Virus record (IMG/VR): IMGVR_UViG_3300028891_000002
Span: 1 to 55,840 of that record
Strand: one strand, 5' to 3'
Source of the DNA: a virus
Length of the DNA stretch: 55,840 nt
In this document: positions 1 to 55,840 of the stretch, piece after piece
Position numbering within the stretch: position 1 is the first letter of the stretch
Layout of the letters: every line of letters starts with the position of its first letter
Translations under genes and position numbers: made by a program
The notes under the pieces: generated by a model
Seen by the model: the letters and a program-made list of their open reading frames with translations, nothing else
What the model was told of the DNA's origin: nothing
The model's database searches: none

Positions 1-79
1 TTTTTTTTTAATGATACGGCGACCACCGAGATCTACACCTAAGCCTTCGTCGGCAGCGTCAGATGTGTATAAGAGACAG
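1..79 (+). other. Illumina Nextera i5 adapter (artefact)
   Basis: A run of nine T is followed by the P5 flow-cell sequence (10-38), an 8-base index CTAAGCCT (39-46, the Nextera S508 index), the Nextera read-1 primer segment (47-60) and the 19-base transposon mosaic end (61-79). This is library sequence, not viral DNA. Genomic sequence begins at 80, so the left contig end is a read end and need not be a physical genome end. Confidence 0.98.
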
Positions 80-204
80 ATTCATAAGACAATAGAGAAC
101 CTGTATAGAATATCCAAGACACTATTAACCTAAACAGTATTCTCTTTCTACTAATACCTGTTAATCTCTAGTATCTTCTATCTCTCTATTATACATCTTC
201 TTAT

Positions 205-222
205 AGAAATACCTTATATAGG
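205..222 (+). promoter_or_regulatory. TATA-box promoter of first gene
   Basis: CTTATATAG lies at about 210-218. An archaeal TATA box directs initiation about 25 bases downstream, which lands on the ATG at 244. This suggests a leaderless transcript and argues against the ATG at 223, which abuts the TATA box. The 80-204 stretch shows no gene. Confidence 0.5.
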
Positions 223-243
223 ATGATATATAGAGATACACTC

Positions 244-810
244 ATGATGGAGAGAGAGACTATGGAGATAGGTCTAGTATCAAGATATACTCTAGAAGAC
301 TATAGTAAGCTAACAGTAGATATTATAACTAAAGATAGAGAAATAGAGAGAATGTATAACAAGAATGATAGAGACTACAATATTCTAATAAGAAACATGA
401 AGAGAGGAGTAACTACAGTATATCTATCAGATAATATAATAGAACCTAGCATACTGAAGACACTATTCTCTCCTATAGATATCTTAGACTTTTACTCTAT
501 AGTTAAACCTACAGTAACTAGAACTATCTATCTTCCCTCTTCTCCTTTTTATCATAAGAAGATAGAGAGAACAGTTAAGATTACACCTATCTTAATATCT
601 GGATTTGATAACTCTATCAAGAAACACTACATCTTCTATCTAACAGATAACATATCCTTCAAGAACAATATCAAGAGAAAAGATATATCTACAATACTGC
701 TATTTGAGAGAGAAGAATATAATATAATACAGGGATATGGTATAGCCTTCTATAGTCTCTCTCTCCATCATAACAATAAGAGATATAGAGATAAGAGTAT
801 AGAGAGGTGA
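244..810 (+). CDS. hypothetical protein, first gene of left plus-strand unit
   Basis: A protein of 188 residues with no recognised family. It is rich in Ile, Lys, Arg and Asp, has alternating short beta-type segments in its middle and a basic C-terminus (NNKRYRDKSIER), and no signal peptide or membrane helix. The start at 244 is preferred over 223 because a TATA box ends at 218. The next gene follows with its ribosome binding site overlapping the end of this one, so the two are probably co-transcribed. Codon use (AGA, ATA, CTA) matches the viral backbone. Function unknown. Confidence 0.75.
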   Translation: MMERETMEIGLVSRYTLEDYSKLTVDIITKDREIERMYNKNDRDYNILIRNMKRGVTTVYLSDNIIEPSILKTLFSPIDILDFYSIVKPTVTRTIYLPSSPFYHKKIERTVKITPILISGFDNSIKKHYIFYLTDNISFKNNIKRKDISTILLFEREEYNIIQGYGIAFYSLSLHHNNKRYRDKSIER

Positions 811-818
811 TAATATAT

Positions 819-1061
819 ATGGGTATTAAAACCCTATTAAAAGAAGAGATAAATCTAACAGATATGAGAGACATACATATACAGTTAATAGAGAAAGGTA
901 AAACACTACTAGTAGATATTAGGGGATATGTTAGAACAAGTAACTATACAGGATACACTAATAAGGGTATAACATTCAGACTAGATAAGCTACCTCTATT
1001 CATGAATAAGTTAAGAGAGTTTATGGAGAAGGTTAGAGACACATATGGGGATAAAGACTAG
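819..1061 (+). CDS. PC4-like ssDNA-binding protein (putative)
   Basis: An 80-residue protein. The segment VDIRGYV, then a short loop, then NKGITFRLDKLP, then a helix ending REFMEKV resembles the transcription coactivator PC4 / p15 fold (VDIREY ... KGIxL ... helix), which binds single-stranded DNA as a dimer. The ATG at 819 is chosen because GAGGTGAT (804-811) is correctly spaced in front of it; the in-frame GTG at 807 lies inside that ribosome binding site. It may act as a viral ssDNA-binding or transcription factor. The match is by eye, so the family call is moderate. Confidence 0.6.
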   Translation: MGIKTLLKEEINLTDMRDIHIQLIEKGKTLLVDIRGYVRTSNYTGYTNKGITFRLDKLPLFMNKLREFMEKVRDTYGDKD

Positions 1062-1110
1062 AAAGATACTACAGCATATCATATCTCTTATCCCTCCTAT
1101 ACTACTCCTC

Positions 1111-1122
1111 TTATTTTTTTAT
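1111..1122 (+). terminator. T-rich terminator candidate
   Basis: A T-rich run (seven T at 1114-1120) lies about 50 bases after the end of the preceding gene. Archaeal transcription commonly ends at such runs, and the next operon has its own upstream palindrome. Confidence 0.35.
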
Positions 1123-1148
1123 CTATTAACTATAATATAGAGAGGATA

Positions 1149-1167
1149 ATGTAACACCGTGTTACAT
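1149..1167. promoter_or_regulatory. palindromic operator-like site, TGTAACAC-N-GTGTTACA
   Basis: A perfect 9+1+9 palindrome with central base C. The same core recurs before a tail gene, before the capsid gene and three times near the right end. Here it lies upstream of the plus-strand operon starting at 1282, with a TATA-like TTGTATATAG at about 1188-1197. It is probably bound by a viral repressor or activator. Confidence 0.6.
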
Positions 1168-1187
1168 ATATCTAGAGGTAAGATATC

Positions 1188-1268
1188 TTGTATATAGAGA
1201 TAGACATAGGAGTTAAGCTCTTTATTATTCTTCTAATACTAGTTCTAGCATATGCTAGTAAAGAATAG
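1188..1268 (+). CDS. possible 26-residue membrane peptide
   Basis: A TTG start preceded by GAGGT opens a 26-codon frame whose middle, GVKLFIILLILVLAYA, is a clear single membrane-spanning stretch. It lies just ahead of the zinc-protein/MoxR operon. The frame is short and the TTG overlaps a TATA-like element, so it may be chance. Confidence 0.3.
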   Translation: MYIEIDIGVKLFIILLILVLAYASKE

Positions 1269-1281
1269 AGTTGATGTTTAG

Positions 1282-1644
1282 ATGAGTAACACATCTAACG
1301 ATAAAGTGAAAGATATATTTGAAGATATGTATCAGTCTCTAGGACTACTTAAAGCGATAACAGATAAAGGGAAACTACTAGATGCTCTAAGACTAAGACT
1401 AGAGATGTTAGAAGATAGAATCTATGACTATAATAGATGTGGATACTGTCTTAGAAGACTATCTAAATGGTCAGAAATCTATACCTGTGAAGTAACAGTT
1501 AAAGTAGATAATACCGTTAAGATCTTAAAGAGTCTAATATTATGTTCTCAATGTGCTAGAAATCTCCTAAACAGTATGAAGAGAGAACTAGAGAGTTACG
1601 ATAGAGATCTAAGAAAGGAATATGAGAAACTACTAAAAGACTAA
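1282..1644 (+). CDS. small zinc-binding helical protein
   Basis: A 120-residue, mostly helical and highly charged protein with two cysteine pairs, CGYC near residue 53 and CSQC near residue 93. These probably bind one zinc as a split ribbon. The C-terminus is a charged coiled-coil-like helix. It is the first recognisable gene of the MoxR/VWA operon. Function unknown; a protein-protein or DNA adaptor is a guess. Confidence 0.7.
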   Translation: MSNTSNDKVKDIFEDMYQSLGLLKAITDKGKLLDALRLRLEMLEDRIYDYNRCGYCLRRLSKWSEIYTCEVTVKVDNTVKILKSLILCSQCARNLLNSMKRELESYDRDLRKEYEKLLKD

Positions 1645-1670
1645 TAGAGAGTAGATAGTAAATATAGTTG

Positions 1671-2579
1671 ATGATAGATATGTTCATAGAACAATCTAAT
1701 GAGATAAACAAGTTTCTATCTATAGCTACTAGAGTAAGAAATGTTAGACTACTAGGACATACAGGTACAGGTAAGACATATCTAGTACACTATCTTAAAG
1801 ATAGATATAACTGGAAACTATGGGAGTATTCTCTATGTAGTGAAACCACTAGATGGGATCTAATAGCAGGAGATATACTAGAGAAAGGAAGTACTAGAGT
1901 AAGAAAGGGTATAGTTACACTATGGTTAGAAGATAAACCAGATAGAGGATACTGTAGATGTAAGAATCCTATAATAGATAGAAGAGATAATAGACTATAC
2001 TGTAAGAGATGTAAGAAGAATATACAGCTTATAATACTCTTTCTAGATGAGTTTAACTTCTGTAGAAATGATGTTAAGACTTTTATCAATCAGTTAGGAG
2101 ACTTTAGACAGTCTATATGGATACCTGAACTACAGAGAGAATATAGAAGAGAGTGGTATCATATACTGGTTATAGCTCATAATCCACATGAGAAGACAGG
2201 ATATACGGCTACCTATGAAGAGAACATAGCTCTAGTAAGAAGATTTGAGACTATAGTACTAGAGTGGTTACCTATAGAAGAGGAGACTAAACTGTTACTA
2301 GAACTCTATGATGACTATAGATATACTAGAAAGCTATCTGAATATGCATGGAAGATAAGGAATCTCTATAGACAGGGTATACTATCTACAGTATTAACTA
2401 CAGAGAATCTAAAGAACTACTGTATAATGAGAAAGCTAGATAATCTATCAGAGAAAGAGATAATAGATATAGTTAAAGGACTATTCCCTGAAGAAGAGAG
2501 AGATATAGTAGATAGACTATGGGAGACAGATACAGATAGAATAGTAGATCAACTTAGAAGAGAAGGGAGAATAAGATGA
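1671..2579 (+). CDS. MoxR/CobS-like AAA+ ATPase with zinc insertion
   Basis: A protein of about 302 residues. Walker A is GHTGTGKT (residues 29-36) and Walker B is LFLDEFN near residue 125. A later LVRRFETIVLEWLP segment matches the conserved RRFE region of MoxR/CobS ATPases. Between the Walker motifs sits an inserted zinc ribbon (CRC, then CKRC after about 15 residues), which is unusual for the family. MoxR-type ATPases act as hexameric remodellers together with VWA-domain partners, and the partner is encoded two genes downstream. The start could be TTG 1668, ATG 1671 or ATG 1680. The stop overlaps the next start (ATGA). Confidence 0.85.
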   Translation: MIDMFIEQSNEINKFLSIATRVRNVRLLGHTGTGKTYLVHYLKDRYNWKLWEYSLCSETTRWDLIAGDILEKGSTRVRKGIVTLWLEDKPDRGYCRCKNPIIDRRDNRLYCKRCKKNIQLIILFLDEFNFCRNDVKTFINQLGDFRQSIWIPELQREYRREWYHILVIAHNPHEKTGYTATYEENIALVRRFETIVLEWLPIEEETKLLLELYDDYRYTRKLSEYAWKIRNLYRQGILSTVLTTENLKNYCIMRKLDNLSEKEIIDIVKGLFPEEERDIVDRLWETDTDRIVDQLRREGRIR

Positions 2580-2935
2580 TATACACTATAAGGAGAAGAG
2601 ATAGAGAGTTTAGAGACACATACTGTAGATACTGTAGTAGAAGACTACTAGATACATCTAGATACTATGATACTGATGAGAACACAGTAGTATGCTTCTA
2701 TGATAACAGAGCTATAGAGAGAAAGATAAAGGATCTAATAAATCAGGTTAAAGATCTAATGAAAGAGAGAAGAGATACTGAAGATGACAATATAAGATCT
2801 AAGATAGATAGTATAGTAGATAGATTAAGAGAAGAGATTAAAACTCTAAAGATAGAGAGACTAAACAGACCTTATCTATGTGATATGGAATGGATAAAGA
2901 TAAAGGATCAGATAGACAGAAGAGGATATCTCTAG
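2576..2935 (+). CDS. zinc-finger coiled-coil protein
   Basis: A 119-residue protein with a CRYC pair near residue 17, then single cysteines near 40 and 101, and a long charged helix between them (IERKIKDLINQVKDL onward) that is probably a coiled coil. It lies between the MoxR ATPase (4-base overlap) and the VWA protein (46-base overlap). This tight packing implies translational coupling and a role in the same assembly. No family recognised. Confidence 0.7.
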   Translation: MIYTIRRRDREFRDTYCRYCSRRLLDTSRYYDTDENTVVCFYDNRAIERKIKDLINQVKDLMKERRDTEDDNIRSKIDSIVDRLREEIKTLKIERLNRPYLCDMEWIKIKDQIDRRGYL

Positions 2936-4527
2936 TAGATGATATAAAGCTACTAGATGAGCTAAGATCTCTAGCTGTATCTATAACCAATCAACCTGAT
3001 CTAATAGTAAAGATAAGTGATACTGAACCTGTATCCTATATTCTAGATAACACTATTACTCTCACTACTAGAACTATACCTAAGAACATAGATGATATAG
3101 ATATTAAGATGAGGATATTAGATGGAGAGATAATACATGAATCCATACACTATCTCATATCTCATCCTATAAGGAGAGAAGCAGAGAGATTCATAGATAG
3201 TAAGAGAGACTATACTCTAGCATGGTTAGTAGTACAGCTAGTAGAGGATACCAGAGTATATAACTATGGTAGACTAAGATATCCATATGACTTCAATATT
3301 AGACTAGAACTGTTAAGAGATATACTTAGAGACTCAGATATAGAGGTAAACAGGAGATATAGATCTCTAAAGAATAATGAGAGATATCTGATAGCTCTAA
3401 TACAGAGAACACTATTCAACAAGAAGACTATACTATATAATACTCTAAACAGTAAACAGAGGAAGAGTATAGAGAGAGTTAGAAGACTACTAGACAGTAA
3501 CAAGCATATATTCTCTCCAGATAGACTATATGATCTCTATGAGAAGATATACTCTATACTATCAGACAATATAGATAGAAGAGAAGAGATACAGATAGAA
3601 CAGATACCATACTATGGAGGAGATCTAAAATATAATACTAAGAAGCTAGATACTCTAAAGAAGAAGATAGAGCATATACAGACAGCTATACAGAGAAGAG
3701 ATATAGAGAAGAAAGGAGATCCTCTAAAGAACATACAGATATATGACAGTATAGGAGCAGGATCAGGAGAGGGACTAAGACTACCATCTCCTAAACCAGA
3801 TAGAGAAGACTATCTAAGAAGATACTATAGACTAGAACATATAGTTAAAGAGATACTTAGAAGACTAAGAACAAATCAGTATATTAAGCTAGAGAAAGAG
3901 GAGTTTAGAAAGAAAGGTAGAATGATGAGTGAGATAGTATCTAAATACTATCCTCTATCTCTAACTAGAAAGATAGAGAACATATATGAAGGATATATAG
4001 AGACACTTAAGAGTAGACCTATGAAGATAGCTATAATAGTAGACATATCAGCTAGTATGAATCTAGATATGAGTAAAGATCTACTTGTAATATTAACAGA
4101 GGTATTTGGAAGATATCTAAGAGAGAGTGATTTCATGATACTAGCATACACATCAGACTACTATAAGATAAAGTCATTAGAGGAGAGCTATAAGAATACT
4201 AGATATAGAATAGGAGGACTACATGATCAGAGAGGAACAGTACTATACAATCCTCTACTAGAGACATATAGAATATTCAAGAGTCTAAGACAGTATAGAA
4301 GAATAGTGATAATAGGATCAGACTTTGAGATAGAGAAGAGAGAGGATACAGCTAATCTAATAAGACAGATGGAGAGAGACAATATAGACATTATAGGTAT
4401 AGCCTATGGTAAGATATCCTTCAACATAGATAAGACAATAAGAAGATACAGGATAGTAAATGATCTATCTCTTCTCCCCCACTACTTTATAGATCTATTA
4501 GAGGAAGTATTAAGAGGAGGTGAATAG
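2890..4527 (+). CDS. CobT-like protein: HExxH metallopeptidase-like plus VWA domain
   Basis: A 545-residue protein. The N-terminal part has HESIH (residues 83-87) and a downstream LVEDTR, the HExxH...EDxR arrangement seen in VWA-associated metallopeptidase-like proteins. A basic, low-complexity linker follows. The C-terminal VWA domain has the MIDAS motif DISAS starting at residue 385, a threonine in RGTVLY and an acidic GSDFE. The pairing of a MoxR/CobS-like ATPase with a HExxH+VWA partner matches the CobS-CobT architecture. No other cobalamin gene is present, so a cobaltochelatase role is unlikely. The start is ambiguous because the overlap with the preceding gene is long. Confidence 0.85.
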   Translation: MDKDKGSDRQKRISLVDDIKLLDELRSLAVSITNQPDLIVKISDTEPVSYILDNTITLTTRTIPKNIDDIDIKMRILDGEIIHESIHYLISHPIRREAERFIDSKRDYTLAWLVVQLVEDTRVYNYGRLRYPYDFNIRLELLRDILRDSDIEVNRRYRSLKNNERYLIALIQRTLFNKKTILYNTLNSKQRKSIERVRRLLDSNKHIFSPDRLYDLYEKIYSILSDNIDRREEIQIEQIPYYGGDLKYNTKKLDTLKKKIEHIQTAIQRRDIEKKGDPLKNIQIYDSIGAGSGEGLRLPSPKPDREDYLRRYYRLEHIVKEILRRLRTNQYIKLEKEEFRKKGRMMSEIVSKYYPLSLTRKIENIYEGYIETLKSRPMKIAIIVDISASMNLDMSKDLLVILTEVFGRYLRESDFMILAYTSDYYKIKSLEESYKNTRYRIGGLHDQRGTVLYNPLLETYRIFKSLRQYRRIVIIGSDFEIEKREDTANLIRQMERDNIDIIGIAYGKISFNIDKTIRRYRIVNDLSLLPHYFIDLLEEVLRGGE

Positions 4528-4532
4528 ATATA

Positions 4533-4736
4533 TTGTATCTCTCTCTATACTGTAAACTAGATAAGATAACAGTAGATATTGATGGTAGAATACATCTAAT
4601 ACTATCCAAGAAAGATAATAGAATATTTAATGGTATAGCTAGAGAGATAAAGCAATATGAGAATAGAGATATAGTAGTTAGAATATCTCCTCTAAGATAT
4701 AGAGATGAGAATAGATGTCTAGAGAACAGAGACTAG
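4533..4736 (+). CDS. hypothetical small protein
   Basis: A 67-residue protein with a TTG start preceded by the strong site GGAGGTGAA. The sequence (CKLDKITVDIDGRIHLIL) suggests a small beta-rich fold. No family recognised. Its 3' end overlaps the next small gene, and it belongs to the MoxR/VWA operon. Confidence 0.6.
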   Translation: MYLSLYCKLDKITVDIDGRIHLILSKKDNRIFNGIAREIKQYENRDIVVRISPLRYRDENRCLENRD

Positions 4737-4855
4737 AGGAAGACATCAAGAGACTTAAGACTATAATAGAGAGACAGGATGAACTAATAAGACTACTATC
4801 TAGTGAACTAGAATACTATAAGAATAAGATGAAGAAGAAAAGAGGTAGAAGATAG
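4715..4855 (+). CDS. 46-residue coiled-coil protein
   Basis: The ATG at 4715 opens a 46-codon frame that fills the gap between its neighbours and uses backbone codons. The protein is a single charged helix with heptad-like Leu/Ile spacing (EEDIKRLKTIIERQDELIRL) and a very basic tail (KKKRGRR). It may be a dimerising adaptor. It overlaps the previous gene by 22 bases. Confidence 0.55.
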   Translation: MSREQRLEEDIKRLKTIIERQDELIRLLSSELEYYKNKMKKKRGRR

Positions 4856-4858
4856 ATA

Positions 4859-5059
4859 TTGAAGATATGTGTAGACTGTCTAAGAGAACTACTAAGAAAC
4901 TCTAATATAGATAATAACAGATATAGAACATACTATCCTGATACCTGTAGTATATGTGGAGAGAGAAAAGCATGTACCAATATATCTAAGAGAGAACTAG
5001 ACTATCTTAGAGGAGCTATACTAAGAGTAATGATAAAGATAAAGAGGTGTCTCTATTGA
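4859..5059 (+). CDS. small zinc-ribbon protein
   Basis: A 66-residue protein with CVDC (residues 4-7) and CSICGERKAC (around 31-40), a treble-clef or ribbon-like cysteine set, followed by a basic helix. TTG start. It overlaps the next start as TTGA. It is one of many tiny zinc proteins in this genome; function unknown. Confidence 0.65.
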   Translation: MKICVDCLRELLRNSNIDNNRYRTYYPDTCSICGERKACTNISKRELDYLRGAILRVMIKIKRCLY

Positions 5060-5235
5060 CATATAGAGTATCCAATAAGATAAAGATTAAAGGAGATAAG
5101 ATGATAATAAAAGGAGATAGTAGACTGTTTGATAGAATACTAGATCTATTTAGAGAAGAGAGCTATAGAGTTAGATGTCTACATATACTGGAGAGAGTTG
5201 AGAATCTAGATGACATTGAACTCTACTCTATTTGA
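5056..5235 (+). CDS. hypothetical small protein
   Basis: A 59-residue protein. The TTG at 5056 is preferred because GAGGTG (5044-5049) is spaced correctly before it; the GTG at 5047 lies in that site. No motif recognised. It is followed with a 26-base overlap by the HerA-like ATPase. Confidence 0.6.
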   Translation: MTYRVSNKIKIKGDKMIIKGDSRLFDRILDLFREESYRVRCLHILERVENLDDIELYSI

Positions 5236-5953
5236 TATAGATCTAGCTAAGAGATCAGGAGTATTCATTACAGGTAAGAGAGGAGTAGGTAAAACCAATC
5301 TAGCTATGAATATAGTAGACACTCTAATACAGAACAATATAGATGTAATAGTGTTTGATCCCAGTAGAGCATGGAGATACTCTAGCATAGAAAACTATAC
5401 AGAGATACCTGAACACATAGAACAGATAAGAATAGAGTGTCCTACTAGAGACTCCATAGTATATGATCTATCTCTACTATATGTATATGCTCAGAAAGAG
5501 ATAATAAGAAACATAGTAGCAGGATACTTTAGAAGACAGGTTAGAGATCCAGATAGATGGAGAATATTCGTATTTGAAGAGTGTCAGACACTTATACATA
5601 GAAACAGACTATCTAGTAGAGAGGCACAGGAGATACTTAGACTGATAACTGTAGGTAGAAACTTCAAGCTATCATATATACTTCTAACTACTAGACCTTC
5701 TCTAGTAGATACCTCTCTAGTAGCACTATCAGATCAGATCTATATAGGTAGACTAGATGATATCAATGATATTAGAAGAGTAAAGAGATGGATAGGAGTA
5801 TATGAGCATAGAATATCTAGACTAAAGACAGGACAATTTATCTATAGAAGAGAAGGAGACACTAAACTGATAGATACTCCTCTATTTAGAAATATAAGAG
5901 TAGAGAAGAAGACTATCCCAGTAACTGTACTAAGAACAAGAATAGAGGTATAA
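5210..5953 (+). CDS. HerA/FtsK-family ATPase
   Basis: A 247-residue protein. Walker A is GKRGVGKT (residues 22-29), the strand IDVIVFDPSRAW matches the HerA-type DPxR segment, Walker B is FVFEEC near residue 125, and a sensor-like LTTRP follows. This is the compact ATPase core of the HerA/VirB4/FtsK group, without the N-terminal HAS barrel. In this virus the packaging motor is the terminase, so this ATPase more likely works with the MoxR/VWA module or in DNA processing. It is the last gene of the operon and its 3' end overlaps the convergent gene by 41 bases. Confidence 0.8.
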   Translation: MTLNSTLFDIDLAKRSGVFITGKRGVGKTNLAMNIVDTLIQNNIDVIVFDPSRAWRYSSIENYTEIPEHIEQIRIECPTRDSIVYDLSLLYVYAQKEIIRNIVAGYFRRQVRDPDRWRIFVFEECQTLIHRNRLSSREAQEILRLITVGRNFKLSYILLTTRPSLVDTSLVALSDQIYIGRLDDINDIRRVKRWIGVYEHRISRLKTGQFIYRREGDTKLIDTPLFRNIRVEKKTIPVTVLRTRIEV

Positions 5954-6173
5954 GAACACTACATGTAGAAAGAATAATCTTAATCTTCTCCTTTCTAATA
6001 AGATATACTCCTTTTAATCTAATCTCTATTTCTTCTATCTTCTTATCTAGTTTATGAAGCATATTAGAGTGAGTATCTATCTTATGCTCTATAGTGTCTA
6101 GTCTAGAACTGATCAGATTGGTTAATAATGTCTCTAGAGGAGAAGGATCATCATTCTCTTTCTCATATGACAT
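5913..6173 (-). CDS. coiled-coil protein with C-terminal membrane helix
   Basis: About 86 residues. A long helix with heptad spacing (HKIDTHSNMLHKLDKKIEEI) is followed by a C-terminal hydrophobic stretch (IILSTCSVLIPLFLFLVQLL), so it is a tail-anchored membrane protein. The ATG at 6173 is preferred over GTG 6179. It is the most distal gene of the minus-strand early block and converges on the HerA-like gene. Function unknown; a holin-like or membrane-tether role is possible. Confidence 0.6.
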   Translation of the reverse strand: MSYEKENDDPSPLETLLTNLISSRLDTIEHKIDTHSNMLHKLDKKIEEIEIRLKGVYLIRKEKIKIILSTCSVLIPLFLFLVQLLG

Positions 6174-6221
6174 ATCCACATCATCTCTAAATAGATAATA
6201 GAAAAAGAAGAGAGATATATC

Positions 6222-6506
6222 TTACTCCTGAATATCTACTATTATAATAGTTAGATCTTCTCTCTTTTTATTAACAGAAGAGCTATATGCTATCTCTGTC
6301 TCCTCTAATACATCCATCTCTCTATTATATAGATAGAAGTTACCTCTAATAGTGGGATCATTACATATCTTAACTATTATCTGATCTCCTATAACAGTAT
6401 ATCCCCATATATCTCCATTATCCTTTCTAAACAGTACTATCTCATAGGTATCTAGTCCTAGATATGATAACACTAGATCTCTAAATGTCTTAAATCTCAT
6501 AATCAT
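6222..6506 (-). CDS. hypothetical protein
   Basis: A 94-residue protein with no recognised family. It appears alpha/beta, with repeated short strands (EIVLFRKDNGDIWGYTVIGD). A strong site GAGGAGGTG precedes the ATG at 6506. It lies just after the XPF-like nuclease gene in the same direction. Confidence 0.65.
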   Translation of the reverse strand: MIMRFKTFRDLVLSYLGLDTYEIVLFRKDNGDIWGYTVIGDQIIVKICNDPTIRGNFYLYNREMDVLEETEIAYSSSVNKKREDLTIIIVDIQE

Positions 6507-6513
6507 ATATAGA

Positions 6514-7149
6514 CTACACCTCCTCTCTAAGTACTTTCAATATTAGATATGCTCTCTTATTGCTTATACCCTCTATCTTCTTAAGATCCTCTATACTAGC
6601 ATTACAGACATCTCTTATAGTCTTATATCTCTTCAATATATTCTTAGCATTTCTTATCCCTATCTTAGGTATACATGCTAACATATTCTCTCTAATCTCC
6701 TCTATAGACTCATACTTCTTCTTAACAGGTATAGGTCTCTCTCTACTCTTATCCTTACCACATGATAGATACATCTGAGATATAAAGTAAGAGGCATCTA
6801 TATCTGATCTAATCATAATTACAGGTATCTGTATAGACAGCATAACACTAGATATTCCTCCTATGATTATATTCCTCCTCTTAATATCCTCCTTAGAAAA
6901 TATAACAGGTAACTCTCCTGTAACTAGTAGTAGACATCTATCACTATTATCCTTTAGAGTAAACAGTTGATTCCACAGTCTACCAGACACTATACTATTA
7001 TAGAGATCATGTACAGTCTTCCTCTCTATAGTTATACCATAGAAATAGTAGTCTCCTACATCTAGCTTAGTTCTCTCTGTCTTAATACCTAGACTACTGA
7101 TATGTCTCTCTATATCGTCTGGTTCATGTATATCAATATAGACAGTCAT
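6514..7149 (-). CDS. XPF/ERCC4-family endonuclease with HhH domain
   Basis: A 211-residue protein. The nuclease domain has LDVGDY (Asp30, Asp33) and the signature ERK (residues 42-44) followed by Asp48. The C-terminal half has two helix-hairpin-helix segments (ACIPKIGIRNAKNIL and KKIEGISNKRAYLIL). The arrangement and length match crenarchaeal-type XPF, which lacks the helicase domain and cuts 3' flaps and branched DNA, usually with PCNA. Here it probably processes replication or recombination intermediates. It overlaps the upstream winged-helix gene by 17 bases. Confidence 0.9.
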   Translation of the reverse strand: MTVYIDIHEPDDIERHISSLGIKTERTKLDVGDYYFYGITIERKTVHDLYNSIVSGRLWNQLFTLKDNSDRCLLLVTGELPVIFSKEDIKRRNIIIGGISSVMLSIQIPVIMIRSDIDASYFISQMYLSCGKDKSRERPIPVKKKYESIEEIRENMLACIPKIGIRNAKNILKRYKTIRDVCNASIEDLKKIEGISNKRAYLILKVLREEV

Positions 7150-7456
7150 CTACTATAGCCTCCAACATAGTAAGCTTATCTATAATATCTCTATAGAAGT
7201 TTCTCCCCTTATCTGTTAGATAGTACTGTCTTATCTTCTTAGATCCCTTATAGATATATCTAAATCCTATATATCTTCTAGTTACTAGAACATCCAGTAT
7301 CCTCTGTAGATGACTATAGTGTAGACTCTCATCCATACACCTATCCACTATCCTCTTAATCTCAGTAATCTTCATATCATCTCTATCCAATACTCCTAAC
7401 ACTATGAAAGATATTAGAGGCATAAACTTACCATTCCTAAATCTAGATCCAGACAT
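7133..7456 (-). CDS. PadR-like winged-helix regulator
   Basis: A 107-residue protein. A DNA-binding winged helix is visible: MKITEIKRIVDR, then the recognition helix region HYSHLQRILDVLVTRRYIGF, then the wing YYLTDKGRNFYRDII with the LTDKG turn typical of PadR/MarR-like proteins. It is probably a transcriptional regulator of the early block and a candidate binder of one of the palindrome families. Its stop overlaps the XPF gene start. Confidence 0.7.
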   Translation of the reverse strand: MSGSRFRNGKFMPLISFIVLGVLDRDDMKITEIKRIVDRCMDESLHYSHLQRILDVLVTRRYIGFRYIYKGSKKIRQYYLTDKGRNFYRDIIDKLTMLEAIVDDCLY

Positions 7457-7461
7457 CTATA

Positions 7462-7800
7462 TCACTCTTCTCTATTATTACTAGATATCTTCATCCTCTC
7501 TCTTCTTCTCTTAATATAGTACTCTATCTTCTCTAACAGTTTATCTAGAGTCTTAGCAGTAAAGTATAGACCATCAGCTACCACTATACCCTTACCTCTC
7601 ATATCTATAGGATTAAGACTACCACATCTAACTCTAACAGATATATTCTCATCAGGAGTAAAGTGCCAGAAACTACAGTCTCCTAGTACAGCATACCAGA
7701 ACATCTTATGTTGTTCTACTCCTATTATGATCCAACTCTCATGTCCCCATTCATCTGTCTCTACTGCTCTAATAATCTTACTTAGCTTATCTATCTTCAT
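7462..7800 (-). CDS. hypothetical protein
   Basis: A 112-residue protein, beta-rich in its first two thirds (ESWIIIGVEQHKMFWYAVLG) and ending in a basic helix (IEYYIKRRRERM). No family recognised. Its start codon overlaps the end of the small cysteine protein upstream. Confidence 0.65.
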   Translation of the reverse strand: MKIDKLSKIIRAVETDEWGHESWIIIGVEQHKMFWYAVLGDCSFWHFTPDENISVRVRCGSLNPIDMRGKGIVVADGLYFTAKTLDKLLEKIEYYIKRRRERMKISSNNREE

Positions 7801-7939
7801 CTTCTTTCACTCTCTCCTCATAGTCATAACATACTGTATCAGTAGGATCTAGTTTTAGTAATATCTTATCTCTAGTACATCTATTGAATCTATTATATTT
7901 ACAGTCAGTATATGGACAGTATACCTCAGTAGTAGTCAT
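7787..7939 (-). CDS. 50-residue cysteine-containing protein
   Basis: The frame fills the gap between its neighbours, uses backbone codons and ends inside the next gene's start region. The N-terminus MTTTEVYCPYTDCKYNRFNRC has three clustered cysteines and a fourth lies near residue 37, compatible with a small zinc site. Function unknown. Confidence 0.55.
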   Translation of the reverse strand: MTTTEVYCPYTDCKYNRFNRCTRDKILLKLDPTDTVCYDYEERVKEDEDR

Positions 7940-7943
7940 ATAT

Positions 7944-8213
7944 CTATCTATCCTCCTCTATTCTATAGATTGGTTTCTTCTTAGAATAGGCATACTCTAG
8001 ATCTCTAACTATATCTTCAGGGAGAGAAGGGAGATATGCTATCATATCTGCTCTCTCTATCATCTCCCTCCTCTCCTCTATATTCTTACAGTCTCTACAG
8101 TACAGTACTCTATATCTCTTCATTAGAGAATAGAGTATATGCTTCTCTCTATCAGTATCATAGTCCACATGAGAGATCAATAGATATACTGTCTTCCTCT
8201 TTCTTCTCCTCAT
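7944..8213 (-). CDS. nucleoside 2-deoxyribosyltransferase-like protein
   Basis: An 89-residue protein. The pattern KTVYLLISH, then ERREMIERADMIAYLPSLPED, then LEYAYSKKKPIY matches the short nucleoside 2-deoxyribosyltransferase / DUF4406-like fold (ADxxIAYLP, then ExxYAxxxxKP). It lies directly downstream of ThyX, so a role in nucleotide salvage or base exchange fits. The protein is shorter than typical enzymes (about 140 residues), so activity is uncertain. Confidence 0.55.
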   Translation of the reverse strand: MRRRKRKTVYLLISHVDYDTDREKHILYSLMKRYRVLYCRDCKNIEERREMIERADMIAYLPSLPEDIVRDLEYAYSKKKPIYRIEEDR

Positions 8214-8218
8214 CTATA

Positions 8219-8815
8219 TCACTCTACAGGAACTAGTATTCTATTATATTCCTTCTCTCTTAGATATCTAAGATCCTCTAACATATCAGGTACAATCCTA
8301 TATACTATATCAAATATTCTACATGCTAGTTCTCTAATCTCCCATTGAGATCTCTTCTTCATTCTTAGTCTAAGGAAGTGTCTTATCTCTCTAAGATTCA
8401 TAGTCATATAGATACTGGTACACCAAGCATTAGGTAATATATATCTAGCATCCTCTACAGGTATCTTCTTCTCTATCATCTTTCTATATAGATCATAGCA
8501 TCTATCAATCAGATCACAGTATCTCCTATAGAGAGAAGAGAACAGTATACTGTCAGGAGTAACATATCTCTCCTTACTATCATCTCTATATACAGTATAT
8601 CTCTGAGACTCCTGTGTATAACTAGCTATTCTATGTCTGACCAGCTGATGACTACATGCTCTACTAATATCAGATATCCTAAATGTGAACACTATATGCT
8701 CTAGAGGAGACTCTGCTCCTGCTCTAATGAGATCTTTTACACTAGGAGACTCTCCTGTTATAGATATTATCTTATCTAGATCAGGTATAGAATAGCTAAC
8801 TAGTTCTACTTTCAT
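8219..8815 (-). CDS. thyX: flavin-dependent thymidylate synthase ThyX
   Basis: A 198-residue protein with the ThyX signature RHRIASYTQESQR (residues 60-72, RHRxxSxxxxSxR) and a preceding SPLEH. It methylates dUMP to dTMP using FAD and methylenetetrahydrofolate. Length is normal for the family. GAGGTGAT sits 5-6 bases before the ATG. Viral ThyX supplies dTMP for replication, which fits this AT-rich genome. Confidence 0.95.
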   Translation of the reverse strand: MKVELVSYSIPDLDKIISITGESPSVKDLIRAGAESPLEHIVFTFRISDISRACSHQLVRHRIASYTQESQRYTVYRDDSKERYVTPDSILFSSLYRRYCDLIDRCYDLYRKMIEKKIPVEDARYILPNAWCTSIYMTMNLREIRHFLRLRMKKRSQWEIRELACRIFDIVYRIVPDMLEDLRYLREKEYNRILVPVE

Positions 8816-8840
8816 ATTATATCACCTCTCTATACTGTTT

Positions 8841-9071
8841 TTAATATAGTCTCTTATGATAGAAGCTTCTACTCTTCTTCTCTCTTATTCTAGGCTTATA
8901 ATATATCTCTCCATTCTTCTCTTCATAGATAGACTCAACTATAAATGTCTTATCACATATATGACAGGTATACTCTATACCCTCTAATACAGGTATAACT
9001 AGATGAGGACACAGTCTAAAGACTCCTAGAAACCTACCATATAGTGTTCTAGCCTCCTCTATATTCCACAT
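8841..9071 (-). CDS. small zinc-finger protein
   Basis: A 76-residue protein with CPH (near residue 21) and CHIC (near residue 36), a likely zinc site, and a basic C-terminal tail (REKKSRSFYHKRLY). It lies between the RadA-like gene and ThyX in the same operon. Function unknown, possibly nucleic-acid binding. Confidence 0.6.
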   Translation of the reverse strand: MWNIEEARTLYGRFLGVFRLCPHLVIPVLEGIEYTCHICDKTFIVESIYEEKNGEIYYKPRIREKKSRSFYHKRLY

Positions 9072-9078
9072 CTATATA

Positions 9079-9960
9079 TCATCCTTTAAGAGATATCTTC
9101 TTAGTATCCTCTATATCTATGAAACCAGTATCCTTCTCTAGCTTAACTAGTACTATAGCCTCTTCTTGATATGGATATCTATATCTCATAACTCTTCTAG
9201 CTCTATCTCCATACTTCTGCTTCTGATCCTTAAGAGGATCTAGTATAGATACCCAGTACTTAACCTCATATAGTAGATTGTCTCCTCCCCAAGGAGATAG
9301 AGCATGTTGCATCATAGGAGATCTAACAGCATGATTAGTGAATATTACTCCCATATTGAATCTCTTAGCTAGTATCTTGAGAGCAGATATGATGAAACTG
9401 ATAATAGTACTTCTAGCAGGAAAGTTCTGGGTAACAGTAGGTATCTTCTCCTTTATAGGTATAGTTAGACTATCTAGTATCAGTAGATCATATCTATTCT
9501 TCTCTAGTCTCTTATATATAGGACTATACTCTATCCAGTCTCTAGTCTGCTCAGTAGTCTTAGCTACCTCTTCTCTATCTCTCTTGGGAAACTTGACTGT
9601 AGCAGATACTCTATCCTGCTCTTGTTTTAATACTAGATCCATACCAAGTTGTCTAAATAGATCAAATAGATCCTCTGTCAATAGAAACTCTATCCTCTTC
9701 TTATAGCTATCATCTATCTTCCATCTATTCTTATACCAAGAATAGAAGCTATCTATAACATCATCTAGAAACATAGCCTCAGTATCTATATAGAGTACTC
9801 TACTATCTCTATTATCTACTACAGTCTTAACAGCAGTCTGATAACATAGAACAGACTTACCTATCTTCCATAGACCAAACAATCCTAGAGGAGATCCTCT
9901 AGGTATACCTCCCAATAGAAGATCATCTATACTCTTACATCCTGTAGATAGTTTACTCAA
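9079..9960 (-). CDS. RadA/RecA-family recombinase-like ATPase
   Basis: A 293-residue protein. TGCKSIDDLLLGGIPRGS is the typical RadA core start, Walker A is GLWKIGKS (residues 29-36), Walker B is LLILDS, and the following segment with FPARSTIIS and VIFTNH corresponds to the L1/ATP-cap region and TNQ motif (here TNH). There is no N-terminal HhH domain, so it resembles RadA paralogues such as RadB or viral recombinases. It probably catalyses or assists strand exchange in viral recombination. The TTG start follows GGAGGTGAG. Confidence 0.85.
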   Translation of the reverse strand: MSKLSTGCKSIDDLLLGGIPRGSPLGLFGLWKIGKSVLCYQTAVKTVVDNRDSRVLYIDTEAMFLDDVIDSFYSWYKNRWKIDDSYKKRIEFLLTEDLFDLFRQLGMDLVLKQEQDRVSATVKFPKRDREEVAKTTEQTRDWIEYSPIYKRLEKNRYDLLILDSLTIPIKEKIPTVTQNFPARSTIISFIISALKILAKRFNMGVIFTNHAVRSPMMQHALSPWGGDNLLYEVKYWVSILDPLKDQKQKYGDRARRVMRYRYPYQEEAIVLVKLEKDTGFIDIEDTKKISLKG

Positions 9961-9969
9961 GATATATAC

Positions 9970-10209
9970 TCACCTCCTCTCTTTCTTCTTCTCTCTCTTC
10001 TCTAATATACTCCTTAACATATTCATAATCTTACCTCTAATATCTCTAGTCTCTAGAAATAGAGATAGTAGATCCCAACAGTTACCACATAGATCTAGCT
10101 CTATACTCTCCTCTACCTGCTGATCTCTATTAAAGAGAACAATCTCTATAGAATATTTATTATCCTCATGTAACTCTGTGTTACAGAAATCACACCATAC
10201 TCTCCTCAT
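9970..10209 (-). CDS. small zinc-ribbon protein
   Basis: A 79-residue protein with CDFC (residues 5-8) and CGNC (near residue 43), a four-cysteine ribbon, and a basic tail (EKREKKKERR). It starts within the end of the upstream nuclease gene (ATGA-type overlap). Probably a nucleic-acid-binding accessory. Confidence 0.65.
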   Translation of the reverse strand: MRRVWCDFCNTELHEDNKYSIEIVLFNRDQQVEESIELDLCGNCWDLLSLFLETRDIRGKIMNMLRSILEKREKKKERR

Positions 10210-10790
10210 ATATTACCACCTAACAGTACTCTAACCAGATAGTCTCTAATCCTCTTCTTAGATCTCAGTATACTATCATCTAACTCTATTATCTTATATC
10301 CTAATATCTTAAAGAACATATACTTAACACTATCACTCTTATCTCTATTCCACATAACAGGGAGAGATATATCCTTAAACTGAATACATCTCTCCTTTCT
10401 GTGCCAAATAGATGGAGACACCTCTATTATAGTATTATATCTAGGAAGATAGAAGTCTACCCAATATGTTATCTTTCTATTATTATTGTTGATAGTCTTA
10501 AACTTCTTGTTATGTTCATAGTCTATATTCATCTCTTCTAGTATATCTCTAACCATTCTCTCCTGATTAGTATAGTAGTTAGGATCTCTATTGGGAGAAG
10601 AGGCTACTCTACTACAGAATACTCTGAATGCTATAGATCTCTTAACAGACACACTATACTCTCCATGTTCTCTACAGTAGATATATGCTCTATCATCTCT
10701 AATCTCAGGTTTATAGTATACTCCACACTTAGGACATGGTACACCTTTACTGATAAGATTATTAAAGAATTTAGATAGATCTCTATCCAT
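10206..10790 (-). CDS. Vsr/DUF559-like PD-(D/E)XK endonuclease with zinc ribbon
   Basis: A 194-residue protein. The N-terminal ribbon is CPKC ... YCREH. The C-terminal domain has TNQERMVRDILEEMNIDYEHN, then WVDFYLPRYNTIIEVSPSIWH (conserved Asp, then Glu-Val, then His) and GYKIIELDDSIL, which follows the Vsr/DUF559 endonuclease pattern. It may cut or nick viral or host DNA, or resolve intermediates. The target is not evident. Confidence 0.65.
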   Translation of the reverse strand: MDRDLSKFFNNLISKGVPCPKCGVYYKPEIRDDRAYIYCREHGEYSVSVKRSIAFRVFCSRVASSPNRDPNYYTNQERMVRDILEEMNIDYEHNKKFKTINNNNRKITYWVDFYLPRYNTIIEVSPSIWHRKERCIQFKDISLPVMWNRDKSDSVKYMFFKILGYKIIELDDSILRSKKRIRDYLVRVLLGGNI

Positions 10791-10804
10791 ATAATATCAC
10801 TCTC

Positions 10805-11011
10805 TCAATAGGTGGAGAGTATAGCATAGTCATCTAACACTCTAATCTCTAGATCTATATCATGTTCAAACTCTCTATTGATATTAGGCTTAAAGTCTAC
10901 TATCCATATATCACTATATCTCCTCATATACTGAAACATCTCATCTAGACTAGAGAACTCTCTAATCTCTCTATACTGACTATCACTAACCTTAGTAATG
11001 AGTACTCTCAT
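10805..11011 (-). CDS. hypothetical small protein
   Basis: A 68-residue alpha/beta protein (MRVLITKVSDSQYREIREF) with no recognised family. It starts within the stop region of the DHH nuclease gene (TAATGA overlap), so it is translationally coupled to it. Confidence 0.6.
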   Translation of the reverse strand: MRVLITKVSDSQYREIREFSSLDEMFQYMRRYSDIWIVDFKPNINREFEHDIDLEIRVLDDYAILSTY

Positions 11012-11958
11012 TATATATCTCCTCTTCTTATCTTATATTGTAGCTCTCTAAGATCTTCTAACAGTATCCTAGTATCCTGATCCTCTCTAAGATATCCTCC
11101 ACTATATCCACTATGTCCTCCTATACTATATTTACTACTAAGATATTCTTTTAATAGATCAGATAGCACTCCTCTAATAGATAGTATCTTCCTCTTTCTA
11201 TTAACCACTATAGCAGTCTTCTTATAGATAGACTCTGCTCTACTAGCTAGATATCCTGTCAACTTAAGCTCACTATCAAACTCCCAATATATATAATATC
11301 CTAGATCTATAGGCTTAAACTGTTTAATGATTCTAGACATCTCCTCCTCTACTCTCTTCTTACATGCTTGTAGAGCAGGATCAAATATAATATCATAGGG
11401 ATCTCTAGCATCTCTAACTATCTTGAATGCTATCTCCTCCATGTTACATCTACATGCACTATTAACAGGACTAGACAGTAGAGACCATACAGGAGATCTA
11501 TAGAATATTAGATCTCTCCTATCTACTATACTTCCTACCTCTTCTAACAGTATAGGATACTGTCTCCATATCTCTACAGGTATAAGCTCTGGTTGTCCAT
11601 CTCCCACTAGAGATCCTACTACCTTCCATCTATGTCTCTCTGGTATCCTATCTTTCAATATATTATATACTATGAGACCTGTAGGTACAGTATCATATAT
11701 CAGTCTATATCTTCTCTCTCTAGGATGATGAGGATGATGATCTATCACTATACCAGTATAGTTACTATCTACAGGTACTTGATCTAGTATAATATCAGGT
11801 ATACTGTCTCCTATAACAGTATCTCCAAATCTCTCTGGAAACAGTACTGTCTCTACTTCTATAGCATAAGATAGTAGTACTCCACTATAGATACCATCTG
11901 CATCTGTATGCAGAGATATCTTGATATTAGATAAACCTGTAATATCTAGCTCTGACAA
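11011..11958 (-). CDS. DHH-family phosphoesterase/nuclease (RecJ/GAN-like)
   Basis: A 315-residue protein. Motif I is HTDADG (residues 17-22), motif II lies in IILDQ, motif III is DHHPHH near residue 72, motif IV is GDGQPE, and the C-terminal DHHA1 domain has GGHSGYSGG. All metal-binding residues are present. Relatives are archaeal GAN/RecJ exonucleases, Cdc45-like proteins and oligonucleases. Within a replication cluster a 5' exonuclease role is likely. A TTG start follows GAGGAGAT. Confidence 0.85.
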   Translation of the reverse strand: MSELDITGLSNIKISLHTDADGIYSGVLLSYAIEVETVLFPERFGDTVIGDSIPDIILDQVPVDSNYTGIVIDHHPHHPRERRYRLIYDTVPTGLIVYNILKDRIPERHRWKVVGSLVGDGQPELIPVEIWRQYPILLEEVGSIVDRRDLIFYRSPVWSLLSSPVNSACRCNMEEIAFKIVRDARDPYDIIFDPALQACKKRVEEEMSRIIKQFKPIDLGYYIYWEFDSELKLTGYLASRAESIYKKTAIVVNRKRKILSIRGVLSDLLKEYLSSKYSIGGHSGYSGGYLREDQDTRILLEDLRELQYKIRRGDI

Positions 11959-12094
11959 TTCTAATCTCCTCTTCTAGCTCTAGTATAACTCTACTCCAGT
12001 ATCTTCTCTCTGATGATGTAGAAGCATATCTTCTTCTAATATATGCTCTCCTTATATATTCCTCTAGAAGATCAATATATCTCTCTATATTCAA
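11927..12094 (-). CDS. 55-residue basic helical protein
   Basis: A TTG start overlaps the previous stop (TTGA) and the frame ends 32 bases inside the DHH gene, filling the gap between genes. The protein is helical and rich in Arg and Glu (ERYIDLLEEYIRRAYIRRRY). No family recognised; coding is supported by codon use and packing. Confidence 0.5.
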   Translation of the reverse strand: MNIERYIDLLEEYIRRAYIRRRYASTSSERRYWSRVILELEEEIRIVRARYYRFI

Positions 12095-12438
12095 AGATCT
12101 ATCCTTCTAAAGTCTGTACATCTTCTAGGGGGATACTCATCATGATAACACTTATGAACCACTATAGTACCCTTAACATCATTCTCTCTAAGATACTGTA
12201 TAATCTTCTTAACAGTATCCTCATCATCTACTCTGAATATACCCTCTATCTTCCTTCTACCTGTCTTCCTAGTCTTATATTCTCCTGTACTCTCATCAAA
12301 TATATCCTCTAGCTCATCTACAGTATCTATATAACAGTCATCTCTATCAAACTTCTTAACTATATACTTCTTAACAGTATCTCTAACAGTATCTTTAACA
12401 GTATCCTCATATATAGAGAACTGTATACAGTATTTCAT
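12091..12438 (-). CDS. hypothetical protein with repeated DTV segments
   Basis: A 115-residue protein. Near the N-terminus a DTV motif recurs (DTVKDTVRDTVKKY), followed by an acidic, then basic middle (KTRKTGRRKIEGIF) and a C-terminus with two cysteines. The ATG at 12438 is preferred because GAGGTGAT is spaced correctly before it; the GTG at 12450 lies inside that site. Function unknown. Confidence 0.6.
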   Translation of the reverse strand: MKYCIQFSIYEDTVKDTVRDTVKKYIVKKFDRDDCYIDTVDELEDIFDESTGEYKTRKTGRRKIEGIFRVDDEDTVKKIIQYLRENDVKGTIVVHKCYHDEYPPRRCTDFRRIDL

Positions 12439-12439
12439 A

Positions 12440-12865
12440 TTATCTATCACCTCTCCTATATTTCTTAGATAGATATCTACCTTTAATAACTACTCCATCT
12501 CTAAGAGATCTCTCTACTACTATACCATCATAGTATTCAGGTTGTAACTCAGATAGTATATACTCTACTCCATCCTCTGGTATACCCTTACCACAGGTAT
12601 AGACATCTAGAGCAATATATCTCTGTTCACTCCATACATGTATTGATATATGAGACTCTACTACTAGAGACAGTATACTATATCCATCTCCTAACTGTAC
12701 ACTCCATGTCTCTATCTCAGTCATGTTACTCTTCACTATTGCCTTCTTAACAATGTTAATCATCTCCTCTAGTCTAGGTATCCTACAGTTATAGAGATCT
12801 ATTATAACATGTCTACCATATACATTCTCCATATCTCTAATCACATCCTCTACATCTCTCTTCAT
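12440..12865 (-). CDS. pyruvoyl S-adenosylmethionine (or arginine) decarboxylase
   Basis: A 141-residue protein of the SpeH family. The self-cleavage site is Glu70-Ser71 in ESHISIHVW, with His76 and Cys91 (VYTCGKG) as the usual processing and catalytic residues. The enzyme makes decarboxylated AdoMet for spermidine synthesis. In Thermoproteota a paralogue of the same family is an arginine decarboxylase, so the substrate cannot be fixed from sequence alone. A polyamine enzyme in a virus suggests boosting of polyamines for DNA or RNA compaction at high temperature. Confidence 0.9.
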   Translation of the reverse strand: MKRDVEDVIRDMENVYGRHVIIDLYNCRIPRLEEMINIVKKAIVKSNMTEIETWSVQLGDGYSILSLVVESHISIHVWSEQRYIALDVYTCGKGIPEDGVEYILSELQPEYYDGIVVERSLRDGVVIKGRYLSKKYRRGDR

Positions 12866-12950
12866 ACTGTATCATCTTAGAAGAACAGATATCACATATA
12901 TTACTGTTATCAGATATCTCTCTACCACATATAATACATCTACTAGTCAT
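12837..12950 (-). CDS. 37-residue zinc-ribbon micro-protein
   Basis: The frame lies between two genes and overlaps the decarboxylase start. Six cysteines in 37 residues form three pairs (CIIC, CDIC, CRGC), the first two making a clear zinc ribbon. The codon pattern matches the backbone. Function unknown. Confidence 0.6.
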   Translation of the reverse strand: MTSRCIICGREISDNSNICDICSSKMIQYEERCRGCD

Positions 12951-12952
12951 CT

Positions 12953-13270
12953 CTATACTACACCTACCTCCTTATCCTTCTTATAGAACTTCTCTAGTAG
13001 TTTAGACAATACTCTAGACTTGAAGCTAGATGACTCCATAACATACTTAAGAGTATTCAGTCCCTCTAATCCACATGCTAATACATAGTCTACCTGTAGA
13101 TTGTTAACATCTAGCTCAAATGCTTGACTAGATAGATTAATAGTAAACAGAAGTATCTTAACCACTATATCTACAAACTCATCCTGTAATTCTCCTAACT
13201 CCTGACTAGACTGAGACAGTAGACTCTGAAATGTACTAATCATTCTTGAAATGTCTATCTCTTCTGTCAT
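12953..13270 (-). CDS. hypothetical helical protein
   Basis: A 105-residue, nearly all-helical protein (MISTFQSLLSQSSQELGEL onward) ending with a Lys-rich segment. No motif or family recognised. It overlaps the upstream zinc-finger gene by 35 bases. Confidence 0.6.
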   Translation of the reverse strand: MTEEIDISRMISTFQSLLSQSSQELGELQDEFVDIVVKILLFTINLSSQAFELDVNNLQVDYVLACGLEGLNTLKYVMESSSFKSRVLSKLLEKFYKKDKEVGVV

Positions 13271-13463
13271 AGACTATCTCACCTACAATCTCTTTATTCT
13301 TAATCACTTTTAAGATTAACTGAATAGGATACTCTTCTCCAATAGTATATACAGGTTCTATCATAGTCTCTATATGACTATTCTCACACTTTATAGCTTG
13401 TTCTCTAGTATCATATATCTCCTCACATATCTCACACATATATCCTCTAACTTCTCTAACCAT
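13236..13463 (-). CDS. single zinc-finger protein
   Basis: A 75-residue protein with CEICEEIYDTREQAIKCENSH near the N-terminus, a C2-CH type finger, then a short beta domain (PIQLILKVIKNKEIVGEIVY). GAGGTGAT precedes the ATG. Probably a DNA- or protein-binding accessory. Confidence 0.65.
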   Translation of the reverse strand: MVREVRGYMCEICEEIYDTREQAIKCENSHIETMIEPVYTIGEEYPIQLILKVIKNKEIVGEIVYDRRDRHFKND

Positions 13464-13489
13464 ATAGACATCACCTCTCTTTTCTTCTA

Positions 13490-13708
13490 TTATATTAATC
13501 TCCTTTTAAGATATTCTCTCTTCTGATTATAGACTATTCTCCCTATCTTATCTGTATACTTTTTCTTACACTTACAACAAACAAAACCATCCATAGAGTA
13601 ATATAACCCTATGACTTCCTCTCCCTCTTCTAAATCACATCTAAAGCATACTATATAGTTAATGTTTTGTTTCTCTTCTATAAATAGATTAGTGTTTAGT
13701 TCAAACAT
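13490..13708 (-). CDS. small zinc-ribbon protein
   Basis: A 72-residue protein with CFRC (near residue 21) and CCKCKKKY (near 44), a four-cysteine ribbon, and a basic tail. It overlaps the upstream ribbon gene by 8 bases. The two adjacent genes may derive from duplication, although similarity outside the cysteines is low. Confidence 0.65.
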   Translation of the reverse strand: MFELNTNLFIEEKQNINYIVCFRCDLEEGEEVIGLYYSMDGFVCCKCKKKYTDKIGRIVYNQKREYLKRRLI

Positions 13709-13967
13709 CTATTATACCTCTCAATAGAGAGGATACTCTACTCCAATGTTTAAGTATTGCTAATAGTATCTGATAACATCTAGAACATACTCTATATCTT
13801 AGTAGACCTATCTCTATATCTATCATACTCTGATAGTGATATACTCTATTACAGAGATCACATGGATATACTGCTTCTACTGGTATCTCAATATAGAAGG
13901 AAGAATTAGTATCATTATTGGTAACTGTAATTTGATTCTCTGTATTAGTATAACAGTTTAAGCTCAT
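13701..13967 (-). CDS. small zinc-ribbon protein
   Basis: An 88-residue protein. An Asn/Thr-rich N-terminus is followed by CDLC (near residue 36) and CSRC (near residue 61), then a helix (YQILLAILKHW). It follows the glycosyltransferase gene in the same operon. Function unknown. Confidence 0.65.
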   Translation of the reverse strand: MSLNCYTNTENQITVTNNDTNSSFYIEIPVEAVYPCDLCNRVYHYQSMIDIEIGLLRYRVCSRCYQILLAILKHWSRVSSLLRGIIDV

Positions 13968-13970
13968 ATT

Positions 13971-15056
13971 CTATAACACCTTCTCTATAGCTCTAGTCAG
14001 CTGATCTACTGCTCTATCCCAAGTATACTCTCTAGCTCTATTAGATAACTGTAGTCCTATCTTCTTACCCTTATCTCTATCATAGTATAGATCTAACATC
14101 TTCTCTCTAAGATCATCTATATCACATAGTCTAAGGTTACCCCACTCTATAGTTATATGATCAGATACTCTAACATAGATAGGTAGATCTCCTAGTATCT
14201 CTCTTATAGCTGGTAGATCAGTAGTGATAACAGGTCTAGCACATGCACTAGCCTCTAGATGAGGTAGAGAGAAAGACTCTCCAGAGGAGGCACTAACAAA
14301 CACATTCATCAACTGATATATCTGTACTAACTCCTCATAGTCTAAAGGTACAAATGATGTTAGATTCTTACTATATCTTACTCTACCTCTAGGTATCTTG
14401 AATACAGACTCTATACTAGGAAGATCATATCCATCTGGATCATATACAGGAGCATAGATGAAGAGAGAGTGATCATATCTATCAAATGGAAATCCACTAT
14501 ATGCCTCTAGTATCCTAGTAATCATCTTCCTCCACTTATTAGTACTAACAGTACCATAGATATATTCTCCACTATCTCTAATAACAGTAGGATAGAATAT
14601 ATCAGTATCTACTCCATGATATACTACTCTAACATCTATATCTGTAATCTCTTCTAGTACTCTCTTACAGTAGTTAGATGGTACAAGTAACATATCACTC
14701 TCCAATATCATCTTTCTAGTATCAGGAAAAGGATCAGCATCTACCACTAGATACTTAACAGTCTTACCCTTATAGAATCTAGACTTAAACTTATCATACT
14801 GTTCTAGATGATAGTAGCTACCATATACTATGGTAACATCAGGTTGAATAGTATTCTGATAATACTGTATACTATGACTCTTGACAAAAGGACATAGAGT
14901 AACATTACCCTTATACATATCTATAAACATACCCTGATAGTACTGATCTAGTACCCATACTCTATAGTCTACAGGTAGTCTCTTCAAGAGTTCTCTAGTT
15001 ACAGTACCAAATCCTGTAGACTCTACTATATCTCCTATCCACAGTATCTTAACCAT
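13971..15056 (-). CDS. glycosyltransferase, GT-B fold (GT4-like)
   Basis: A 361-residue protein. The N-terminus (KILWIGDIVESTGFGTVTREL) has the glycine-rich acceptor loop. The C-terminal half carries VNVFVSASSGESFSLPHLEASACARPVI, the family EX7E-type donor-binding segment (GESFSLPHLEA). It is a retaining GT4-like enzyme using a nucleotide sugar. It sits in the replication block rather than with the other glycan genes, so it may modify DNA, a protein or host surface glycans. Confidence 0.85.
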   Translation of the reverse strand: MVKILWIGDIVESTGFGTVTRELLKRLPVDYRVWVLDQYYQGMFIDMYKGNVTLCPFVKSHSIQYYQNTIQPDVTIVYGSYYHLEQYDKFKSRFYKGKTVKYLVVDADPFPDTRKMILESDMLLVPSNYCKRVLEEITDIDVRVVYHGVDTDIFYPTVIRDSGEYIYGTVSTNKWRKMITRILEAYSGFPFDRYDHSLFIYAPVYDPDGYDLPSIESVFKIPRGRVRYSKNLTSFVPLDYEELVQIYQLMNVFVSASSGESFSLPHLEASACARPVITTDLPAIREILGDLPIYVRVSDHITIEWGNLRLCDIDDLREKMLDLYYDRDKGKKIGLQLSNRAREYTWDRAVDQLTRAIEKVL

Positions 15057-15064
15057 ATAGACAT

Positions 15065-15424
15065 CTACCTCTTCTCTATAGGATATCCTGCTATATTCTG
15101 TTCTCTAGGAATATATCTAAAGTTTACTCTAACATTCTTCTTCTTAATAAGATCATGTATAAGGAAGAAGTATTCTCTAACTAGAGGAGATCTAATCTTA
15201 TACTTAAGAGACAACTGATTAACTATAATCAGATTATCAGAGTAGAGATCTATATCTATATTGTCAGGAGCATGATATAGTGCCTTATAGATAGCCTCTA
15301 ACTCATTCATGAAGGGATCTACTCTAGATACAGGATCAAAGTGCAGTATTCTAGGACACTCTTTACTATATACTATAACTATACCTCTAGTAGGAGATCC
15401 ATCTACATATATATCTAGAGTCAA
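15065..15424 (-). CDS. RNase H type I-like protein
   Basis: A 119-residue protein. Catalytic positions visible are Asp8 in YVDGS, Glu41 in NELEAIYKAL and Asp63 in YSDN. The fourth acid, usually in an N..AD motif, is replaced: REQNIAGYPIE has Gly113 in its place. It probably removes RNA primers or R-loops, if the last acid is dispensable. It lies in a run ParB - PolB - primase-like - RNase H. The TTG start follows GAGGTGAG. Confidence 0.75.
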   Translation of the reverse strand: MTLDIYVDGSPTRGIVIVYSKECPRILHFDPVSRVDPFMNELEAIYKALYHAPDNIDIDLYSDNLIIVNQLSLKYKIRSPLVREYFFLIHDLIKKKNVRVNFRYIPREQNIAGYPIEKR

Positions 15425-15435
15425 TATATCTCACC

Positions 15436-16023
15436 TCACATATACTCTTCTAGATCTAGATATCTTAGACTATCTATCTCAGGTATATAGACTCTACCTC
15501 TCCTTCTCATAGACAGTCTATCTATATCTTCCTGTTTAAGATACTCTATCTCTTCATAGGTTAAAGGTATACAGTATCTCCTAGTCTTAGGATTATATGT
15601 ATTGGGTACTATTATCATCTCCATGGGATCATAGATTATAGATACAGGAAATGTAAGATTAGGTTCTAGTCTCTTCATAGCAAATAGAGCTACTGATCCT
15701 CCTATATCCAGATATCTTATAGGCTTAGTTAGTATAAAGAGATAGTATCTATCTCCAGTATATGATATTAGATGTTTGATCTTTCTATCTATGAGTACTC
15801 TATGTAGACTCTTAACCTCAGATAGAGTATCCAGTATTATCAGTAGCTTATCTATTATAGCACTATCAGGATCAGGTCTATTATCTACTATTCTCTCATA
15901 AGAGTATAGAGACACTAGACACTCACTATATCCCTCTTTCTCTCTAATATATTCTAGTAGATCCTCTTTAGAGTATAGTATCTTATCATTAGCATATCTA
16001 GGATATCTCTCAAATAGAGACAA
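15436..16023 (-). CDS. AEP (PriS-like) primase-related protein
   Basis: A 195-residue protein. The segment SIIYDPMEMIIVPNTYNPKT followed by CIPLTYEE resembles the motif III region of archaeo-eukaryotic primases (Asp, then RxPxTxNxKT). The upstream SYTGDRYYLFIL resembles motif II (SGxxGxH) with His replaced by Tyr. The motif I DxD is not clear; candidates are YSYE or DPD. It lies directly next to DNA polymerase B and RNase H, which fits a primase. Some catalytic residues may be altered, so it could be a divergent or non-catalytic primase. Confidence 0.5.
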   Translation of the reverse strand: MSLFERYPRYANDKILYSKEDLLEYIREKEGYSECLVSLYSYERIVDNRPDPDSAIIDKLLIILDTLSEVKSLHRVLIDRKIKHLISYTGDRYYLFILTKPIRYLDIGGSVALFAMKRLEPNLTFPVSIIYDPMEMIIVPNTYNPKTRRYCIPLTYEEIEYLKQEDIDRLSMRRRGRVYIPEIDSLRYLDLEEYM

Positions 16024-16027
16024 TATA

Positions 16028-18463
16028 CTATAACACCTCCAATAGACTACTCTGTCTATTCTTATCTAGAGATAGTAATAGAGAGGGATCATATACTCTC
16101 AATATAGGTTCTATCTTCTTTCTCAATAGATCTAACATCTTAGAATAGTCTATACTGAATCCACTAGGTATCCTAGTATTCTCATCAAATGCTATAACAT
16201 CAGTATCAGGATATCCTACAGGTACACTATTGATATATATTCTTCTAGGCTTATCTCCCTCTCCAAATCTAGTATTGAGATATCTGTTACTGTACCATAC
16301 TGCTCTAATACTAGAGGATGGTTTACTCTGTCTCTTACATCTAGGACACCAGAATATACACATCTCCTCATCAAATATCATATCACTCTTACATACACAT
16401 CTTCTATTATATTGATCTATCTCTTTCCTTATACTAGAGGGTATACCTAGATCAGAGAAGTCATATACACCAGACAGTATATTGTCTCTAACAGTCTTAA
16501 GATAGCTAGATATCTCCTCTCTATCACTATCAGACAGTATCATCTGTATAACTCTCTCTTGGCACTCCTTAAACACAGGACTATTATCTGATCTCCTTAT
16601 ACCCATACCTCTATAGTACCACTCTTCAGTATACTCTCCCTTCTTATATATCAGTCTACCTGCATAGTGTTTCTTAGCTATAAGTAGTAGACTAGAGAAT
16701 ATCATCTCACTCTTAACATAGGCATGTCTATACCTGTTTTTCAATATATTATTAATAGAGGACTCTAGTATCTTAGCCTCTTCTATCAGATCACTTGTCT
16801 TTAACTGTACAAATACACTATCAGTATCTCCATAGATAACAGTATAGTTCATATCTCTAATCAGATCTATAAGCTCCTGTAGAAATCTTCTACCTAGATT
16901 AGTTATAATCTCAGCTATTCTAGGAGAATATAGTCTAAATGATGGTAATCCAAATATACCATATAGAGCATTTGCCTTTATCTTCAATAGAGTCTGCTGT
17001 CTATCTAGTAACTTAGCTCTCTCTATATCTCCTCTATGTATAGCTTCCTCTAGTTCTCTCTGTTTACTCTCTCTTAGAGACAGTATATTCTCTACTACCT
17101 GTGGTATTATACCTCTCCTATCACTAACAAATCTATTTCTATTATCTACCACTATATCTCCTAGTCTAGAATAGGTATCTAGAGAGATATTATACTCTAA
17201 TATGATAGAGGGATATAGAGACTTATAGTCTAGTACAAGTATGTTTCTATAGATACCTGCTATAGGATCTAGTACCAATCCACCAGTATATCTCTTCTTT
17301 CTAATATGACTCTTATTAGGTAACACTATATTCATATTCTTACAGTATCTAAGGAAACACATATCAGCTAGTTTAGAGGTAGATAGAGCATCCTCTATAG
17401 GCACACCAAACATAGGTAGAGATCTAGTCTCATCTAGATCATCTATAAGATAATATTTCTCATCTAGCTTAACTGTTAACTCTACATCTACTATGTTTCT
17501 CTCTATTATTCTACTAGGATCAGTATCATAGACACTAGCAAATGTATTATCTATCTCTATCTTCCTACCTATCTGTTCTCTCTCAGCTATATACTCTAGA
17601 CTCATAGACTCTACCATAGTCTCCTGTTTATCTAGATACAGTTCATTTAGATCTATTACATTGACTCCTAGTATCTTTATTCTATATCTGTTACCTCTTC
17701 TCCTCATCTTAACTATATTGAGAGGAGATAGTCTACTATAGTCTACATCTAGCTTCTTACATCTCTTAATGATATATGGTAGATCAAATCTAGTGATAAA
17801 CCATCCTGTAATAACATCAGGACAGTTATCAGAGACATAGGAGATAAATGACTCTAGTAGATCTCTCTCATCTCTACATGATATTAACACAGTATTCTCT
17901 CTATCTATCTTAACATCTCTATCTAGATAGAATACTCTATATTCTCTAGTATAGCTATCATATAATCCTATAACTCCTATAGGATATCTAGCCTCTCTAG
18001 CATCTATCTTAGTCTCCTCTATAGACAGTACCTCTATATCTAGATACATCTTTCTAAGATCTACTCTAACATCTCTATCTACACCTCTAATCTCTCCATT
18101 CTCTGTTACAGTATAACATGATATGATATCTCTATCCTTCATAAATACCTTGACAAATGGTATATCTCCCTCATATACTCTAGCTCTAATAAGATCTCTA
18201 ACCCTCTTAAGTATCTTAGGATTCTTAAATGATATCTTGATTACAGGATCACCAAATATAGTAGTCTTATCTGTAGGAGATATCTCCATATTCTCTATGA
18301 GAGGTAGAGTCTTAGTATCATTCTTAGCTAGATAGAAGTATGGTTTAAAGTTAGATACAGTATGAATATATCTATTACCTTCTCTATCTCTACTAAACAG
18401 ATAGATGATGGGATCTTCATTCTCATCTAGAAGATAGGTGATATAGACAAGCTTATAGTCCAT
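16028..18463 (-). CDS. polB: family B DNA polymerase
   Basis: An 811-residue protein. The 3'-5' exonuclease domain has YLDIEVLS (Exo I, about residue 140) and an ITGWFITRFDLPYI Exo II segment. The polymerase domain has motif A DYKSLYPSII (about 408), motif B KIKANALYG (about 493) and motif C YGDTDSV (about 543), plus KKHYAGR. A four-cysteine zinc ribbon (CVCK ... CPRC) lies near 693-713 in the thumb. All catalytic acids are intact. This is the replicative enzyme of the virus. It overlaps the ParB-like gene by 11 bases. Confidence 0.97.
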   Translation of the reverse strand: MDYKLVYITYLLDENEDPIIYLFSRDREGNRYIHTVSNFKPYFYLAKNDTKTLPLIENMEISPTDKTTIFGDPVIKISFKNPKILKRVRDLIRARVYEGDIPFVKVFMKDRDIISCYTVTENGEIRGVDRDVRVDLRKMYLDIEVLSIEETKIDAREARYPIGVIGLYDSYTREYRVFYLDRDVKIDRENTVLISCRDERDLLESFISYVSDNCPDVITGWFITRFDLPYIIKRCKKLDVDYSRLSPLNIVKMRRRGNRYRIKILGVNVIDLNELYLDKQETMVESMSLEYIAEREQIGRKIEIDNTFASVYDTDPSRIIERNIVDVELTVKLDEKYYLIDDLDETRSLPMFGVPIEDALSTSKLADMCFLRYCKNMNIVLPNKSHIRKKRYTGGLVLDPIAGIYRNILVLDYKSLYPSIILEYNISLDTYSRLGDIVVDNRNRFVSDRRGIIPQVVENILSLRESKQRELEEAIHRGDIERAKLLDRQQTLLKIKANALYGIFGLPSFRLYSPRIAEIITNLGRRFLQELIDLIRDMNYTVIYGDTDSVFVQLKTSDLIEEAKILESSINNILKNRYRHAYVKSEMIFSSLLLIAKKHYAGRLIYKKGEYTEEWYYRGMGIRRSDNSPVFKECQERVIQMILSDSDREEISSYLKTVRDNILSGVYDFSDLGIPSSIRKEIDQYNRRCVCKSDMIFDEEMCIFWCPRCKRQSKPSSSIRAVWYSNRYLNTRFGEGDKPRRIYINSVPVGYPDTDVIAFDENTRIPSGFSIDYSKMLDLLRKKIEPILRVYDPSLLLSLDKNRQSSLLEVL

Positions 18464-19202
18464 CTCTAGCTATACCTTCCAGTATATACTCTTCTGCTAG
18501 TTCATCTATAGGAATATTCCTCTTCTTAGATGCACTAAGTAGTCTCTTATAACACTTCTCAGATATCTTAATAGTATATCTTCTCTCTATAATAGTAGTA
18601 GACTCTTTCTCTTTCTTTATCTCCTCTAGTTTAGAAGGTATCCTCTCTGGTTCTAGTCTAGATATCTTCTCAGCAGTTCTCTGAGGTAACTCCTGTATAA
18701 CCTGTCTTAGCTCTTGTTTCTTGTCTTCTTCTATCTTGGTTTCTTCTAGCTTCTCTTCTATAGCTCCATATCTAGTCCATCTATAGATAGTCTTTCTGGT
18801 TACTCCTAGCCTCTTAGCAACCTTATCTATACTCCCTAGCTTCTCTACTAGAGATTCTATAGCCTCACATCTCTCTAGAGGAGTAATATCCTCTCTAAGA
18901 ATATTCTCTATTAGAGACTCTATCTTTCTCTCTGTCTCATCTACCTCTTTAACTATAACAGGTATCTTTACTCTATATCCTTCATTATATAGCTCTCTTA
19001 TAGCTAGTAGTCTCCTCTGTCCAATATATACTAGATACTTATCATTCTCTTTTCTAGCTACTAGAGGTTCTAATACTCCACTCTCTCTAATAGATTCTTT
19101 AAGAGACTGGAAAGACTCATCCTTAGATACTAGCTTTCTAACATTACTCTCCTTATCTAGCTCTAGAAGAGATATATCCTCTAGTATCTGAAAATGGGAC
19201 AT
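18453..19202 (-). CDS. ParB-like DNA-binding protein
   Basis: A 249-residue protein. The N-terminal ParB/sulfiredoxin-fold domain has VYIGQRRLLAI (the GxRR CTP-binding box), followed by the helix-turn-helix SIDKVAKRLGVTRKTIYRW. After a charged linker the C-terminus IKISEKCYKRLLSASKKR looks like a small dimerisation or ribbon-helix-helix domain. ParB proteins load on parS palindromes, and a near-palindrome overlaps this gene's own start codon (19195-19211), with a perfect copy at 55381-55397. It may partition the viral genome, regulate transcription, or both. Confidence 0.85.
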   Translation of the reverse strand: MSHFQILEDISLLELDKESNVRKLVSKDESFQSLKESIRESGVLEPLVARKENDKYLVYIGQRRLLAIRELYNEGYRVKIPVIVKEVDETERKIESLIENILREDITPLERCEAIESLVEKLGSIDKVAKRLGVTRKTIYRWTRYGAIEEKLEETKIEEDKKQELRQVIQELPQRTAEKISRLEPERIPSKLEEIKKEKESTTIIERRYTIKISEKCYKRLLSASKKRNIPIDELAEEYILEGIARDGL

Positions 19203-19211
19203 CGTGTCCCA
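19195..19211. promoter_or_regulatory. parS-like near-palindrome, TGGGACAT-C-GTGTCCCA
   Basis: An 8+1+8 inverted repeat with one mismatch next to the centre. It contains the ATG of the ParB-like gene and lies just downstream of its ribosome binding site (AGGAGG). The perfect version lies at 55381-55397. Autoregulation or a partition site is inferred. Confidence 0.55.
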
Positions 19212-19218
19212 TCCTCCT

Positions 19219-20217
19219 CTATTTCCATCCTAGTATATCATCTAGATCTATCTGTGTAGTCTCTCTAATAGATCTATATTCTGGATAGACATATACTCCA
19301 TACACATCTAACACTATATCATCTCTTATCCTTCTAGTCTTACCTATAGCTATCACTTTACTATACTCTGTAAAATCTAGCTTATACTCTTCATGTAGAA
19401 AACATCTAAGAGATAGAGATCCTATCTCCTCTGGATCTATCAGTATAAACATTCTCTGATTAGTATATGGTGAAGGTAACATTATTCTTCTTACTATACC
19501 CTCTACTCCTACTATTCTAAATGGATTCTTACTGTTCTCCTGATGATAGCTATCTAGTGTCCTTATAGTCTCCATAGGAATATGAGTCTTAACTAGATCA
19601 GATATATTCCAGTCTGTCTCTATAGTCTTAAACTGAGTATACTTACTAGAGTTTAATACTATCTCTCCATTCTCCTTCTTAACTATAGCTCTAAACTCAG
19701 AAGGAGTAAACAGATCAGTATCTATATCTACTCTATCCTGAGATAGTGTTAGTCTACCTCTCTTCCATCCATGATCTCTCTGTACCAATAAGAATAGTCT
19801 TCTAATGAGTATCTTCTCTGGTAGAGGTTTCTTATAGTTAGGAGAACTAGGATCTCTTCTATCTAGTACATTACCATCCTCATCTGTCAATCCCATCTGT
19901 ATAGCTAGTAGTCTATCCTCATTATATATCTTCATAGCTTTTCTTCTCATTAGATCAGCTATATTGATCTTACCTGTATCTCCTATTACTATACCTCTCA
20001 ATATCTTACTAGGAGATCTAGTTATACCTTCTAGTCTAAATGATATCTCTGATACTAGTCTATTGTAAGCCATATCATATAGTAGACTATCACTAGCATT
20101 AGGATTACTCTTCTTCTCTATCTCTACTATCTTCTCTAGAGCAGTAGTAAGCTTATCTAGAGGTATATCTGATCTCTCAGATATCTTCTTTAACTTAGAA
20201 GTATATTTCTCTATTAT
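19219..20217 (-). CDS. OB-fold-like DNA-binding protein (putative)
   Basis: The C-terminal third (FRIVGVEGIVRRIML, then MFILIDPEEI, then VIAIGKTRRIRDDIV) reads like an OB-fold of the RPA/MCM type, so a single-stranded DNA-binding role is possible. The first ATG is at 20073, giving 284 residues. The frame is open and coding-like upstream for 48 more codons, where GAGGTGAT (20230-20223) precedes an ATA at 20217. That ATA overlaps the previous gene's TAA as ATAA, just as ATGA and TTGA do elsewhere. The longer form, about 332 residues from an AUA start, is preferred. It lies upstream of parB. Confidence 0.6.
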   Translation of the reverse strand: MIEKYTSKLKKISERSDIPLDKLTTALEKIVEIEKKSNPNASDSLLYDMAYNRLVSEISFRLEGITRSPSKILRGIVIGDTGKINIADLMRRKAMKIYNEDRLLAIQMGLTDEDGNVLDRRDPSSPNYKKPLPEKILIRRLFLLVQRDHGWKRGRLTLSQDRVDIDTDLFTPSEFRAIVKKENGEIVLNSSKYTQFKTIETDWNISDLVKTHIPMETIRTLDSYHQENSKNPFRIVGVEGIVRRIMLPSPYTNQRMFILIDPEEIGSLSLRCFLHEEYKLDFTEYSKVIAIGKTRRIRDDIVLDVYGVYVYPEYRSIRETTQIDLDDILGWK

Positions 20218-20348
20218 TGTTGATCACCTCTCTTCTTCTCTCTAAACATATGCCCTCTTAAAACAGATATAATAAAGGAAGATATATCCTCTTTAGTAGA
20301 TAGATATTCTTCTATATCATCTGGTATCTCTAATAACAGTCTTCTCAA
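20214..20348 (-). CDS. 44-residue hypothetical protein
   Basis: The TTG at 20348 follows GAGGGTTAATATA and opens a frame ending in TAA at 20214, filling the gap between genes. The protein (LLLEIPDDIEEYLSTKEDIS, then a basic end REKKRGDQQ) looks like a short helical antitoxin or regulator, without a clear match. Confidence 0.5.
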   Translation of the reverse strand: MRRLLLEIPDDIEEYLSTKEDISSFIISVLRGHMFREKKRGDQQ

Positions 20349-20352
20349 TATA

Positions 20353-20583
20353 TTAACCCTCTCTAGCAGACTGTACAGATCTTGTACCAAAGTACCATGC
20401 TACTATCATAGAGAAACAGGTTATAGCAGTAGTAATAACATTAGAGAAGACATCTGCTCTTATATTACCAGATACTTCTATATGAGAAGTAATCCACCAT
20501 GTAAGATAGGATACCTCTCCCATAGCCCATATAGTAACTAGCTTCCTCATAGGAGCTTTAATCTTAGTAAAGAATGAACTCAT
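20353..20583 (-). CDS. holin-like membrane protein
   Basis: A 76-residue protein with two hydrophobic segments (VTIWAMGEVSYLTWWI and NVITTAITCFSMIVAWYFG) and a polar C-terminus (TRSVQSAREG). The WYFG-R ending of the last helix is typical of small phage holins. The ATG at 20583 is preferred because AAAGGAGGTG precedes it; the GTG at 20595 is inside that site. It lies near the peptidase gene, which supports a lysis or egress role. Confidence 0.6.
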   Translation of the reverse strand: MSSFFTKIKAPMRKLVTIWAMGEVSYLTWWITSHIEVSGNIRADVFSNVITTAITCFSMIVAWYFGTRSVQSAREG

Positions 20584-20703
20584 ATATAGATACACCTCCT
20601 TTCTATCTTATTTCTAAAGCTCTTATAACAAGAAAGAGATATCATTCCTCTTCATCTCTTAAAACAGATAAGAGGTTAAGATAATAGTAGATAAGAGAAA
20701 TAT

Positions 20704-20889
20704 TTAAGTCTTCTTTTTAGACTCTATATAGATATCCACTAGATAACAGAGAAAATAAAGAGGTATAGAGATAACTAGACTAGGAGGAAACAGTATACCT
20801 ATTAAGAGAACAACTATAGCCCATCTATGATGATTGAGTCTTCTCTTAACTCTCTCTAACTCTCTTCTAATATTCTCTATTTCACTCAT
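20704..20889 (-). CDS. small coiled-coil membrane protein
   Basis: A 61-residue protein with an N-terminal charged helix (ENIRRELERVKRRLNHH) followed by one long or two short membrane segments (WAIVVLLIGILFPP and LVISIPLYFLCYLV) and a Lys-rich end. It overlaps the peptidase stop by four bases. It is possibly a second holin or a spanin-like membrane partner in the egress cassette. The 20596-20703 gap holds no gene. Confidence 0.55.
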   Translation of the reverse strand: MSEIENIRRELERVKRRLNHHRWAIVVLLIGILFPPSLVISIPLYFLCYLVDIYIESKKKT

Positions 20890-21710
20890 AGATGTACCCT
20901 TCTTATAATATACTTACTCTTGAATGGAGTATCTCCTCTCTCATTATCTTCCTTAGACCAGTATGTATTAGTCTGAGGTTCAAAATAGTAGAACTTGTAA
21001 TTATCATTCTCCTTTACTAGAAATATATTGAATCCATGTCCTCCATAGTCTTCCACTATACCTATACAGTATCCTACATTGTTGATATAGTAGTACATAT
21101 TACAGAATGACTTAAAAGATATAGCAAAGTCTTCACAGTCAAATAGCTCAGCTATATAGTTCTGATAGTGTACCCAACATGAGTCTATGATCTTCTTCAT
21201 ATCCTCTAGTGTAGGTATCCTGTATTTCCAATCTAGAGGTTGATGTTCTACTGTAGAATCCCATCTATATAGTAGATCCTGTATCTTGTCTCCTGTTAAC
21301 TCTGTATCTACAGTTATCTTGGTACCTAGATATGCAAACAATGCTCTATTAGCAGTATACCATATCTTAGATCTCTCTACTAGACTCTTATCTCTCCAGT
21401 ATGATACTAGCTCCCTTAGACTCTTAATTAGACCACTAGAGTTACTAGGATGTAACATATCAAACAGTATCTTATTCTCCTCTCTAATCTCATCTAACTG
21501 TTTCTGTAGATTCTTAATCTCTTCTCTATATTGAGATACTCTATTAAGAGTCTCCTTTAACTGTTCATCTAGAGACTCATATCTCTTAACATACAGTAGC
21601 TTCTCTATATTACAGTCATGTAGACTCTTCTCTAGACTCTTAACCATACTCTCTAAACTATCTATCCTCTTCTTATATCCAGAACAGATAAGATCCATAA
21701 GCCAAGACAT
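20886..21710 (-). CDS. coiled-coil transglutaminase-like cysteine peptidase
   Basis: A 274-residue protein. Residues about 10-90 form a long coiled coil. The C-terminal half has FDCEDFA (Cys about 191), GGHGFN (His about 223) and FEPQT (acid about 242), the Cys-His-Asp/Glu layout of transglutaminase-like peptidases. Archaeal viral pseudomurein endoisopeptidases also use a transglutaminase fold, but no sequence-level link can be claimed. Placement between tail genes and holin-like proteins suggests an enzyme for host envelope breakage at egress or entry. Substrate unknown. Confidence 0.65.
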   Translation of the reverse strand: MSWLMDLICSGYKKRIDSLESMVKSLEKSLHDCNIEKLLYVKRYESLDEQLKETLNRVSQYREEIKNLQKQLDEIREENKILFDMLHPSNSSGLIKSLRELVSYWRDKSLVERSKIWYTANRALFAYLGTKITVDTELTGDKIQDLLYRWDSTVEHQPLDWKYRIPTLEDMKKIIDSCWVHYQNYIAELFDCEDFAISFKSFCNMYYYINNVGYCIGIVEDYGGHGFNIFLVKENDNYKFYYFEPQTNTYWSKEDNERGDTPFKSKYIIRRVHL

Positions 21711-21718
21711 ATATCATA

Positions 21719-21961
21719 TCACCTCCAATCTGTAATAATATGTTCTTCTAGTCTCTTAACTCTTCTCTCTAACTTCTCTAATCTATCTAATATCTCCTTT
21801 ATAATATCAGACTCATATCTCCTAATATATCTAGATAGAAAAGGCTTAGACAGTATCTCCCTAGCTAGACTATCCTCTATATCTAAAGGAACACCTACCC
21901 TAAACTCTATATCTCTATCTCTAATCTTAACCCTCATATTCTTACTAGATACAAGCTTCAA
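21719..21961 (-). CDS. hypothetical protein with C-terminal coiled coil
   Basis: An 80-residue protein. A short beta-type N-terminus (VKIRDRDIEFRVGVPLDI) is followed by a coiled coil (ILDRLEKLERRVKRLEEHI). The TTG start follows AAGAGGTGG, and a TATA-rich stretch lies upstream, so it may be the first gene of the egress cassette transcript. It could be a small virion or tail-tip component. Confidence 0.6.
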   Translation of the reverse strand: MKLVSSKNMRVKIRDRDIEFRVGVPLDIEDSLAREILSKPFLSRYIRRYESDIIKEILDRLEKLERRVKRLEEHIITDWR

Positions 21962-21981
21962 TATCTAAACCACCTCTTTTC

Positions 21982-22004
21982 AATATATTATATTATATAA
22001 TAGA
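21982..22004 (-). promoter_or_regulatory. TATA-rich internal promoter candidate
   Basis: An uninterrupted A/T stretch with overlapping TATAAT/TATATT elements lies between the tail-hub stop and the ribosome binding site of the next gene, at suitable distance for a start near 21970. It would let the egress cassette be expressed separately. Confidence 0.4.
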
Positions 22005-22011
22005 TAAGAGA

Positions 22012-25000
22012 TTACTTGAACCATCCTCTAATCTCATCTATCTCTCTAATCTTCTCTCCTATTCTCTTAGCCTTTGCTGTTATCTCTAGATCAGCTAGCT
22101 CTCCAGAGTCATCTATGGTTCTCCTTACTCTCTCTACTCTGTATCCTCCCTTTAGAGATAGATCATCACTATCTAGATAGATATAGTCTCCTGCCTCTAT
22201 TCTCTCTGCCTTCTCATCTAGTTCTTTAACTGTTCTCTTATATGTGGGATCTTTAGTCTTAGACACCAACTGTCTAGCTAGATTAAGAGCACTAGACTTG
22301 GTTACTAGCTTATTATCTACATAGACAGATTGATGTTCACCATATAGATTAATAGAGTCAGTATCTGATGCCTCTGCTTCTATCCTCTCTTCTTCAAATG
22401 TCTCTCCTATAACCTTCCACTTGTTAACTAAAGGTAGAGTCTCTGTATGTTCAGTAACATCACACTCTACTCCCTCTTCTATGGTTAGAGTAAGATCTTT
22501 TCTCACTCCTCTATTTATAACATGATTTAACAGTCCTCTTCTATCAAAGTAGATCTCTGTGTTACTTAGATCTCTTATTCTCTCCAGTATATCTGACTTC
22601 TTATCATAGTCTACATCTAACTCCATAGAGTCTGCTTGATAGGATACTCTCCACCACTCTATATTAGGATTATTAGTATCATAGATATAGACTTGGATAA
22701 CAAGATCTAAATCCTCATTTTCAGACCAAGTACCCCCTTTATTTCTATACATAAGATGTCCTTCAATCACATTAGAAGAGTCATAACAGTCAGCATAAGA
22801 ATTATCATAACCATCAGTATACTCAATACCTATAATAACATCTTCAGAAGAGTTGAAGTTAGCTGTAAACTCAAACCAATGTACTCCTTCAGAATATCCT
22901 GAGAGATCGTAAACTTCAGGAGCAGTATAAAGCACAGACTTATCACTATATCTCCAAATCCGACCATAGATATAACCAAGAGCGGATGCTTTAACAAATA
23001 TCTTAACCTTCCATTTTGAAACGTATCTGTTACCTAAGTTGAGTCTCTGACCTACTACGTTGATATCTGAAGAAATATTAGCTCTAAGATTGTGAGCAGT
23101 ACCTGATTCAGTATTGTTTATCCATTGTATCTCTCCTCTAGTAAACTTAGCCTTAACCTTAATAGAGGATTCAGTTATAGAAGAAAGACTATAAGGTAGA
23201 TCAGATAGGTTAAGATCACTCACTAAAACTGTATCATCAGATTTGAGAATATCAAACTTGACATCAGAGTTATACTCATTAGCCTTTGCATCAAACTCAT
23301 GCCAAGAGTTAAGATTAACAGGTTGGATAAGTTCACTTGTAACATCACCTGAGTTCTCACCTTCCTTCAACTGAACTATAGCTTCTCTACCTGTACCTGA
23401 TATCTCTGTATTGTTAAAAGTATCAGATTGAAAATCGGTATCACTTGTCTGAAACCACTCAGAATAGATATCTACACTAGAAGGAGTCTCTCCTATCCTT
23501 ACATCTCCTATCACTCCATGATGACTCCATACTGCTCCTGTTATACTAGCATCATATCCATTACCACTAGTATCTGTCAATGTAGATCCACTACCCTCTG
23601 TAAACTTATACTCTATAAACAGACCATCTGTAATGTTAGTGTTGTTGATATATCTATCTTTAACCTCATCTGGAGATAGTGCTCTACTATATACTCTTAT
23701 TAGACAGATATCTCCTCTAAAACCAGAATAACCAGCTTTAAATGTATCTGGAGAGAAACTAAAACCAGAGTAGTAATCACTAGATGTTATCTCTCCATCT
23801 CTATATGTTACTAGATGTTCACCATCATAGGTAGCTACAAAGTGATGCCATCTATCATCCTGTATTATCCAGTAATCATAGGAGTCTCTAAGACGGGAAG
23901 AGTTAGCGATATCATAAAGCTCAAAATTCAAGCCCCATGCATTGAGATAGAATCCAGCTCTATAATTAGATTCTTCTAAAGTTGCTAACCATCCTTCTCC
24001 TCTAACCTTAGCCCATAATTCAAATGTAAAGGAAGATAGAGATGTAGCAGAGAATGTAGCTTGTATATAGTCATCACCATCAAACTGTAGACAGTAGTTT
24101 CTATCTAATAGATCAGATACTATATCCTCTACCTTCTGATCTACATATGATATACTACCTGTAAGCTTCTTCTCTAATAGAGAGGAGAAGTCTCTAGCTA
24201 TTATTCTACTCCTCTTACTATATCCTTCTTCTTCTTTCTCTATCTGTTCTATTACTCCTGTAAATACAGGATCTATACTATCTCTCTTAACTATTATACT
24301 TCTATTCACTACAGGTTCTTCTAGATGATCAGATACTATCTCTACTCTACTAGGAAAGTTAACATTCTCCTCTGTCTTTATCTCTTCTACTTCTAATCTT
24401 CTGACATAAGACTTCCATCTAGCTCCATATATTGTACCATCATATCCATTACCTGAATAGTCTATAGCAGTAGTACCTGCTCTCTCATCAAACTTATACC
24501 ATATCAACAAGTCATTCTTATTCTTAGGTACTCTATAGAGATATAGATATCTAACCTCATCTTCAGAGAGAACTCTATTGAAGAGATAGAAGTCATCTAT
24601 TAAGCCATCAAATGTACCATCAGGTGTTCCATTATCGTTATTAGCTCCTAACACCAACTTCTCTGCTTCAGTAGGAATAGGATCAGTATCTGTAGAAGTA
24701 GCAGTATTAAACAGTTTACCATCAAAATAGATCTTTCTCTCTCCATTAGAGCAATCAACAGTTACTACTAGATGATGCCATTCACCAACATCATACAGTT
24801 CAGGATGTTCATCTAATCTAAATGTCCATGAGAATCTTGACCAAGTACCATCACTCTTGACTATTCCTCCATGAAAGTTATTCTCTGTTATACTATCACC
24901 ATCAGTATCATAATACCAATTCATGATAAGAAAGAATCTACTAGCACTACCTGTAGCATCATATCTTTTTATATGAACTAAATGTTGATTAGAATCTAGA

Positions 25001-26364
25001 GAATTGAACTTAAACCAAAAGGCAACTGAGAAAGTGTCCCTAGATACTGAGGGATCATCAAGACCAACATAGTCATCTACTCCATCAAAATCTAGACATC
25101 CCTCTATTGTTTCAGCTATAGGTGAAGCAGGAGAACTACAGTAAGAGTTATCATAGAAGAAAGCACAACCTCTACCTGTAAGAGAACTTATCTTATATCC
25201 TCCCTCTTGTTCAAAGTTGATCCACCATCTCAGCTTACTCTTATTCTTAGGATAGAGAGTAGAAGATAGATATTTAATCTCTGAAGAAGAGAGAACTCTA
25301 TCATAGATCTTGACATCTCTTATCCAACCTTTAAAATATCTACCTAGACAGACATCATTGGTAGAGCTAACATCTGTCTCTATTCCTGTCTGTTCAGACA
25401 TCAATATACCATCCTTATACAATCTAAGAATACCATTCTGTTTATCATATACTCCAGCTAGAGTTGTCCAAGTGTTTCTAGGGAACTTATCTATCTCTAA
25501 ATATCTCCATCCACCATAGGAAGAAGAGTATACTCCCCATCTCATCTTATCTGTATTAGCTGGAATATAGAAAGCATAACAAGAATATTTGATAACAGGA
25601 GCTTGTTCAGATGAAGAAGTCTCCTTCCACTTTAGAGTAACCAGAACAGTTACTCCTTCTGAATCTATATTTCTTCCTCTCTCATATAAAGGACATCTAG
25701 CTCCACTTCCATCAAAATATACACATCCTCTATCTACTGTATGTCCTTCAGTCCATATTGCTCCTACTATAGATCCATCATTATAGGAATAGTGTCTATT
25801 GTAAACAGTATCTCCTCTACCTTCATCTATCTCTAGTAAGAGTTTAGGAGAAGTAGGATGATGAAGTCTACCAGAGATATATGATCTCCTTATCTCTCCA
25901 GCTGTTAATGCTCTCTGATAAACAGCTACAAAAGAGATAGCACCTATACAGTATTGACCAATATAGACAGGATTAGTATTAGTATTGATAGTACCTGACC
26001 AAGAAGTACCCGTACTATACTCTTCTCCATCTAGATAGAGTCTGATAGTGCTACCATCATAAGTTCCAACTAGATAGTGCCACTTACCATCAGGAGTAAA
26101 GGGACAACGAGGAGAATAGTGCCATGTATCATCAGTACCATAGACACCAAAGGCTAACTTGTTTAAATCCTGATTGTAAAATAGACACCAAGCGTTTGAC
26201 TTCGTAATTAGCTGATTCCAAGTAGTACCTGTATATTCTTTATCTAGCTTAAACCAACATGCTACTGTAATCACATCACTTATATTCAGAGCATCATAGT
26301 GATCTACCTTAACATAGTCATCTCCATCAAAGTATAAACCATATCCTATAGTCTTCTGAACCAT
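22012..26364 (-). CDS. tail hub / receptor-binding protein with four LamG domains
   Basis: A 1450-residue protein. Three LamG/concanavalin-like domains occupy about residues 1-170, 205-370 and 425-610, each starting with a CxxFDGxDDYV-type strand and ending with a decapeptide-like RALS.EI element. A gp27/Tal-like hub segment follows (about 640-755), then a fourth LamG is inserted (about 755-950). A carbohydrate-binding-like beta sandwich occupies about 1050-1215 and the hub resumes to the end (KKSDILERIRDLSNTEIYFD, then SALNLARQLVS). It closes the tail tip and probably binds host glycans. The LamG and beta-sandwich segments have different codon use from the hub parts. Confidence 0.8.
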   Translation of the reverse strand: MVQKTIGYGLYFDGDDYVKVDHYDALNISDVITVACWFKLDKEYTGTTWNQLITKSNAWCLFYNQDLNKLAFGVYGTDDTWHYSPRCPFTPDGKWHYLVGTYDGSTIRLYLDGEEYSTGTSWSGTINTNTNPVYIGQYCIGAISFVAVYQRALTAGEIRRSYISGRLHHPTSPKLLLEIDEGRGDTVYNRHYSYNDGSIVGAIWTEGHTVDRGCVYFDGSGARCPLYERGRNIDSEGVTVLVTLKWKETSSSEQAPVIKYSCYAFYIPANTDKMRWGVYSSSYGGWRYLEIDKFPRNTWTTLAGVYDKQNGILRLYKDGILMSEQTGIETDVSSTNDVCLGRYFKGWIRDVKIYDRVLSSSEIKYLSSTLYPKNKSKLRWWINFEQEGGYKISSLTGRGCAFFYDNSYCSSPASPIAETIEGCLDFDGVDDYVGLDDPSVSRDTFSVAFWFKFNSLDSNQHLVHIKRYDATGSASRFFLIMNWYYDTDGDSITENNFHGGIVKSDGTWSRFSWTFRLDEHPELYDVGEWHHLVVTVDCSNGERKIYFDGKLFNTATSTDTDPIPTEAEKLVLGANNDNGTPDGTFDGLIDDFYLFNRVLSEDEVRYLYLYRVPKNKNDLLIWYKFDERAGTTAIDYSGNGYDGTIYGARWKSYVRRLEVEEIKTEENVNFPSRVEIVSDHLEEPVVNRSIIVKRDSIDPVFTGVIEQIEKEEEGYSKRSRIIARDFSSLLEKKLTGSISYVDQKVEDIVSDLLDRNYCLQFDGDDYIQATFSATSLSSFTFELWAKVRGEGWLATLEESNYRAGFYLNAWGLNFELYDIANSSRLRDSYDYWIIQDDRWHHFVATYDGEHLVTYRDGEITSSDYYSGFSFSPDTFKAGYSGFRGDICLIRVYSRALSPDEVKDRYINNTNITDGLFIEYKFTEGSGSTLTDTSGNGYDASITGAVWSHHGVIGDVRIGETPSSVDIYSEWFQTSDTDFQSDTFNNTEISGTGREAIVQLKEGENSGDVTSELIQPVNLNSWHEFDAKANEYNSDVKFDILKSDDTVLVSDLNLSDLPYSLSSITESSIKVKAKFTRGEIQWINNTESGTAHNLRANISSDINVVGQRLNLGNRYVSKWKVKIFVKASALGYIYGRIWRYSDKSVLYTAPEVYDLSGYSEGVHWFEFTANFNSSEDVIIGIEYTDGYDNSYADCYDSSNVIEGHLMYRNKGGTWSENEDLDLVIQVYIYDTNNPNIEWWRVSYQADSMELDVDYDKKSDILERIRDLSNTEIYFDRRGLLNHVINRGVRKDLTLTIEEGVECDVTEHTETLPLVNKWKVIGETFEEERIEAEASDTDSINLYGEHQSVYVDNKLVTKSSALNLARQLVSKTKDPTYKRTVKELDEKAERIEAGDYIYLDSDDLSLKGGYRVERVRRTIDDSGELADLEITAKAKRIGEKIREIDEIRGWFK

Positions 26365-26370
26365 ATATCA

Positions 26371-26793
26371 TCACTTCTGAGAGGATACCTTCTCAAACTG
26401 TAATATATAGGAGATAGTGGGGGATGCATTCTGATCTGTATCCCACTTCTTAGCCTCTTCTAGAGTGAATCTAGCATCCTTCAATACTACTAGATCAGCA
26501 TTAACTTCTCCCTGTAGAGGATACTGTAGATCATATGCAGATCCCCATGTCAATACAGACTCTAACTCTGATCTCTTATATGGGTTAAGCTTACCTTCTA
26601 GTGTTATTCTAACCACTATCTTTCTTCTCCATACAGCTAGAGGATAGTATTTAGGATCTTTAGATCTCCTTATTCTCCACTCTGGTATTATCTGCTTAGT
26701 TATCTTACTAGGCTTAGGAGAGAATGTAAATAGAGTCTCTCCTGTATCCTTATCTCTTATCTCTACTGTTGTATCATTAGCTACCCATACCAT
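26371..26793 (-). CDS. distal tail protein (putative)
   Basis: A 140-residue beta-rich protein (TVEIRDKDTGETLFTFSPKP, then IVVRITLEGKL). Position between tape measure and tail hub is that of the distal tail (Dit) protein in siphoviruses. No clear sequence signature, so the call rests mainly on gene order. Confidence 0.55.
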   Translation of the reverse strand: MVWVANDTTVEIRDKDTGETLFTFSPKPSKITKQIIPEWRIRRSKDPKYYPLAVWRRKIVVRITLEGKLNPYKRSELESVLTWGSAYDLQYPLQGEVNADLVVLKDARFTLEEAKKWDTDQNASPTISYILQFEKVSSQK

Positions 26794-26797
26794 ATCT

Positions 26798-28795
26798 CTA
26801 CACTCCCTCCCTCTGTAGTCTAGATAGTTCTTCTGCTATCCTGTAGATATCTGCTTCTTCTCTAACTGTAGCCTCTACATTGAATATATTATTGATAACT
26901 ATCTCTCTAGTAGAGGGCACAGGTTCTCTATATGGTACTATAATCTCAGCAGGATGTAGATATGCTAATCCCTCTTCTATCACATATCCTCCTCTCTGTG
27001 CAGGAGGAGGAGTCCACTTAGCACCAGCAGGTCTAACATATCCCAGAGCACCAGTAGGAGTCCTAGTCCACTCCATTACTCTTAACATACCTGAGCTTAC
27101 TGCTCTCTCAAATTCTCTAGTAGTTCTATATCCTAGATATATAGCTCTCTGTGCCTCTATCTTAGTTACTGTACCAGCTAGTTCTCCTCTCAGTTTAGCT
27201 AATTCTCTTAATATATTGAGAACAGTAGTCTGAGTCTTCTTATACATGCTATTCATAATTTCACTCCAAAATTCAGAAAGAGTATTCCAAGGTTCAGCTA
27301 CCTTCTCTGGTACACTCATAAGAGTCTTTATCAGTTTCTCAAAGATACCTTCAGATTCCTCTGTCTTCTTATCAAAGCTAGATAGATACTCCTTTAGAGC
27401 ATTGATAGTTAGATTAGCTACTGCTTGTAGTTCAGGGAAAGGTTTACCTAACTCTATCAATCCTTCCTTAGAGAGAGCTAGAATATTATTTAGATTAAGG
27501 AATCCTCCTGCAAGTATGAGAGGAACTCCTATATAGGGTTGACCAGAGAGTGTAAGGAGAACTCCACCTACAGTCATAGCCGCTCCTGCTACTGTACCCA
27601 AAATAGAAGCTAATAGACTCCAGAAACCAGTATTCTCTCCTAGAGCATCCTCTATAGAGTATAAAATATCTAATATAAACTCAAATACAGGAGCAAAGTA
27701 TTCTCCTAGTATATCTCCTATTACTTCAAATATCTCTGATACATATTCTCCCATTTCTCCTGAGAAGAGAAGCATCATACCTATACTGGCTATAGCTCCT
27801 CCTGCTATCATAGCTTTCTTACCTAGTCTCTTTATTCCTCTAGTCATAGTCTTCATGTTTCTATTAGCCTTTCTACTTAGCTTATTGAATACTAGAAACT
27901 GAGTATTAGTTGTAGTCATACTCTTGTTGACAGGTGTTAATCCTCTAGCAAAGACAAGACTACCTTTTCTGTTCTCTAGAAACCTTCTACCTAGCTTCTT
28001 GAAACCATCTGTTAATCCTCCTATGATCTGGAAGTGTCTTCTCTGCTCTTTGACTAATGGTCTAACTGATCTTACAAATCCCTGTACTCTAGTATCTGTT
28101 CTCTCTAATCCTCTAGCATATCTAGCAACTACTGAATCTAACTCTTGAGTAGATAGTATAGAAGGTGTTATACCCAGTTTAACTAGATTCTTACCAGAAG
28201 TCTCAGTTATCTTCATAGATTGAGCTAGTCTAGCTAATTCAGGAGAGACAGTCTTAGTAGAGACAAGTAACTCTTTAAATTTACTGCTTAGAGTACCTAT
28301 ACCTGAAGCTAGATATCCTACAGTAATACCTAGAGATAATATAGGCATAGCTAATCTCTCTAATAGGAAGAAAAATGTGAAACCTACAGCTAACAGATAT
28401 CTAGTTGCCATACCTAGAGCATCTTCTCTCTCCACTAGATCTCTCATAACCTCTAGGAAGGAAGTAAGAGTATCTAGAATATTAGCTATAGTCTCTCCTA
28501 GAGGCATAAGGGCATCTGATACTATGATACTCCACTCATCCATCAGTACTCCTACATCTACAGACTCCTCAGCTATAGTTCTCCACATTCTCTCCCATAC
28601 AAACATGACTCCTAGTAAACCCATAATCCTCATAAAAGCCCATTTAGCAAATCTATCAAACTTACTCCATGTTCTCTCTGTTATCTGTTCAGCAGTCTTA
28701 CCAGTCCTCTTTATCTGCTCCTCTGTCTTCTTTATCTGTTCTGCTCCTCTAACATTTACATCTACAGTAATTCTAAATGGTTGATTGCTACTCAT
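26798..28795 (-). CDS. tail tape measure protein
   Basis: A 665-residue protein. The N-terminus is a charged coiled coil (EQIKKTEEQIKRTGKTAEQI), and several hydrophobic or Gly-rich helices lie in the middle (AMIAGGAIASIGMMLLF; ILGTVAGAAMTVGGVLLTL). The C-terminus has GGYVIEEGLAYLHPAEIIVP and then a strand-helix ending typical of tape measure proteins. At roughly 0.15 nm per residue this implies a tail of about 100 nm. Its ATG overlaps the stop of the frameshifted chaperone (ATGA). Confidence 0.85.
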   Translation of the reverse strand: MSSNQPFRITVDVNVRGAEQIKKTEEQIKRTGKTAEQITERTWSKFDRFAKWAFMRIMGLLGVMFVWERMWRTIAEESVDVGVLMDEWSIIVSDALMPLGETIANILDTLTSFLEVMRDLVEREDALGMATRYLLAVGFTFFFLLERLAMPILSLGITVGYLASGIGTLSSKFKELLVSTKTVSPELARLAQSMKITETSGKNLVKLGITPSILSTQELDSVVARYARGLERTDTRVQGFVRSVRPLVKEQRRHFQIIGGLTDGFKKLGRRFLENRKGSLVFARGLTPVNKSMTTTNTQFLVFNKLSRKANRNMKTMTRGIKRLGKKAMIAGGAIASIGMMLLFSGEMGEYVSEIFEVIGDILGEYFAPVFEFILDILYSIEDALGENTGFWSLLASILGTVAGAAMTVGGVLLTLSGQPYIGVPLILAGGFLNLNNILALSKEGLIELGKPFPELQAVANLTINALKEYLSSFDKKTEESEGIFEKLIKTLMSVPEKVAEPWNTLSEFWSEIMNSMYKKTQTTVLNILRELAKLRGELAGTVTKIEAQRAIYLGYRTTREFERAVSSGMLRVMEWTRTPTGALGYVRPAGAKWTPPPAQRGGYVIEEGLAYLHPAEIIVPYREPVPSTREIVINNIFNVEATVREEADIYRIAEELSRLQREGV

Positions 28796-28917
28796 CTCTT
28801 CCTCCTCATAGATTTACTTATCTTTCTATAATATATCTGTAGTCCTTCTAGTAGGAATGTTATCTCTTTAAATGACATCTTCCTTATATCCTCAAATGTA
28901 TATCCAAACTCCTTCAT
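28792..28917 (-). CDS. second tail-chaperone frame (gpGT-type extension)
   Basis: A 41-codon frame (MKEFGYTFEDIRKMSFKEIT onward) lies between the chaperone stop and the tape measure start. The same frame is open upstream through the chaperone's slippery site at 28956-28950, so it is best read as the -1 extension of the chaperone, as with lambda gpG-T. Independent translation from ATG 28917 is possible but no clear ribosome binding site is seen. Confidence 0.7.
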   Translation of the reverse strand: MKEFGYTFEDIRKMSFKEITFLLEGLQIYYRKISKSMRRKR

Positions 28918-28919
28918 CA

Positions 28920-29306
28920 CTAACCAGATTCCCCATCCTGTATTTGTGGTAAAAAATCTTTAACCTCTCTCTGTGCTTCCTCTGTTAATCCTGATAGCTC
29001 TACTATCTTAGTAAATATCTGCTGGAATGTCTCAAACTTCATCTCTCTTATCTCTGTTAGAGACTTAGGCTTAGGAGATACTATACCCTTGTATACTACA
29101 AAGAGCATTCTCTCCTCTGGTGTCTTAACTGCCTTGAATATATCTGCTATCTCTCCTGTCTTTAGTCTTCTAACAGTAATCTTCTTCTTCTTATCCTTAA
29201 TAGTTACCACTATATCTTCTGTCTCCTCTGATGCTAGTAGATCCTCCCATGTAGCTTCCTCCAATTCTCCTAGAGAGGATAACTCTTCTTCTATTCTCTT
29301 ATTCAT
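28920..29306 (-). CDS. tail assembly chaperone (gpG-like) with -1 frameshift site
   Basis: A 128-residue protein located just before the tape measure gene. It is acidic at the N-terminus, has a beta segment (DIVVTIKDKKKKITVRRLKTG) and a helical C-terminus. The codons GAT TTT TTA create the heptamer T TTT TTA (28956-28950), a classic -1 slippery site. A -1 shift there leads without any stop into the downstream frame ending at 28792. This reproduces the conserved gpG/gpGT arrangement of siphovirus tail chaperones. Confidence 0.8.
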   Translation of the reverse strand: MNKRIEEELSSLGELEEATWEDLLASEETEDIVVTIKDKKKKITVRRLKTGEIADIFKAVKTPEERMLFVVYKGIVSPKPKSLTEIREMKFETFQQIFTKIVELSGLTEEAQREVKDFLPQIQDGESG

Positions 29307-29330
29307 ATTCTATCTAAACCTCCTTCTTGG

Positions 29331-29345
29331 AATATATATATTTAG
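29331..29345 (-). promoter_or_regulatory. TATA-box promoter of tail chaperone gene
   Basis: On the minus strand a CTAAATATATATATT element lies about 30 bases before the chaperone start. It is flanked by a direct repeat of CTCCTTCTTGGAA (second copy at 29360-29372). A palindrome at 29384-29406 lies about 58 bases upstream. Confidence 0.5.
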
Positions 29346-29383
29346 AGTGAAAATAAGACTCCTTCTTGGAAGGATATAGAGAG

Positions 29384-29406
29384 TAATGTAACACGGTGTT
29401 ACATTA
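29384..29406. promoter_or_regulatory. 23-base perfect palindrome, TGTAACAC operator family
   Basis: Arms of 11 bases around a central G, with core TGTAACAC-G-GTGTTACA. It lies upstream of the TATA box of the chaperone/tape-measure transcript and just after the tail tube gene. It is the longest perfect member of the family. Confidence 0.65.
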
Positions 29407-29413
29407 GACTGCT

Positions 29414-29785
29414 CTAGCTTACTGTGATACTCTTAGCTCTGAAGTCATATGATCCTCTGATCTCTCCATCCTGTGGTACATCTATACTACCAGTCTCAGT
29501 CTTACATCCTTCCATCTTAACCTTCATAGTACCAACATAGACATCTATAGTGAACTCTGTTAGAGTAGAACCAGATACTAAGCTTAGAAGAGTAGTGTCA
29601 ACCCATAGTCTCTCTATAGTCCCTGTAACCTCTTGATTACCCTCTACTAAATCTACAGGTGTCCTACTACCTATCTCATAGTATGCCTCTAGATTATTCT
29701 CTATATCAAATGTAACTGACTGAGCATATCCTAACAGAGTACCATCCTTATAGATCTTAGCATTCCATCCACGATATACGGGCAT
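29414..29785 (-). CDS. tail tube protein
   Basis: A 123-residue beta-rich protein (MPVYRGWNAKIYKDGTLLGY, then GNQEVTGTIERLWVD). The pattern of a small tube protein with a central TGTIERLW-type segment and the position before the tail chaperones support the major tail protein call. Length is typical. Confidence 0.75.
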   Translation of the reverse strand: MPVYRGWNAKIYKDGTLLGYAQSVTFDIENNLEAYYEIGSRTPVDLVEGNQEVTGTIERLWVDTTLLSLVSGSTLTEFTIDVYVGTMKVKMEGCKTETGSIDVPQDGEIRGSYDFRAKSITVS

Positions 29786-29827
29786 TTTTCTATTACACCT
29801 CTATATTATATTAGAAGATTAGAGATA

Positions 29828-30313
29828 TTAATAGGTTTCTAGAGCTAATATCTGTATGGTTATAGTCTTTCTGAATAGTCTAGTTTCTGGATCTAGAGGA
29901 GCATTAGACACATTTAATATAAGAAGATCTAGATAACCATGAGAACTACAGAACTCTCCTCTCTTACTTATAAGAGTCTTTACTATCTGGTCTCCTAGAT
30001 ACTCTCTTAACTCATTTCCTCCAGCTGTTATCTGTCCTAGATCTGGATCTATAAATGTGAATGACTCTCCCATCTTATTCCATGTATCTATATCAAAGGT
30101 AACAGTAAATATTCTACCCTTATCTCCTAGACTAAGTTCTCTACTATCTACTCCTGTCTGTATAATAGATATTCTAGGAAAGGTAGCATCTACTCTAGGA
30201 TAATCTGGATAGATCCATGATCTAGTAGAGCTCTTACTACCTGTTCTAGGATCAAGTATATTCTCATGTAGAAGTGTCTTCAGATTCTTAAACATATCCA
30301 TTAACATAGTCAT
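29828..30313 (-). CDS. tail terminator/completion protein (putative)
   Basis: A 161-residue protein with an N-terminal helix (MDMFKNLKTLLHENI), then beta strands (FPRISIIQTG, IFTVTFDIDTW). It lies between the HK97-gp10-like protein and the tail tube, the usual place of the tail terminator. The call is largely by order. Confidence 0.6.
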   Translation of the reverse strand: MTMLMDMFKNLKTLLHENILDPRTGSKSSTRSWIYPDYPRVDATFPRISIIQTGVDSRELSLGDKGRIFTVTFDIDTWNKMGESFTFIDPDLGQITAGGNELREYLGDQIVKTLISKRGEFCSSHGYLDLLILNVSNAPLDPETRLFRKTITIQILALETY

Positions 30314-30319
30314 TCTATA

Positions 30320-30820
30320 TTACACCTCTCTCATCAGTTTATTGATTCTTCTAGTGATTATTCTTCTAAAGGAGGGAGTAGCTTCTCTGATAGATCTAGA
30401 TACTATCTTAGGATAAGATGATGGAGGTTTCCTTACTATAGATACTAGAACCTCTTTAGTCTTTATTCCTTCTGGTGTCTCTTCTTTCTTTACTAGTCTT
30501 AGTGCTCTACCTACTATAGGTCTTATAGGTCTCTTTCTACCAAACTCCATAGCTAGTACAGCTATACTTCTCTCTGGAGGATCTACATAGATAGTGAATC
30601 CTCTTCTCTCTAGCTGATATCTAAATCTAAATCTCTGAGGTCTACCATGTTTACCTACCTTAGGAGCAGTCTTAACTCTATATGGTCTATTCTTATTTAG
30701 AATAGAAGTTAGTCTCTTACCCCATGATTGAGTACCACTAATGATAGCATCTATTAATCTTCTACCTAGTACTCTATATAATCTTTCATCTATATTGATA
30801 CTGAGATTGATCTGTATCAT
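30320..30820 (-). CDS. HK97 gp10-like head-tail joining protein
   Basis: A 166-residue, very basic protein (ends TRRINKLMREV). A central segment FTIYVDPPERSIAVLAMEFG and an N-terminal helix resemble HK97 gp10-type neck proteins. It overlaps the head-closure gene start by 4 bases. Confidence 0.6.
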   Translation of the reverse strand: MIQINLSINIDERLYRVLGRRLIDAIISGTQSWGKRLTSILNKNRPYRVKTAPKVGKHGRPQRFRFRYQLERRGFTIYVDPPERSIAVLAMEFGRKRPIRPIVGRALRLVKKEETPEGIKTKEVLVSIVRKPPSSYPKIVSRSIREATPSFRRIITRRINKLMREV

Positions 30821-31191
30821 TCTACTCTCCTCAATCTTAACTCTTTAATGAATACTTCTCCTTTCTCATCATAGTGATTGGTTATCCACTCTATTCTATA
30901 TTGAACATTATTGAAGATAAGATAGTCATCTATATCTACTGTAACTGTAGTAGAGTTTATAGTATAGCTAGGTAGAACAAATGCTCTAGCATCTCCTAGA
31001 TCTATAGTACCATAGGGATTATATCTTAGATCTTCCTCTGTTATGGGGACTAGTTCTCCCTGTATACTGTAATCAGTATATGACTCTTCAGATGATCCCC
31101 ATGTATCATCTATAGTCTTAGATATCTTTCTTAGAGTAAGAGTCTTAGACAGTATCTTATTGAGAGTTATCTTAGGTGCTCTTATTATCAT
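30817..31191 (-). CDS. head closure (stopper) protein
   Basis: A 124-residue protein, with a beta barrel pattern in the C-terminal half (VDIDDYLIFNNVQYRIEWI, then EVFIKELRLRR), typical of SPP1 gp16-like head closure proteins. Gene order (connector, closure, gp10-like) supports this. Confidence 0.65.
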   Translation of the reverse strand: MIIRAPKITLNKILSKTLTLRKISKTIDDTWGSSEESYTDYSIQGELVPITEEDLRYNPYGTIDLGDARAFVLPSYTINSTTVTVDIDDYLIFNNVQYRIEWITNHYDEKGEVFIKELRLRRVE

Positions 31192-31199
31192 ATTCTAGA

Positions 31200-31865
31200 T
31201 CACTCTCCATAGATAATATTAGACTCTGATATTAGATGTGGAAACAGTCTCTCTGCTTCTCTATAGCTATATCCTCTCTTTATTAGCTCTATTATCTTTA
31301 AGAAGTCATTGTAGATATCTATATATGGATAGAGTCTTCTAGATCCCATTCTTATTCTAAGAGTACCTACACTCCATGATTCAGGTATCAGTAGTGTCTC
31401 TGATATCAGATATCTATATCCAGCATATAGAGTAGATGCTAGTTCTACTAGACTCCAATCTACAGGGTTAAGATAGTAGGAGTAGTCAGCTGTAATCTTC
31501 TTATAGGTATCTGAGGATGGAGCACTAGAGAGTATAATGAGACCTTCATTACTATCTACACTAGATACTGTTAACTCTGTTTTAGTAGTAGGATCACTAG
31601 CCTTAGTCCATCCATATACTGTTACATCACTAGCATCTATAGTCTTATCTAGATTGGTATCTGCTATAGGTTTAAATGAAGTATAGAACTTAGTGTTAGA
31701 TCCATTGATATTACCCTCTAACTCATCATCTATAACTCTAACTGTAATCATAGATAGAACTATCTTATCTGAATACTCTATAAAGTTAGATAGAGTCTCA
31801 TCTGATACCTGTGTCTCTGACAATCCTAGTAGACTTCTAACCTTACTAGGAGTAGTATATGTCAT
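31200..31865 (-). CDS. head-tail connector (adaptor) protein with inserted beta domain
   Basis: A 221-residue protein. The N-terminus TTPSKVRSLLGLSETQVSD and the C-terminal helices (VELASTLYAGYRYLI; YNDFLKIIELIKRGYSYREA) are those of gp6/gp15-like adaptors. The middle (about 55-130) holds an extra beta domain (SNTKFYTSFKPIAD, then ASDVTVYGW), also seen in some related adaptors. Confidence 0.7.
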   Translation of the reverse strand: MTYTTPSKVRSLLGLSETQVSDETLSNFIEYSDKIVLSMITVRVIDDELEGNINGSNTKFYTSFKPIADTNLDKTIDASDVTVYGWTKASDPTTKTELTVSSVDSNEGLIILSSAPSSDTYKKITADYSYYLNPVDWSLVELASTLYAGYRYLISETLLIPESWSVGTLRIRMGSRRLYPYIDIYNDFLKIIELIKRGYSYREAERLFPHLISESNIIYGE

Positions 31866-31931
31866 ATAGATTATCTCCTCTATTAAGAATTATATTAGAA
31901 CTAGAATAAAAATATGGTCTTTATCTTGTTA

Positions 31932-31959
31932 GAGACTAACTATCTATCTAGTTAGCCTC
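31932..31959 (-). terminator. hairpin plus T-run after capsid gene
   Basis: On the minus strand an 11-base stem (GAGGCTAACTA with TAGTTAGTCTC, one G-U pair) encloses a 6-base loop, and a T-rich stretch (ATATTTTTATT) follows about 20 bases later. It lies about 50 bases after the capsid stop and could partly terminate or stabilise the capsid transcript. Apart from it, the 31866-32009 gap holds no gene. Confidence 0.5.
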
Positions 31960-32009
31960 TACATATATTAATAGAAGATAGAGAGAAGAAGAAAGAGATA
32001 TTGGAGACT

Positions 32010-32843
32010 CTAGCAGTTGTTTATGATACAGATGGCATCATCATTAACGATCTCAACACCATACTCCATATAGAAGTTGAGTTCTACTGAGTCTGTTGAT
32101 GGATTATCCCATCTCTTGAGTGTAAGTTCCCTCTTTATAGCTAATACTGCCGCTCTAGTAGTATCTAAGACTATAGCCTTACCACTAGTCATGTTCTGAG
32201 TGACAAAGACCTTTAGACCAGCTATCTTCCCTATTTCACCATTGAGTATAGGTTCTCTAGCTCCATAGGCACTAGCATCTATGAATCTATCATCCTGTAA
32301 TAGATCTGCTTCTTGGTCTGGATGTATAACTAGAGCATTAGGATTGTACTTAGCTGTTAACACCTTGTTTCTGGCTTTAACTATATCACCAAATGCTAGA
32401 GTACCAGTAGTAGCGGCATCTATACTTGTACTAGCAGTTAAGAGTTCTGTTATGATATCCTTGTCTTCCTTGTCAGCTATAGCTTCACCTGCTTCTAATA
32501 TGTGATCCTTGATAAGATCAAACTCACATCCATCTATAGCTTCCTGTGTAATCTTAACTTGTAGACCTATCTTTGAAGGAGTAATCTGTACAGTAGAGTA
32601 TGTAGCCTTAGTAGAGTAGCTTGATAGATCTTCTCCCTCACTAAGACTGTAGGCAGTAAGAGCACCTCTCTTAGGTATATAGAGACTCCTACCCTTAGCA
32701 CCTACAAGATCCCTGTTAACTCTAACAAGAGACCTACCAACCCTCTTAGCTCTAGCAACCTCTTCAACCTGATCTACTATAATCTTAGGAAGAACAGAGG
32801 CTATATCTGTAGTAGTAAGAGCTAGTTCTTCTAAACCTTTCAT
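32010..32843 (-). CDS. HK97-fold major capsid protein
   Basis: A 277-residue protein. It has an N-arm region, then a P-domain and A-domain with LVIHPDQEADLLQDDRF, then ILNGEIGKIAGLKVFVTQNM, a signature seen across HK97-fold capsid proteins (GxIGxIxGxxVxxS/TxN). No long N-terminal delta domain is present; scaffold or protease functions are encoded upstream. It has its own promoter with a palindromic site, which fits high expression. Codon use is slightly richer in GC than the backbone. Confidence 0.85.
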   Translation of the reverse strand: MKGLEELALTTTDIASVLPKIIVDQVEEVARAKRVGRSLVRVNRDLVGAKGRSLYIPKRGALTAYSLSEGEDLSSYSTKATYSTVQITPSKIGLQVKITQEAIDGCEFDLIKDHILEAGEAIADKEDKDIITELLTASTSIDAATTGTLAFGDIVKARNKVLTAKYNPNALVIHPDQEADLLQDDRFIDASAYGAREPILNGEIGKIAGLKVFVTQNMTSGKAIVLDTTRAAVLAIKRELTLKRWDNPSTDSVELNFYMEYGVEIVNDDAICIINNC

Positions 32844-32887
32844 CTTTGATATTCACCTCTTCACTATGATATATATTAGAAGAAACA

Positions 32888-32900
32888 GATATAAATATTA
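32888..32900 (-). promoter_or_regulatory. TATA-box promoter of capsid gene
   Basis: On the minus strand ATATTTATATCTG lies about 50 bases before the capsid ATG, with a strong GAGGTGAAT ribosome binding site between. A palindrome at 32928-32946 lies about 40 bases upstream of the TATA box. Confidence 0.55.
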
Positions 32901-32927
32901 TCTATAAGAAGAAAGAAAAGAGAGAGA

Positions 32928-32946
32928 ATGTAACACTGTGTTACAT
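32928..32946. promoter_or_regulatory. palindromic operator-like site upstream of capsid promoter
   Basis: A perfect 9+1+9 palindrome with core TGTAACAC-T-GTGTTACA, the same as at 1149-1167 and 29384-29406. Its position upstream of the TATA box suits an activator or a distal repressor site. Confidence 0.6.
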
Positions 32947-32962
32947 AAGTGAAACAAAGAAA

Positions 32963-33292
32963 CTAGAGTTCTCCTCTTAACCACTTTCCTAGTATCCCCT
33001 TCTTAGCCGCATATTCTAGTATCTCCCAGTTACTATATCTACCTAGCTCCTCTACTCTTCTATCCTCTCTTTTGACCTCTCTTGTTACTATAACTGGTTT
33101 GGAGAGTTCTATCTTAGCTTTCTCTAGTTGATCCTGTAGCTTCTGTATCTCTGACTGATAGTTACTGATCTCTCTCTTATATACTTCAACCTCTTCTCTT
33201 AGAGAGGATAACTCTTCAAACTGTCTCTCTATTATCTTTAATAGCTCTTTCTTAGGCATCTTATTGATCTTCTTTATAATATCTTCACTCAT
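32963..33292 (-). CDS. coiled-coil protein in head operon (possible scaffold)
   Basis: A 109-residue protein. Residues about 15-70 form a coiled coil (IIERQFEELSSLREEVEVY onward). The C-terminus (YSNWEILEYAAKKGILGKWL) is a small helical domain. Position between protease and capsid suggests a scaffold or capsid accessory. Confidence 0.6.
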   Translation of the reverse strand: MSEDIIKKINKMPKKELLKIIERQFEELSSLREEVEVYKREISNYQSEIQKLQDQLEKAKIELSKPVIVTREVKREDRRVEELGRYSNWEILEYAAKKGILGKWLRGEL

Positions 33293-33294
33293 AA

Positions 33295-33312
33295 AAAAGA
33301 GACCTCTCTTTT
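33295..33312 (-). promoter_or_regulatory. inverted repeat over ribosome binding site
   Basis: AAAAGAGA and TCTCTTTT flank two bases; on the minus strand the repeat contains the GAGAGGT binding site and runs into a T-run before the ATG. It could act as a weak terminator of the protease transcript or hide the ribosome binding site. Confidence 0.35.
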
Positions 33313-33343
33313 ATCTTATATTAGAGAAGAAAGATATATTGAC

Positions 33344-34741
33344 TTAATCTTCTTGGCTTACAGCTATCTTGAAGAGTTCTCCTAGATGTACTTTCCCTTC
33401 TCTTACTAGCTGTCTAAGTTCATTGAGTACTTCTTCCTTACTCTTTGGTTTAGGTGTCTCTTCTTTCTTCTCTTCAGTAGGAGCTTGTTTCTCATATTCT
33501 TCAAGAGCTTTCTTGCCTTCCTCTGTTATCCTATAACGTTCCTCTGTTTCAATCTCTGGTTTCACTTTAACCTCAACTGTTACTGGTACTTTGGCTACTG
33601 GAGTCTCTTCTTTAGGAGCTTCTTCTTTCTTTTCCTCTATTACTGGTTGAGACTGAGGTTGAGGTTGTGCTTCCTGTTGAGGTGTCTGAGTAACCTGTGG
33701 AGTCTGAGAGACGCTAGGAGATGGAGGAGTCATCTGATCCTGACTAGGTTGAGGAGACTGAGGAGTAGCACTTAGCTCTTGAGACTTCTCTTCTGGTTCA
33801 GGATATTCATATGGATACTCTTCTTCCTTCTTCTTCTTTTTCTTCTTCAGATATTCCTGTAGTTCTTTTAATCCTTCTTCTCCTAGCTTCTCTGATATGA
33901 ATGCTAATATATCTTCTATATTCATCTTTTCAGGATATTTATAGTAACCATAGGGATAGTAGTAACCATAGTAACCATAAGGATATGGATAACCATAGTA
34001 TATCACTATCTTCTTACCTACTGCTCTAGCTTCTTCAGGTATCTTGGTACTATCCTCTCCAAATCTAACTATAACATGATCTCTCAGTTCCTCTGGTAGA
34101 TGCTTCAAGATAGACTGTAAGAACTCATAAGCCTTATTCTCTATTTTAGCTAGTTCTTCCATTCCTATATCACCTTCCCTATGATATATAGACTTATCTT
34201 TATTACTTAAGCCTTCCTCTGTATGTATAATGAAACAGGTACTACAAGCAGGATTTCTAACTAGAGATAGTTCTCTAAACTGGAAGTCATATCCCTCTGT
34301 ACCGTTCTCTGTATTTTTATAGCTCATATAGGTACTCATAGATACTGCTTTAAACTCTCCCTCTTTAACTAGCTTCTTAGCTTCAGGATCATCTATCTCT
34401 GCTTCAAACAGTATACCCTTAAAGAGATCCTCCCATTTAACCTTAGTAACTCTGCCTACTTCTCTATCTTTAAATTTCTCATCTCTACCATGCTCTACTA
34501 ATATAGGTTTACCCTCTAACTGTTTCATAGCTTTCTTTAGCTCTTCACTAGGATAGAATACTCCATTCCACTTACCCTCTTTTAGAGCTATTCCTCTAAT
34601 GATTAGAGGTTCTTCTGATAATACTTCAAATCTCCATACATTATCTGATAGTCTAGATAGACACTTTAGATGCTGTACCTCTGACTGTAGCTCTTCTATC
34701 TGAGCTACTAGCTCCTGTATAACAGATTCCTTAGAAGACAA
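33344..34741 (-). CDS. XkdF-like prohead protease with long scaffold-like tail
   Basis: About 465 residues. The N-terminal domain has LIIRGIALKEGKWNGVFYPS, then KPILVEHGRD, then FKAVSMSTYMSY and FRELSLVRNPAC, the pattern of XkdF-type phage serine proteases (catalytic His and Ser expected in the HG and VSM segments). The middle has a Tyr/Gly/Pro tract (YYGYPYPYGYYGYYYPYGYY). The C-terminal half is Lys/Glu/Pro/Gln-rich and disordered, probably scaffold removed on maturation. TTG 34741 is preferred after AGGTGA; GTG 34750 is inside that site. Confidence 0.75.
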   Translation of the reverse strand: MSSKESVIQELVAQIEELQSEVQHLKCLSRLSDNVWRFEVLSEEPLIIRGIALKEGKWNGVFYPSEELKKAMKQLEGKPILVEHGRDEKFKDREVGRVTKVKWEDLFKGILFEAEIDDPEAKKLVKEGEFKAVSMSTYMSYKNTENGTEGYDFQFRELSLVRNPACSTCFIIHTEEGLSNKDKSIYHREGDIGMEELAKIENKAYEFLQSILKHLPEELRDHVIVRFGEDSTKIPEEARAVGKKIVIYYGYPYPYGYYGYYYPYGYYKYPEKMNIEDILAFISEKLGEEGLKELQEYLKKKKKKKEEEYPYEYPEPEEKSQELSATPQSPQPSQDQMTPPSPSVSQTPQVTQTPQQEAQPQPQSQPVIEEKKEEAPKEETPVAKVPVTVEVKVKPEIETEERYRITEEGKKALEEYEKQAPTEEKKEETPKPKSKEEVLNELRQLVREGKVHLGELFKIAVSQED

Positions 34742-34769
34742 ATACTTCACCTATAAGATAAAGATAAGA

Positions 34770-34782
34770 GTAATATCTATAA
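34770..34782 (-). promoter_or_regulatory. TATA-box candidate before protease gene
   Basis: Minus-strand ACTTTATAGATATT lies about 30 bases before the ribosome binding site of the protease gene, at the right distance for a start near 34750. It may add expression of protease, coiled-coil and capsid genes. Confidence 0.35.
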
Positions 34783-34795
34783 AGTTTACTCTGTA

Positions 34796-37700
34796 TCATG
34801 GTTTGCTTACTATCTCTGGAGGATTGTCTCCTCTCTTCATTATCCACTCATATCTAGATAGTCCCTTACCCTTCATCCATGCTCTAGCTGTCTCCTCTGT
34901 CCACTTGTCCTTATAGAACTTGAGATATGCTATTCTAGCATGATGAAATGTACCTTCTATAGGATATAGACATACACCTATCTCTACTCCCTCTGGTACT
35001 TCTAATCCTATAGTCTTGAGATATGGTTCTGGATCTTCACATCTAGTGAACTCTCTAGGATCATATAGTCTAAGATAGAAGTAGTCTCTATGATCTTCTA
35101 GTAGAGCTGGTTTATATGATTCTCCTGTATATGGATCTCCAGTAGATAGAGACTTATCTGTAGGTAGTTTAGATTTCATGAATATCCATCCTTTATCTGT
35201 CTTCTTAGTTATATAGTATCCTTTAAGCTTCTTGCCATGAAAGATCATAGACATGAAGATATCACTATCCTCTATTATCTCTACTTCTCCTTTGTCTAAT
35301 CTATCTACCTTGGTCTGTAGTTTACCTACCTTTACAAATCCCTCTGTTACCTCATCTGTTATCCACTTTAGATCTGTACACTTCTTTCTAACTGCTTCTA
35401 TAGGTTCTTCTATATCTGTCTCTAGAGGATTACTGTATAGATTAAACTCATCTAGATAGTCTCTATTATCTATTCTCATTCTAATATCATAGTGAGATGT
35501 TATCTGTCCTCTAACAGGATATAGAGTATGCTTATCTAAAACAAATATGCCCTTAGAGAGACTGTGTTTAGATATTCTAGAGAGAGTATAGATATCTGAG
35601 TCTGGTTCTTCCTGTCTTAATATATATTCTCCTTTTAGAGTCTTACCATTAAACTTTAGCTCTAGTATCTCTTCTCCTAGAGATCCTTCTCCTGACTTGA
35701 TGTCTACTGTACCTGTATCTAGAAGGACACAATGACATGGTATCTCTTTAGTAGGACAGTATTGAGATCTAGGTTTAAGTTCTCCTTCTCTCTTCATCCA
35801 TCTTCTATCTACTCTACCCTCATAGATAGCTGTTAATGGAGTCTCCCATACTGGATCTCCCTCAAACATCCATGATCTGACTGATCCTCTTCCTCTATCA
35901 TCTATCCTGATAAACCATCTTCTCTGAGGTATATCTCTAATTACTTTCTGTCCTTTCCAGTATATCATAGAGAATGAGAATCTAGGTTTAGCTAGAGACT
36001 CTTCTTCCTTCCACTTCTCTTTAACCCATTCTAACCATTCCTCATATTTCTTCTTGTTCTCTTCTATCCACCATTTAGGTATAGGTATATGTCCCTTGGG
36101 AGGATACCATCCCTTCTTTCTAGCCCTCTTACTTACAGCATAGGGTTCTTGATCTTTAGGTATCATCACTCTCCACAGTAGCTCATATTCTCCCTTAATA
36201 GGTTTCTTGGTTTCTGGATCTATCTTCTGTGCCTTTACTCCTCTTATTACTACTCTAAGCTTCTTAAACTTCTCTCCATCTAGAAAGTACTCATGGAAGT
36301 ATGGTTTCTGTGCTCCTATGGTTATCTTACCCTTATCTAGAAGATAGAACCATCCATATTCATATCTAGTAGCTCCTACTGATCCTTTAGGTATCTTTAC
36401 TATATCTCCTATCTTCTTTAGTCTTCCTCCTAGATCTAACCATACAACTGGTTGTCTAGCTTTGGTCTCTGCTCTTAGTCCTACTCCTTTCTTGTTTGGA
36501 GTAAACTTCCAGTCATGTTTCTCTACTAACTCTTTAACTTCTTCCTTAGAGTCTGGTTTATCTTCTAGTCCATTATCTAATATAGTCCATCCTATTAGAT
36601 GATTATCTATCTTGAATCTGAAGTCTATATGTACACTATTGTGAACCCTTAAGAAACCTACTCCTGCCAAGAAATCCTGTGTCTCTGTTTCTACATCATA
36701 CACATATCTCTTGTAAGAATAGAAGAATGTTTCTTCATCAGTAGGAGCATTAACAAGATGTTTACCATCCTTGTAGTTTGGATTCTTTTCTCCAATGAAA
36801 TCTACTGCTTTAGATTCAACTATCTTTCTAACTGTATTTCTGTTCTTGACAGTAAGATTATGTTCTTTAGAAATTAGTCTAACTCTAATTAGATCTCCTT
36901 GTCCTCTTATGTAAAACTCTTTATCAGGATAAAGATTCTTCAGAATGATTAAGATTCCTTGTATTAGAGACTGAGAAGAGGAAGCAAACTCTATCTTCTC
37001 AGGATAGCCTATACCATCTCCTTTTAGGTAACCATCTAAAAATGCAGAGAGAGACTCTCTGTTCCAGTTGAAGATAAAGTCAGGAATGATCTTCCATCTT
37101 GCTTTTCTTTCTTTTACCTCATGTACACCTGTAACTGTTCCTTTTGTAAACCTGTAATCTCTGAAATAGAGATCAGTAATTTCTTTGAATCCTTCTTTCT
37201 TACTTTTAACAATGTGATAGTTGAAACCATATCTCTCAAGATAAGATATAACAGGTCTCAAGATCTCTAGATCAGTAGTAGTAATCTTTACCGTACCATC
37301 TCTCTTGACAGAACCCTCTGCTAGAAAGAGTCCCCAAGTATAGGCATAGTCAAGATCAACACTAACTTCAAGAGGCAGTCTAGGAACAGGAATCTCATCT
37401 AAGGGTACACCTTTCTGTAGATCCTTAGTAGCTATTTCTTGTCCATTAGAGAAGAGAGAATGATCCTCAGTTACTTCAACAACAGAATCCCAAGTAAAGA
37501 CTCTATATATTCTTTTAGGAGGATGTTTATAGAATCTCTTTAGTTTCTTCCAACCTTTAGATGTCCAGATCTCTATGCTAGAGAGATCTTCTCTGTTTTC
37601 TAGAGTCTTTATAGGTATTACTCTTATTCTATCCTGTTCTCTAATAACTATTGGAGTTCTATCTGAGACACTTCTTCCTCTTATATGATATTGTAGGACA

Positions 37701-37807
37701 TAGGGTAGCTTACCATTCTTGTTAGGAGGAGGTAGCTCCATATATCTAGCTATGTTAGCTTGTAGACTCTGATATCTATCTTTCAACATGTGTTTATAGA
37801 TTATCAC
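34796..37807 (-). CDS. LigD-type 3'-phosphoesterase-domain protein with intein
   Basis: A 1003-residue precursor, about 658 after intein removal. Extein: His41 (VLQYHIRGR) is followed after splicing by SVHIDFRF (His393, Asp395, Arg397), matching the LigD phosphoesterase signature HxxxxxHxDFR with one extra residue between the histidines. Later GSLGEEILELKFNGKTLKGEYILR and a second SHYDIRMRIDN, then a third KKLKGYYITKK segment, show that the fold is repeated two or three times; later copies look degenerate. In bacterial and archaeal end joining this domain trims 3' ends for ligation. It lies next to the ligase gene and the protease gene. GTG start after AGGTGAT. Confidence 0.7.
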   Translation of the reverse strand: MIIYKHMLKDRYQSLQANIARYMELPPPNKNGKLPYVLQYHIRGRSVSDRTPIVIREQDRIRVIPIKTLENREDLSSIEIWTSKGWKKLKRFYKHPPKRIYRVFTWDSVVEVTEDHSLFSNGQEIATKDLQKGVPLDEIPVPRLPLEVSVDLDYAYTWGLFLAEGSVKRDGTVKITTTDLEILRPVISYLERYGFNYHIVKSKKEGFKEITDLYFRDYRFTKGTVTGVHEVKERKARWKIIPDFIFNWNRESLSAFLDGYLKGDGIGYPEKIEFASSSQSLIQGILIILKNLYPDKEFYIRGQGDLIRVRLISKEHNLTVKNRNTVRKIVESKAVDFIGEKNPNYKDGKHLVNAPTDEETFFYSYKRYVYDVETETQDFLAGVGFLRVHNSVHIDFRFKIDNHLIGWTILDNGLEDKPDSKEEVKELVEKHDWKFTPNKKGVGLRAETKARQPVVWLDLGGRLKKIGDIVKIPKGSVGATRYEYGWFYLLDKGKITIGAQKPYFHEYFLDGEKFKKLRVVIRGVKAQKIDPETKKPIKGEYELLWRVMIPKDQEPYAVSKRARKKGWYPPKGHIPIPKWWIEENKKKYEEWLEWVKEKWKEEESLAKPRFSFSMIYWKGQKVIRDIPQRRWFIRIDDRGRGSVRSWMFEGDPVWETPLTAIYEGRVDRRWMKREGELKPRSQYCPTKEIPCHCVLLDTGTVDIKSGEGSLGEEILELKFNGKTLKGEYILRQEEPDSDIYTLSRISKHSLSKGIFVLDKHTLYPVRGQITSHYDIRMRIDNRDYLDEFNLYSNPLETDIEEPIEAVRKKCTDLKWITDEVTEGFVKVGKLQTKVDRLDKGEVEIIEDSDIFMSMIFHGKKLKGYYITKKTDKGWIFMKSKLPTDKSLSTGDPYTGESYKPALLEDHRDYFYLRLYDPREFTRCEDPEPYLKTIGLEVPEGVEIGVCLYPIEGTFHHARIAYLKFYKDKWTEETARAWMKGKGLSRYEWIMKRGDNPPEIVSKP
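36638..37672 (-). other. intein in phosphoesterase-domain protein
   Basis: A 345-residue intein (precursor residues 46-390). It starts with Ser in SVSDRTPIVI, ends with VHN and is followed by Ser+1. Block B lies in the EVTEDHSLFSN segment. Two LAGLIDADG-type motifs (WGLFLAEG and LSAFLDGYLKGDG) indicate a homing endonuclease that keeps both acids. It splits the metal-binding signature of the enzyme, so splicing is needed for activity. Confidence 0.9.
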
Positions 37808-37950
37808 TCAAAATCACCTTCCCATTCTCTTATTATAGGTGTTCTAAACTCTACCCATACTCTACCACACTTCTGACATCTATAGATACATGAGTCTGCT
37901 GTACAGGACTCTATACTCCATTCATGTTTACATTCTTCTTTCTCACTCAT
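37804..37950 (-). CDS. 48-residue zinc-ribbon protein
   Basis: The frame fills the gap between the ligase stop (adjacent) and the phosphoesterase start (GTGA overlap). Cysteines in EECKHEW, ESCTADSC and RCQKCGRVW form a likely ribbon. Tight coupling with both enzymes suggests it belongs to the end-processing cassette. Confidence 0.6.
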   Translation of the reverse strand: MSEKEECKHEWSIESCTADSCIYRCQKCGRVWVEFRTPIIREWEGDFE

Positions 37951-40900
37951 CTATTTACTCACCTCTATATATTCAGGTAGATCAGTTATATCTCTATACT
38001 CATAATAGTAGTCTTTAACATAGACACACTTGTATCTGTTAGCTAGATTACATCTGATGGGGAATCTCAATGTCTCTACTTTTACTGATAACTGTTCTCT
38101 TATTCTTCTCTCTCTTTCTCTCCATCCCTCTGAATATAGAGGGTAAAGTGGACATATCTCTGGATTGTCAAAGTATGGACATCTCTGTAGAGGTATCCTT
38201 ATCTCTGTTTTAGAGAGAGGATGTGTACCTGCCTCTGCTATCCTCAATGCTGTATCTAATCCATCTGGTTCTTTCTTGTCTATTCTCTTTCCTCTAAATA
38301 TAGGGAACATCCATGTTAGATACTTCTTACCCTCTTCATCTTTAAATACTCTTATTCTGATAGGAGATACTGTTATTATATCTCCCTCTTTACACTTAAC
38401 ATCAGTATTATATGTTCTACCTATATGGAGATACCACTTACCATCTATCTCTACTAGAAACTTATCACTCCACTTATCCTTCTCTTTAGGAGGTATTCTA
38501 ATAACTGCTTCATAGTTATATGTACCTGCCTTAGTCTTATTTATCTTCCATACCATAACATCTATCTCCTTTACATTCTTTATCTTGGAGTTATGAAGTA
38601 TAAGATAAGGAGTGATATAGGAATCTTCTCCCTCTATTTGGAGATCATAGACTGTCTTTTTCTCATAGATCTCTCTAATCTTGATGGTTAGATCAGGTTC
38701 TCCTTTAAGGAATCTAAATCTGAAGTATCCTCTACCTCTTCTTGGCTTTAGTTTCTGAACTGAGACTTTAAATCCTCTATACTGAAGTATGAGGAAGAGT
38801 CTACCTGCAAGAGAACTACTAGATGTGGAGAACCCTACTCTCTTAGAAGAAGACTCAATCCATCCATCACCCTCAAGATATCCTTCCAAGAATGCTTTAA
38901 ACTTAGAATCATCTAACTTAGCAAGAAAGAGAGGAACAGTCTTACGGTCAGACTCATCTAAGAAGTGTTGACTTAACCAAGATGCAAAGGGAAGATCCCA
39001 GAATCTAAGAAGAGCAATCTTATATTTATAGAGAGAAGGTTTGACATTGAAGAGTCTTTCTATTATCTTAGAATATTTCTCAAGAACAGAGGGATCTTTC
39101 TGACAGACAACTATGTCTCCTTTGTTTCCTTCTTTAGTCTTACTACTTCCTATCCATCCTTCTGCTACCCAGAATCCTAGGAATCTCCAGAAGTCTTCAT
39201 TACACTCTATCTTCTTCTTGTAGCCATGCCAAGATAGAACTAAAGTCTTGGGAGGTTCTTCTGTATAAATCTCTAATTTTGGAAAGAGAGATTTCCTATC
39301 CCCTATTTCAGAGACTGGTATCCAAGAATCTGTTGTCAACAGTTCATGATTACCTGTTAATCTGATTGCTAAACCTGATAATGTTCTCACTTCAAATAAT
39401 CTTTCCTCTGGTAACATTCTTCTCTTTTGGATAGCTACTATTCTATGTGGTTTTCCATCTTTAGAGTAAACTAAATCTCCTATCTTGAGATCCTTTACTT
39501 TCCTGAAGCCTTTAGGAGTAAGAAGATAAGATCCTCCTGTAATACACCACAGATCTGTTCTAGGAGTAGTCTTATAGGATATCTTGTAAGTAGAGTTAGC
39601 TGTCTTCAACATAGCACCTTCACTATTAGGATAGTATCTAGCTTTATCTAGATATTCTTCAAACTCATCCTTGTCTCTAGCTATCCATGACTCTACTAGA
39701 GACCAATGTCTTAATCCTTTAGGTACTAGCTTCTTCAATAGATTGAGTCTCTCTATATATGGTTTATCTGTTAACTGTTCTCCATCATAGTAGAGAATAT
39801 CATGTATATGGAAGACTACATTTCTATCATCTAATCCCTTCTTAGCTACTATCCACTTTATCATATCCTCTCTCTGATACTGTTCACACTTCTGTTCTAT
39901 TTCTTTACCTGTCTTATATTTCTCTGCACATTCTGAAGGATAATCCACAAGTTCCGTGTCGATTATATAGTCTTTCTCTGGAAACTTCTGTAGCATCTCT
40001 CTTACTGATTCTTTGAAGTATTTAGCTCTATCTCTTAACTGATCCTCTGTAAATATCCATATCTTATCTCCTGCTCTGTGTATCTGTAATCTAAAGCCAT
40101 CATATTTAGGTTGTATCACTATACCATCATCTATATATTCTGATCCCCAGTTCTTCCATAACATAACAGGATCAAAAAACTCATTCTTATTGAAGGTAGT
40201 ACCTGTCTTCATAGGCTTAAATGGTTTACCTACTGTTATCTTCTTCTCTTTAGATAGAGACTCATCTCTACTTACTCTAGTATATGATAGCTTGTAGAGA
40301 GGTATATTGTATCCTACCATAGCACCATGAGGAGAGTATATGAAGTGTAGTCTCTTAAATAACCAATCTGGTAACACTCTCTCTAGTTCTTTTATCAATC
40401 TAGGATCAGGATATCTCTGCTTGATAACTATATCTATATCATGATCTACAGGTATCTCTCCTTCATTGACTATTCTACCTACTAGGAATATATGAGCAGG
40501 AGGATCATTGATAGTGAATGTATTAGGAAATGCATCTAGTACCTCTTTTAGTGTTATCTTATCTTTCTCTAGTCCTTTAGGAGGAGAAGGATATTCTACT
40601 ACTATAAGTTCAGATTCTCTATCTAGTTTATCTTTGATAGTATGAGGTATGTTTCTCTCTAGCATCTCTTTCCATACAAATATGTGAGCATTGATAGTCT
40701 CTTCTGATATTCTACCCTTTTCTTCTAGTTCTCTATTTGCTACTTCATGTAACCAGTCATGTAGAGATATTAGATCTTTATCAGATAGACTTCTAACTAA
40801 TCTATCATCTATTTTCTCTATACTCCATTCTGCTAACTCTTCTATCTCTTCTAGATCTATACCCTTCTTCTTCAATCTCTCTTTAACCTTCTCGTATAGT

Positions 40901-42519
40901 TCTCTAGCATACTTCTTCATCTCTTTAGGTCTAAATGTATGTTTTAACTTACCTGCTTTAACTCTTTTATAGATTTCCTCTACTATCTTACTTTGAAACT
41001 CTATACACTTCTCTGGAGTAAGCTCTATTCTCTTGTCATATTCGTTAACATGGATCTTTTTACCTCTCTTTAGAGAAGAGTACCATGCCATAACTATTCT
41101 ATAGTCATCTCTTAGAGGTAGATCATCTATCTTCTTAGGATCATATTTCCCTATATCCTGTATAAGATCTACTCTATCTAGGATACAGTAGCTAGTATCT
41201 CTCATACCTTTAGGATGAGGTATCTCTAGTCTATTGAAGCATTCTACTAGATAGTTATGATACTCTATATCTTCATCTGTTATCTCTTCTTTAGAGTGTA
41301 TCTTAGCATGTTCTAATATAAGATCTTCTAGAGTGAGATCTAATACTATATTCTCTGGTTTAATGAATACCTGTGCTCCTCTAGGATACTCTACTGATAT
41401 AGGAGTAGAGAACTGTTTCAATACAGAGACATGATAGGAATATAGTTTATCCTTCTTAGAGAATGACCATCTATCTGCCTCTTCATCTGTTATCTTATGA
41501 TATTCTCTTAACTGTTTAAACTGTTCTTGTGTTATCTCTTCTGGTTCATCTAGTCTAATTATACCTAGAGCTTTCTTATCTTCTATTAACAGTAGAGGTT
41601 CATTGATATGTTCAGTATACTTCTTAGATTTGATTACTAGTGTCTTCTCTCCCTTCATTATTAGAGTACCATGAGGAGATACTAGGATATATCCAGCTGT
41701 ATATTCAGGTATATCTGCTATCTTCTTAGGAGTAATGATATCTTCTGTGGTAACAGTAAGATCTTTAGAGGATATCTCCATCTTGTCTCTAGCTACTGTT
41801 ATCTTTATATCTCTGTCTCCCACTAGATCCTCTATCTTCTCTTTCAATTCTCTATCTCCCATCCCTACTGCTTCTTCTCCTAGATGTGTAAGTATAAGAT
41901 GTCTAATATCATTTTCTTCTAATATATCTAGTAGCTCTCTAACAGAGAGATGACCATATATCTCTCCTGTATCCTTATCTCTTCTAGTTATAGACTTATC
42001 TATTGTAGAGGTATCTCCTATCCATACATCTATGTTCTTAAGATACTTCTCCTGTTTATCTTTCTTTATCCATCTCATATCTGGAGCATATATTATTCTC
42101 TTGTTATCTACTTCTATTAAGAGTATATCCATAGGATGTTTAACAGAGTGCAGCACAGGTATAGGAGTTATCTTAAAGTCTCCTAGAGTATTAGTCTGCT
42201 CTGATTCTAGTATCTTCAGTCTATTCTCTTTCTTGAAGTGTTCTATCCAAGAGGGAGTACAGGTATCAAATGTTAGTCTAGTAGCATAGATATCACAGTT
42301 AGGATCTTCTTCCTTTAATCCTCCTATATGATCTTTATGTGAGTGTGTGATTACTATATAGTCTGGTTTGATATTCTCTATCTTCCAGTCTCTATCTACT
42401 CCTACATCTACTAATAGCTTCTGTCCACTATTACTGATAACAAGAATAGAAGAGTGATTTCTATGATTACTATTTTCTTTATCTATCTCTCCCTTAGTAC
42501 CTAGAAATACTATCTTCAA
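37951..42519 (-). CDS. MBL - nucleotidyltransferase - ATP-dependent DNA ligase protein with intein
   Basis: A 1522-residue precursor, about 1203 after splicing. Residues 1-245 are a metallo-beta-lactamase fold with intact THSHKDH (His59, His61, Asp63, His64), later His, Asp (YAPDMRW) and LTHLG. About 270-350 looks ASCH/PUA-like. A long helical part follows. About 660-775 is a Pol-beta-type nucleotidyltransferase (VGRIVN, then DHDIDI near 692). About 780-991 is the ligase adenylation domain: KYDGFR with Lys805, IDTELV, EGAMLK. After the intein, SKIKN completes motif V, then an OB domain and a Cys-containing tail. Domain order suggests nuclease, nucleotide addition and sealing in one protein. 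TTG start; divergent promoter. Confidence 0.8.
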   Translation of the reverse strand: MKIVFLGTKGEIDKENSNHRNHSSILVISNSGQKLLVDVGVDRDWKIENIKPDYIVITHSHKDHIGGLKEEDPNCDIYATRLTFDTCTPSWIEHFKKENRLKILESEQTNTLGDFKITPIPVLHSVKHPMDILLIEVDNKRIIYAPDMRWIKKDKQEKYLKNIDVWIGDTSTIDKSITRRDKDTGEIYGHLSVRELLDILEENDIRHLILTHLGEEAVGMGDRELKEKIEDLVGDRDIKITVARDKMEISSKDLTVTTEDIITPKKIADIPEYTAGYILVSPHGTLIMKGEKTLVIKSKKYTEHINEPLLLIEDKKALGIIRLDEPEEITQEQFKQLREYHKITDEEADRWSFSKKDKLYSYHVSVLKQFSTPISVEYPRGAQVFIKPENIVLDLTLEDLILEHAKIHSKEEITDEDIEYHNYLVECFNRLEIPHPKGMRDTSYCILDRVDLIQDIGKYDPKKIDDLPLRDDYRIVMAWYSSLKRGKKIHVNEYDKRIELTPEKCIEFQSKIVEEIYKRVKAGKLKHTFRPKEMKKYARELYEKVKERLKKKGIDLEEIEELAEWSIEKIDDRLVRSLSDKDLISLHDWLHEVANRELEEKGRISEETINAHIFVWKEMLERNIPHTIKDKLDRESELIVVEYPSPPKGLEKDKITLKEVLDAFPNTFTINDPPAHIFLVGRIVNEGEIPVDHDIDIVIKQRYPDPRLIKELERVLPDWLFKRLHFIYSPHGAMVGYNIPLYKLSYTRVSRDESLSKEKKITVGKPFKPMKTGTTFNKNEFFDPVMLWKNWGSEYIDDGIVIQPKYDGFRLQIHRAGDKIWIFTEDQLRDRAKYFKESVREMLQKFPEKDYIIDTELVDYPSECAEKYKTGKEIEQKCEQYQREDMIKWIVAKKGLDDRNVVFHIHDILYYDGEQLTDKPYIERLNLLKKLVPKGLRHWSLVESWIARDKDEFEEYLDKARYYPNSEGAMLKTANSTYKISYKTTPRTDLWCITGGSYLLTPKGFRKVKDLKIGDLVYSKDGKPHRIVAIQKRRMLPEERLFEVRTLSGLAIRLTGNHELLTTDSWIPVSEIGDRKSLFPKLEIYTEEPPKTLVLSWHGYKKKIECNEDFWRFLGFWVAEGWIGSSKTKEGNKGDIVVCQKDPSVLEKYSKIIERLFNVKPSLYKYKIALLRFWDLPFASWLSQHFLDESDRKTVPLFLAKLDDSKFKAFLEGYLEGDGWIESSSKRVGFSTSSSSLAGRLFLILQYRGFKVSVQKLKPRRGRGYFRFRFLKGEPDLTIKIREIYEKKTVYDLQIEGEDSYITPYLILHNSKIKNVKEIDVMVWKINKTKAGTYNYEAVIRIPPKEKDKWSDKFLVEIDGKWYLHIGRTYNTDVKCKEGDIITVSPIRIRVFKDEEGKKYLTWMFPIFRGKRIDKKEPDGLDTALRIAEAGTHPLSKTEIRIPLQRCPYFDNPEICPLYPLYSEGWRERERRIREQLSVKVETLRFPIRCNLANRYKCVYVKDYYYEYRDITDLPEYIEVSK
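38590..39546 (-). other. intein in DNA ligase motif V
   Basis: A 319-residue intein (precursor residues 992-1310). It begins with Cys in CITGGSYLLTPKG, has a block B segment RLTGNHELLT, ends LILHN and is followed by Ser+1. LAGLIDADG motifs LGFWVAEGW and FLEGYLEGDGW keep their acids. Removal joins DLW to SKIKN, restoring the ligase WxKxK motif. Confidence 0.92.
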
Positions 42520-42527
42520 TACTTGTT

Positions 42528-42556
42528 CACTATAGATAAATATAATAGAGGAGATA
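42528..42556. promoter_or_regulatory. divergent promoter region
   Basis: A 48-base gap separates the ligase-protein start (minus) and the epimerase start (plus). Its ATAGATAAATATAATAG core can serve as TATA box in both directions, about 25 bases from each start, implying very short or no leaders. Confidence 0.45.
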
Positions 42557-42567
42557 TTTAAGATGAG

Positions 42568-43596
42568 ATGTCTATAATGAAGAAGCTCTATAGATATTTT
42601 GATAACAAGAATATTCTGATTACAGGTGGAGGAGGATTTATAGGAACTAATCTAGCTAGGAGATTGGTATCTAACTATAACTGTAATGTTACTGTAGCTG
42701 ATATTAGATTTATAGATTGGTATCTAGAGGATATAGATAGGAAACTAGAGAAGATAAGAGTAGATATAAGAGATTATTGGAGATGTCTTAAGCTAACTAG
42801 AAGAAAGGATATAGTGTTTCATCTATCTGCTAATATGGGAGGTATAGGATTCATAGTTATTAATAGAGCTAATGTTATGAGAGATAATCTAAGAATGAAT
42901 GTTAATATGTTAGAGGCTAGTAAGGAGAATAATGTAGAGAGATTCTTCTTCTCTAGTTCTGCTTGTGTATATCCAGAAGAGAAGCAGACTACACCTGATG
43001 TTAAGCCTCTAAGAGAGGAGGATGCTATACCTGCTAACCCTGATACCTACTATGGATGGGAGAAGCTAACTACTGAGAAGCTATGTGAAGCATATTATCT
43101 AGACTATGAGCTAGAGACTAGAGTAGCTAGATTCCATAATATCTATGGAGAATACTGTAGTTTTGATGAGAGAGGTAAAGCTCCTGCTCATCTTATAGGT
43201 AAAGCGTTACTGTATCCTAGAGTTAGATTTACTATATGGGGAGATGGTAGACAGACTAGATCATTCTGTTATATAGAAGACTGTCTAGATGCTGTATTAC
43301 TGTTAACATCATCTGATATTAGAGAACCTCTAAATATAGGATCAGATAGACTTGTTACTATAGATGAACTAGCTAATATGATTATAAAGATATCTGGTAA
43401 GTATATTGAGAAGGAGTATATAGAAACAGGTATACAGGGAGTAAGAGGAAGGAATGCTGATCTAACTAAGATAAGACAGTTACTAGGATGGTATCCTAAG
43501 TATAGTCTAGAAGAGGGATTAGAGAGAACATTTACATGGGCTTTAAAGAATATTAATAGAATAGATTGGAGTTATCTTCTTAGAAGTATTTCTTGA
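42568..43596 (+). CDS. NAD-dependent epimerase, GDP-mannose 3,5-epimerase-like
   Basis: A 342-residue protein of the extended SDR family. The NAD-binding loop is GGGGFIG (residues 20-26). The segments ANMGGIGFI, NMLEASKENNV, SSACVYPEEKQ, YGWEKLTTEKL (YxxxK), ARFHNIYGEY, WGDGRQTRSF and NIGSDRLVTIDE run closely parallel to plant GDP-mannose 3,5-epimerases. The predicted product is GDP-L-galactose or a similar sugar nucleotide for the nearby glycosyltransferases. It is the only plus-strand gene in the right half and its end overlaps the convergent gene by 17 bases, so it looks like an acquired cargo gene. Confidence 0.88.
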   Translation: MSIMKKLYRYFDNKNILITGGGGFIGTNLARRLVSNYNCNVTVADIRFIDWYLEDIDRKLEKIRVDIRDYWRCLKLTRRKDIVFHLSANMGGIGFIVINRANVMRDNLRMNVNMLEASKENNVERFFFSSSACVYPEEKQTTPDVKPLREEDAIPANPDTYYGWEKLTTEKLCEAYYLDYELETRVARFHNIYGEYCSFDERGKAPAHLIGKALLYPRVRFTIWGDGRQTRSFCYIEDCLDAVLLLTSSDIREPLNIGSDRLVTIDELANMIIKISGKYIEKEYIETGIQGVRGRNADLTKIRQLLGWYPKYSLEEGLERTFTWALKNINRIDWSYLLRSIS

Positions 43597-44515
43597 TATT
43601 ACTAGCTAGATCTAGATGATGATATGCTGGATACTGATACTCTTCAGCATAATATTTGACCACACTATATGAATCAGAGAACAGACCTACTATCTTATGA
43701 TTTTTCAAAACAGAGGAGTAGAGAATAACATGCTTCCTATTTGTAATATGATTAGGGATAAGATGTACTATTCCTTTAACTGTAGCTGGATCTAGTTCTA
43801 GATTTATCCATTCTAGTAGCTTATTCTTCTCTTCTTTAGATATATCTAGATTAGAGATAATATAGGAGAAGAGTATATGATCCATCTCTGGTATATAGAA
43901 TCTGTGTTTACACATTATGATAGGAACAACAGTATAGTCTCTAGATAATATCTGATATGATTTGAATATAGGAAGAATAAACTCTGATCTGTTTCTACAT
44001 GATAATCCTATTAGAGGCTTACTAGTGTCAAAGTATTTCTCTATTAGCTGTTTAGCTTTATCTATATTAGGTGAAATCTCTAATGCTGGATCTCTAACTA
44101 CCTCTATATTCTCTATTCCTATCTGCTCTAGATTTCTCTTATCCCAGTTGGTTCTAACAGATAGATAGTTTACTCTATTGAGAGCATACTTGACTATTAA
44201 GACATCTGATGTCATTATATGAGATCCTACTCCATATACTGTTACTGGTTTATCTTGTCTAAGATATGCTATCACTCTCTCCATATAGTTTCTAGCTGAT
44301 CCATCATATAGTATACCTCCTCCTCCTAGTATCAGTTCATCTAGATCATCTCTAAACTTAGTAGTAAAGGGAATATCAGGACAATAGTCTCTATGTTCTT
44401 TAGGAGCTAGAGAATATACCATAATATCTCTAGTGCCAAATATCTTTAGACATCCTAGTAGTATAGCATCATCTCCTCTGTTTCCTGCTCCATAAGCTCC
44501 TATCAGTAATCTCAT
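43580..44515 (-). CDS. polysaccharide pyruvyl transferase family protein
   Basis: A 311-residue protein. The N-terminus GAYGAGNRGDDAIL and the later ELILGGGGILYD and VYGVGSHI match the polysaccharide pyruvyltransferase (CsaB/WcaK-like) fold. It transfers pyruvate from phosphoenolpyruvate to a sugar in an exopolysaccharide or S-layer-linked glycan. It is grouped with a GT2-GT9 protein and an epimerase, so it is probably part of a viral glycan-modification set. Confidence 0.8.
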   Translation of the reverse strand: MRLLIGAYGAGNRGDDAILLGCLKIFGTRDIMVYSLAPKEHRDYCPDIPFTTKFRDDLDELILGGGGILYDGSARNYMERVIAYLRQDKPVTVYGVGSHIMTSDVLIVKYALNRVNYLSVRTNWDKRNLEQIGIENIEVVRDPALEISPNIDKAKQLIEKYFDTSKPLIGLSCRNRSEFILPIFKSYQILSRDYTVVPIIMCKHRFYIPEMDHILFSYIISNLDISKEEKNKLLEWINLELDPATVKGIVHLIPNHITNRKHVILYSSVLKNHKIVGLFSDSYSVVKYYAEEYQYPAYHHLDLASNIKKYF

Positions 44516-44766
44516 TATTGTATATCTCCATATAGTTTTACTTCTTCCTTTACATATGGTGTCTTCTTACCTGTAACTAGATCTGCTATTAGTCTATCTA
44601 TCTCACTCTTAACTATCCATCTCTCCATGTTTAGTTGATCTATCTTCTTCTTACACTCTGTAGTTATCTTGGGATCATAGTTAGACTTTCTTATCTTACT
44701 TTCTAGATGAAATATCTTGTTATTGATAATGGATAATCTCTCTATTAGATCAGATAGTGTCTCCAT
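44515..44766 (-). CDS. small coiled-coil protein
   Basis: An 83-residue, highly charged helical protein (DLIERLSIINNKIFHLESKI, later CKKKIDQLNMERW). It lies between two glycan genes with a 1-base overlap to the pyruvyltransferase start. Function unknown. Confidence 0.6.
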   Translation of the reverse strand: METLSDLIERLSIINNKIFHLESKIRKSNYDPKITTECKKKIDQLNMERWIVKSEIDRLIADLVTGKKTPYVKEEVKLYGDIQ

Positions 44767-44770
44767 ACTC

Positions 44771-46552
44771 TTATAACACCTCTCTTAGATCTCTATTAAA
44801 GAAGAGTTTCTCTACTATAAGAGTATACATATTCTCTAGGTTATCTGTCTTACTATACCAGTAGTCTACTGTCTCTATATATCTATCTATCTGTTGTTCT
44901 CTAGCAGAGAACTTTCTAGGATCATTAGACTGTATCTGAGTATCTCTATTAGGGAGTATATGTATGCTAGGAGTTCTAGTTAGAATAGACAACCACCATA
45001 TACCAGTATCTATAGATACAAGGAGATCAGTATTAAGGAGTTCAGATATTACTCCATCTATATCTAGCTTAGATCCTCTATTATCTATCTCTGTTCTTCC
45101 CTGATATGGTTCTAGACTTAGATTAACTATCTCTATATCTCTTGTCTTCTTTAATCTATCTAGTAGATTATCTATTTTAGAGTAATCTAATCTAACTATG
45201 CAGGAAAGACCTGATAGAGATAATCCTATCTTATATCTCTTCTTCTTAGGTCTAGGAGTGTATCTATCTAGAGAGATAGAGGGTATAAGTGTTCTATTTA
45301 TACCACATCTAACATAGATAAATCTATTAAAGGAATAACTAGATTGATAGAACTCTCTCTCATATTCAGGATTTATCTGTGGTATCAGTAGATCTCTATA
45401 TTGTTCTCCTATCTTTCTAGCTTTATGATAACCTATACCGAATATATTCTCCTGTATATTACTGGTTTCTCTTATAGAGATTAACTGATCTATATATGAT
45501 ATCTTAGAGAGAAAGTCTTTATAGTGATGAGAACATAACCAGACTATCTTGTCTCCCTGTCTCTTATAGTATTCTGCTACTGGTAGTGTAGCTACTATAT
45601 CTCCTAATCTACCTAGCTGTAGTATACAGGTAGCATCTATCTTTATGTTGCACTGTGCAACATTACCATTATAGGGTATCTTATAAGTTCCTCCTCTACA
45701 TGGATAGTTCTTAGTTAAATCATAGAGAGGAGGATGCTGTTGTGCTCCTCTAGGTAGATCTCCCCATTTACTATAGTAGAGTAAGAGATTCTTCTTGAAT
45801 AGATCTATCTTCTTAGCTCTCTCTTCTGGATGATCATAATAGTATTTACCTCCAAAGTGTCTGAATCTACATCTCCTGTTTCTGTAGCCTCTATATCCTG
45901 CTAGATATATTCTATGGAGAAAGTCATTGTCCTCTACATATCTAGGTTCATATATCTCATCAAAGTATCCTACTATCTCTATTGTCTTAGGAGTAACTAG
46001 AAAGGCAGAGAAGTCTCCAGTATATACTGTATCATCCATGTCTTCATATATTCCTCTAGATATTCCTCTAGGAGGAGATAGATAGTCTACTCCATTCATG
46101 AATATACAGTCATCTAGTTTATTATAGTCTTCTATCATCTTCTCAATATAGTTTCTCTCTAGATCTATATCATTATTGAAGACAAAGATATAGTCTGCAT
46201 CATGTTCTATAGCATATCTTATACCTGTATTCCAAGCATGAGCTACACTCTTTCTACCTTTAAGGATAATGTGATTTATCTGTTCACTAGATAGATATTC
46301 TAGAGTACCATCTGTAGAGCAGTTATCTACTACTAGGATAGAACACTTATCTATTATACTCTGATTTCTTAGAGACTGTATTGTTAGTCTAGTATCCTCT
46401 AAACATTGAAAGGTAGTAACTATTAAGAAGATAGATTTAGGAGACAGATCTATCTTCACCTCTCTCTTTCTCTTCTTCTCTTCTTCTATTCTAGATAAAA
46501 TATAGAACTGTTCTCTTCTCTTTCTTCTTAGAATCTTCTTTCTTCTTCTCAT
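44771..46552 (-). CDS. bifunctional glycosyltransferase (GT2 plus GT9-like)
   Basis: A 593-residue protein with a very basic N-terminus (RRRKKILRRKRREQF). The GT2 domain is at about 35-270 (VDNCSTDGTLEYL; FNNDID as the DxD-type motif; EDNDFLHR). The C-terminal domain, about 305-580, resembles GT9 heptosyltransferases (ILQLGRLGDIVATLPVAEYY, then LLVSIDTGIWWLSI). The fusion suggests two successive transfers. It lies in the late region next to fibre genes, so it may glycosylate virion proteins. Confidence 0.8.
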   Translation of the reverse strand: MRRRKKILRRKRREQFYILSRIEEEKKRKREVKIDLSPKSIFLIVTTFQCLEDTRLTIQSLRNQSIIDKCSILVVDNCSTDGTLEYLSSEQINHIILKGRKSVAHAWNTGIRYAIEHDADYIFVFNNDIDLERNYIEKMIEDYNKLDDCIFMNGVDYLSPPRGISRGIYEDMDDTVYTGDFSAFLVTPKTIEIVGYFDEIYEPRYVEDNDFLHRIYLAGYRGYRNRRCRFRHFGGKYYYDHPEERAKKIDLFKKNLLLYYSKWGDLPRGAQQHPPLYDLTKNYPCRGGTYKIPYNGNVAQCNIKIDATCILQLGRLGDIVATLPVAEYYKRQGDKIVWLCSHHYKDFLSKISYIDQLISIRETSNIQENIFGIGYHKARKIGEQYRDLLIPQINPEYEREFYQSSYSFNRFIYVRCGINRTLIPSISLDRYTPRPKKKRYKIGLSLSGLSCIVRLDYSKIDNLLDRLKKTRDIEIVNLSLEPYQGRTEIDNRGSKLDIDGVISELLNTDLLVSIDTGIWWLSILTRTPSIHILPNRDTQIQSNDPRKFSAREQQIDRYIETVDYWYSKTDNLENMYTLIVEKLFFNRDLREVL

Positions 46553-46824
46553 TGTACTTCAAAGTAGTATCTCTCTTTACCTGTCTTATCTGATTTGACT
46601 ATCTTCCACTCTACATACCAGACTCCTGTATTAGAATCAGAAGGAATATTATAATCAATATAATAGACACCTGTAGATTCCTGAGTAGGAGAAGTATTGG
46701 TCTCTTTAAGAGTGTTTGAAGGATCATATATCTTAATCTCTTGACTATCAGGATCAAATAAGTTACCACTAAAGTCTTTTATAGTGGCTTTTATTCTTAC
46801 TGTCTCTCCTCTATATACTGTCAT
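46549..46824 (-). CDS. beta-sandwich virion protein (putative)
   Basis: A 91-residue protein, Ig-like: GETVRIKATIKDFSGN, DPDSQEIKIYDPS, then TGVYYIDYNIPSDSNTGVW. This pattern occurs in small phage structural or fibre-associated domains. It overlaps both neighbours by 4 bases. Confidence 0.6.
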   Translation of the reverse strand: MTVYRGETVRIKATIKDFSGNLFDPDSQEIKIYDPSNTLKETNTSPTQESTGVYYIDYNIPSDSNTGVWYVEWKIVKSDKTGKERYYFEVQ

Positions 46825-49184
46825 TTCTCTATCATCTCTATTTCAATAATATATTCTTTCTCTATTTGAATGTTTATATTGTGTTTGAGAAGAGTAGGAG
46901 TAACTGAATACTCTATCTCTAGTTTACTGATATCTTTCTCTAGAAGGGTTAGAAGAAGAGTGTACTTCAATCTCTGTAGAGAGAGGACTATACCTTTCAA
47001 CCAAGGAAGGAATGGAGTTACTTGATCTGTTAACTTTATATCTTGTAAGATAAAAGAGGAGATAGCTCTATTTACTATCTCACTAATTATTAGATCCTCT
47101 AATAAGACCTTTCTAATATCTCTAGTATAGAGATCTGATAGAGAAAGAGTATCTAGCAGAGATCTAGAGAGAGTTCTTCTAGTAATATCGGAGAGAGTAA
47201 GAGAGAGAGCTATCAGTTTATCTATACTCTTTATGTGTTGTTCTAACAGATCTATTTCTTCTCTAATACTCTTAGAGGGAGATCTAATAACAGTTTCAGT
47301 TAATCCTATAGTCTCAGTTAACTCTTTAATCTTAGCTTTAAGATAGGATATAGTATCTGTTAGATCTAGAGTATCTGTTATCTTCTTATCTGTAGTTCTA
47401 ACATACTGATCTAGAAGAGTTAGAGTCTCTAGTAGAATCTTAGCTTTAGTCTTAACTATATCTAGAACATCTGAGGTAGAGAGAGATTCTTCTATTAACT
47501 TGGAAGGAGTCTTAGATATTATATCACTAAGAGTAACTGTATCTGTTAATATTCTATATGCTGTTAGAAGTCTAGATAATTCTTCTATGAGAGAGATATC
47601 TTCTACCAGATATTTAGATGAAGTTCTAACTATAATATCAGATAAGGAGACAGTATCTTGAATAAGGAAAGTAGAAGACTTTATTAAAGAATCTAGTAGA
47701 GAGATGTCTTCAGAGTAGACTCTATAGATATCCCATACTCTAGAATAGATATCTGTTAAAGAGAAACTTTCTGTTAACAGTTTACTATCTGTCTTGATAA
47801 GAGCATCTGTTAGACTAGAAGTCTCAGTTAGAGTCTTATGGAAGATAAGAGACTTTAACATCTGATCTGAGAGAGAAGTAGAGTCTTCTAGAATAGAACC
47901 TATTGTCTTTACTAAACTATCTGTAAGAGGAATTTCTTCACTATAACTTCTAAATAGAGAGAGACTTTTAGAGAGAAGATCTGTAAGAGAAAGAGAATCA
48001 GTAGATAGTTTATCAGTCTTCTTTAGAAGAGTATCAGAGAGAGAAGAGGTATCTGTAAGGATCTTAATAGAAGATGTTGTAAAGACATGAGATAGAGAGA
48101 GATCCTCTGTCTTTAGAAGAGAAGTAGATGCTATCTTAACTTCTCCTAGAGATACTGAATCAGTTAAGAGAGAAGAAGGACTCTTAACAGAGGCATCAGA
48201 GAGACTAAGAGAATCTGTACATTCTTGAGAATAGCTAGTACCTCCCTCTGGTTCAAAATATCCAAATACATAACAATGAGCATTGGAAGGATCAAGTCCA
48301 GATAAATATTCTTCAAAAATAACATTATTATCTAGCTTTACAGTTAAACCTGTCCATCTATCTAAAGTAGCATCATCGTATAAAGTATCACTTGAACCAT
48401 TCGCTCTGATCCCTATATCTGCTGAATCAGAATCAGAATAGAAAGCAAACATAAAGAGACCTACTGCACTAGAGGAGGTAGAATCAGAAGCATCAACATC
48501 AACCCATGTATTATAAGTGGAAGTAGTTTCATCATAACCGTTAGTATGAAAGACAGCAGGAGACTCTATATATCCAACAAGATAAACTTCAGTACTAGCT
48601 CCTATGAATGGTTTTCCAACATAAGATTCCAAAATAAGAGAGCTGTCTACACCGACCATAAGAAAAGCAAACTCAGCTAGATTTTTAACGAAATTATCTG
48701 TAGAACCATTACATCTTGATAAACCTTCTCTATCAGAAGAATCCGCTCTAGTATGAAAAACAATAACCCCCTTAGTATTAACTGAAACGTAACTAGAGAC
48801 GTCTACATCTACCCATGAATTAGCTGTGGAAGGTGTAATATCTGTCCAATTAGTAAAGAAGGTTACCTTGGAGTCTGCTTCTCCATTTAGATAAATCTTA
48901 ATGACAGTATCTTCAATCTTAGCTTCAAATATATAATTGCTATCAATACCAGTATAAGCTCCTCTTAGATGACCAACATTTAAATCGTAATAGTGATTAT
49001 CGGTAGATCCATTCTTTCTTACACCTACACTGTAACCTCCAGTAGACTGAGTAGCCTTAATAAGTAAAGATACACCTGTAGCACCAGATGCAACATAAGA
49101 AGAAACATCTACATCTACCCATGAACCTGTAGTGGTAGGTGTAACATCAATAGAGTTAGTGTAGAAGCTCCAGCATTGTGCCAT
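46821..49184 (-). CDS. fibre-like protein with N-terminal beta repeats and 18-residue repeats
   Basis: A 787-residue protein. The N-terminus has three repeats of about 102 residues, each starting FxTNxxDxT and containing SWVDVDVSSY, which look like glycan-binding beta sandwiches. From about residue 320 to 718 there are about 17 tandem repeats of 18-21 residues with consensus LTDTLSLSDxLxK, a likely fibrous stalk. The C-terminal 65 residues are distinct (LQRLKYTLLLTLLEKDI). It probably forms a head or tail fibre. The N-terminal third has codon use unlike the stalk. Confidence 0.7.
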   Translation of the reverse strand: MAQCWSFYTNSIDVTPTTTGSWVDVDVSSYVASGATGVSLLIKATQSTGGYSVGVRKNGSTDNHYYDLNVGHLRGAYTGIDSNYIFEAKIEDTVIKIYLNGEADSKVTFFTNWTDITPSTANSWVDVDVSSYVSVNTKGVIVFHTRADSSDREGLSRCNGSTDNFVKNLAEFAFLMVGVDSSLILESYVGKPFIGASTEVYLVGYIESPAVFHTNGYDETTSTYNTWVDVDASDSTSSSAVGLFMFAFYSDSDSADIGIRANGSSDTLYDDATLDRWTGLTVKLDNNVIFEEYLSGLDPSNAHCYVFGYFEPEGGTSYSQECTDSLSLSDASVKSPSSLLTDSVSLGEVKIASTSLLKTEDLSLSHVFTTSSIKILTDTSSLSDTLLKKTDKLSTDSLSLTDLLSKSLSLFRSYSEEIPLTDSLVKTIGSILEDSTSLSDQMLKSLIFHKTLTETSSLTDALIKTDSKLLTESFSLTDIYSRVWDIYRVYSEDISLLDSLIKSSTFLIQDTVSLSDIIVRTSSKYLVEDISLIEELSRLLTAYRILTDTVTLSDIISKTPSKLIEESLSTSDVLDIVKTKAKILLETLTLLDQYVRTTDKKITDTLDLTDTISYLKAKIKELTETIGLTETVIRSPSKSIREEIDLLEQHIKSIDKLIALSLTLSDITRRTLSRSLLDTLSLSDLYTRDIRKVLLEDLIISEIVNRAISSFILQDIKLTDQVTPFLPWLKGIVLSLQRLKYTLLLTLLEKDISKLEIEYSVTPTLLKHNINIQIEKEYIIEIEMIEK

Positions 49185-49185
49185 A

Positions 49186-49656
49186 TCAGATTCCCAACCT
49201 CTTCTTTAGATGAGAGAGACTGTTCTTACCTATCTTCTTAGATATTAGTTCCTCCTTCTCTACTATTCTCTCCTTTATGTAATCATATTCTGTTTTTCCC
49301 TTCTCATCTGTTCTAAGAGGATGTTCATCTAGACTCTTCCAAGAGTGAGGATTGAGACCAGACTCTACTGTCTTGACAAATAAACAATCAAAAATATATC
49401 CATGTATAAGGTCAAAGGTATCCTTACTCTCCTTATCAGGATAGGGCAATCCTCTAACATTACAGTTAGGACATCTAACTCTGAGAGTGTCTCTATATCC
49501 TCTCTCCCATGTTCTAGCACACTTAGGACAAATAAACATGGGAGCTTTGAATCTGTATCCTAGATACTCTAATCCCTGATAGTAGGCATCTGTTAGCTCT
49601 TGATGTATCACTTCAAAGTCTCTTGTTATTTCCTCTCTTTTCTTCTTTAGAGACAG
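49186..49656 (-). CDS. zinc-ribbon protein, candidate CUG start
   Basis: The conventional start is GTG 49611 (141 residues) but it lacks a ribosome binding site. The frame is open upstream to CTG 49656, which lies 7 bases after GAGGTGA, giving 156 residues (CTG then SLKKKREEITRDFE). The protein has CPKC and CPNC (about residues 40 and 57 of the longer form), a zinc ribbon, then a C-terminal helical segment. It lies between fibre and virion-protein genes. Function unknown. Confidence 0.65.
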   Translation of the reverse strand: MSLKKKREEITRDFEVIHQELTDAYYQGLEYLGYRFKAPMFICPKCARTWERGYRDTLRVRCPNCNVRGLPYPDKESKDTFDLIHGYIFDCLFVKTVESGLNPHSWKSLDEHPLRTDEKGKTEYDYIKERIVEKEELISKKIGKNSLSHLKKRLGI

Positions 49657-49684
49657 TTTGGATTCACCTCTCTCTTAATTAGAT

Positions 49685-50140
49685 CTAGCTTACTGTTATT
49701 TTCCATGTTATCTGTAGACTGTCTCCTGCATCCCAGTCTACATTGATAGCTGAGAATGTCTTTCTACATAGCATGTTTCCACCAGTAGAGGCATCAAATA
49801 CTCCTGACTCTGTTACTGCCTCTGTTCCTGTATATCCTGAGAATGTAGCTTGTAGCTGTGCAGTATCATTTGTAACATTAGTAGTTACTCTAGAACAGGT
49901 AGCAGACTCTCTATGAGTCTCTGTTTCAAGAGCAGTATCTGATGCTGATTCTGCTGTAGTACCTGTACCTATAGCTATATATGTGAAAGCAGTAGTAACA
50001 ACACCATTAATAAGACCAGCTGTCTGTGCTTTTCCTGTATTGGTGATAACATTAGTGATTCTTCTAACATCTTTTATCTTACCATCCTTGTCTAGTAATA
50101 ATATCTCTATTTCTCCTCTTAAACCTAGTTTCTCTTTCAT
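49685..50140 (-). CDS. virion structural protein, beta-rich (putative decoration protein)
   Basis: A 151-residue protein: IEILLLDKDGKIKDVRRITN, then AFTYIAIGTGTTAES and LETETHRESATCSR, then TESGVFDASTGG. The order (dGxI..N.I.n.G, IAIGTGTT, L..E..R) occurs in phage structural proteins encoded near the portal. It has its own TATA-like element upstream. It is rich in Thr and Ala, consistent with an exposed virion protein. Confidence 0.6.
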   Translation of the reverse strand: MKEKLGLRGEIEILLLDKDGKIKDVRRITNVITNTGKAQTAGLINGVVTTAFTYIAIGTGTTAESASDTALETETHRESATCSRVTTNVTNDTAQLQATFSGYTGTEAVTESGVFDASTGGNMLCRKTFSAINVDWDAGDSLQITWKITVS

Positions 50141-50175
50141 ATTATATTCTCACCTATAAGATAAAGAAGTAGAGG

Positions 50176-50186
50176 TAGATAAAAAG
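50176..50186 (-). promoter_or_regulatory. TATA-box candidate before virion protein gene
   Basis: Minus-strand ACTTTTTATCTACC lies between the portal stop and an AGGTGAGA ribosome binding site, at the right distance for a start near 50156. Confidence 0.35.
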
Positions 50187-50193
50187 TCTATCT

Positions 50194-51429
50194 TTATTGA
50201 GTGATATCTTCTTTTTGTATCTCTATCTCCTTCTCTGGTAATCCTTCTTCCTTTCTTAGATAGTTTTCTAGTGTCTTGTCATGCTGTATTAGTCCTGCTC
50301 TAGCTAGTACTCCTATTCTTCTAGCTCTAGATAATAGAGACTGAGATGAGTATGATCTCCATACTATATCTGGTATAGTCTTAAGATTCTTGATACTCTT
50401 GAATCTCTTGAATATCTGTTCTTTGATTATACTGGATAGCTTCTCCTGATATGATGCTATCTGCTTTCTGAAGTCTTCTTCTCTTATATCTAGATCGGAC
50501 TCTCTACCTGATACTAATAGTCCTTTAGGTATACCTAGACCTGCACATATCATGTTTACAAAGTGATCTAGCTCTTTATCTATCTGAAAATCTGATCCCT
50601 CTAGTCTCTCTATTTTGAAATAGTATGGGAAGACAAAGGCAGACTTCTGATGTGCCTTATTGAGATCCATAGCTAGTTTCTCCATTACCTCTGCTGGAGC
50701 TTCAGGATGCTTGTCATCACCAACATAGCCTATATAGATAGGGAAACCTGATCTGAACTTAGCTTCTCCATAGGATTCCTCTAGATTCAGCTTTATGATG
50801 ACAGATTTATAGATAGGTTCTAGAGGAGATATACCATTGAGATCATCTCCTAGAGTGAAGAACTTGACATGTACTACTCTGTCTCTAGGTAGTTCTTTAG
50901 TTTCTCCTACCTTATTGATGAATATATATCCCTCTGGTTCTCCATATTCATCTAGTACTATGTCTCCTGTTATATTGTTCTCTCTTTTGAAGTCTATCTT
51001 AGCTGGATCTATAGGGATAAACTTGACTATATCATCTCCTGTCTTGTTATATACTATTTCTAGATAACCGTTACCTGTTACTAGGGCATCTGTTACTGCT
51101 GACTCTAGTGCTTGTCTAAGATTGGTTCTAACTATGAAGTCTTCCCATATCTGTCTCTCTTCTTCACTAATATCTTGAGGATAAGATAAGAAGAATGGAG
51201 ATAGTATCTGTCTCTTTAATAGATTTACACCAGAGAAGACTAGAGGTTCTAGTCTATATAGCTTCTCTAGATTCTCTATTAGAGTAGTATTCTTCTGGAA
51301 TCTCTCTTTAGGTTTAGTGAGTATCTCTTTAGGAGTATCCTTACTTAGAAGTTCTACCAGTATATTCTTACCTGAGTTTCTATCTAGAGAATAATAGTCT
51401 TGTATCTTCTTCTTTCTACCAAATATCAT
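50194..51429 (-). CDS. portal protein
   Basis: A 411-residue protein. Segments SGVNLLKRQILSPFFL, ALVTGNGYLEIVYN, FIPIDPAKIDF, LPRDRVVHVKFF, GISPLEPIYK and ICAGLGIPKGLLVSG are typical of phage portal proteins. The portal is the dodecameric ring through which DNA is packaged. It follows the terminase gene with a 5-base gap and precedes virion protein genes. Confidence 0.9.
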   Translation of the reverse strand: MIFGRKKKIQDYYSLDRNSGKNILVELLSKDTPKEILTKPKERFQKNTTLIENLEKLYRLEPLVFSGVNLLKRQILSPFFLSYPQDISEEERQIWEDFIVRTNLRQALESAVTDALVTGNGYLEIVYNKTGDDIVKFIPIDPAKIDFKRENNITGDIVLDEYGEPEGYIFINKVGETKELPRDRVVHVKFFTLGDDLNGISPLEPIYKSVIIKLNLEESYGEAKFRSGFPIYIGYVGDDKHPEAPAEVMEKLAMDLNKAHQKSAFVFPYYFKIERLEGSDFQIDKELDHFVNMICAGLGIPKGLLVSGRESDLDIREEDFRKQIASYQEKLSSIIKEQIFKRFKSIKNLKTIPDIVWRSYSSQSLLSRARRIGVLARAGLIQHDKTLENYLRKEEGLPEKEIEIQKEDITQ

Positions 51430-51434
51430 TATTC

Positions 51435-53699
51435 TTACTCCTCTATATTATATTGTCTTGGAAGTGATATATATGTCCATGTACTAGGAGATGAGGAGAT
51501 CTCTCTGTCTCTGATTGCTCTACAAGCTAACATGAGAGAATCTACATAGTCATCATTTCTCTTGCTATCATAAGTGTAGGTTCTCATCTGATTAAGTAAC
51601 TCTACAAAGTCCTCTGGTATTCTTAGTCTCTCTCTTTCCACTAGGAATCTAAGATTTCCTATCATGTGATCTTTCTCATTTCTGAATGCTACTTCCTCTA
51701 CATATACTCCCTTCTTTAGAGCTATATCTCTTAGTCTCTGATTACTATCTATATGAGATCTATCTACAAATATCTTCTTGATAGGATATTCTTCTAAGAG
51801 TTGAGCTATTCTCTTAAGGAGATCATCAAACTTGGTTTGAGAGTGTCCCTCTGTATGGAGAACATTAACATACTCTCCTTCTATCTGGACTACAGTAAAT
51901 ACTGTAGGGTGCATATTGTGTATAAGAAATGGTTTACCATTCAATCTAGCTAATATGATCTTGTTGGGGACTTCAACTGATGCTAGAGATATCTTCTCTA
52001 TAGAGTACTGGAAGTCTTTTCTTCTTACATGTTTTCTAGGTATTATGAAGTCTACTACATATTGAGAGTTACGATCAGGTCTCTTCTTTATCCATGCACA
52101 GAATCCACATTTTAAAGCTATCTCCTGTACATCATCTGCTAGTCTCTGAGAGCTAGTATAGAATCTCCATACCTTACTTTTAACCTTGTTTTTACACTTC
52201 CATCTCCACTCAGATCCATTTCCTTTGAGGAGACCATCTAAGAGTAGTCTCAATTTATCAGGAGATAGATCCTTAAGTTCAGTTGGTATATATCTCTCTT
52301 CTCTATATCCCAATCTCTTAAGATATTTAGCAAGTCTTCTATCATAGATGATGAATCTATTATCCTTATACCAATGTTTAGAGAACTGAGTAATGAGATC
52401 TCTAAGTTCAGAATAAAATCTAGACTTTGGAGTTTGAAATATAATGATCTTTCCTATAGAAGTATCCTCTACATATCCCTCTGCTATAAACCATCCTATC
52501 AGTCTTAGTGTCTTATCATCAAATGGACTTTCTCTCTTACTCCTATAGAGTCCTGTTCTTGGAATGTAATGATGTCCTATCTCAAATGGTCGTAGAAACT
52601 GATACTCCTTCTTTTCATTTACTAGACAGAGCTTGTGGTTAGGTGTCATCCTGATCTCTATATTCTTCTTGGCTAGACTACAGATCTCTACTCTTCTCTC
52701 TGGTTCTATCTGAACTGTCTGAACAGGTTGGAATTCCAAGTAGCCAGTAGATTCATCAAATGTTAAGATTTCCTCTCCTCTGGATATCTTCTTGAGAGAC
52801 TTCCATCCATCTCTGGTTAAGACTTCTGTGGAACTATCTAAACAGAACCCCCAGTCAACCCCTAGATAACATGGTTCAGGGGACACTATTGGTCTACCTC
52901 TAATTCTACATTCTCTCAGCTCCTTTTCTGGAAATACTCTTCCTAAGAGAGGAGAGGGTTCTCCTAGATAGTTTATTCTGAATGTAGCTTCATCTAGAGT
53001 GTTTCTAGCTCTCTCTATACTTTCTTTGTCTATCCAGTTACAGTCCTCTGCTCTCCAGTATGGATATTTCTTGAATCCCCATCTATCACTAGATTCTGAT
53101 ATTTCTACAAAGAGAGATAGATAATCATAGGGAGTGGATGCTAGTATCACTCTAGAGTACTTCTCTGTCTCTACTATAGGTAATGCTTGTTTCAATAGAT
53201 TATCATCTACATTACCTGCCTCATCTACTATCAACAGATTAACATGAGATCCCAGTACCTGTGTCTCACTATGAGCTATTATTCTTAGTTCTGATCCATC
53301 TTTAAACTTGGTTCTAGTCTTGAGAGGATCTCCATCTATCTCTTCTCTTATCCATCTGTTTCTCTGATATGCTTCTAGACAGTATTCATATAGATATCTA
53401 GACTGTTCAAATCCTCCTGATAATACCAGTACTTTGAAAGGCATTCTTAGATGTTTAGATAATACTAGAGGATACCATAGAGCTACACTAGCTAGACACT
53501 TAGTCTTACCTGTACCTCTAGCTGAACACAGAAGCATTCTATCTATATCTAGATTGGAGATGTCATCTAGGAACTGTCTCTGCTTATCAGAAGGAGTAAG
53601 ATTGAATATATCTTGGAAGAAGAGAGATGGTCTCCTGTACCATAGAGATAGCTTTAAAGCCATGTAGAGAGGATCTTGATATTTATCTCTATGTTCCAA
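51435..53699 (-). CDS. terL: terminase large subunit with intein
   Basis: A 754-residue precursor, about 444 without the intein. ATPase domain: SARGTGKT (residues 59-66) and Walker B LLIVDEAG near 150, then a coupling motif ASTP. The RNase H-like nuclease has Asp282 (GVDWG), Asp in KIFVDRSHID and Asp in RNDDYVDSLML. An intein splits it directly after the first catalytic strand. The +1 residue is Met, so normal splicing is doubtful. It packages viral DNA into proheads and makes the terminal cuts. Confidence 0.92.
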   Translation of the reverse strand: MEHRDKYQDPLYMALKLSLWYRRPSLFFQDIFNLTPSDKQRQFLDDISNLDIDRMLLCSARGTGKTKCLASVALWYPLVLSKHLRMPFKVLVLSGGFEQSRYLYEYCLEAYQRNRWIREEIDGDPLKTRTKFKDGSELRIIAHSETQVLGSHVNLLIVDEAGNVDDNLLKQALPIVETEKYSRVILASTPYDYLSLFVEISESSDRWGFKKYPYWRAEDCNWIDKESIERARNTLDEATFRINYLGEPSPLLGRVFPEKELRECRIRGRPIVSPEPCYLGVDWGFCLDSSTEVLTRDGWKSLKKISRGEEILTFDESTGYLEFQPVQTVQIEPERRVEICSLAKKNIEIRMTPNHKLCLVNEKKEYQFLRPFEIGHHYIPRTGLYRSKRESPFDDKTLRLIGWFIAEGYVEDTSIGKIIIFQTPKSRFYSELRDLITQFSKHWYKDNRFIIYDRRLAKYLKRLGYREERYIPTELKDLSPDKLRLLLDGLLKGNGSEWRWKCKNKVKSKVWRFYTSSQRLADDVQEIALKCGFCAWIKKRPDRNSQYVVDFIIPRKHVRRKDFQYSIEKISLASVEVPNKIILARLNGKPFLIHNMHPTVFTVVQIEGEYVNVLHTEGHSQTKFDDLLKRIAQLLEEYPIKKIFVDRSHIDSNQRLRDIALKKGVYVEEVAFRNEKDHMIGNLRFLVERERLRIPEDFVELLNQMRTYTYDSKRNDDYVDSLMLACRAIRDREISSSPSTWTYISLPRQYNIEE
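51915..52844 (-). other. intein in terminase, Met at +1
   Basis: A 310-residue intein (precursor residues 286-595). It begins with Cys in CLDSSTEVLTRDGW, has block B MTPNHKLCL, and ends FLIHN. The next residue is Met, not Cys, Ser or Thr. LAGLIDADG motif 1 (LIGWFIAEG) is intact but motif 2 reads LLDGLLKGNG, with Asn in place of the catalytic Asp, so the endonuclease is probably inactive. Confidence 0.88.
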
Positions 53700-54243
53700 T
53701 TATCATTCTCCTCTCTAGATGTGTGAGTAGTTTCTCCATCTGATCGGGAGATAGATCTAGCTCCTTTATTAGATCCATTAGAGTCTTAACCATATCTCTG
53801 AAGGTAGATTTAGGTCTTGTAGGTATCTTGGAGTATAGTCTCTCCTGTGCCTCTAGTGTAAGTCTAGCCTCTGATAGCAATCCTCTAATTGCATTTGCTG
53901 TTCTAACATCTAGAGGTTTAGTCTCTATTATCTTCTTTGTCATTGATCTAATTATCTCTAGATTTTTCTTTATCTCTCTTAGTATAGCCTCTATCTCTTC
54001 ACTCTCCTTCTCTACTCTTCTTCTAGTTTGTGCCTCTACTAGCTGATCATAGTATGCTCTACAATGTTTGGAGAAGTGTGATTGGAATGACCAGTAGGAT
54101 ATATCTTCATTGAGTGTTCTAGCTAACTCCTCTAGCTTATCATAGGAGTATCCTTCCTCAAATCTCTTCTTCTCATAGAGAGGTCTATTCTTACTCTTAC
54201 AGACCTTACATCTAGGTTCAAAATAGCTGGTCATATATCTCAA
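53689..54243 (-). CDS. terminase small subunit (putative)
   Basis: A 184-residue protein. The N-terminus has a CKVCKS zinc site followed by a helix-turn-helix-like region (YDKLEELARTLNEDISYWSFQSHFSKH). The rest is a coiled coil and helices (EEIEAILREIKKNLEII). Position directly upstream of terL with an 11-base overlap, plus DNA-binding and oligomerisation parts, support a DNA-recognition subunit. Confidence 0.7.
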   Translation of the reverse strand: MRYMTSYFEPRCKVCKSKNRPLYEKKRFEEGYSYDKLEELARTLNEDISYWSFQSHFSKHCRAYYDQLVEAQTRRRVEKESEEIEAILREIKKNLEIIRSMTKKIIETKPLDVRTANAIRGLLSEARLTLEAQERLYSKIPTRPKSTFRDMVKTLMDLIKELDLSPDQMEKLLTHLERRMIIGT

Positions 54244-55328
54244 TACACCTTTGGTTCTCTTATTATATATTTAGCTGTTTCTCCATTATAGTCTTCTATT
54301 ATTATCCATCCTAGTTGAGGTGTTAGTCCCTTCCATATAAGATATGAGTTCTCTCTTTGTAGAGTACCTGACTGTACTATATAGTGTCCTTTACCTTTAG
54401 AGAAGACTGATAATACATGGAGATGTCCTAATACTAGAAAGTCTGGTTTCTCTAGTAGAGAATCCCATAGTCTCTCTGGTTTGTATGATCTAGCATATCC
54501 TGCTCCTCCACTACCATGAGTCATAACTAGACTCCAGTCTTTCTCTAGTCTCAGTTTTGCTACTGCTCCATAGTAGTATGCTGTATCTACTCTCTGAGCT
54601 ACTACTCTCAATGCATCTAGACCTACATCTATACTTCCCTTAAGATGTTCCTCATGTCCTCCTATGGTCATATGGAATCTAGTCTTCTCAGGAAAGGAGT
54701 GGAGTATATCTACTAGAGTATCCATCTGTCTCTGTATGTCTGGTTCAACTAGATCTACTAGCTCTCTCTTGTGTACTCCTCTCCCTTGAAGTAGATCTCC
54801 TGCCATAACTAGATCTTTTACATTATATTCTTCTACATCCTTCTGTAGTTCCTTCATAAGGAGAGGAGAGTATCCTACTGATCCTACATGCCAGTCAGAT
54901 GAACAGATGAAGGGTATCCTGATCTGACCTAGAGTTCTATATAGAGATGAGAGATTTCTATCTCCAAATCTAACTAGAGTATAGTATTTCTTCTTACCTG
55001 AAGGTATCTCCTTTATATCATATCCCTGTCTCCTGAGAATGGAGATATAGTATGAGAGATCCTCTAGCTCAAGAGGAGAGTCCAGATCAGCATTCATGAA
55101 AGATAGAAGATCACTAGCCTCTATAGGGAAAGAGGACTCTCTAAGAGTCTCCAATATATAATCTTCAGGAGAGACTCTAATATCTGACTGCTTCTTCTTT
55201 AGAGAATAGATCTTGTATCTAACAGAGCTAAGAGATCTATGAGGAAAGTGTTTAGCAATCTCTATCTCAGGAATGTTCTCTTTCATAAGCCTCTTGAGAA
55301 GAGAGATCTCCTCAGGTGTCCAGTTCAA
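54240..55328 (-). CDS. HTH-containing metallophosphoesterase
   Basis: About 362 residues. The N-terminus NWTPEEISLLKRLMKENIPE with a following RSLSSVRYKIYSLKKK is a SANT/HTH-like DNA-binding domain, then a winged-helix-like segment (ETLRESSFPIEASDLL). The C-terminal calcineurin-like phosphoesterase has SDWHVGS, AGDLLQG, GGHEEH (usual GNHE), THG and GHLH. It may be a DNA nuclease or phosphatase linked to packaging. Earlier ATGs at 55412 and 55442 are rejected because the TATA box (55369-55376) lies downstream of them; TTG 55328 fits. Confidence 0.75.
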   Translation of the reverse strand: MNWTPEEISLLKRLMKENIPEIEIAKHFPHRSLSSVRYKIYSLKKKQSDIRVSPEDYILETLRESSFPIEASDLLSFMNADLDSPLELEDLSYYISILRRQGYDIKEIPSGKKKYYTLVRFGDRNLSSLYRTLGQIRIPFICSSDWHVGSVGYSPLLMKELQKDVEEYNVKDLVMAGDLLQGRGVHKRELVDLVEPDIQRQMDTLVDILHSFPEKTRFHMTIGGHEEHLKGSIDVGLDALRVVAQRVDTAYYYGAVAKLRLEKDWSLVMTHGSGGAGYARSYKPERLWDSLLEKPDFLVLGHLHVLSVFSKGKGHYIVQSGTLQRENSYLIWKGLTPQLGWIIIEDYNGETAKYIIREPKVY

Positions 55329-55368
55329 GATACAAATAGCACCAAGAGAAAAAAAGAGAAGTAACCAT

Positions 55369-55376
55369 TTATATAA
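55369..55376 (-). promoter_or_regulatory. TATA box of terminase operon
   Basis: TTATATAA lies 41 bases before the TTG start and predicts initiation near 55345, giving a short leader. A palindrome overlaps the region immediately upstream, where the BRE and TFB would bind. Confidence 0.6.
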
Positions 55377-55380
55377 GTTG

Positions 55381-55397
55381 TGGGACACCGTGTCCCA
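55381..55397. promoter_or_regulatory. perfect palindrome TGGGACAC-C-GTGTCCCA
   Basis: An 8+1+8 palindrome centred 17 bases upstream of the centre of the terminase operon TATA box. The same site, with one mismatch, covers the ParB-like gene start (19195-19211). A repressor or ParB bound here would block transcription factor binding. Confidence 0.65.
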
Positions 55398-55442
55398 TCC
55401 TAAGATCTTCATCTCAAAAAAATAAGAGAATAACAGATACAA

Positions 55443-55545
55443 GAATAAACAGATAACAGATATTAGAGTAAAAGAATAAGAAGAGAAAAGATAGATATCA
55501 GAATAAAAGATATTAAGATATCAGAATAGTAGTCAACCTATTGCT
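55443..55545. repeat. AT-rich degenerate direct repeats
   Basis: No gene is seen. Imperfect copies of AGAATAA-CAGATA and GATATCAGAATA recur through this stretch. It lies just upstream of the terminase operon, where packaging sites or an origin are often found. Low-complexity spacer is an alternative. Confidence 0.4.
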
Positions 55546-55639
55546 AGTGATGTTTTTGATATTATATTTTGAATTTTATTTTCTAGATATTAGATACTCT
55601 CTAGTTAGATATTCTAGACTAGTTTAGGCTACTATACTA

Positions 55640-55724
55640 ATGTAACATGATGTTACATGAGAAAACAAAACAGTAAAGATGTAACATGATATTACACTCA
55701 AGAATAATGTAACATGATGTTACA
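55640..55724. promoter_or_regulatory. cluster of three TGTAACAT palindromes
   Basis: Sites lie at 55640-55658 (perfect 9+1+9), 55680-55696 (one mismatch) and 55708-55724 (perfect 8+1+8), with centres 39 and 28 bases apart. All share TGTAACAT-G-ATGTTACA. A TATA-like CTATATAATA lies at about 55729-55738. This is either a multi-site operator or an iteron-type origin. Confidence 0.7.
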
Positions 55725-55840
55725 CTCCCTATATAATAAGAAACACTATTGCCAAAACCTGACATGAGCATTTAAACAACCAATCCCTTATAAGCAAGTC
55801 CTTTAACACAAAACTGTTAAAAGACTAGATAGATATACTC
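55725..55840. other. right-end non-coding region
   Basis: No gene is supported. It holds a TATA-like element (about 55729-55738) and a 7-base hairpin (TTTAACA at 55802-55808 with TGTTAAA at 55815-55821). Its base pattern differs from the CTAG-rich backbone. The sequence is cut by the window end. Confidence 0.4.

Follow-up and report, generated by a model that had tools for sequence, protein, structure and literature searches.

A DNA ligase and a phosphoesterase-like (PE) protein with three LigD-type repeats are encoded in the head operon of this virus, and we tentatively read them, at almost an even chance, as a module for the repair of DNA nicks and ends, which archaeal tailed viruses would load into their heads and deliver together with the genome. 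The module is widespread, since alignment-based scans revealed about 50 PE-encoding viral contigs, and what is seen directly are the domain identities, the conserved ligase and metal-binding residues, the synteny and the ORF fusions described below; loading into the head and delivery are predicted from these.

Gene organization in the window

The window comprises a whole IMG/VR record of 55,840 bases, which is classed as linear and is possibly a fragment. Three tightly coupled ORFs on the minus strand (34796-42519), which the preliminary description had proposed, were confirmed. In the direction of transcription, they encode a protein with metallo-beta-lactamase (MBL), ASCH-like, helical, nucleotidyltransferase (NTase) and ATP-dependent DNA ligase domains (1522 aa with its intein; 37951-42519), a 48-aa zinc ribbon (37804-37950) and the three-repeat LigD-type PE-like protein (1003 aa with its intein; 34796-37807). 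The ligase protein matched the Pfam families DNA_ligase_A_M (E=1e-26) and Lactamase_B_2 (E=2e-17) and the PE protein matched LigD_N (E=1.6e-5, but with 25.4 bits compared to a curated cut-off of 31.1 bits), from which we conclude that the three ORFs do not occur by chance.

Head genes, namely those of the protease and the major capsid protein, follow immediately downstream. On the same strand, the transcription order continues with the head maturation protease, which directly follows the PE gene at its 3' side (33344-34750), a small ORF of 109 aa with coiled-coil-like character (32963-33292), which is possibly a candidate scaffold, and the HK97-fold major capsid protein (32010-32843). The genes of the portal protein (50194-51429) and the large subunit of the terminase (51435-53699) share this orientation and precede the PE gene by about 12-14 kb. 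The window protease is weakly XkdF-like; a profile comparison links it to XkdF with a probability of 78%, which is a weak link, and no Pfam XkdF match was obtained for it (G000).

A TATA-like stretch, TATATTTA, is located at 42544-42537, about 20 nt before the start of the ligase gene, which faces a divergent plus-strand gene; the ligase gene is therefore probably the leaderless first gene of a minus-strand transcription unit. The divergent gene (42568-43596, plus strand) is nucleotide-sugar epimerase-like and interrupts the late minus-strand operon directly upstream of the ligase. Glycan-transferase-like genes (43580-46552, minus strand) form part of this interruption. A protein of 787 aa, encoded at 46821-49184, is made up of numerous degenerate 'SLSD' repeats and may be a fibre. 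Elsewhere in the window, an archaeal-type replication and repair block (6514-19202) contains genes for XPF/ERCC4-HhH, ThyX, a RadA-like ATPase, S-adenosylmethionine decarboxylase and PolB as well as a ParB-like gene. Near the contig start, a MoxR-like AAA ATPase adjoins a VWA-domain protein (1668-4527), and the C-terminus of a 274-aa protein (20886-21710) weakly matches agglutinin and lectin C-terminal domains.

The ligase protein is of the LIG1/archaeal type

The domain order proposed earlier for the ligase protein, i.e. MBL, NTase and ATP-dependent ligase, was borne out, and an ASCH-like domain and a four-cysteine C-terminus can be added to it (all coordinates on the minus strand). The N-terminal MBL domain is RNase Z/PhnP-like (41755-42519) and holds all residues of the HxHxDH, H, D, H set; its best matches were Lactamase_B_2, RNase Z and PhnP, besides weak matches to RNase J models. 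It is followed by the ASCH-like domain (41350-41733), identified by comparison of the family profile with the structures 2dp9/1wk2 (E about 1e-3) and accompanied by a Pfam ASCH match in one relative, and by a conserved helical 'NAHIFVWKEM' domain, to which no function is assigned (40510-40815). In the Pol-beta-type NTase domain (40213-40503) the G...HDID signature is invariant in 21/21 aligned proteins, and the putative third acidic residue is a serine in the window.

The adenylation domain with motifs I (KYDGFR), Ia, III and IV (39547-40212) and the segment with motif V and the OB-fold domain (38215-38589) identify the protein as an ATP-dependent DNA ligase by motifs I, III, IV, V and the OB domain. 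Motifs I, IV and V are intact in all 20 relatives that cover them. Both profile and model assign the ligase to the LIG1/archaeal type and not to the LigD type. The profile matches of the ligase span only about columns 715-1029, which correspond to the adenylation and OB domains, and no N-terminal DNA-binding domain of the LIG1 type was recognised by these matches. The C-terminal tail (37951-38214) harbors four conserved cysteines, equivalent to C1111, C1120, C1147 and C1155 of the relative L002, which could form a putative Zn or Fe-S site. Among the relatives, neither MBL nor NTase is at once universal and fully conserved; Pfam detected MBL in 11 of the 21 ligase proteins, a set that includes several truncated ones.

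The PE repeats retain the fold and, in two repeats, the metal site

The first PE repeat is split by an intein into an N-terminal part with the Gln40 and His42 equivalents (37673-37807) and a remaining part, in which His48, Asp50 and Arg52 are kept, His84 is replaced by Gln and Tyr88 by Trp (36224-36637). Repeat 2 (35555-35983) retains the fold and has lost the metal residues. Repeat 3 (35159-35554), which is the closest to cellular archaeal PE, retains the H,H,D,R metal residues and has no His84 equivalent. The C-terminal domain (34820-35146, like the repeats on the minus strand) is kept in many relatives and has no assigned function.

The PE fold is well supported by an AlphaFold model, by structure-profile matches and by alignment to cellular PE. 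As suggested in the preliminary description, the structure was predicted, using the intein-free relative L002 (mean pLDDT 81.5), and LigD PE structures made up the top six PDB matches in the fold search. DDB1/PCNA-type matches of the same model were discarded as beta-repeat noise, and a fold search of BFVD returned no meaningful PE-like viral protein. The family profile matched 3p4h/3p43/5dmp, with repeats 1 and 3 matching different LigD PE structures, and hhalign comparison with cellular archaeal PE profiles gave 96.6, 98.0 and 98.7% for the repeats, compared to 1.4 and 0.4% for an XkdF control.

In LigD, the metal is bound by His42, His48 and Asp50, while His84 and Tyr88 are also needed, and His84 was reported to be essential in the Pseudomonas aeruginosa enzyme (PMC8656161). 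In repeat 1 of the viral proteins the metal site (His42, His48, Asp50) and Arg52 are invariant and Gln40 is mostly kept, and the position of Tyr88 is occupied by Trp in 27/27 rows. At the position of His84, all 27 aligned rows carry Gln (24) or Glu (3), and more distant members vary further at this site, with Glu and Lys among the residues observed. In cellular archaeal PEs, His84 is kept and position 88 is occupied by either Tyr or Trp. The metal set of repeat 3 is retained in 21/22 proteins, that of repeat 2 is lost. The repeated LigD-type signatures noted before hold true and can be refined to three repeats, of which the middle one has lost the metal site. Since His84 is replaced by Gln or Glu throughout the alignment of repeat 1, a phosphatase activity is uncertain; judged from these residues, catalysis by the PE repeats is not well supported, unlike the fold.

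Inteins mark both large genes

In the window, both large genes and the terminase gene carry inteins, of which those of PE and ligase could be delimited by intein-free homologues. The PE intein (residues 46-390; 36638-37672) splits the metal site of repeat 1 (HIRGR|S...HN|SVHIDFR), and the ligase intein (residues 992-1310; 38590-39546) is located immediately before motif V (DLW|C...HN|SKIK); that of the terminase comprises residues 286-595 (about 51915-52844; all on the minus strand). The inteins of relatives reside at other sites, for example beside ligase motif I (L003) and in the NTase (L004). Inteins in or beside catalytic motifs usually mark conserved essential sites.

Distribution of related modules

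Full-length relatives were found on MAG contigs labelled Archaeoglobales and Thermoprotei, and samples of these two archaeal phyla added a handful of strong matches. Many weaker PE matches in the archaeal MAG samples were also obtained, and those checked represent single-domain cellular PEs. A scan for close relatives using the window PE protein alone gave no match. Among GenBank phages, a relative is encoded by ANMV-1 only, an archaeal virus from methane-seep sediment. No earlier description of the ligase/PE module was found in the literature searched, which was limited to open-licence papers.

The zinc ribbon was present in the window only among the records searched, and we reject it as a conserved third component. 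The gene trio of the preliminary description therefore recurs in other viruses with respect to ligase and PE, whereas its 48-residue zinc ribbon, although present as a gene, is not conserved. The earlier statement that Ku and a LigD-type polymerase are missing held up, with Ku in 0/30 and LigD polymerase in 0/19 related virus records, some of which are possibly fragments.

Only one ligase is encoded in the window. Of 19 related records, which may be fragments, the majority likewise yielded no ligase other than that of the head operon. In three of the 19 (G011, G012 and G023) a second full-domain ATP-dependent DNA ligase is located tens of kilobases away, so that the head ligase is not the sole ligase in these genomes.

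Coupling to head genes is recurrent among relatives

The contig counts given here are based on one contig per row (n=50), with some near-copies. Within the contig DNA examined, 41/50 contigs contain at least one head gene (protease, capsid, portal or terminase), and in 14/50 the protease gene has the orientation of the PE gene and follows it at a distance of no more than 1.5 kb. The order ligase, PE, protease and major capsid protein recurs among relatives, and a portal gene immediately precedes the ligase gene in L014, L016, L017, L024 and ANMV-1.

Moreover, the enzymes are fused to head proteins in several relatives. PE and a Peptidase_S78_2/XkdF domain share a single ORF in L030, L032, L074, L080 and L081 (E 7e-14 to 3e-25), in three of which the ligase is also part of this ORF; in annotated phages, XkdF takes the protease position between the portal gene and the capsid genes. 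The ORF of L080 (5016-10778) is 1920 aa long and, besides the ligase, two PE repeats and the XkdF protease, includes an NTase and a pair of D12 DNA methyltransferase domains. In L075, ligase, PE and a protease of the window type form a single ORF, and in L028 and L031 an ASCH-like domain is fused behind the portal domain. In the window, by contrast, the protease has a gene of its own, apart from those of ligase and PE. On the PE tree at least three changes are needed to account for the protease fusion, which tentatively suggests that it arose repeatedly and independently, although it may have arisen only once. The setting within the head operon, as noted earlier, is strengthened by the conserved gene order and by these fusions.

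Several XkdF-matched genes of bacterial phages are labelled 'DNA methyltransferase'. These are mostly small XkdF ORFs in the head-protease slot and hence provide no evidence for a fusion of enzyme and protease. The XkdF-type head proteases at L110 4010-4462, L111 3974-4429 and L112 3370-3822 bear this label, which is apparently a propagated misannotation.

Discussion

According to the reading that we tentatively favour, ligase and PE protein would be made late, together with the protease and the capsid protein, as the operon order suggests, and would enter the procapsid with the protease, to which the single ORFs with protease and the ASCH-like-portal fusions of relatives point. After encapsidation and proteolytic release, both would remain with the packaged genome and be ejected along with it. 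The LIG1-type ligase, pre-adenylated, would then seal nicks or join the genome ends, the PE repeats, two of which have the metal triad, would hold or trim 3' ends, and MBL and NTase might act as accessory end- or nucleotide-processing domains; these substrates and reactions are what we infer for the module. A ligase that is carried in the adenylated state could act once without ATP. The former proposal that trimming, nucleotide addition and sealing are bundled as in LigD is only partly sustained: the ligase and the PE metal triad are kept, but the ligase is LIG1-type, His84 is lost, the NTase has a serine at its putative third acidic position and MBL was detected in about half of the proteins. 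Likewise, a loss of catalytic residues, which had been named as evidence against the proposal, applies to His84 of PE and not to the ligase motifs or the metal triad of PE repeats 1 and 3.

The head-operon, portal and protease links and the intact ligase motifs and PE metal sites would also fit a module that works in the producing cell only, where it would dock on the portal or procapsid and mend nicks, gaps and branched ends of concatemers for packaging, with no delivery to the next host. We regard this as less likely, since the fusion to the head protease suggests that the module enters the procapsid instead of acting from without. A plain role in viral replication or repair, with an accessory end processor and a late-region position that is due to chance, is possible in the window and most related records, because the head-operon ligase is the only one found there; nevertheless, the recurrence of the head synteny across distant relatives, the ORF fusions to protease and portal, the separate ligase of three genomes and the location of the window PolB, RadA-like and XPF-like genes in another block make it highly improbable.

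The chances of a function in RNA repair or anti-defence, in which PE would act with the RNase Z-like MBL, the ASCH, the NTase and the ligase to restore tRNA or mRNA after cleavage by defence nucleases of the host, are slim, although a little better than those of a plain replication ligase. ASCH domains often act on RNA, the MBL is closest to RNase Z/PhnP, and two superfamily relatives, the RNA_ligase and mRNA_cap_enzyme models, are weakly matched by some members. By profile and model, however, the ligase is a LIG1-type DNA ligase, and neither a polynucleotide kinase in the families scanned nor a tRNA gene in the window was found. Least probable of all do we consider catalytically dead PE repeats, the barrels of which would have a structural or DNA-binding role in the head and leave the ligase as the sole enzyme. 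The loss of His84 in repeat 1, its absence in repeat 3 and the missing metal site of repeat 2 would agree with this, but a dead domain need not keep a metal triad and Arg52 that are invariant in repeat 1 and retained in 21/22 proteins in repeat 3.

Returning to the head-loaded, genome-delivered module, a more far-reaching version of it would be a Ku-independent end-healing and sealing apparatus that is packaged in the capsid and made with the head protease, or as a polyprotein with it, by which incoming genomes would be repaired or circularised before viral expression, with PE as a new catalytic subfamily devoid of His84. We consider this version doubtful. If the favoured reading is true, DNA ligation and end processing would join the short list of enzymes that are thought to be virion-borne, and the module could explain how the genomes of certain archaeal viruses, of which several stem from MAGs of hydrothermal sediment, are protected or circularised on entry. 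The analysis also sets apart a PE subfamily whose active site is altered, and it names a testable set of proteins, i.e. the ligase, the triple PE and the protease and portal fusions.

Comparison with known systems

The closest annotated counterpart is the 'ATP-dependent DNA ligase' AJP62006 of ANMV-1 (KP703175), which is homologous to the window proteins and combines ligase and PE-like repeats next to a portal-like gene. It differs in being a fused protein of 866 aa, with two PE repeats detected and without MBL. Its PE part is unnamed in the record, and the ligase is unmentioned in the main text of the 2015 paper. With bacterial LigD and archaeo-prokaryotic NHEJ the module shares PE homology and an ATP-dependent ligase partner. 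In contrast to these systems, the ligase is LIG1-type and encoded in a head operon, His84 of PE is replaced, and neither Ku nor LigD polymerase was found; thus PE, POL and LIG are not united in one LigD protein, with no LigD POL in 19 records. Single-domain archaeal PEs of the 3p4h / 3p43 type are clearly related to repeat 3 by sequence and have the fold in common with all repeats, but the cellular proteins are single and possess His84, whereas the viral PEs are triplicated and lack it.

Polyvalent proteins, as characterized in the pertinent passages of Iyer et al. 2017 (PMC5512222), are multi-enzyme proteins whose genes lie among those for virion components; they are joined to peptidase, MuF or portal domains and have been proposed to be packaged and injected. 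In the passages of that paper on ligase, phosphoesterase, lactamase and ASCH, DNA ligase with LigD-type PE is not among the examples. The module shares with such proteins the location next to virion genes and the fusion to head or peptidase modules, with the fusions occurring in relatives and not in the window. It differs in being often split over separate ORFs and in belonging to archaeal viruses, and its packaging is deduced from the genes. Head-packaged enzymes fused to peptidase or portal are thus already known as a general idea, of which the module described here is a variant.
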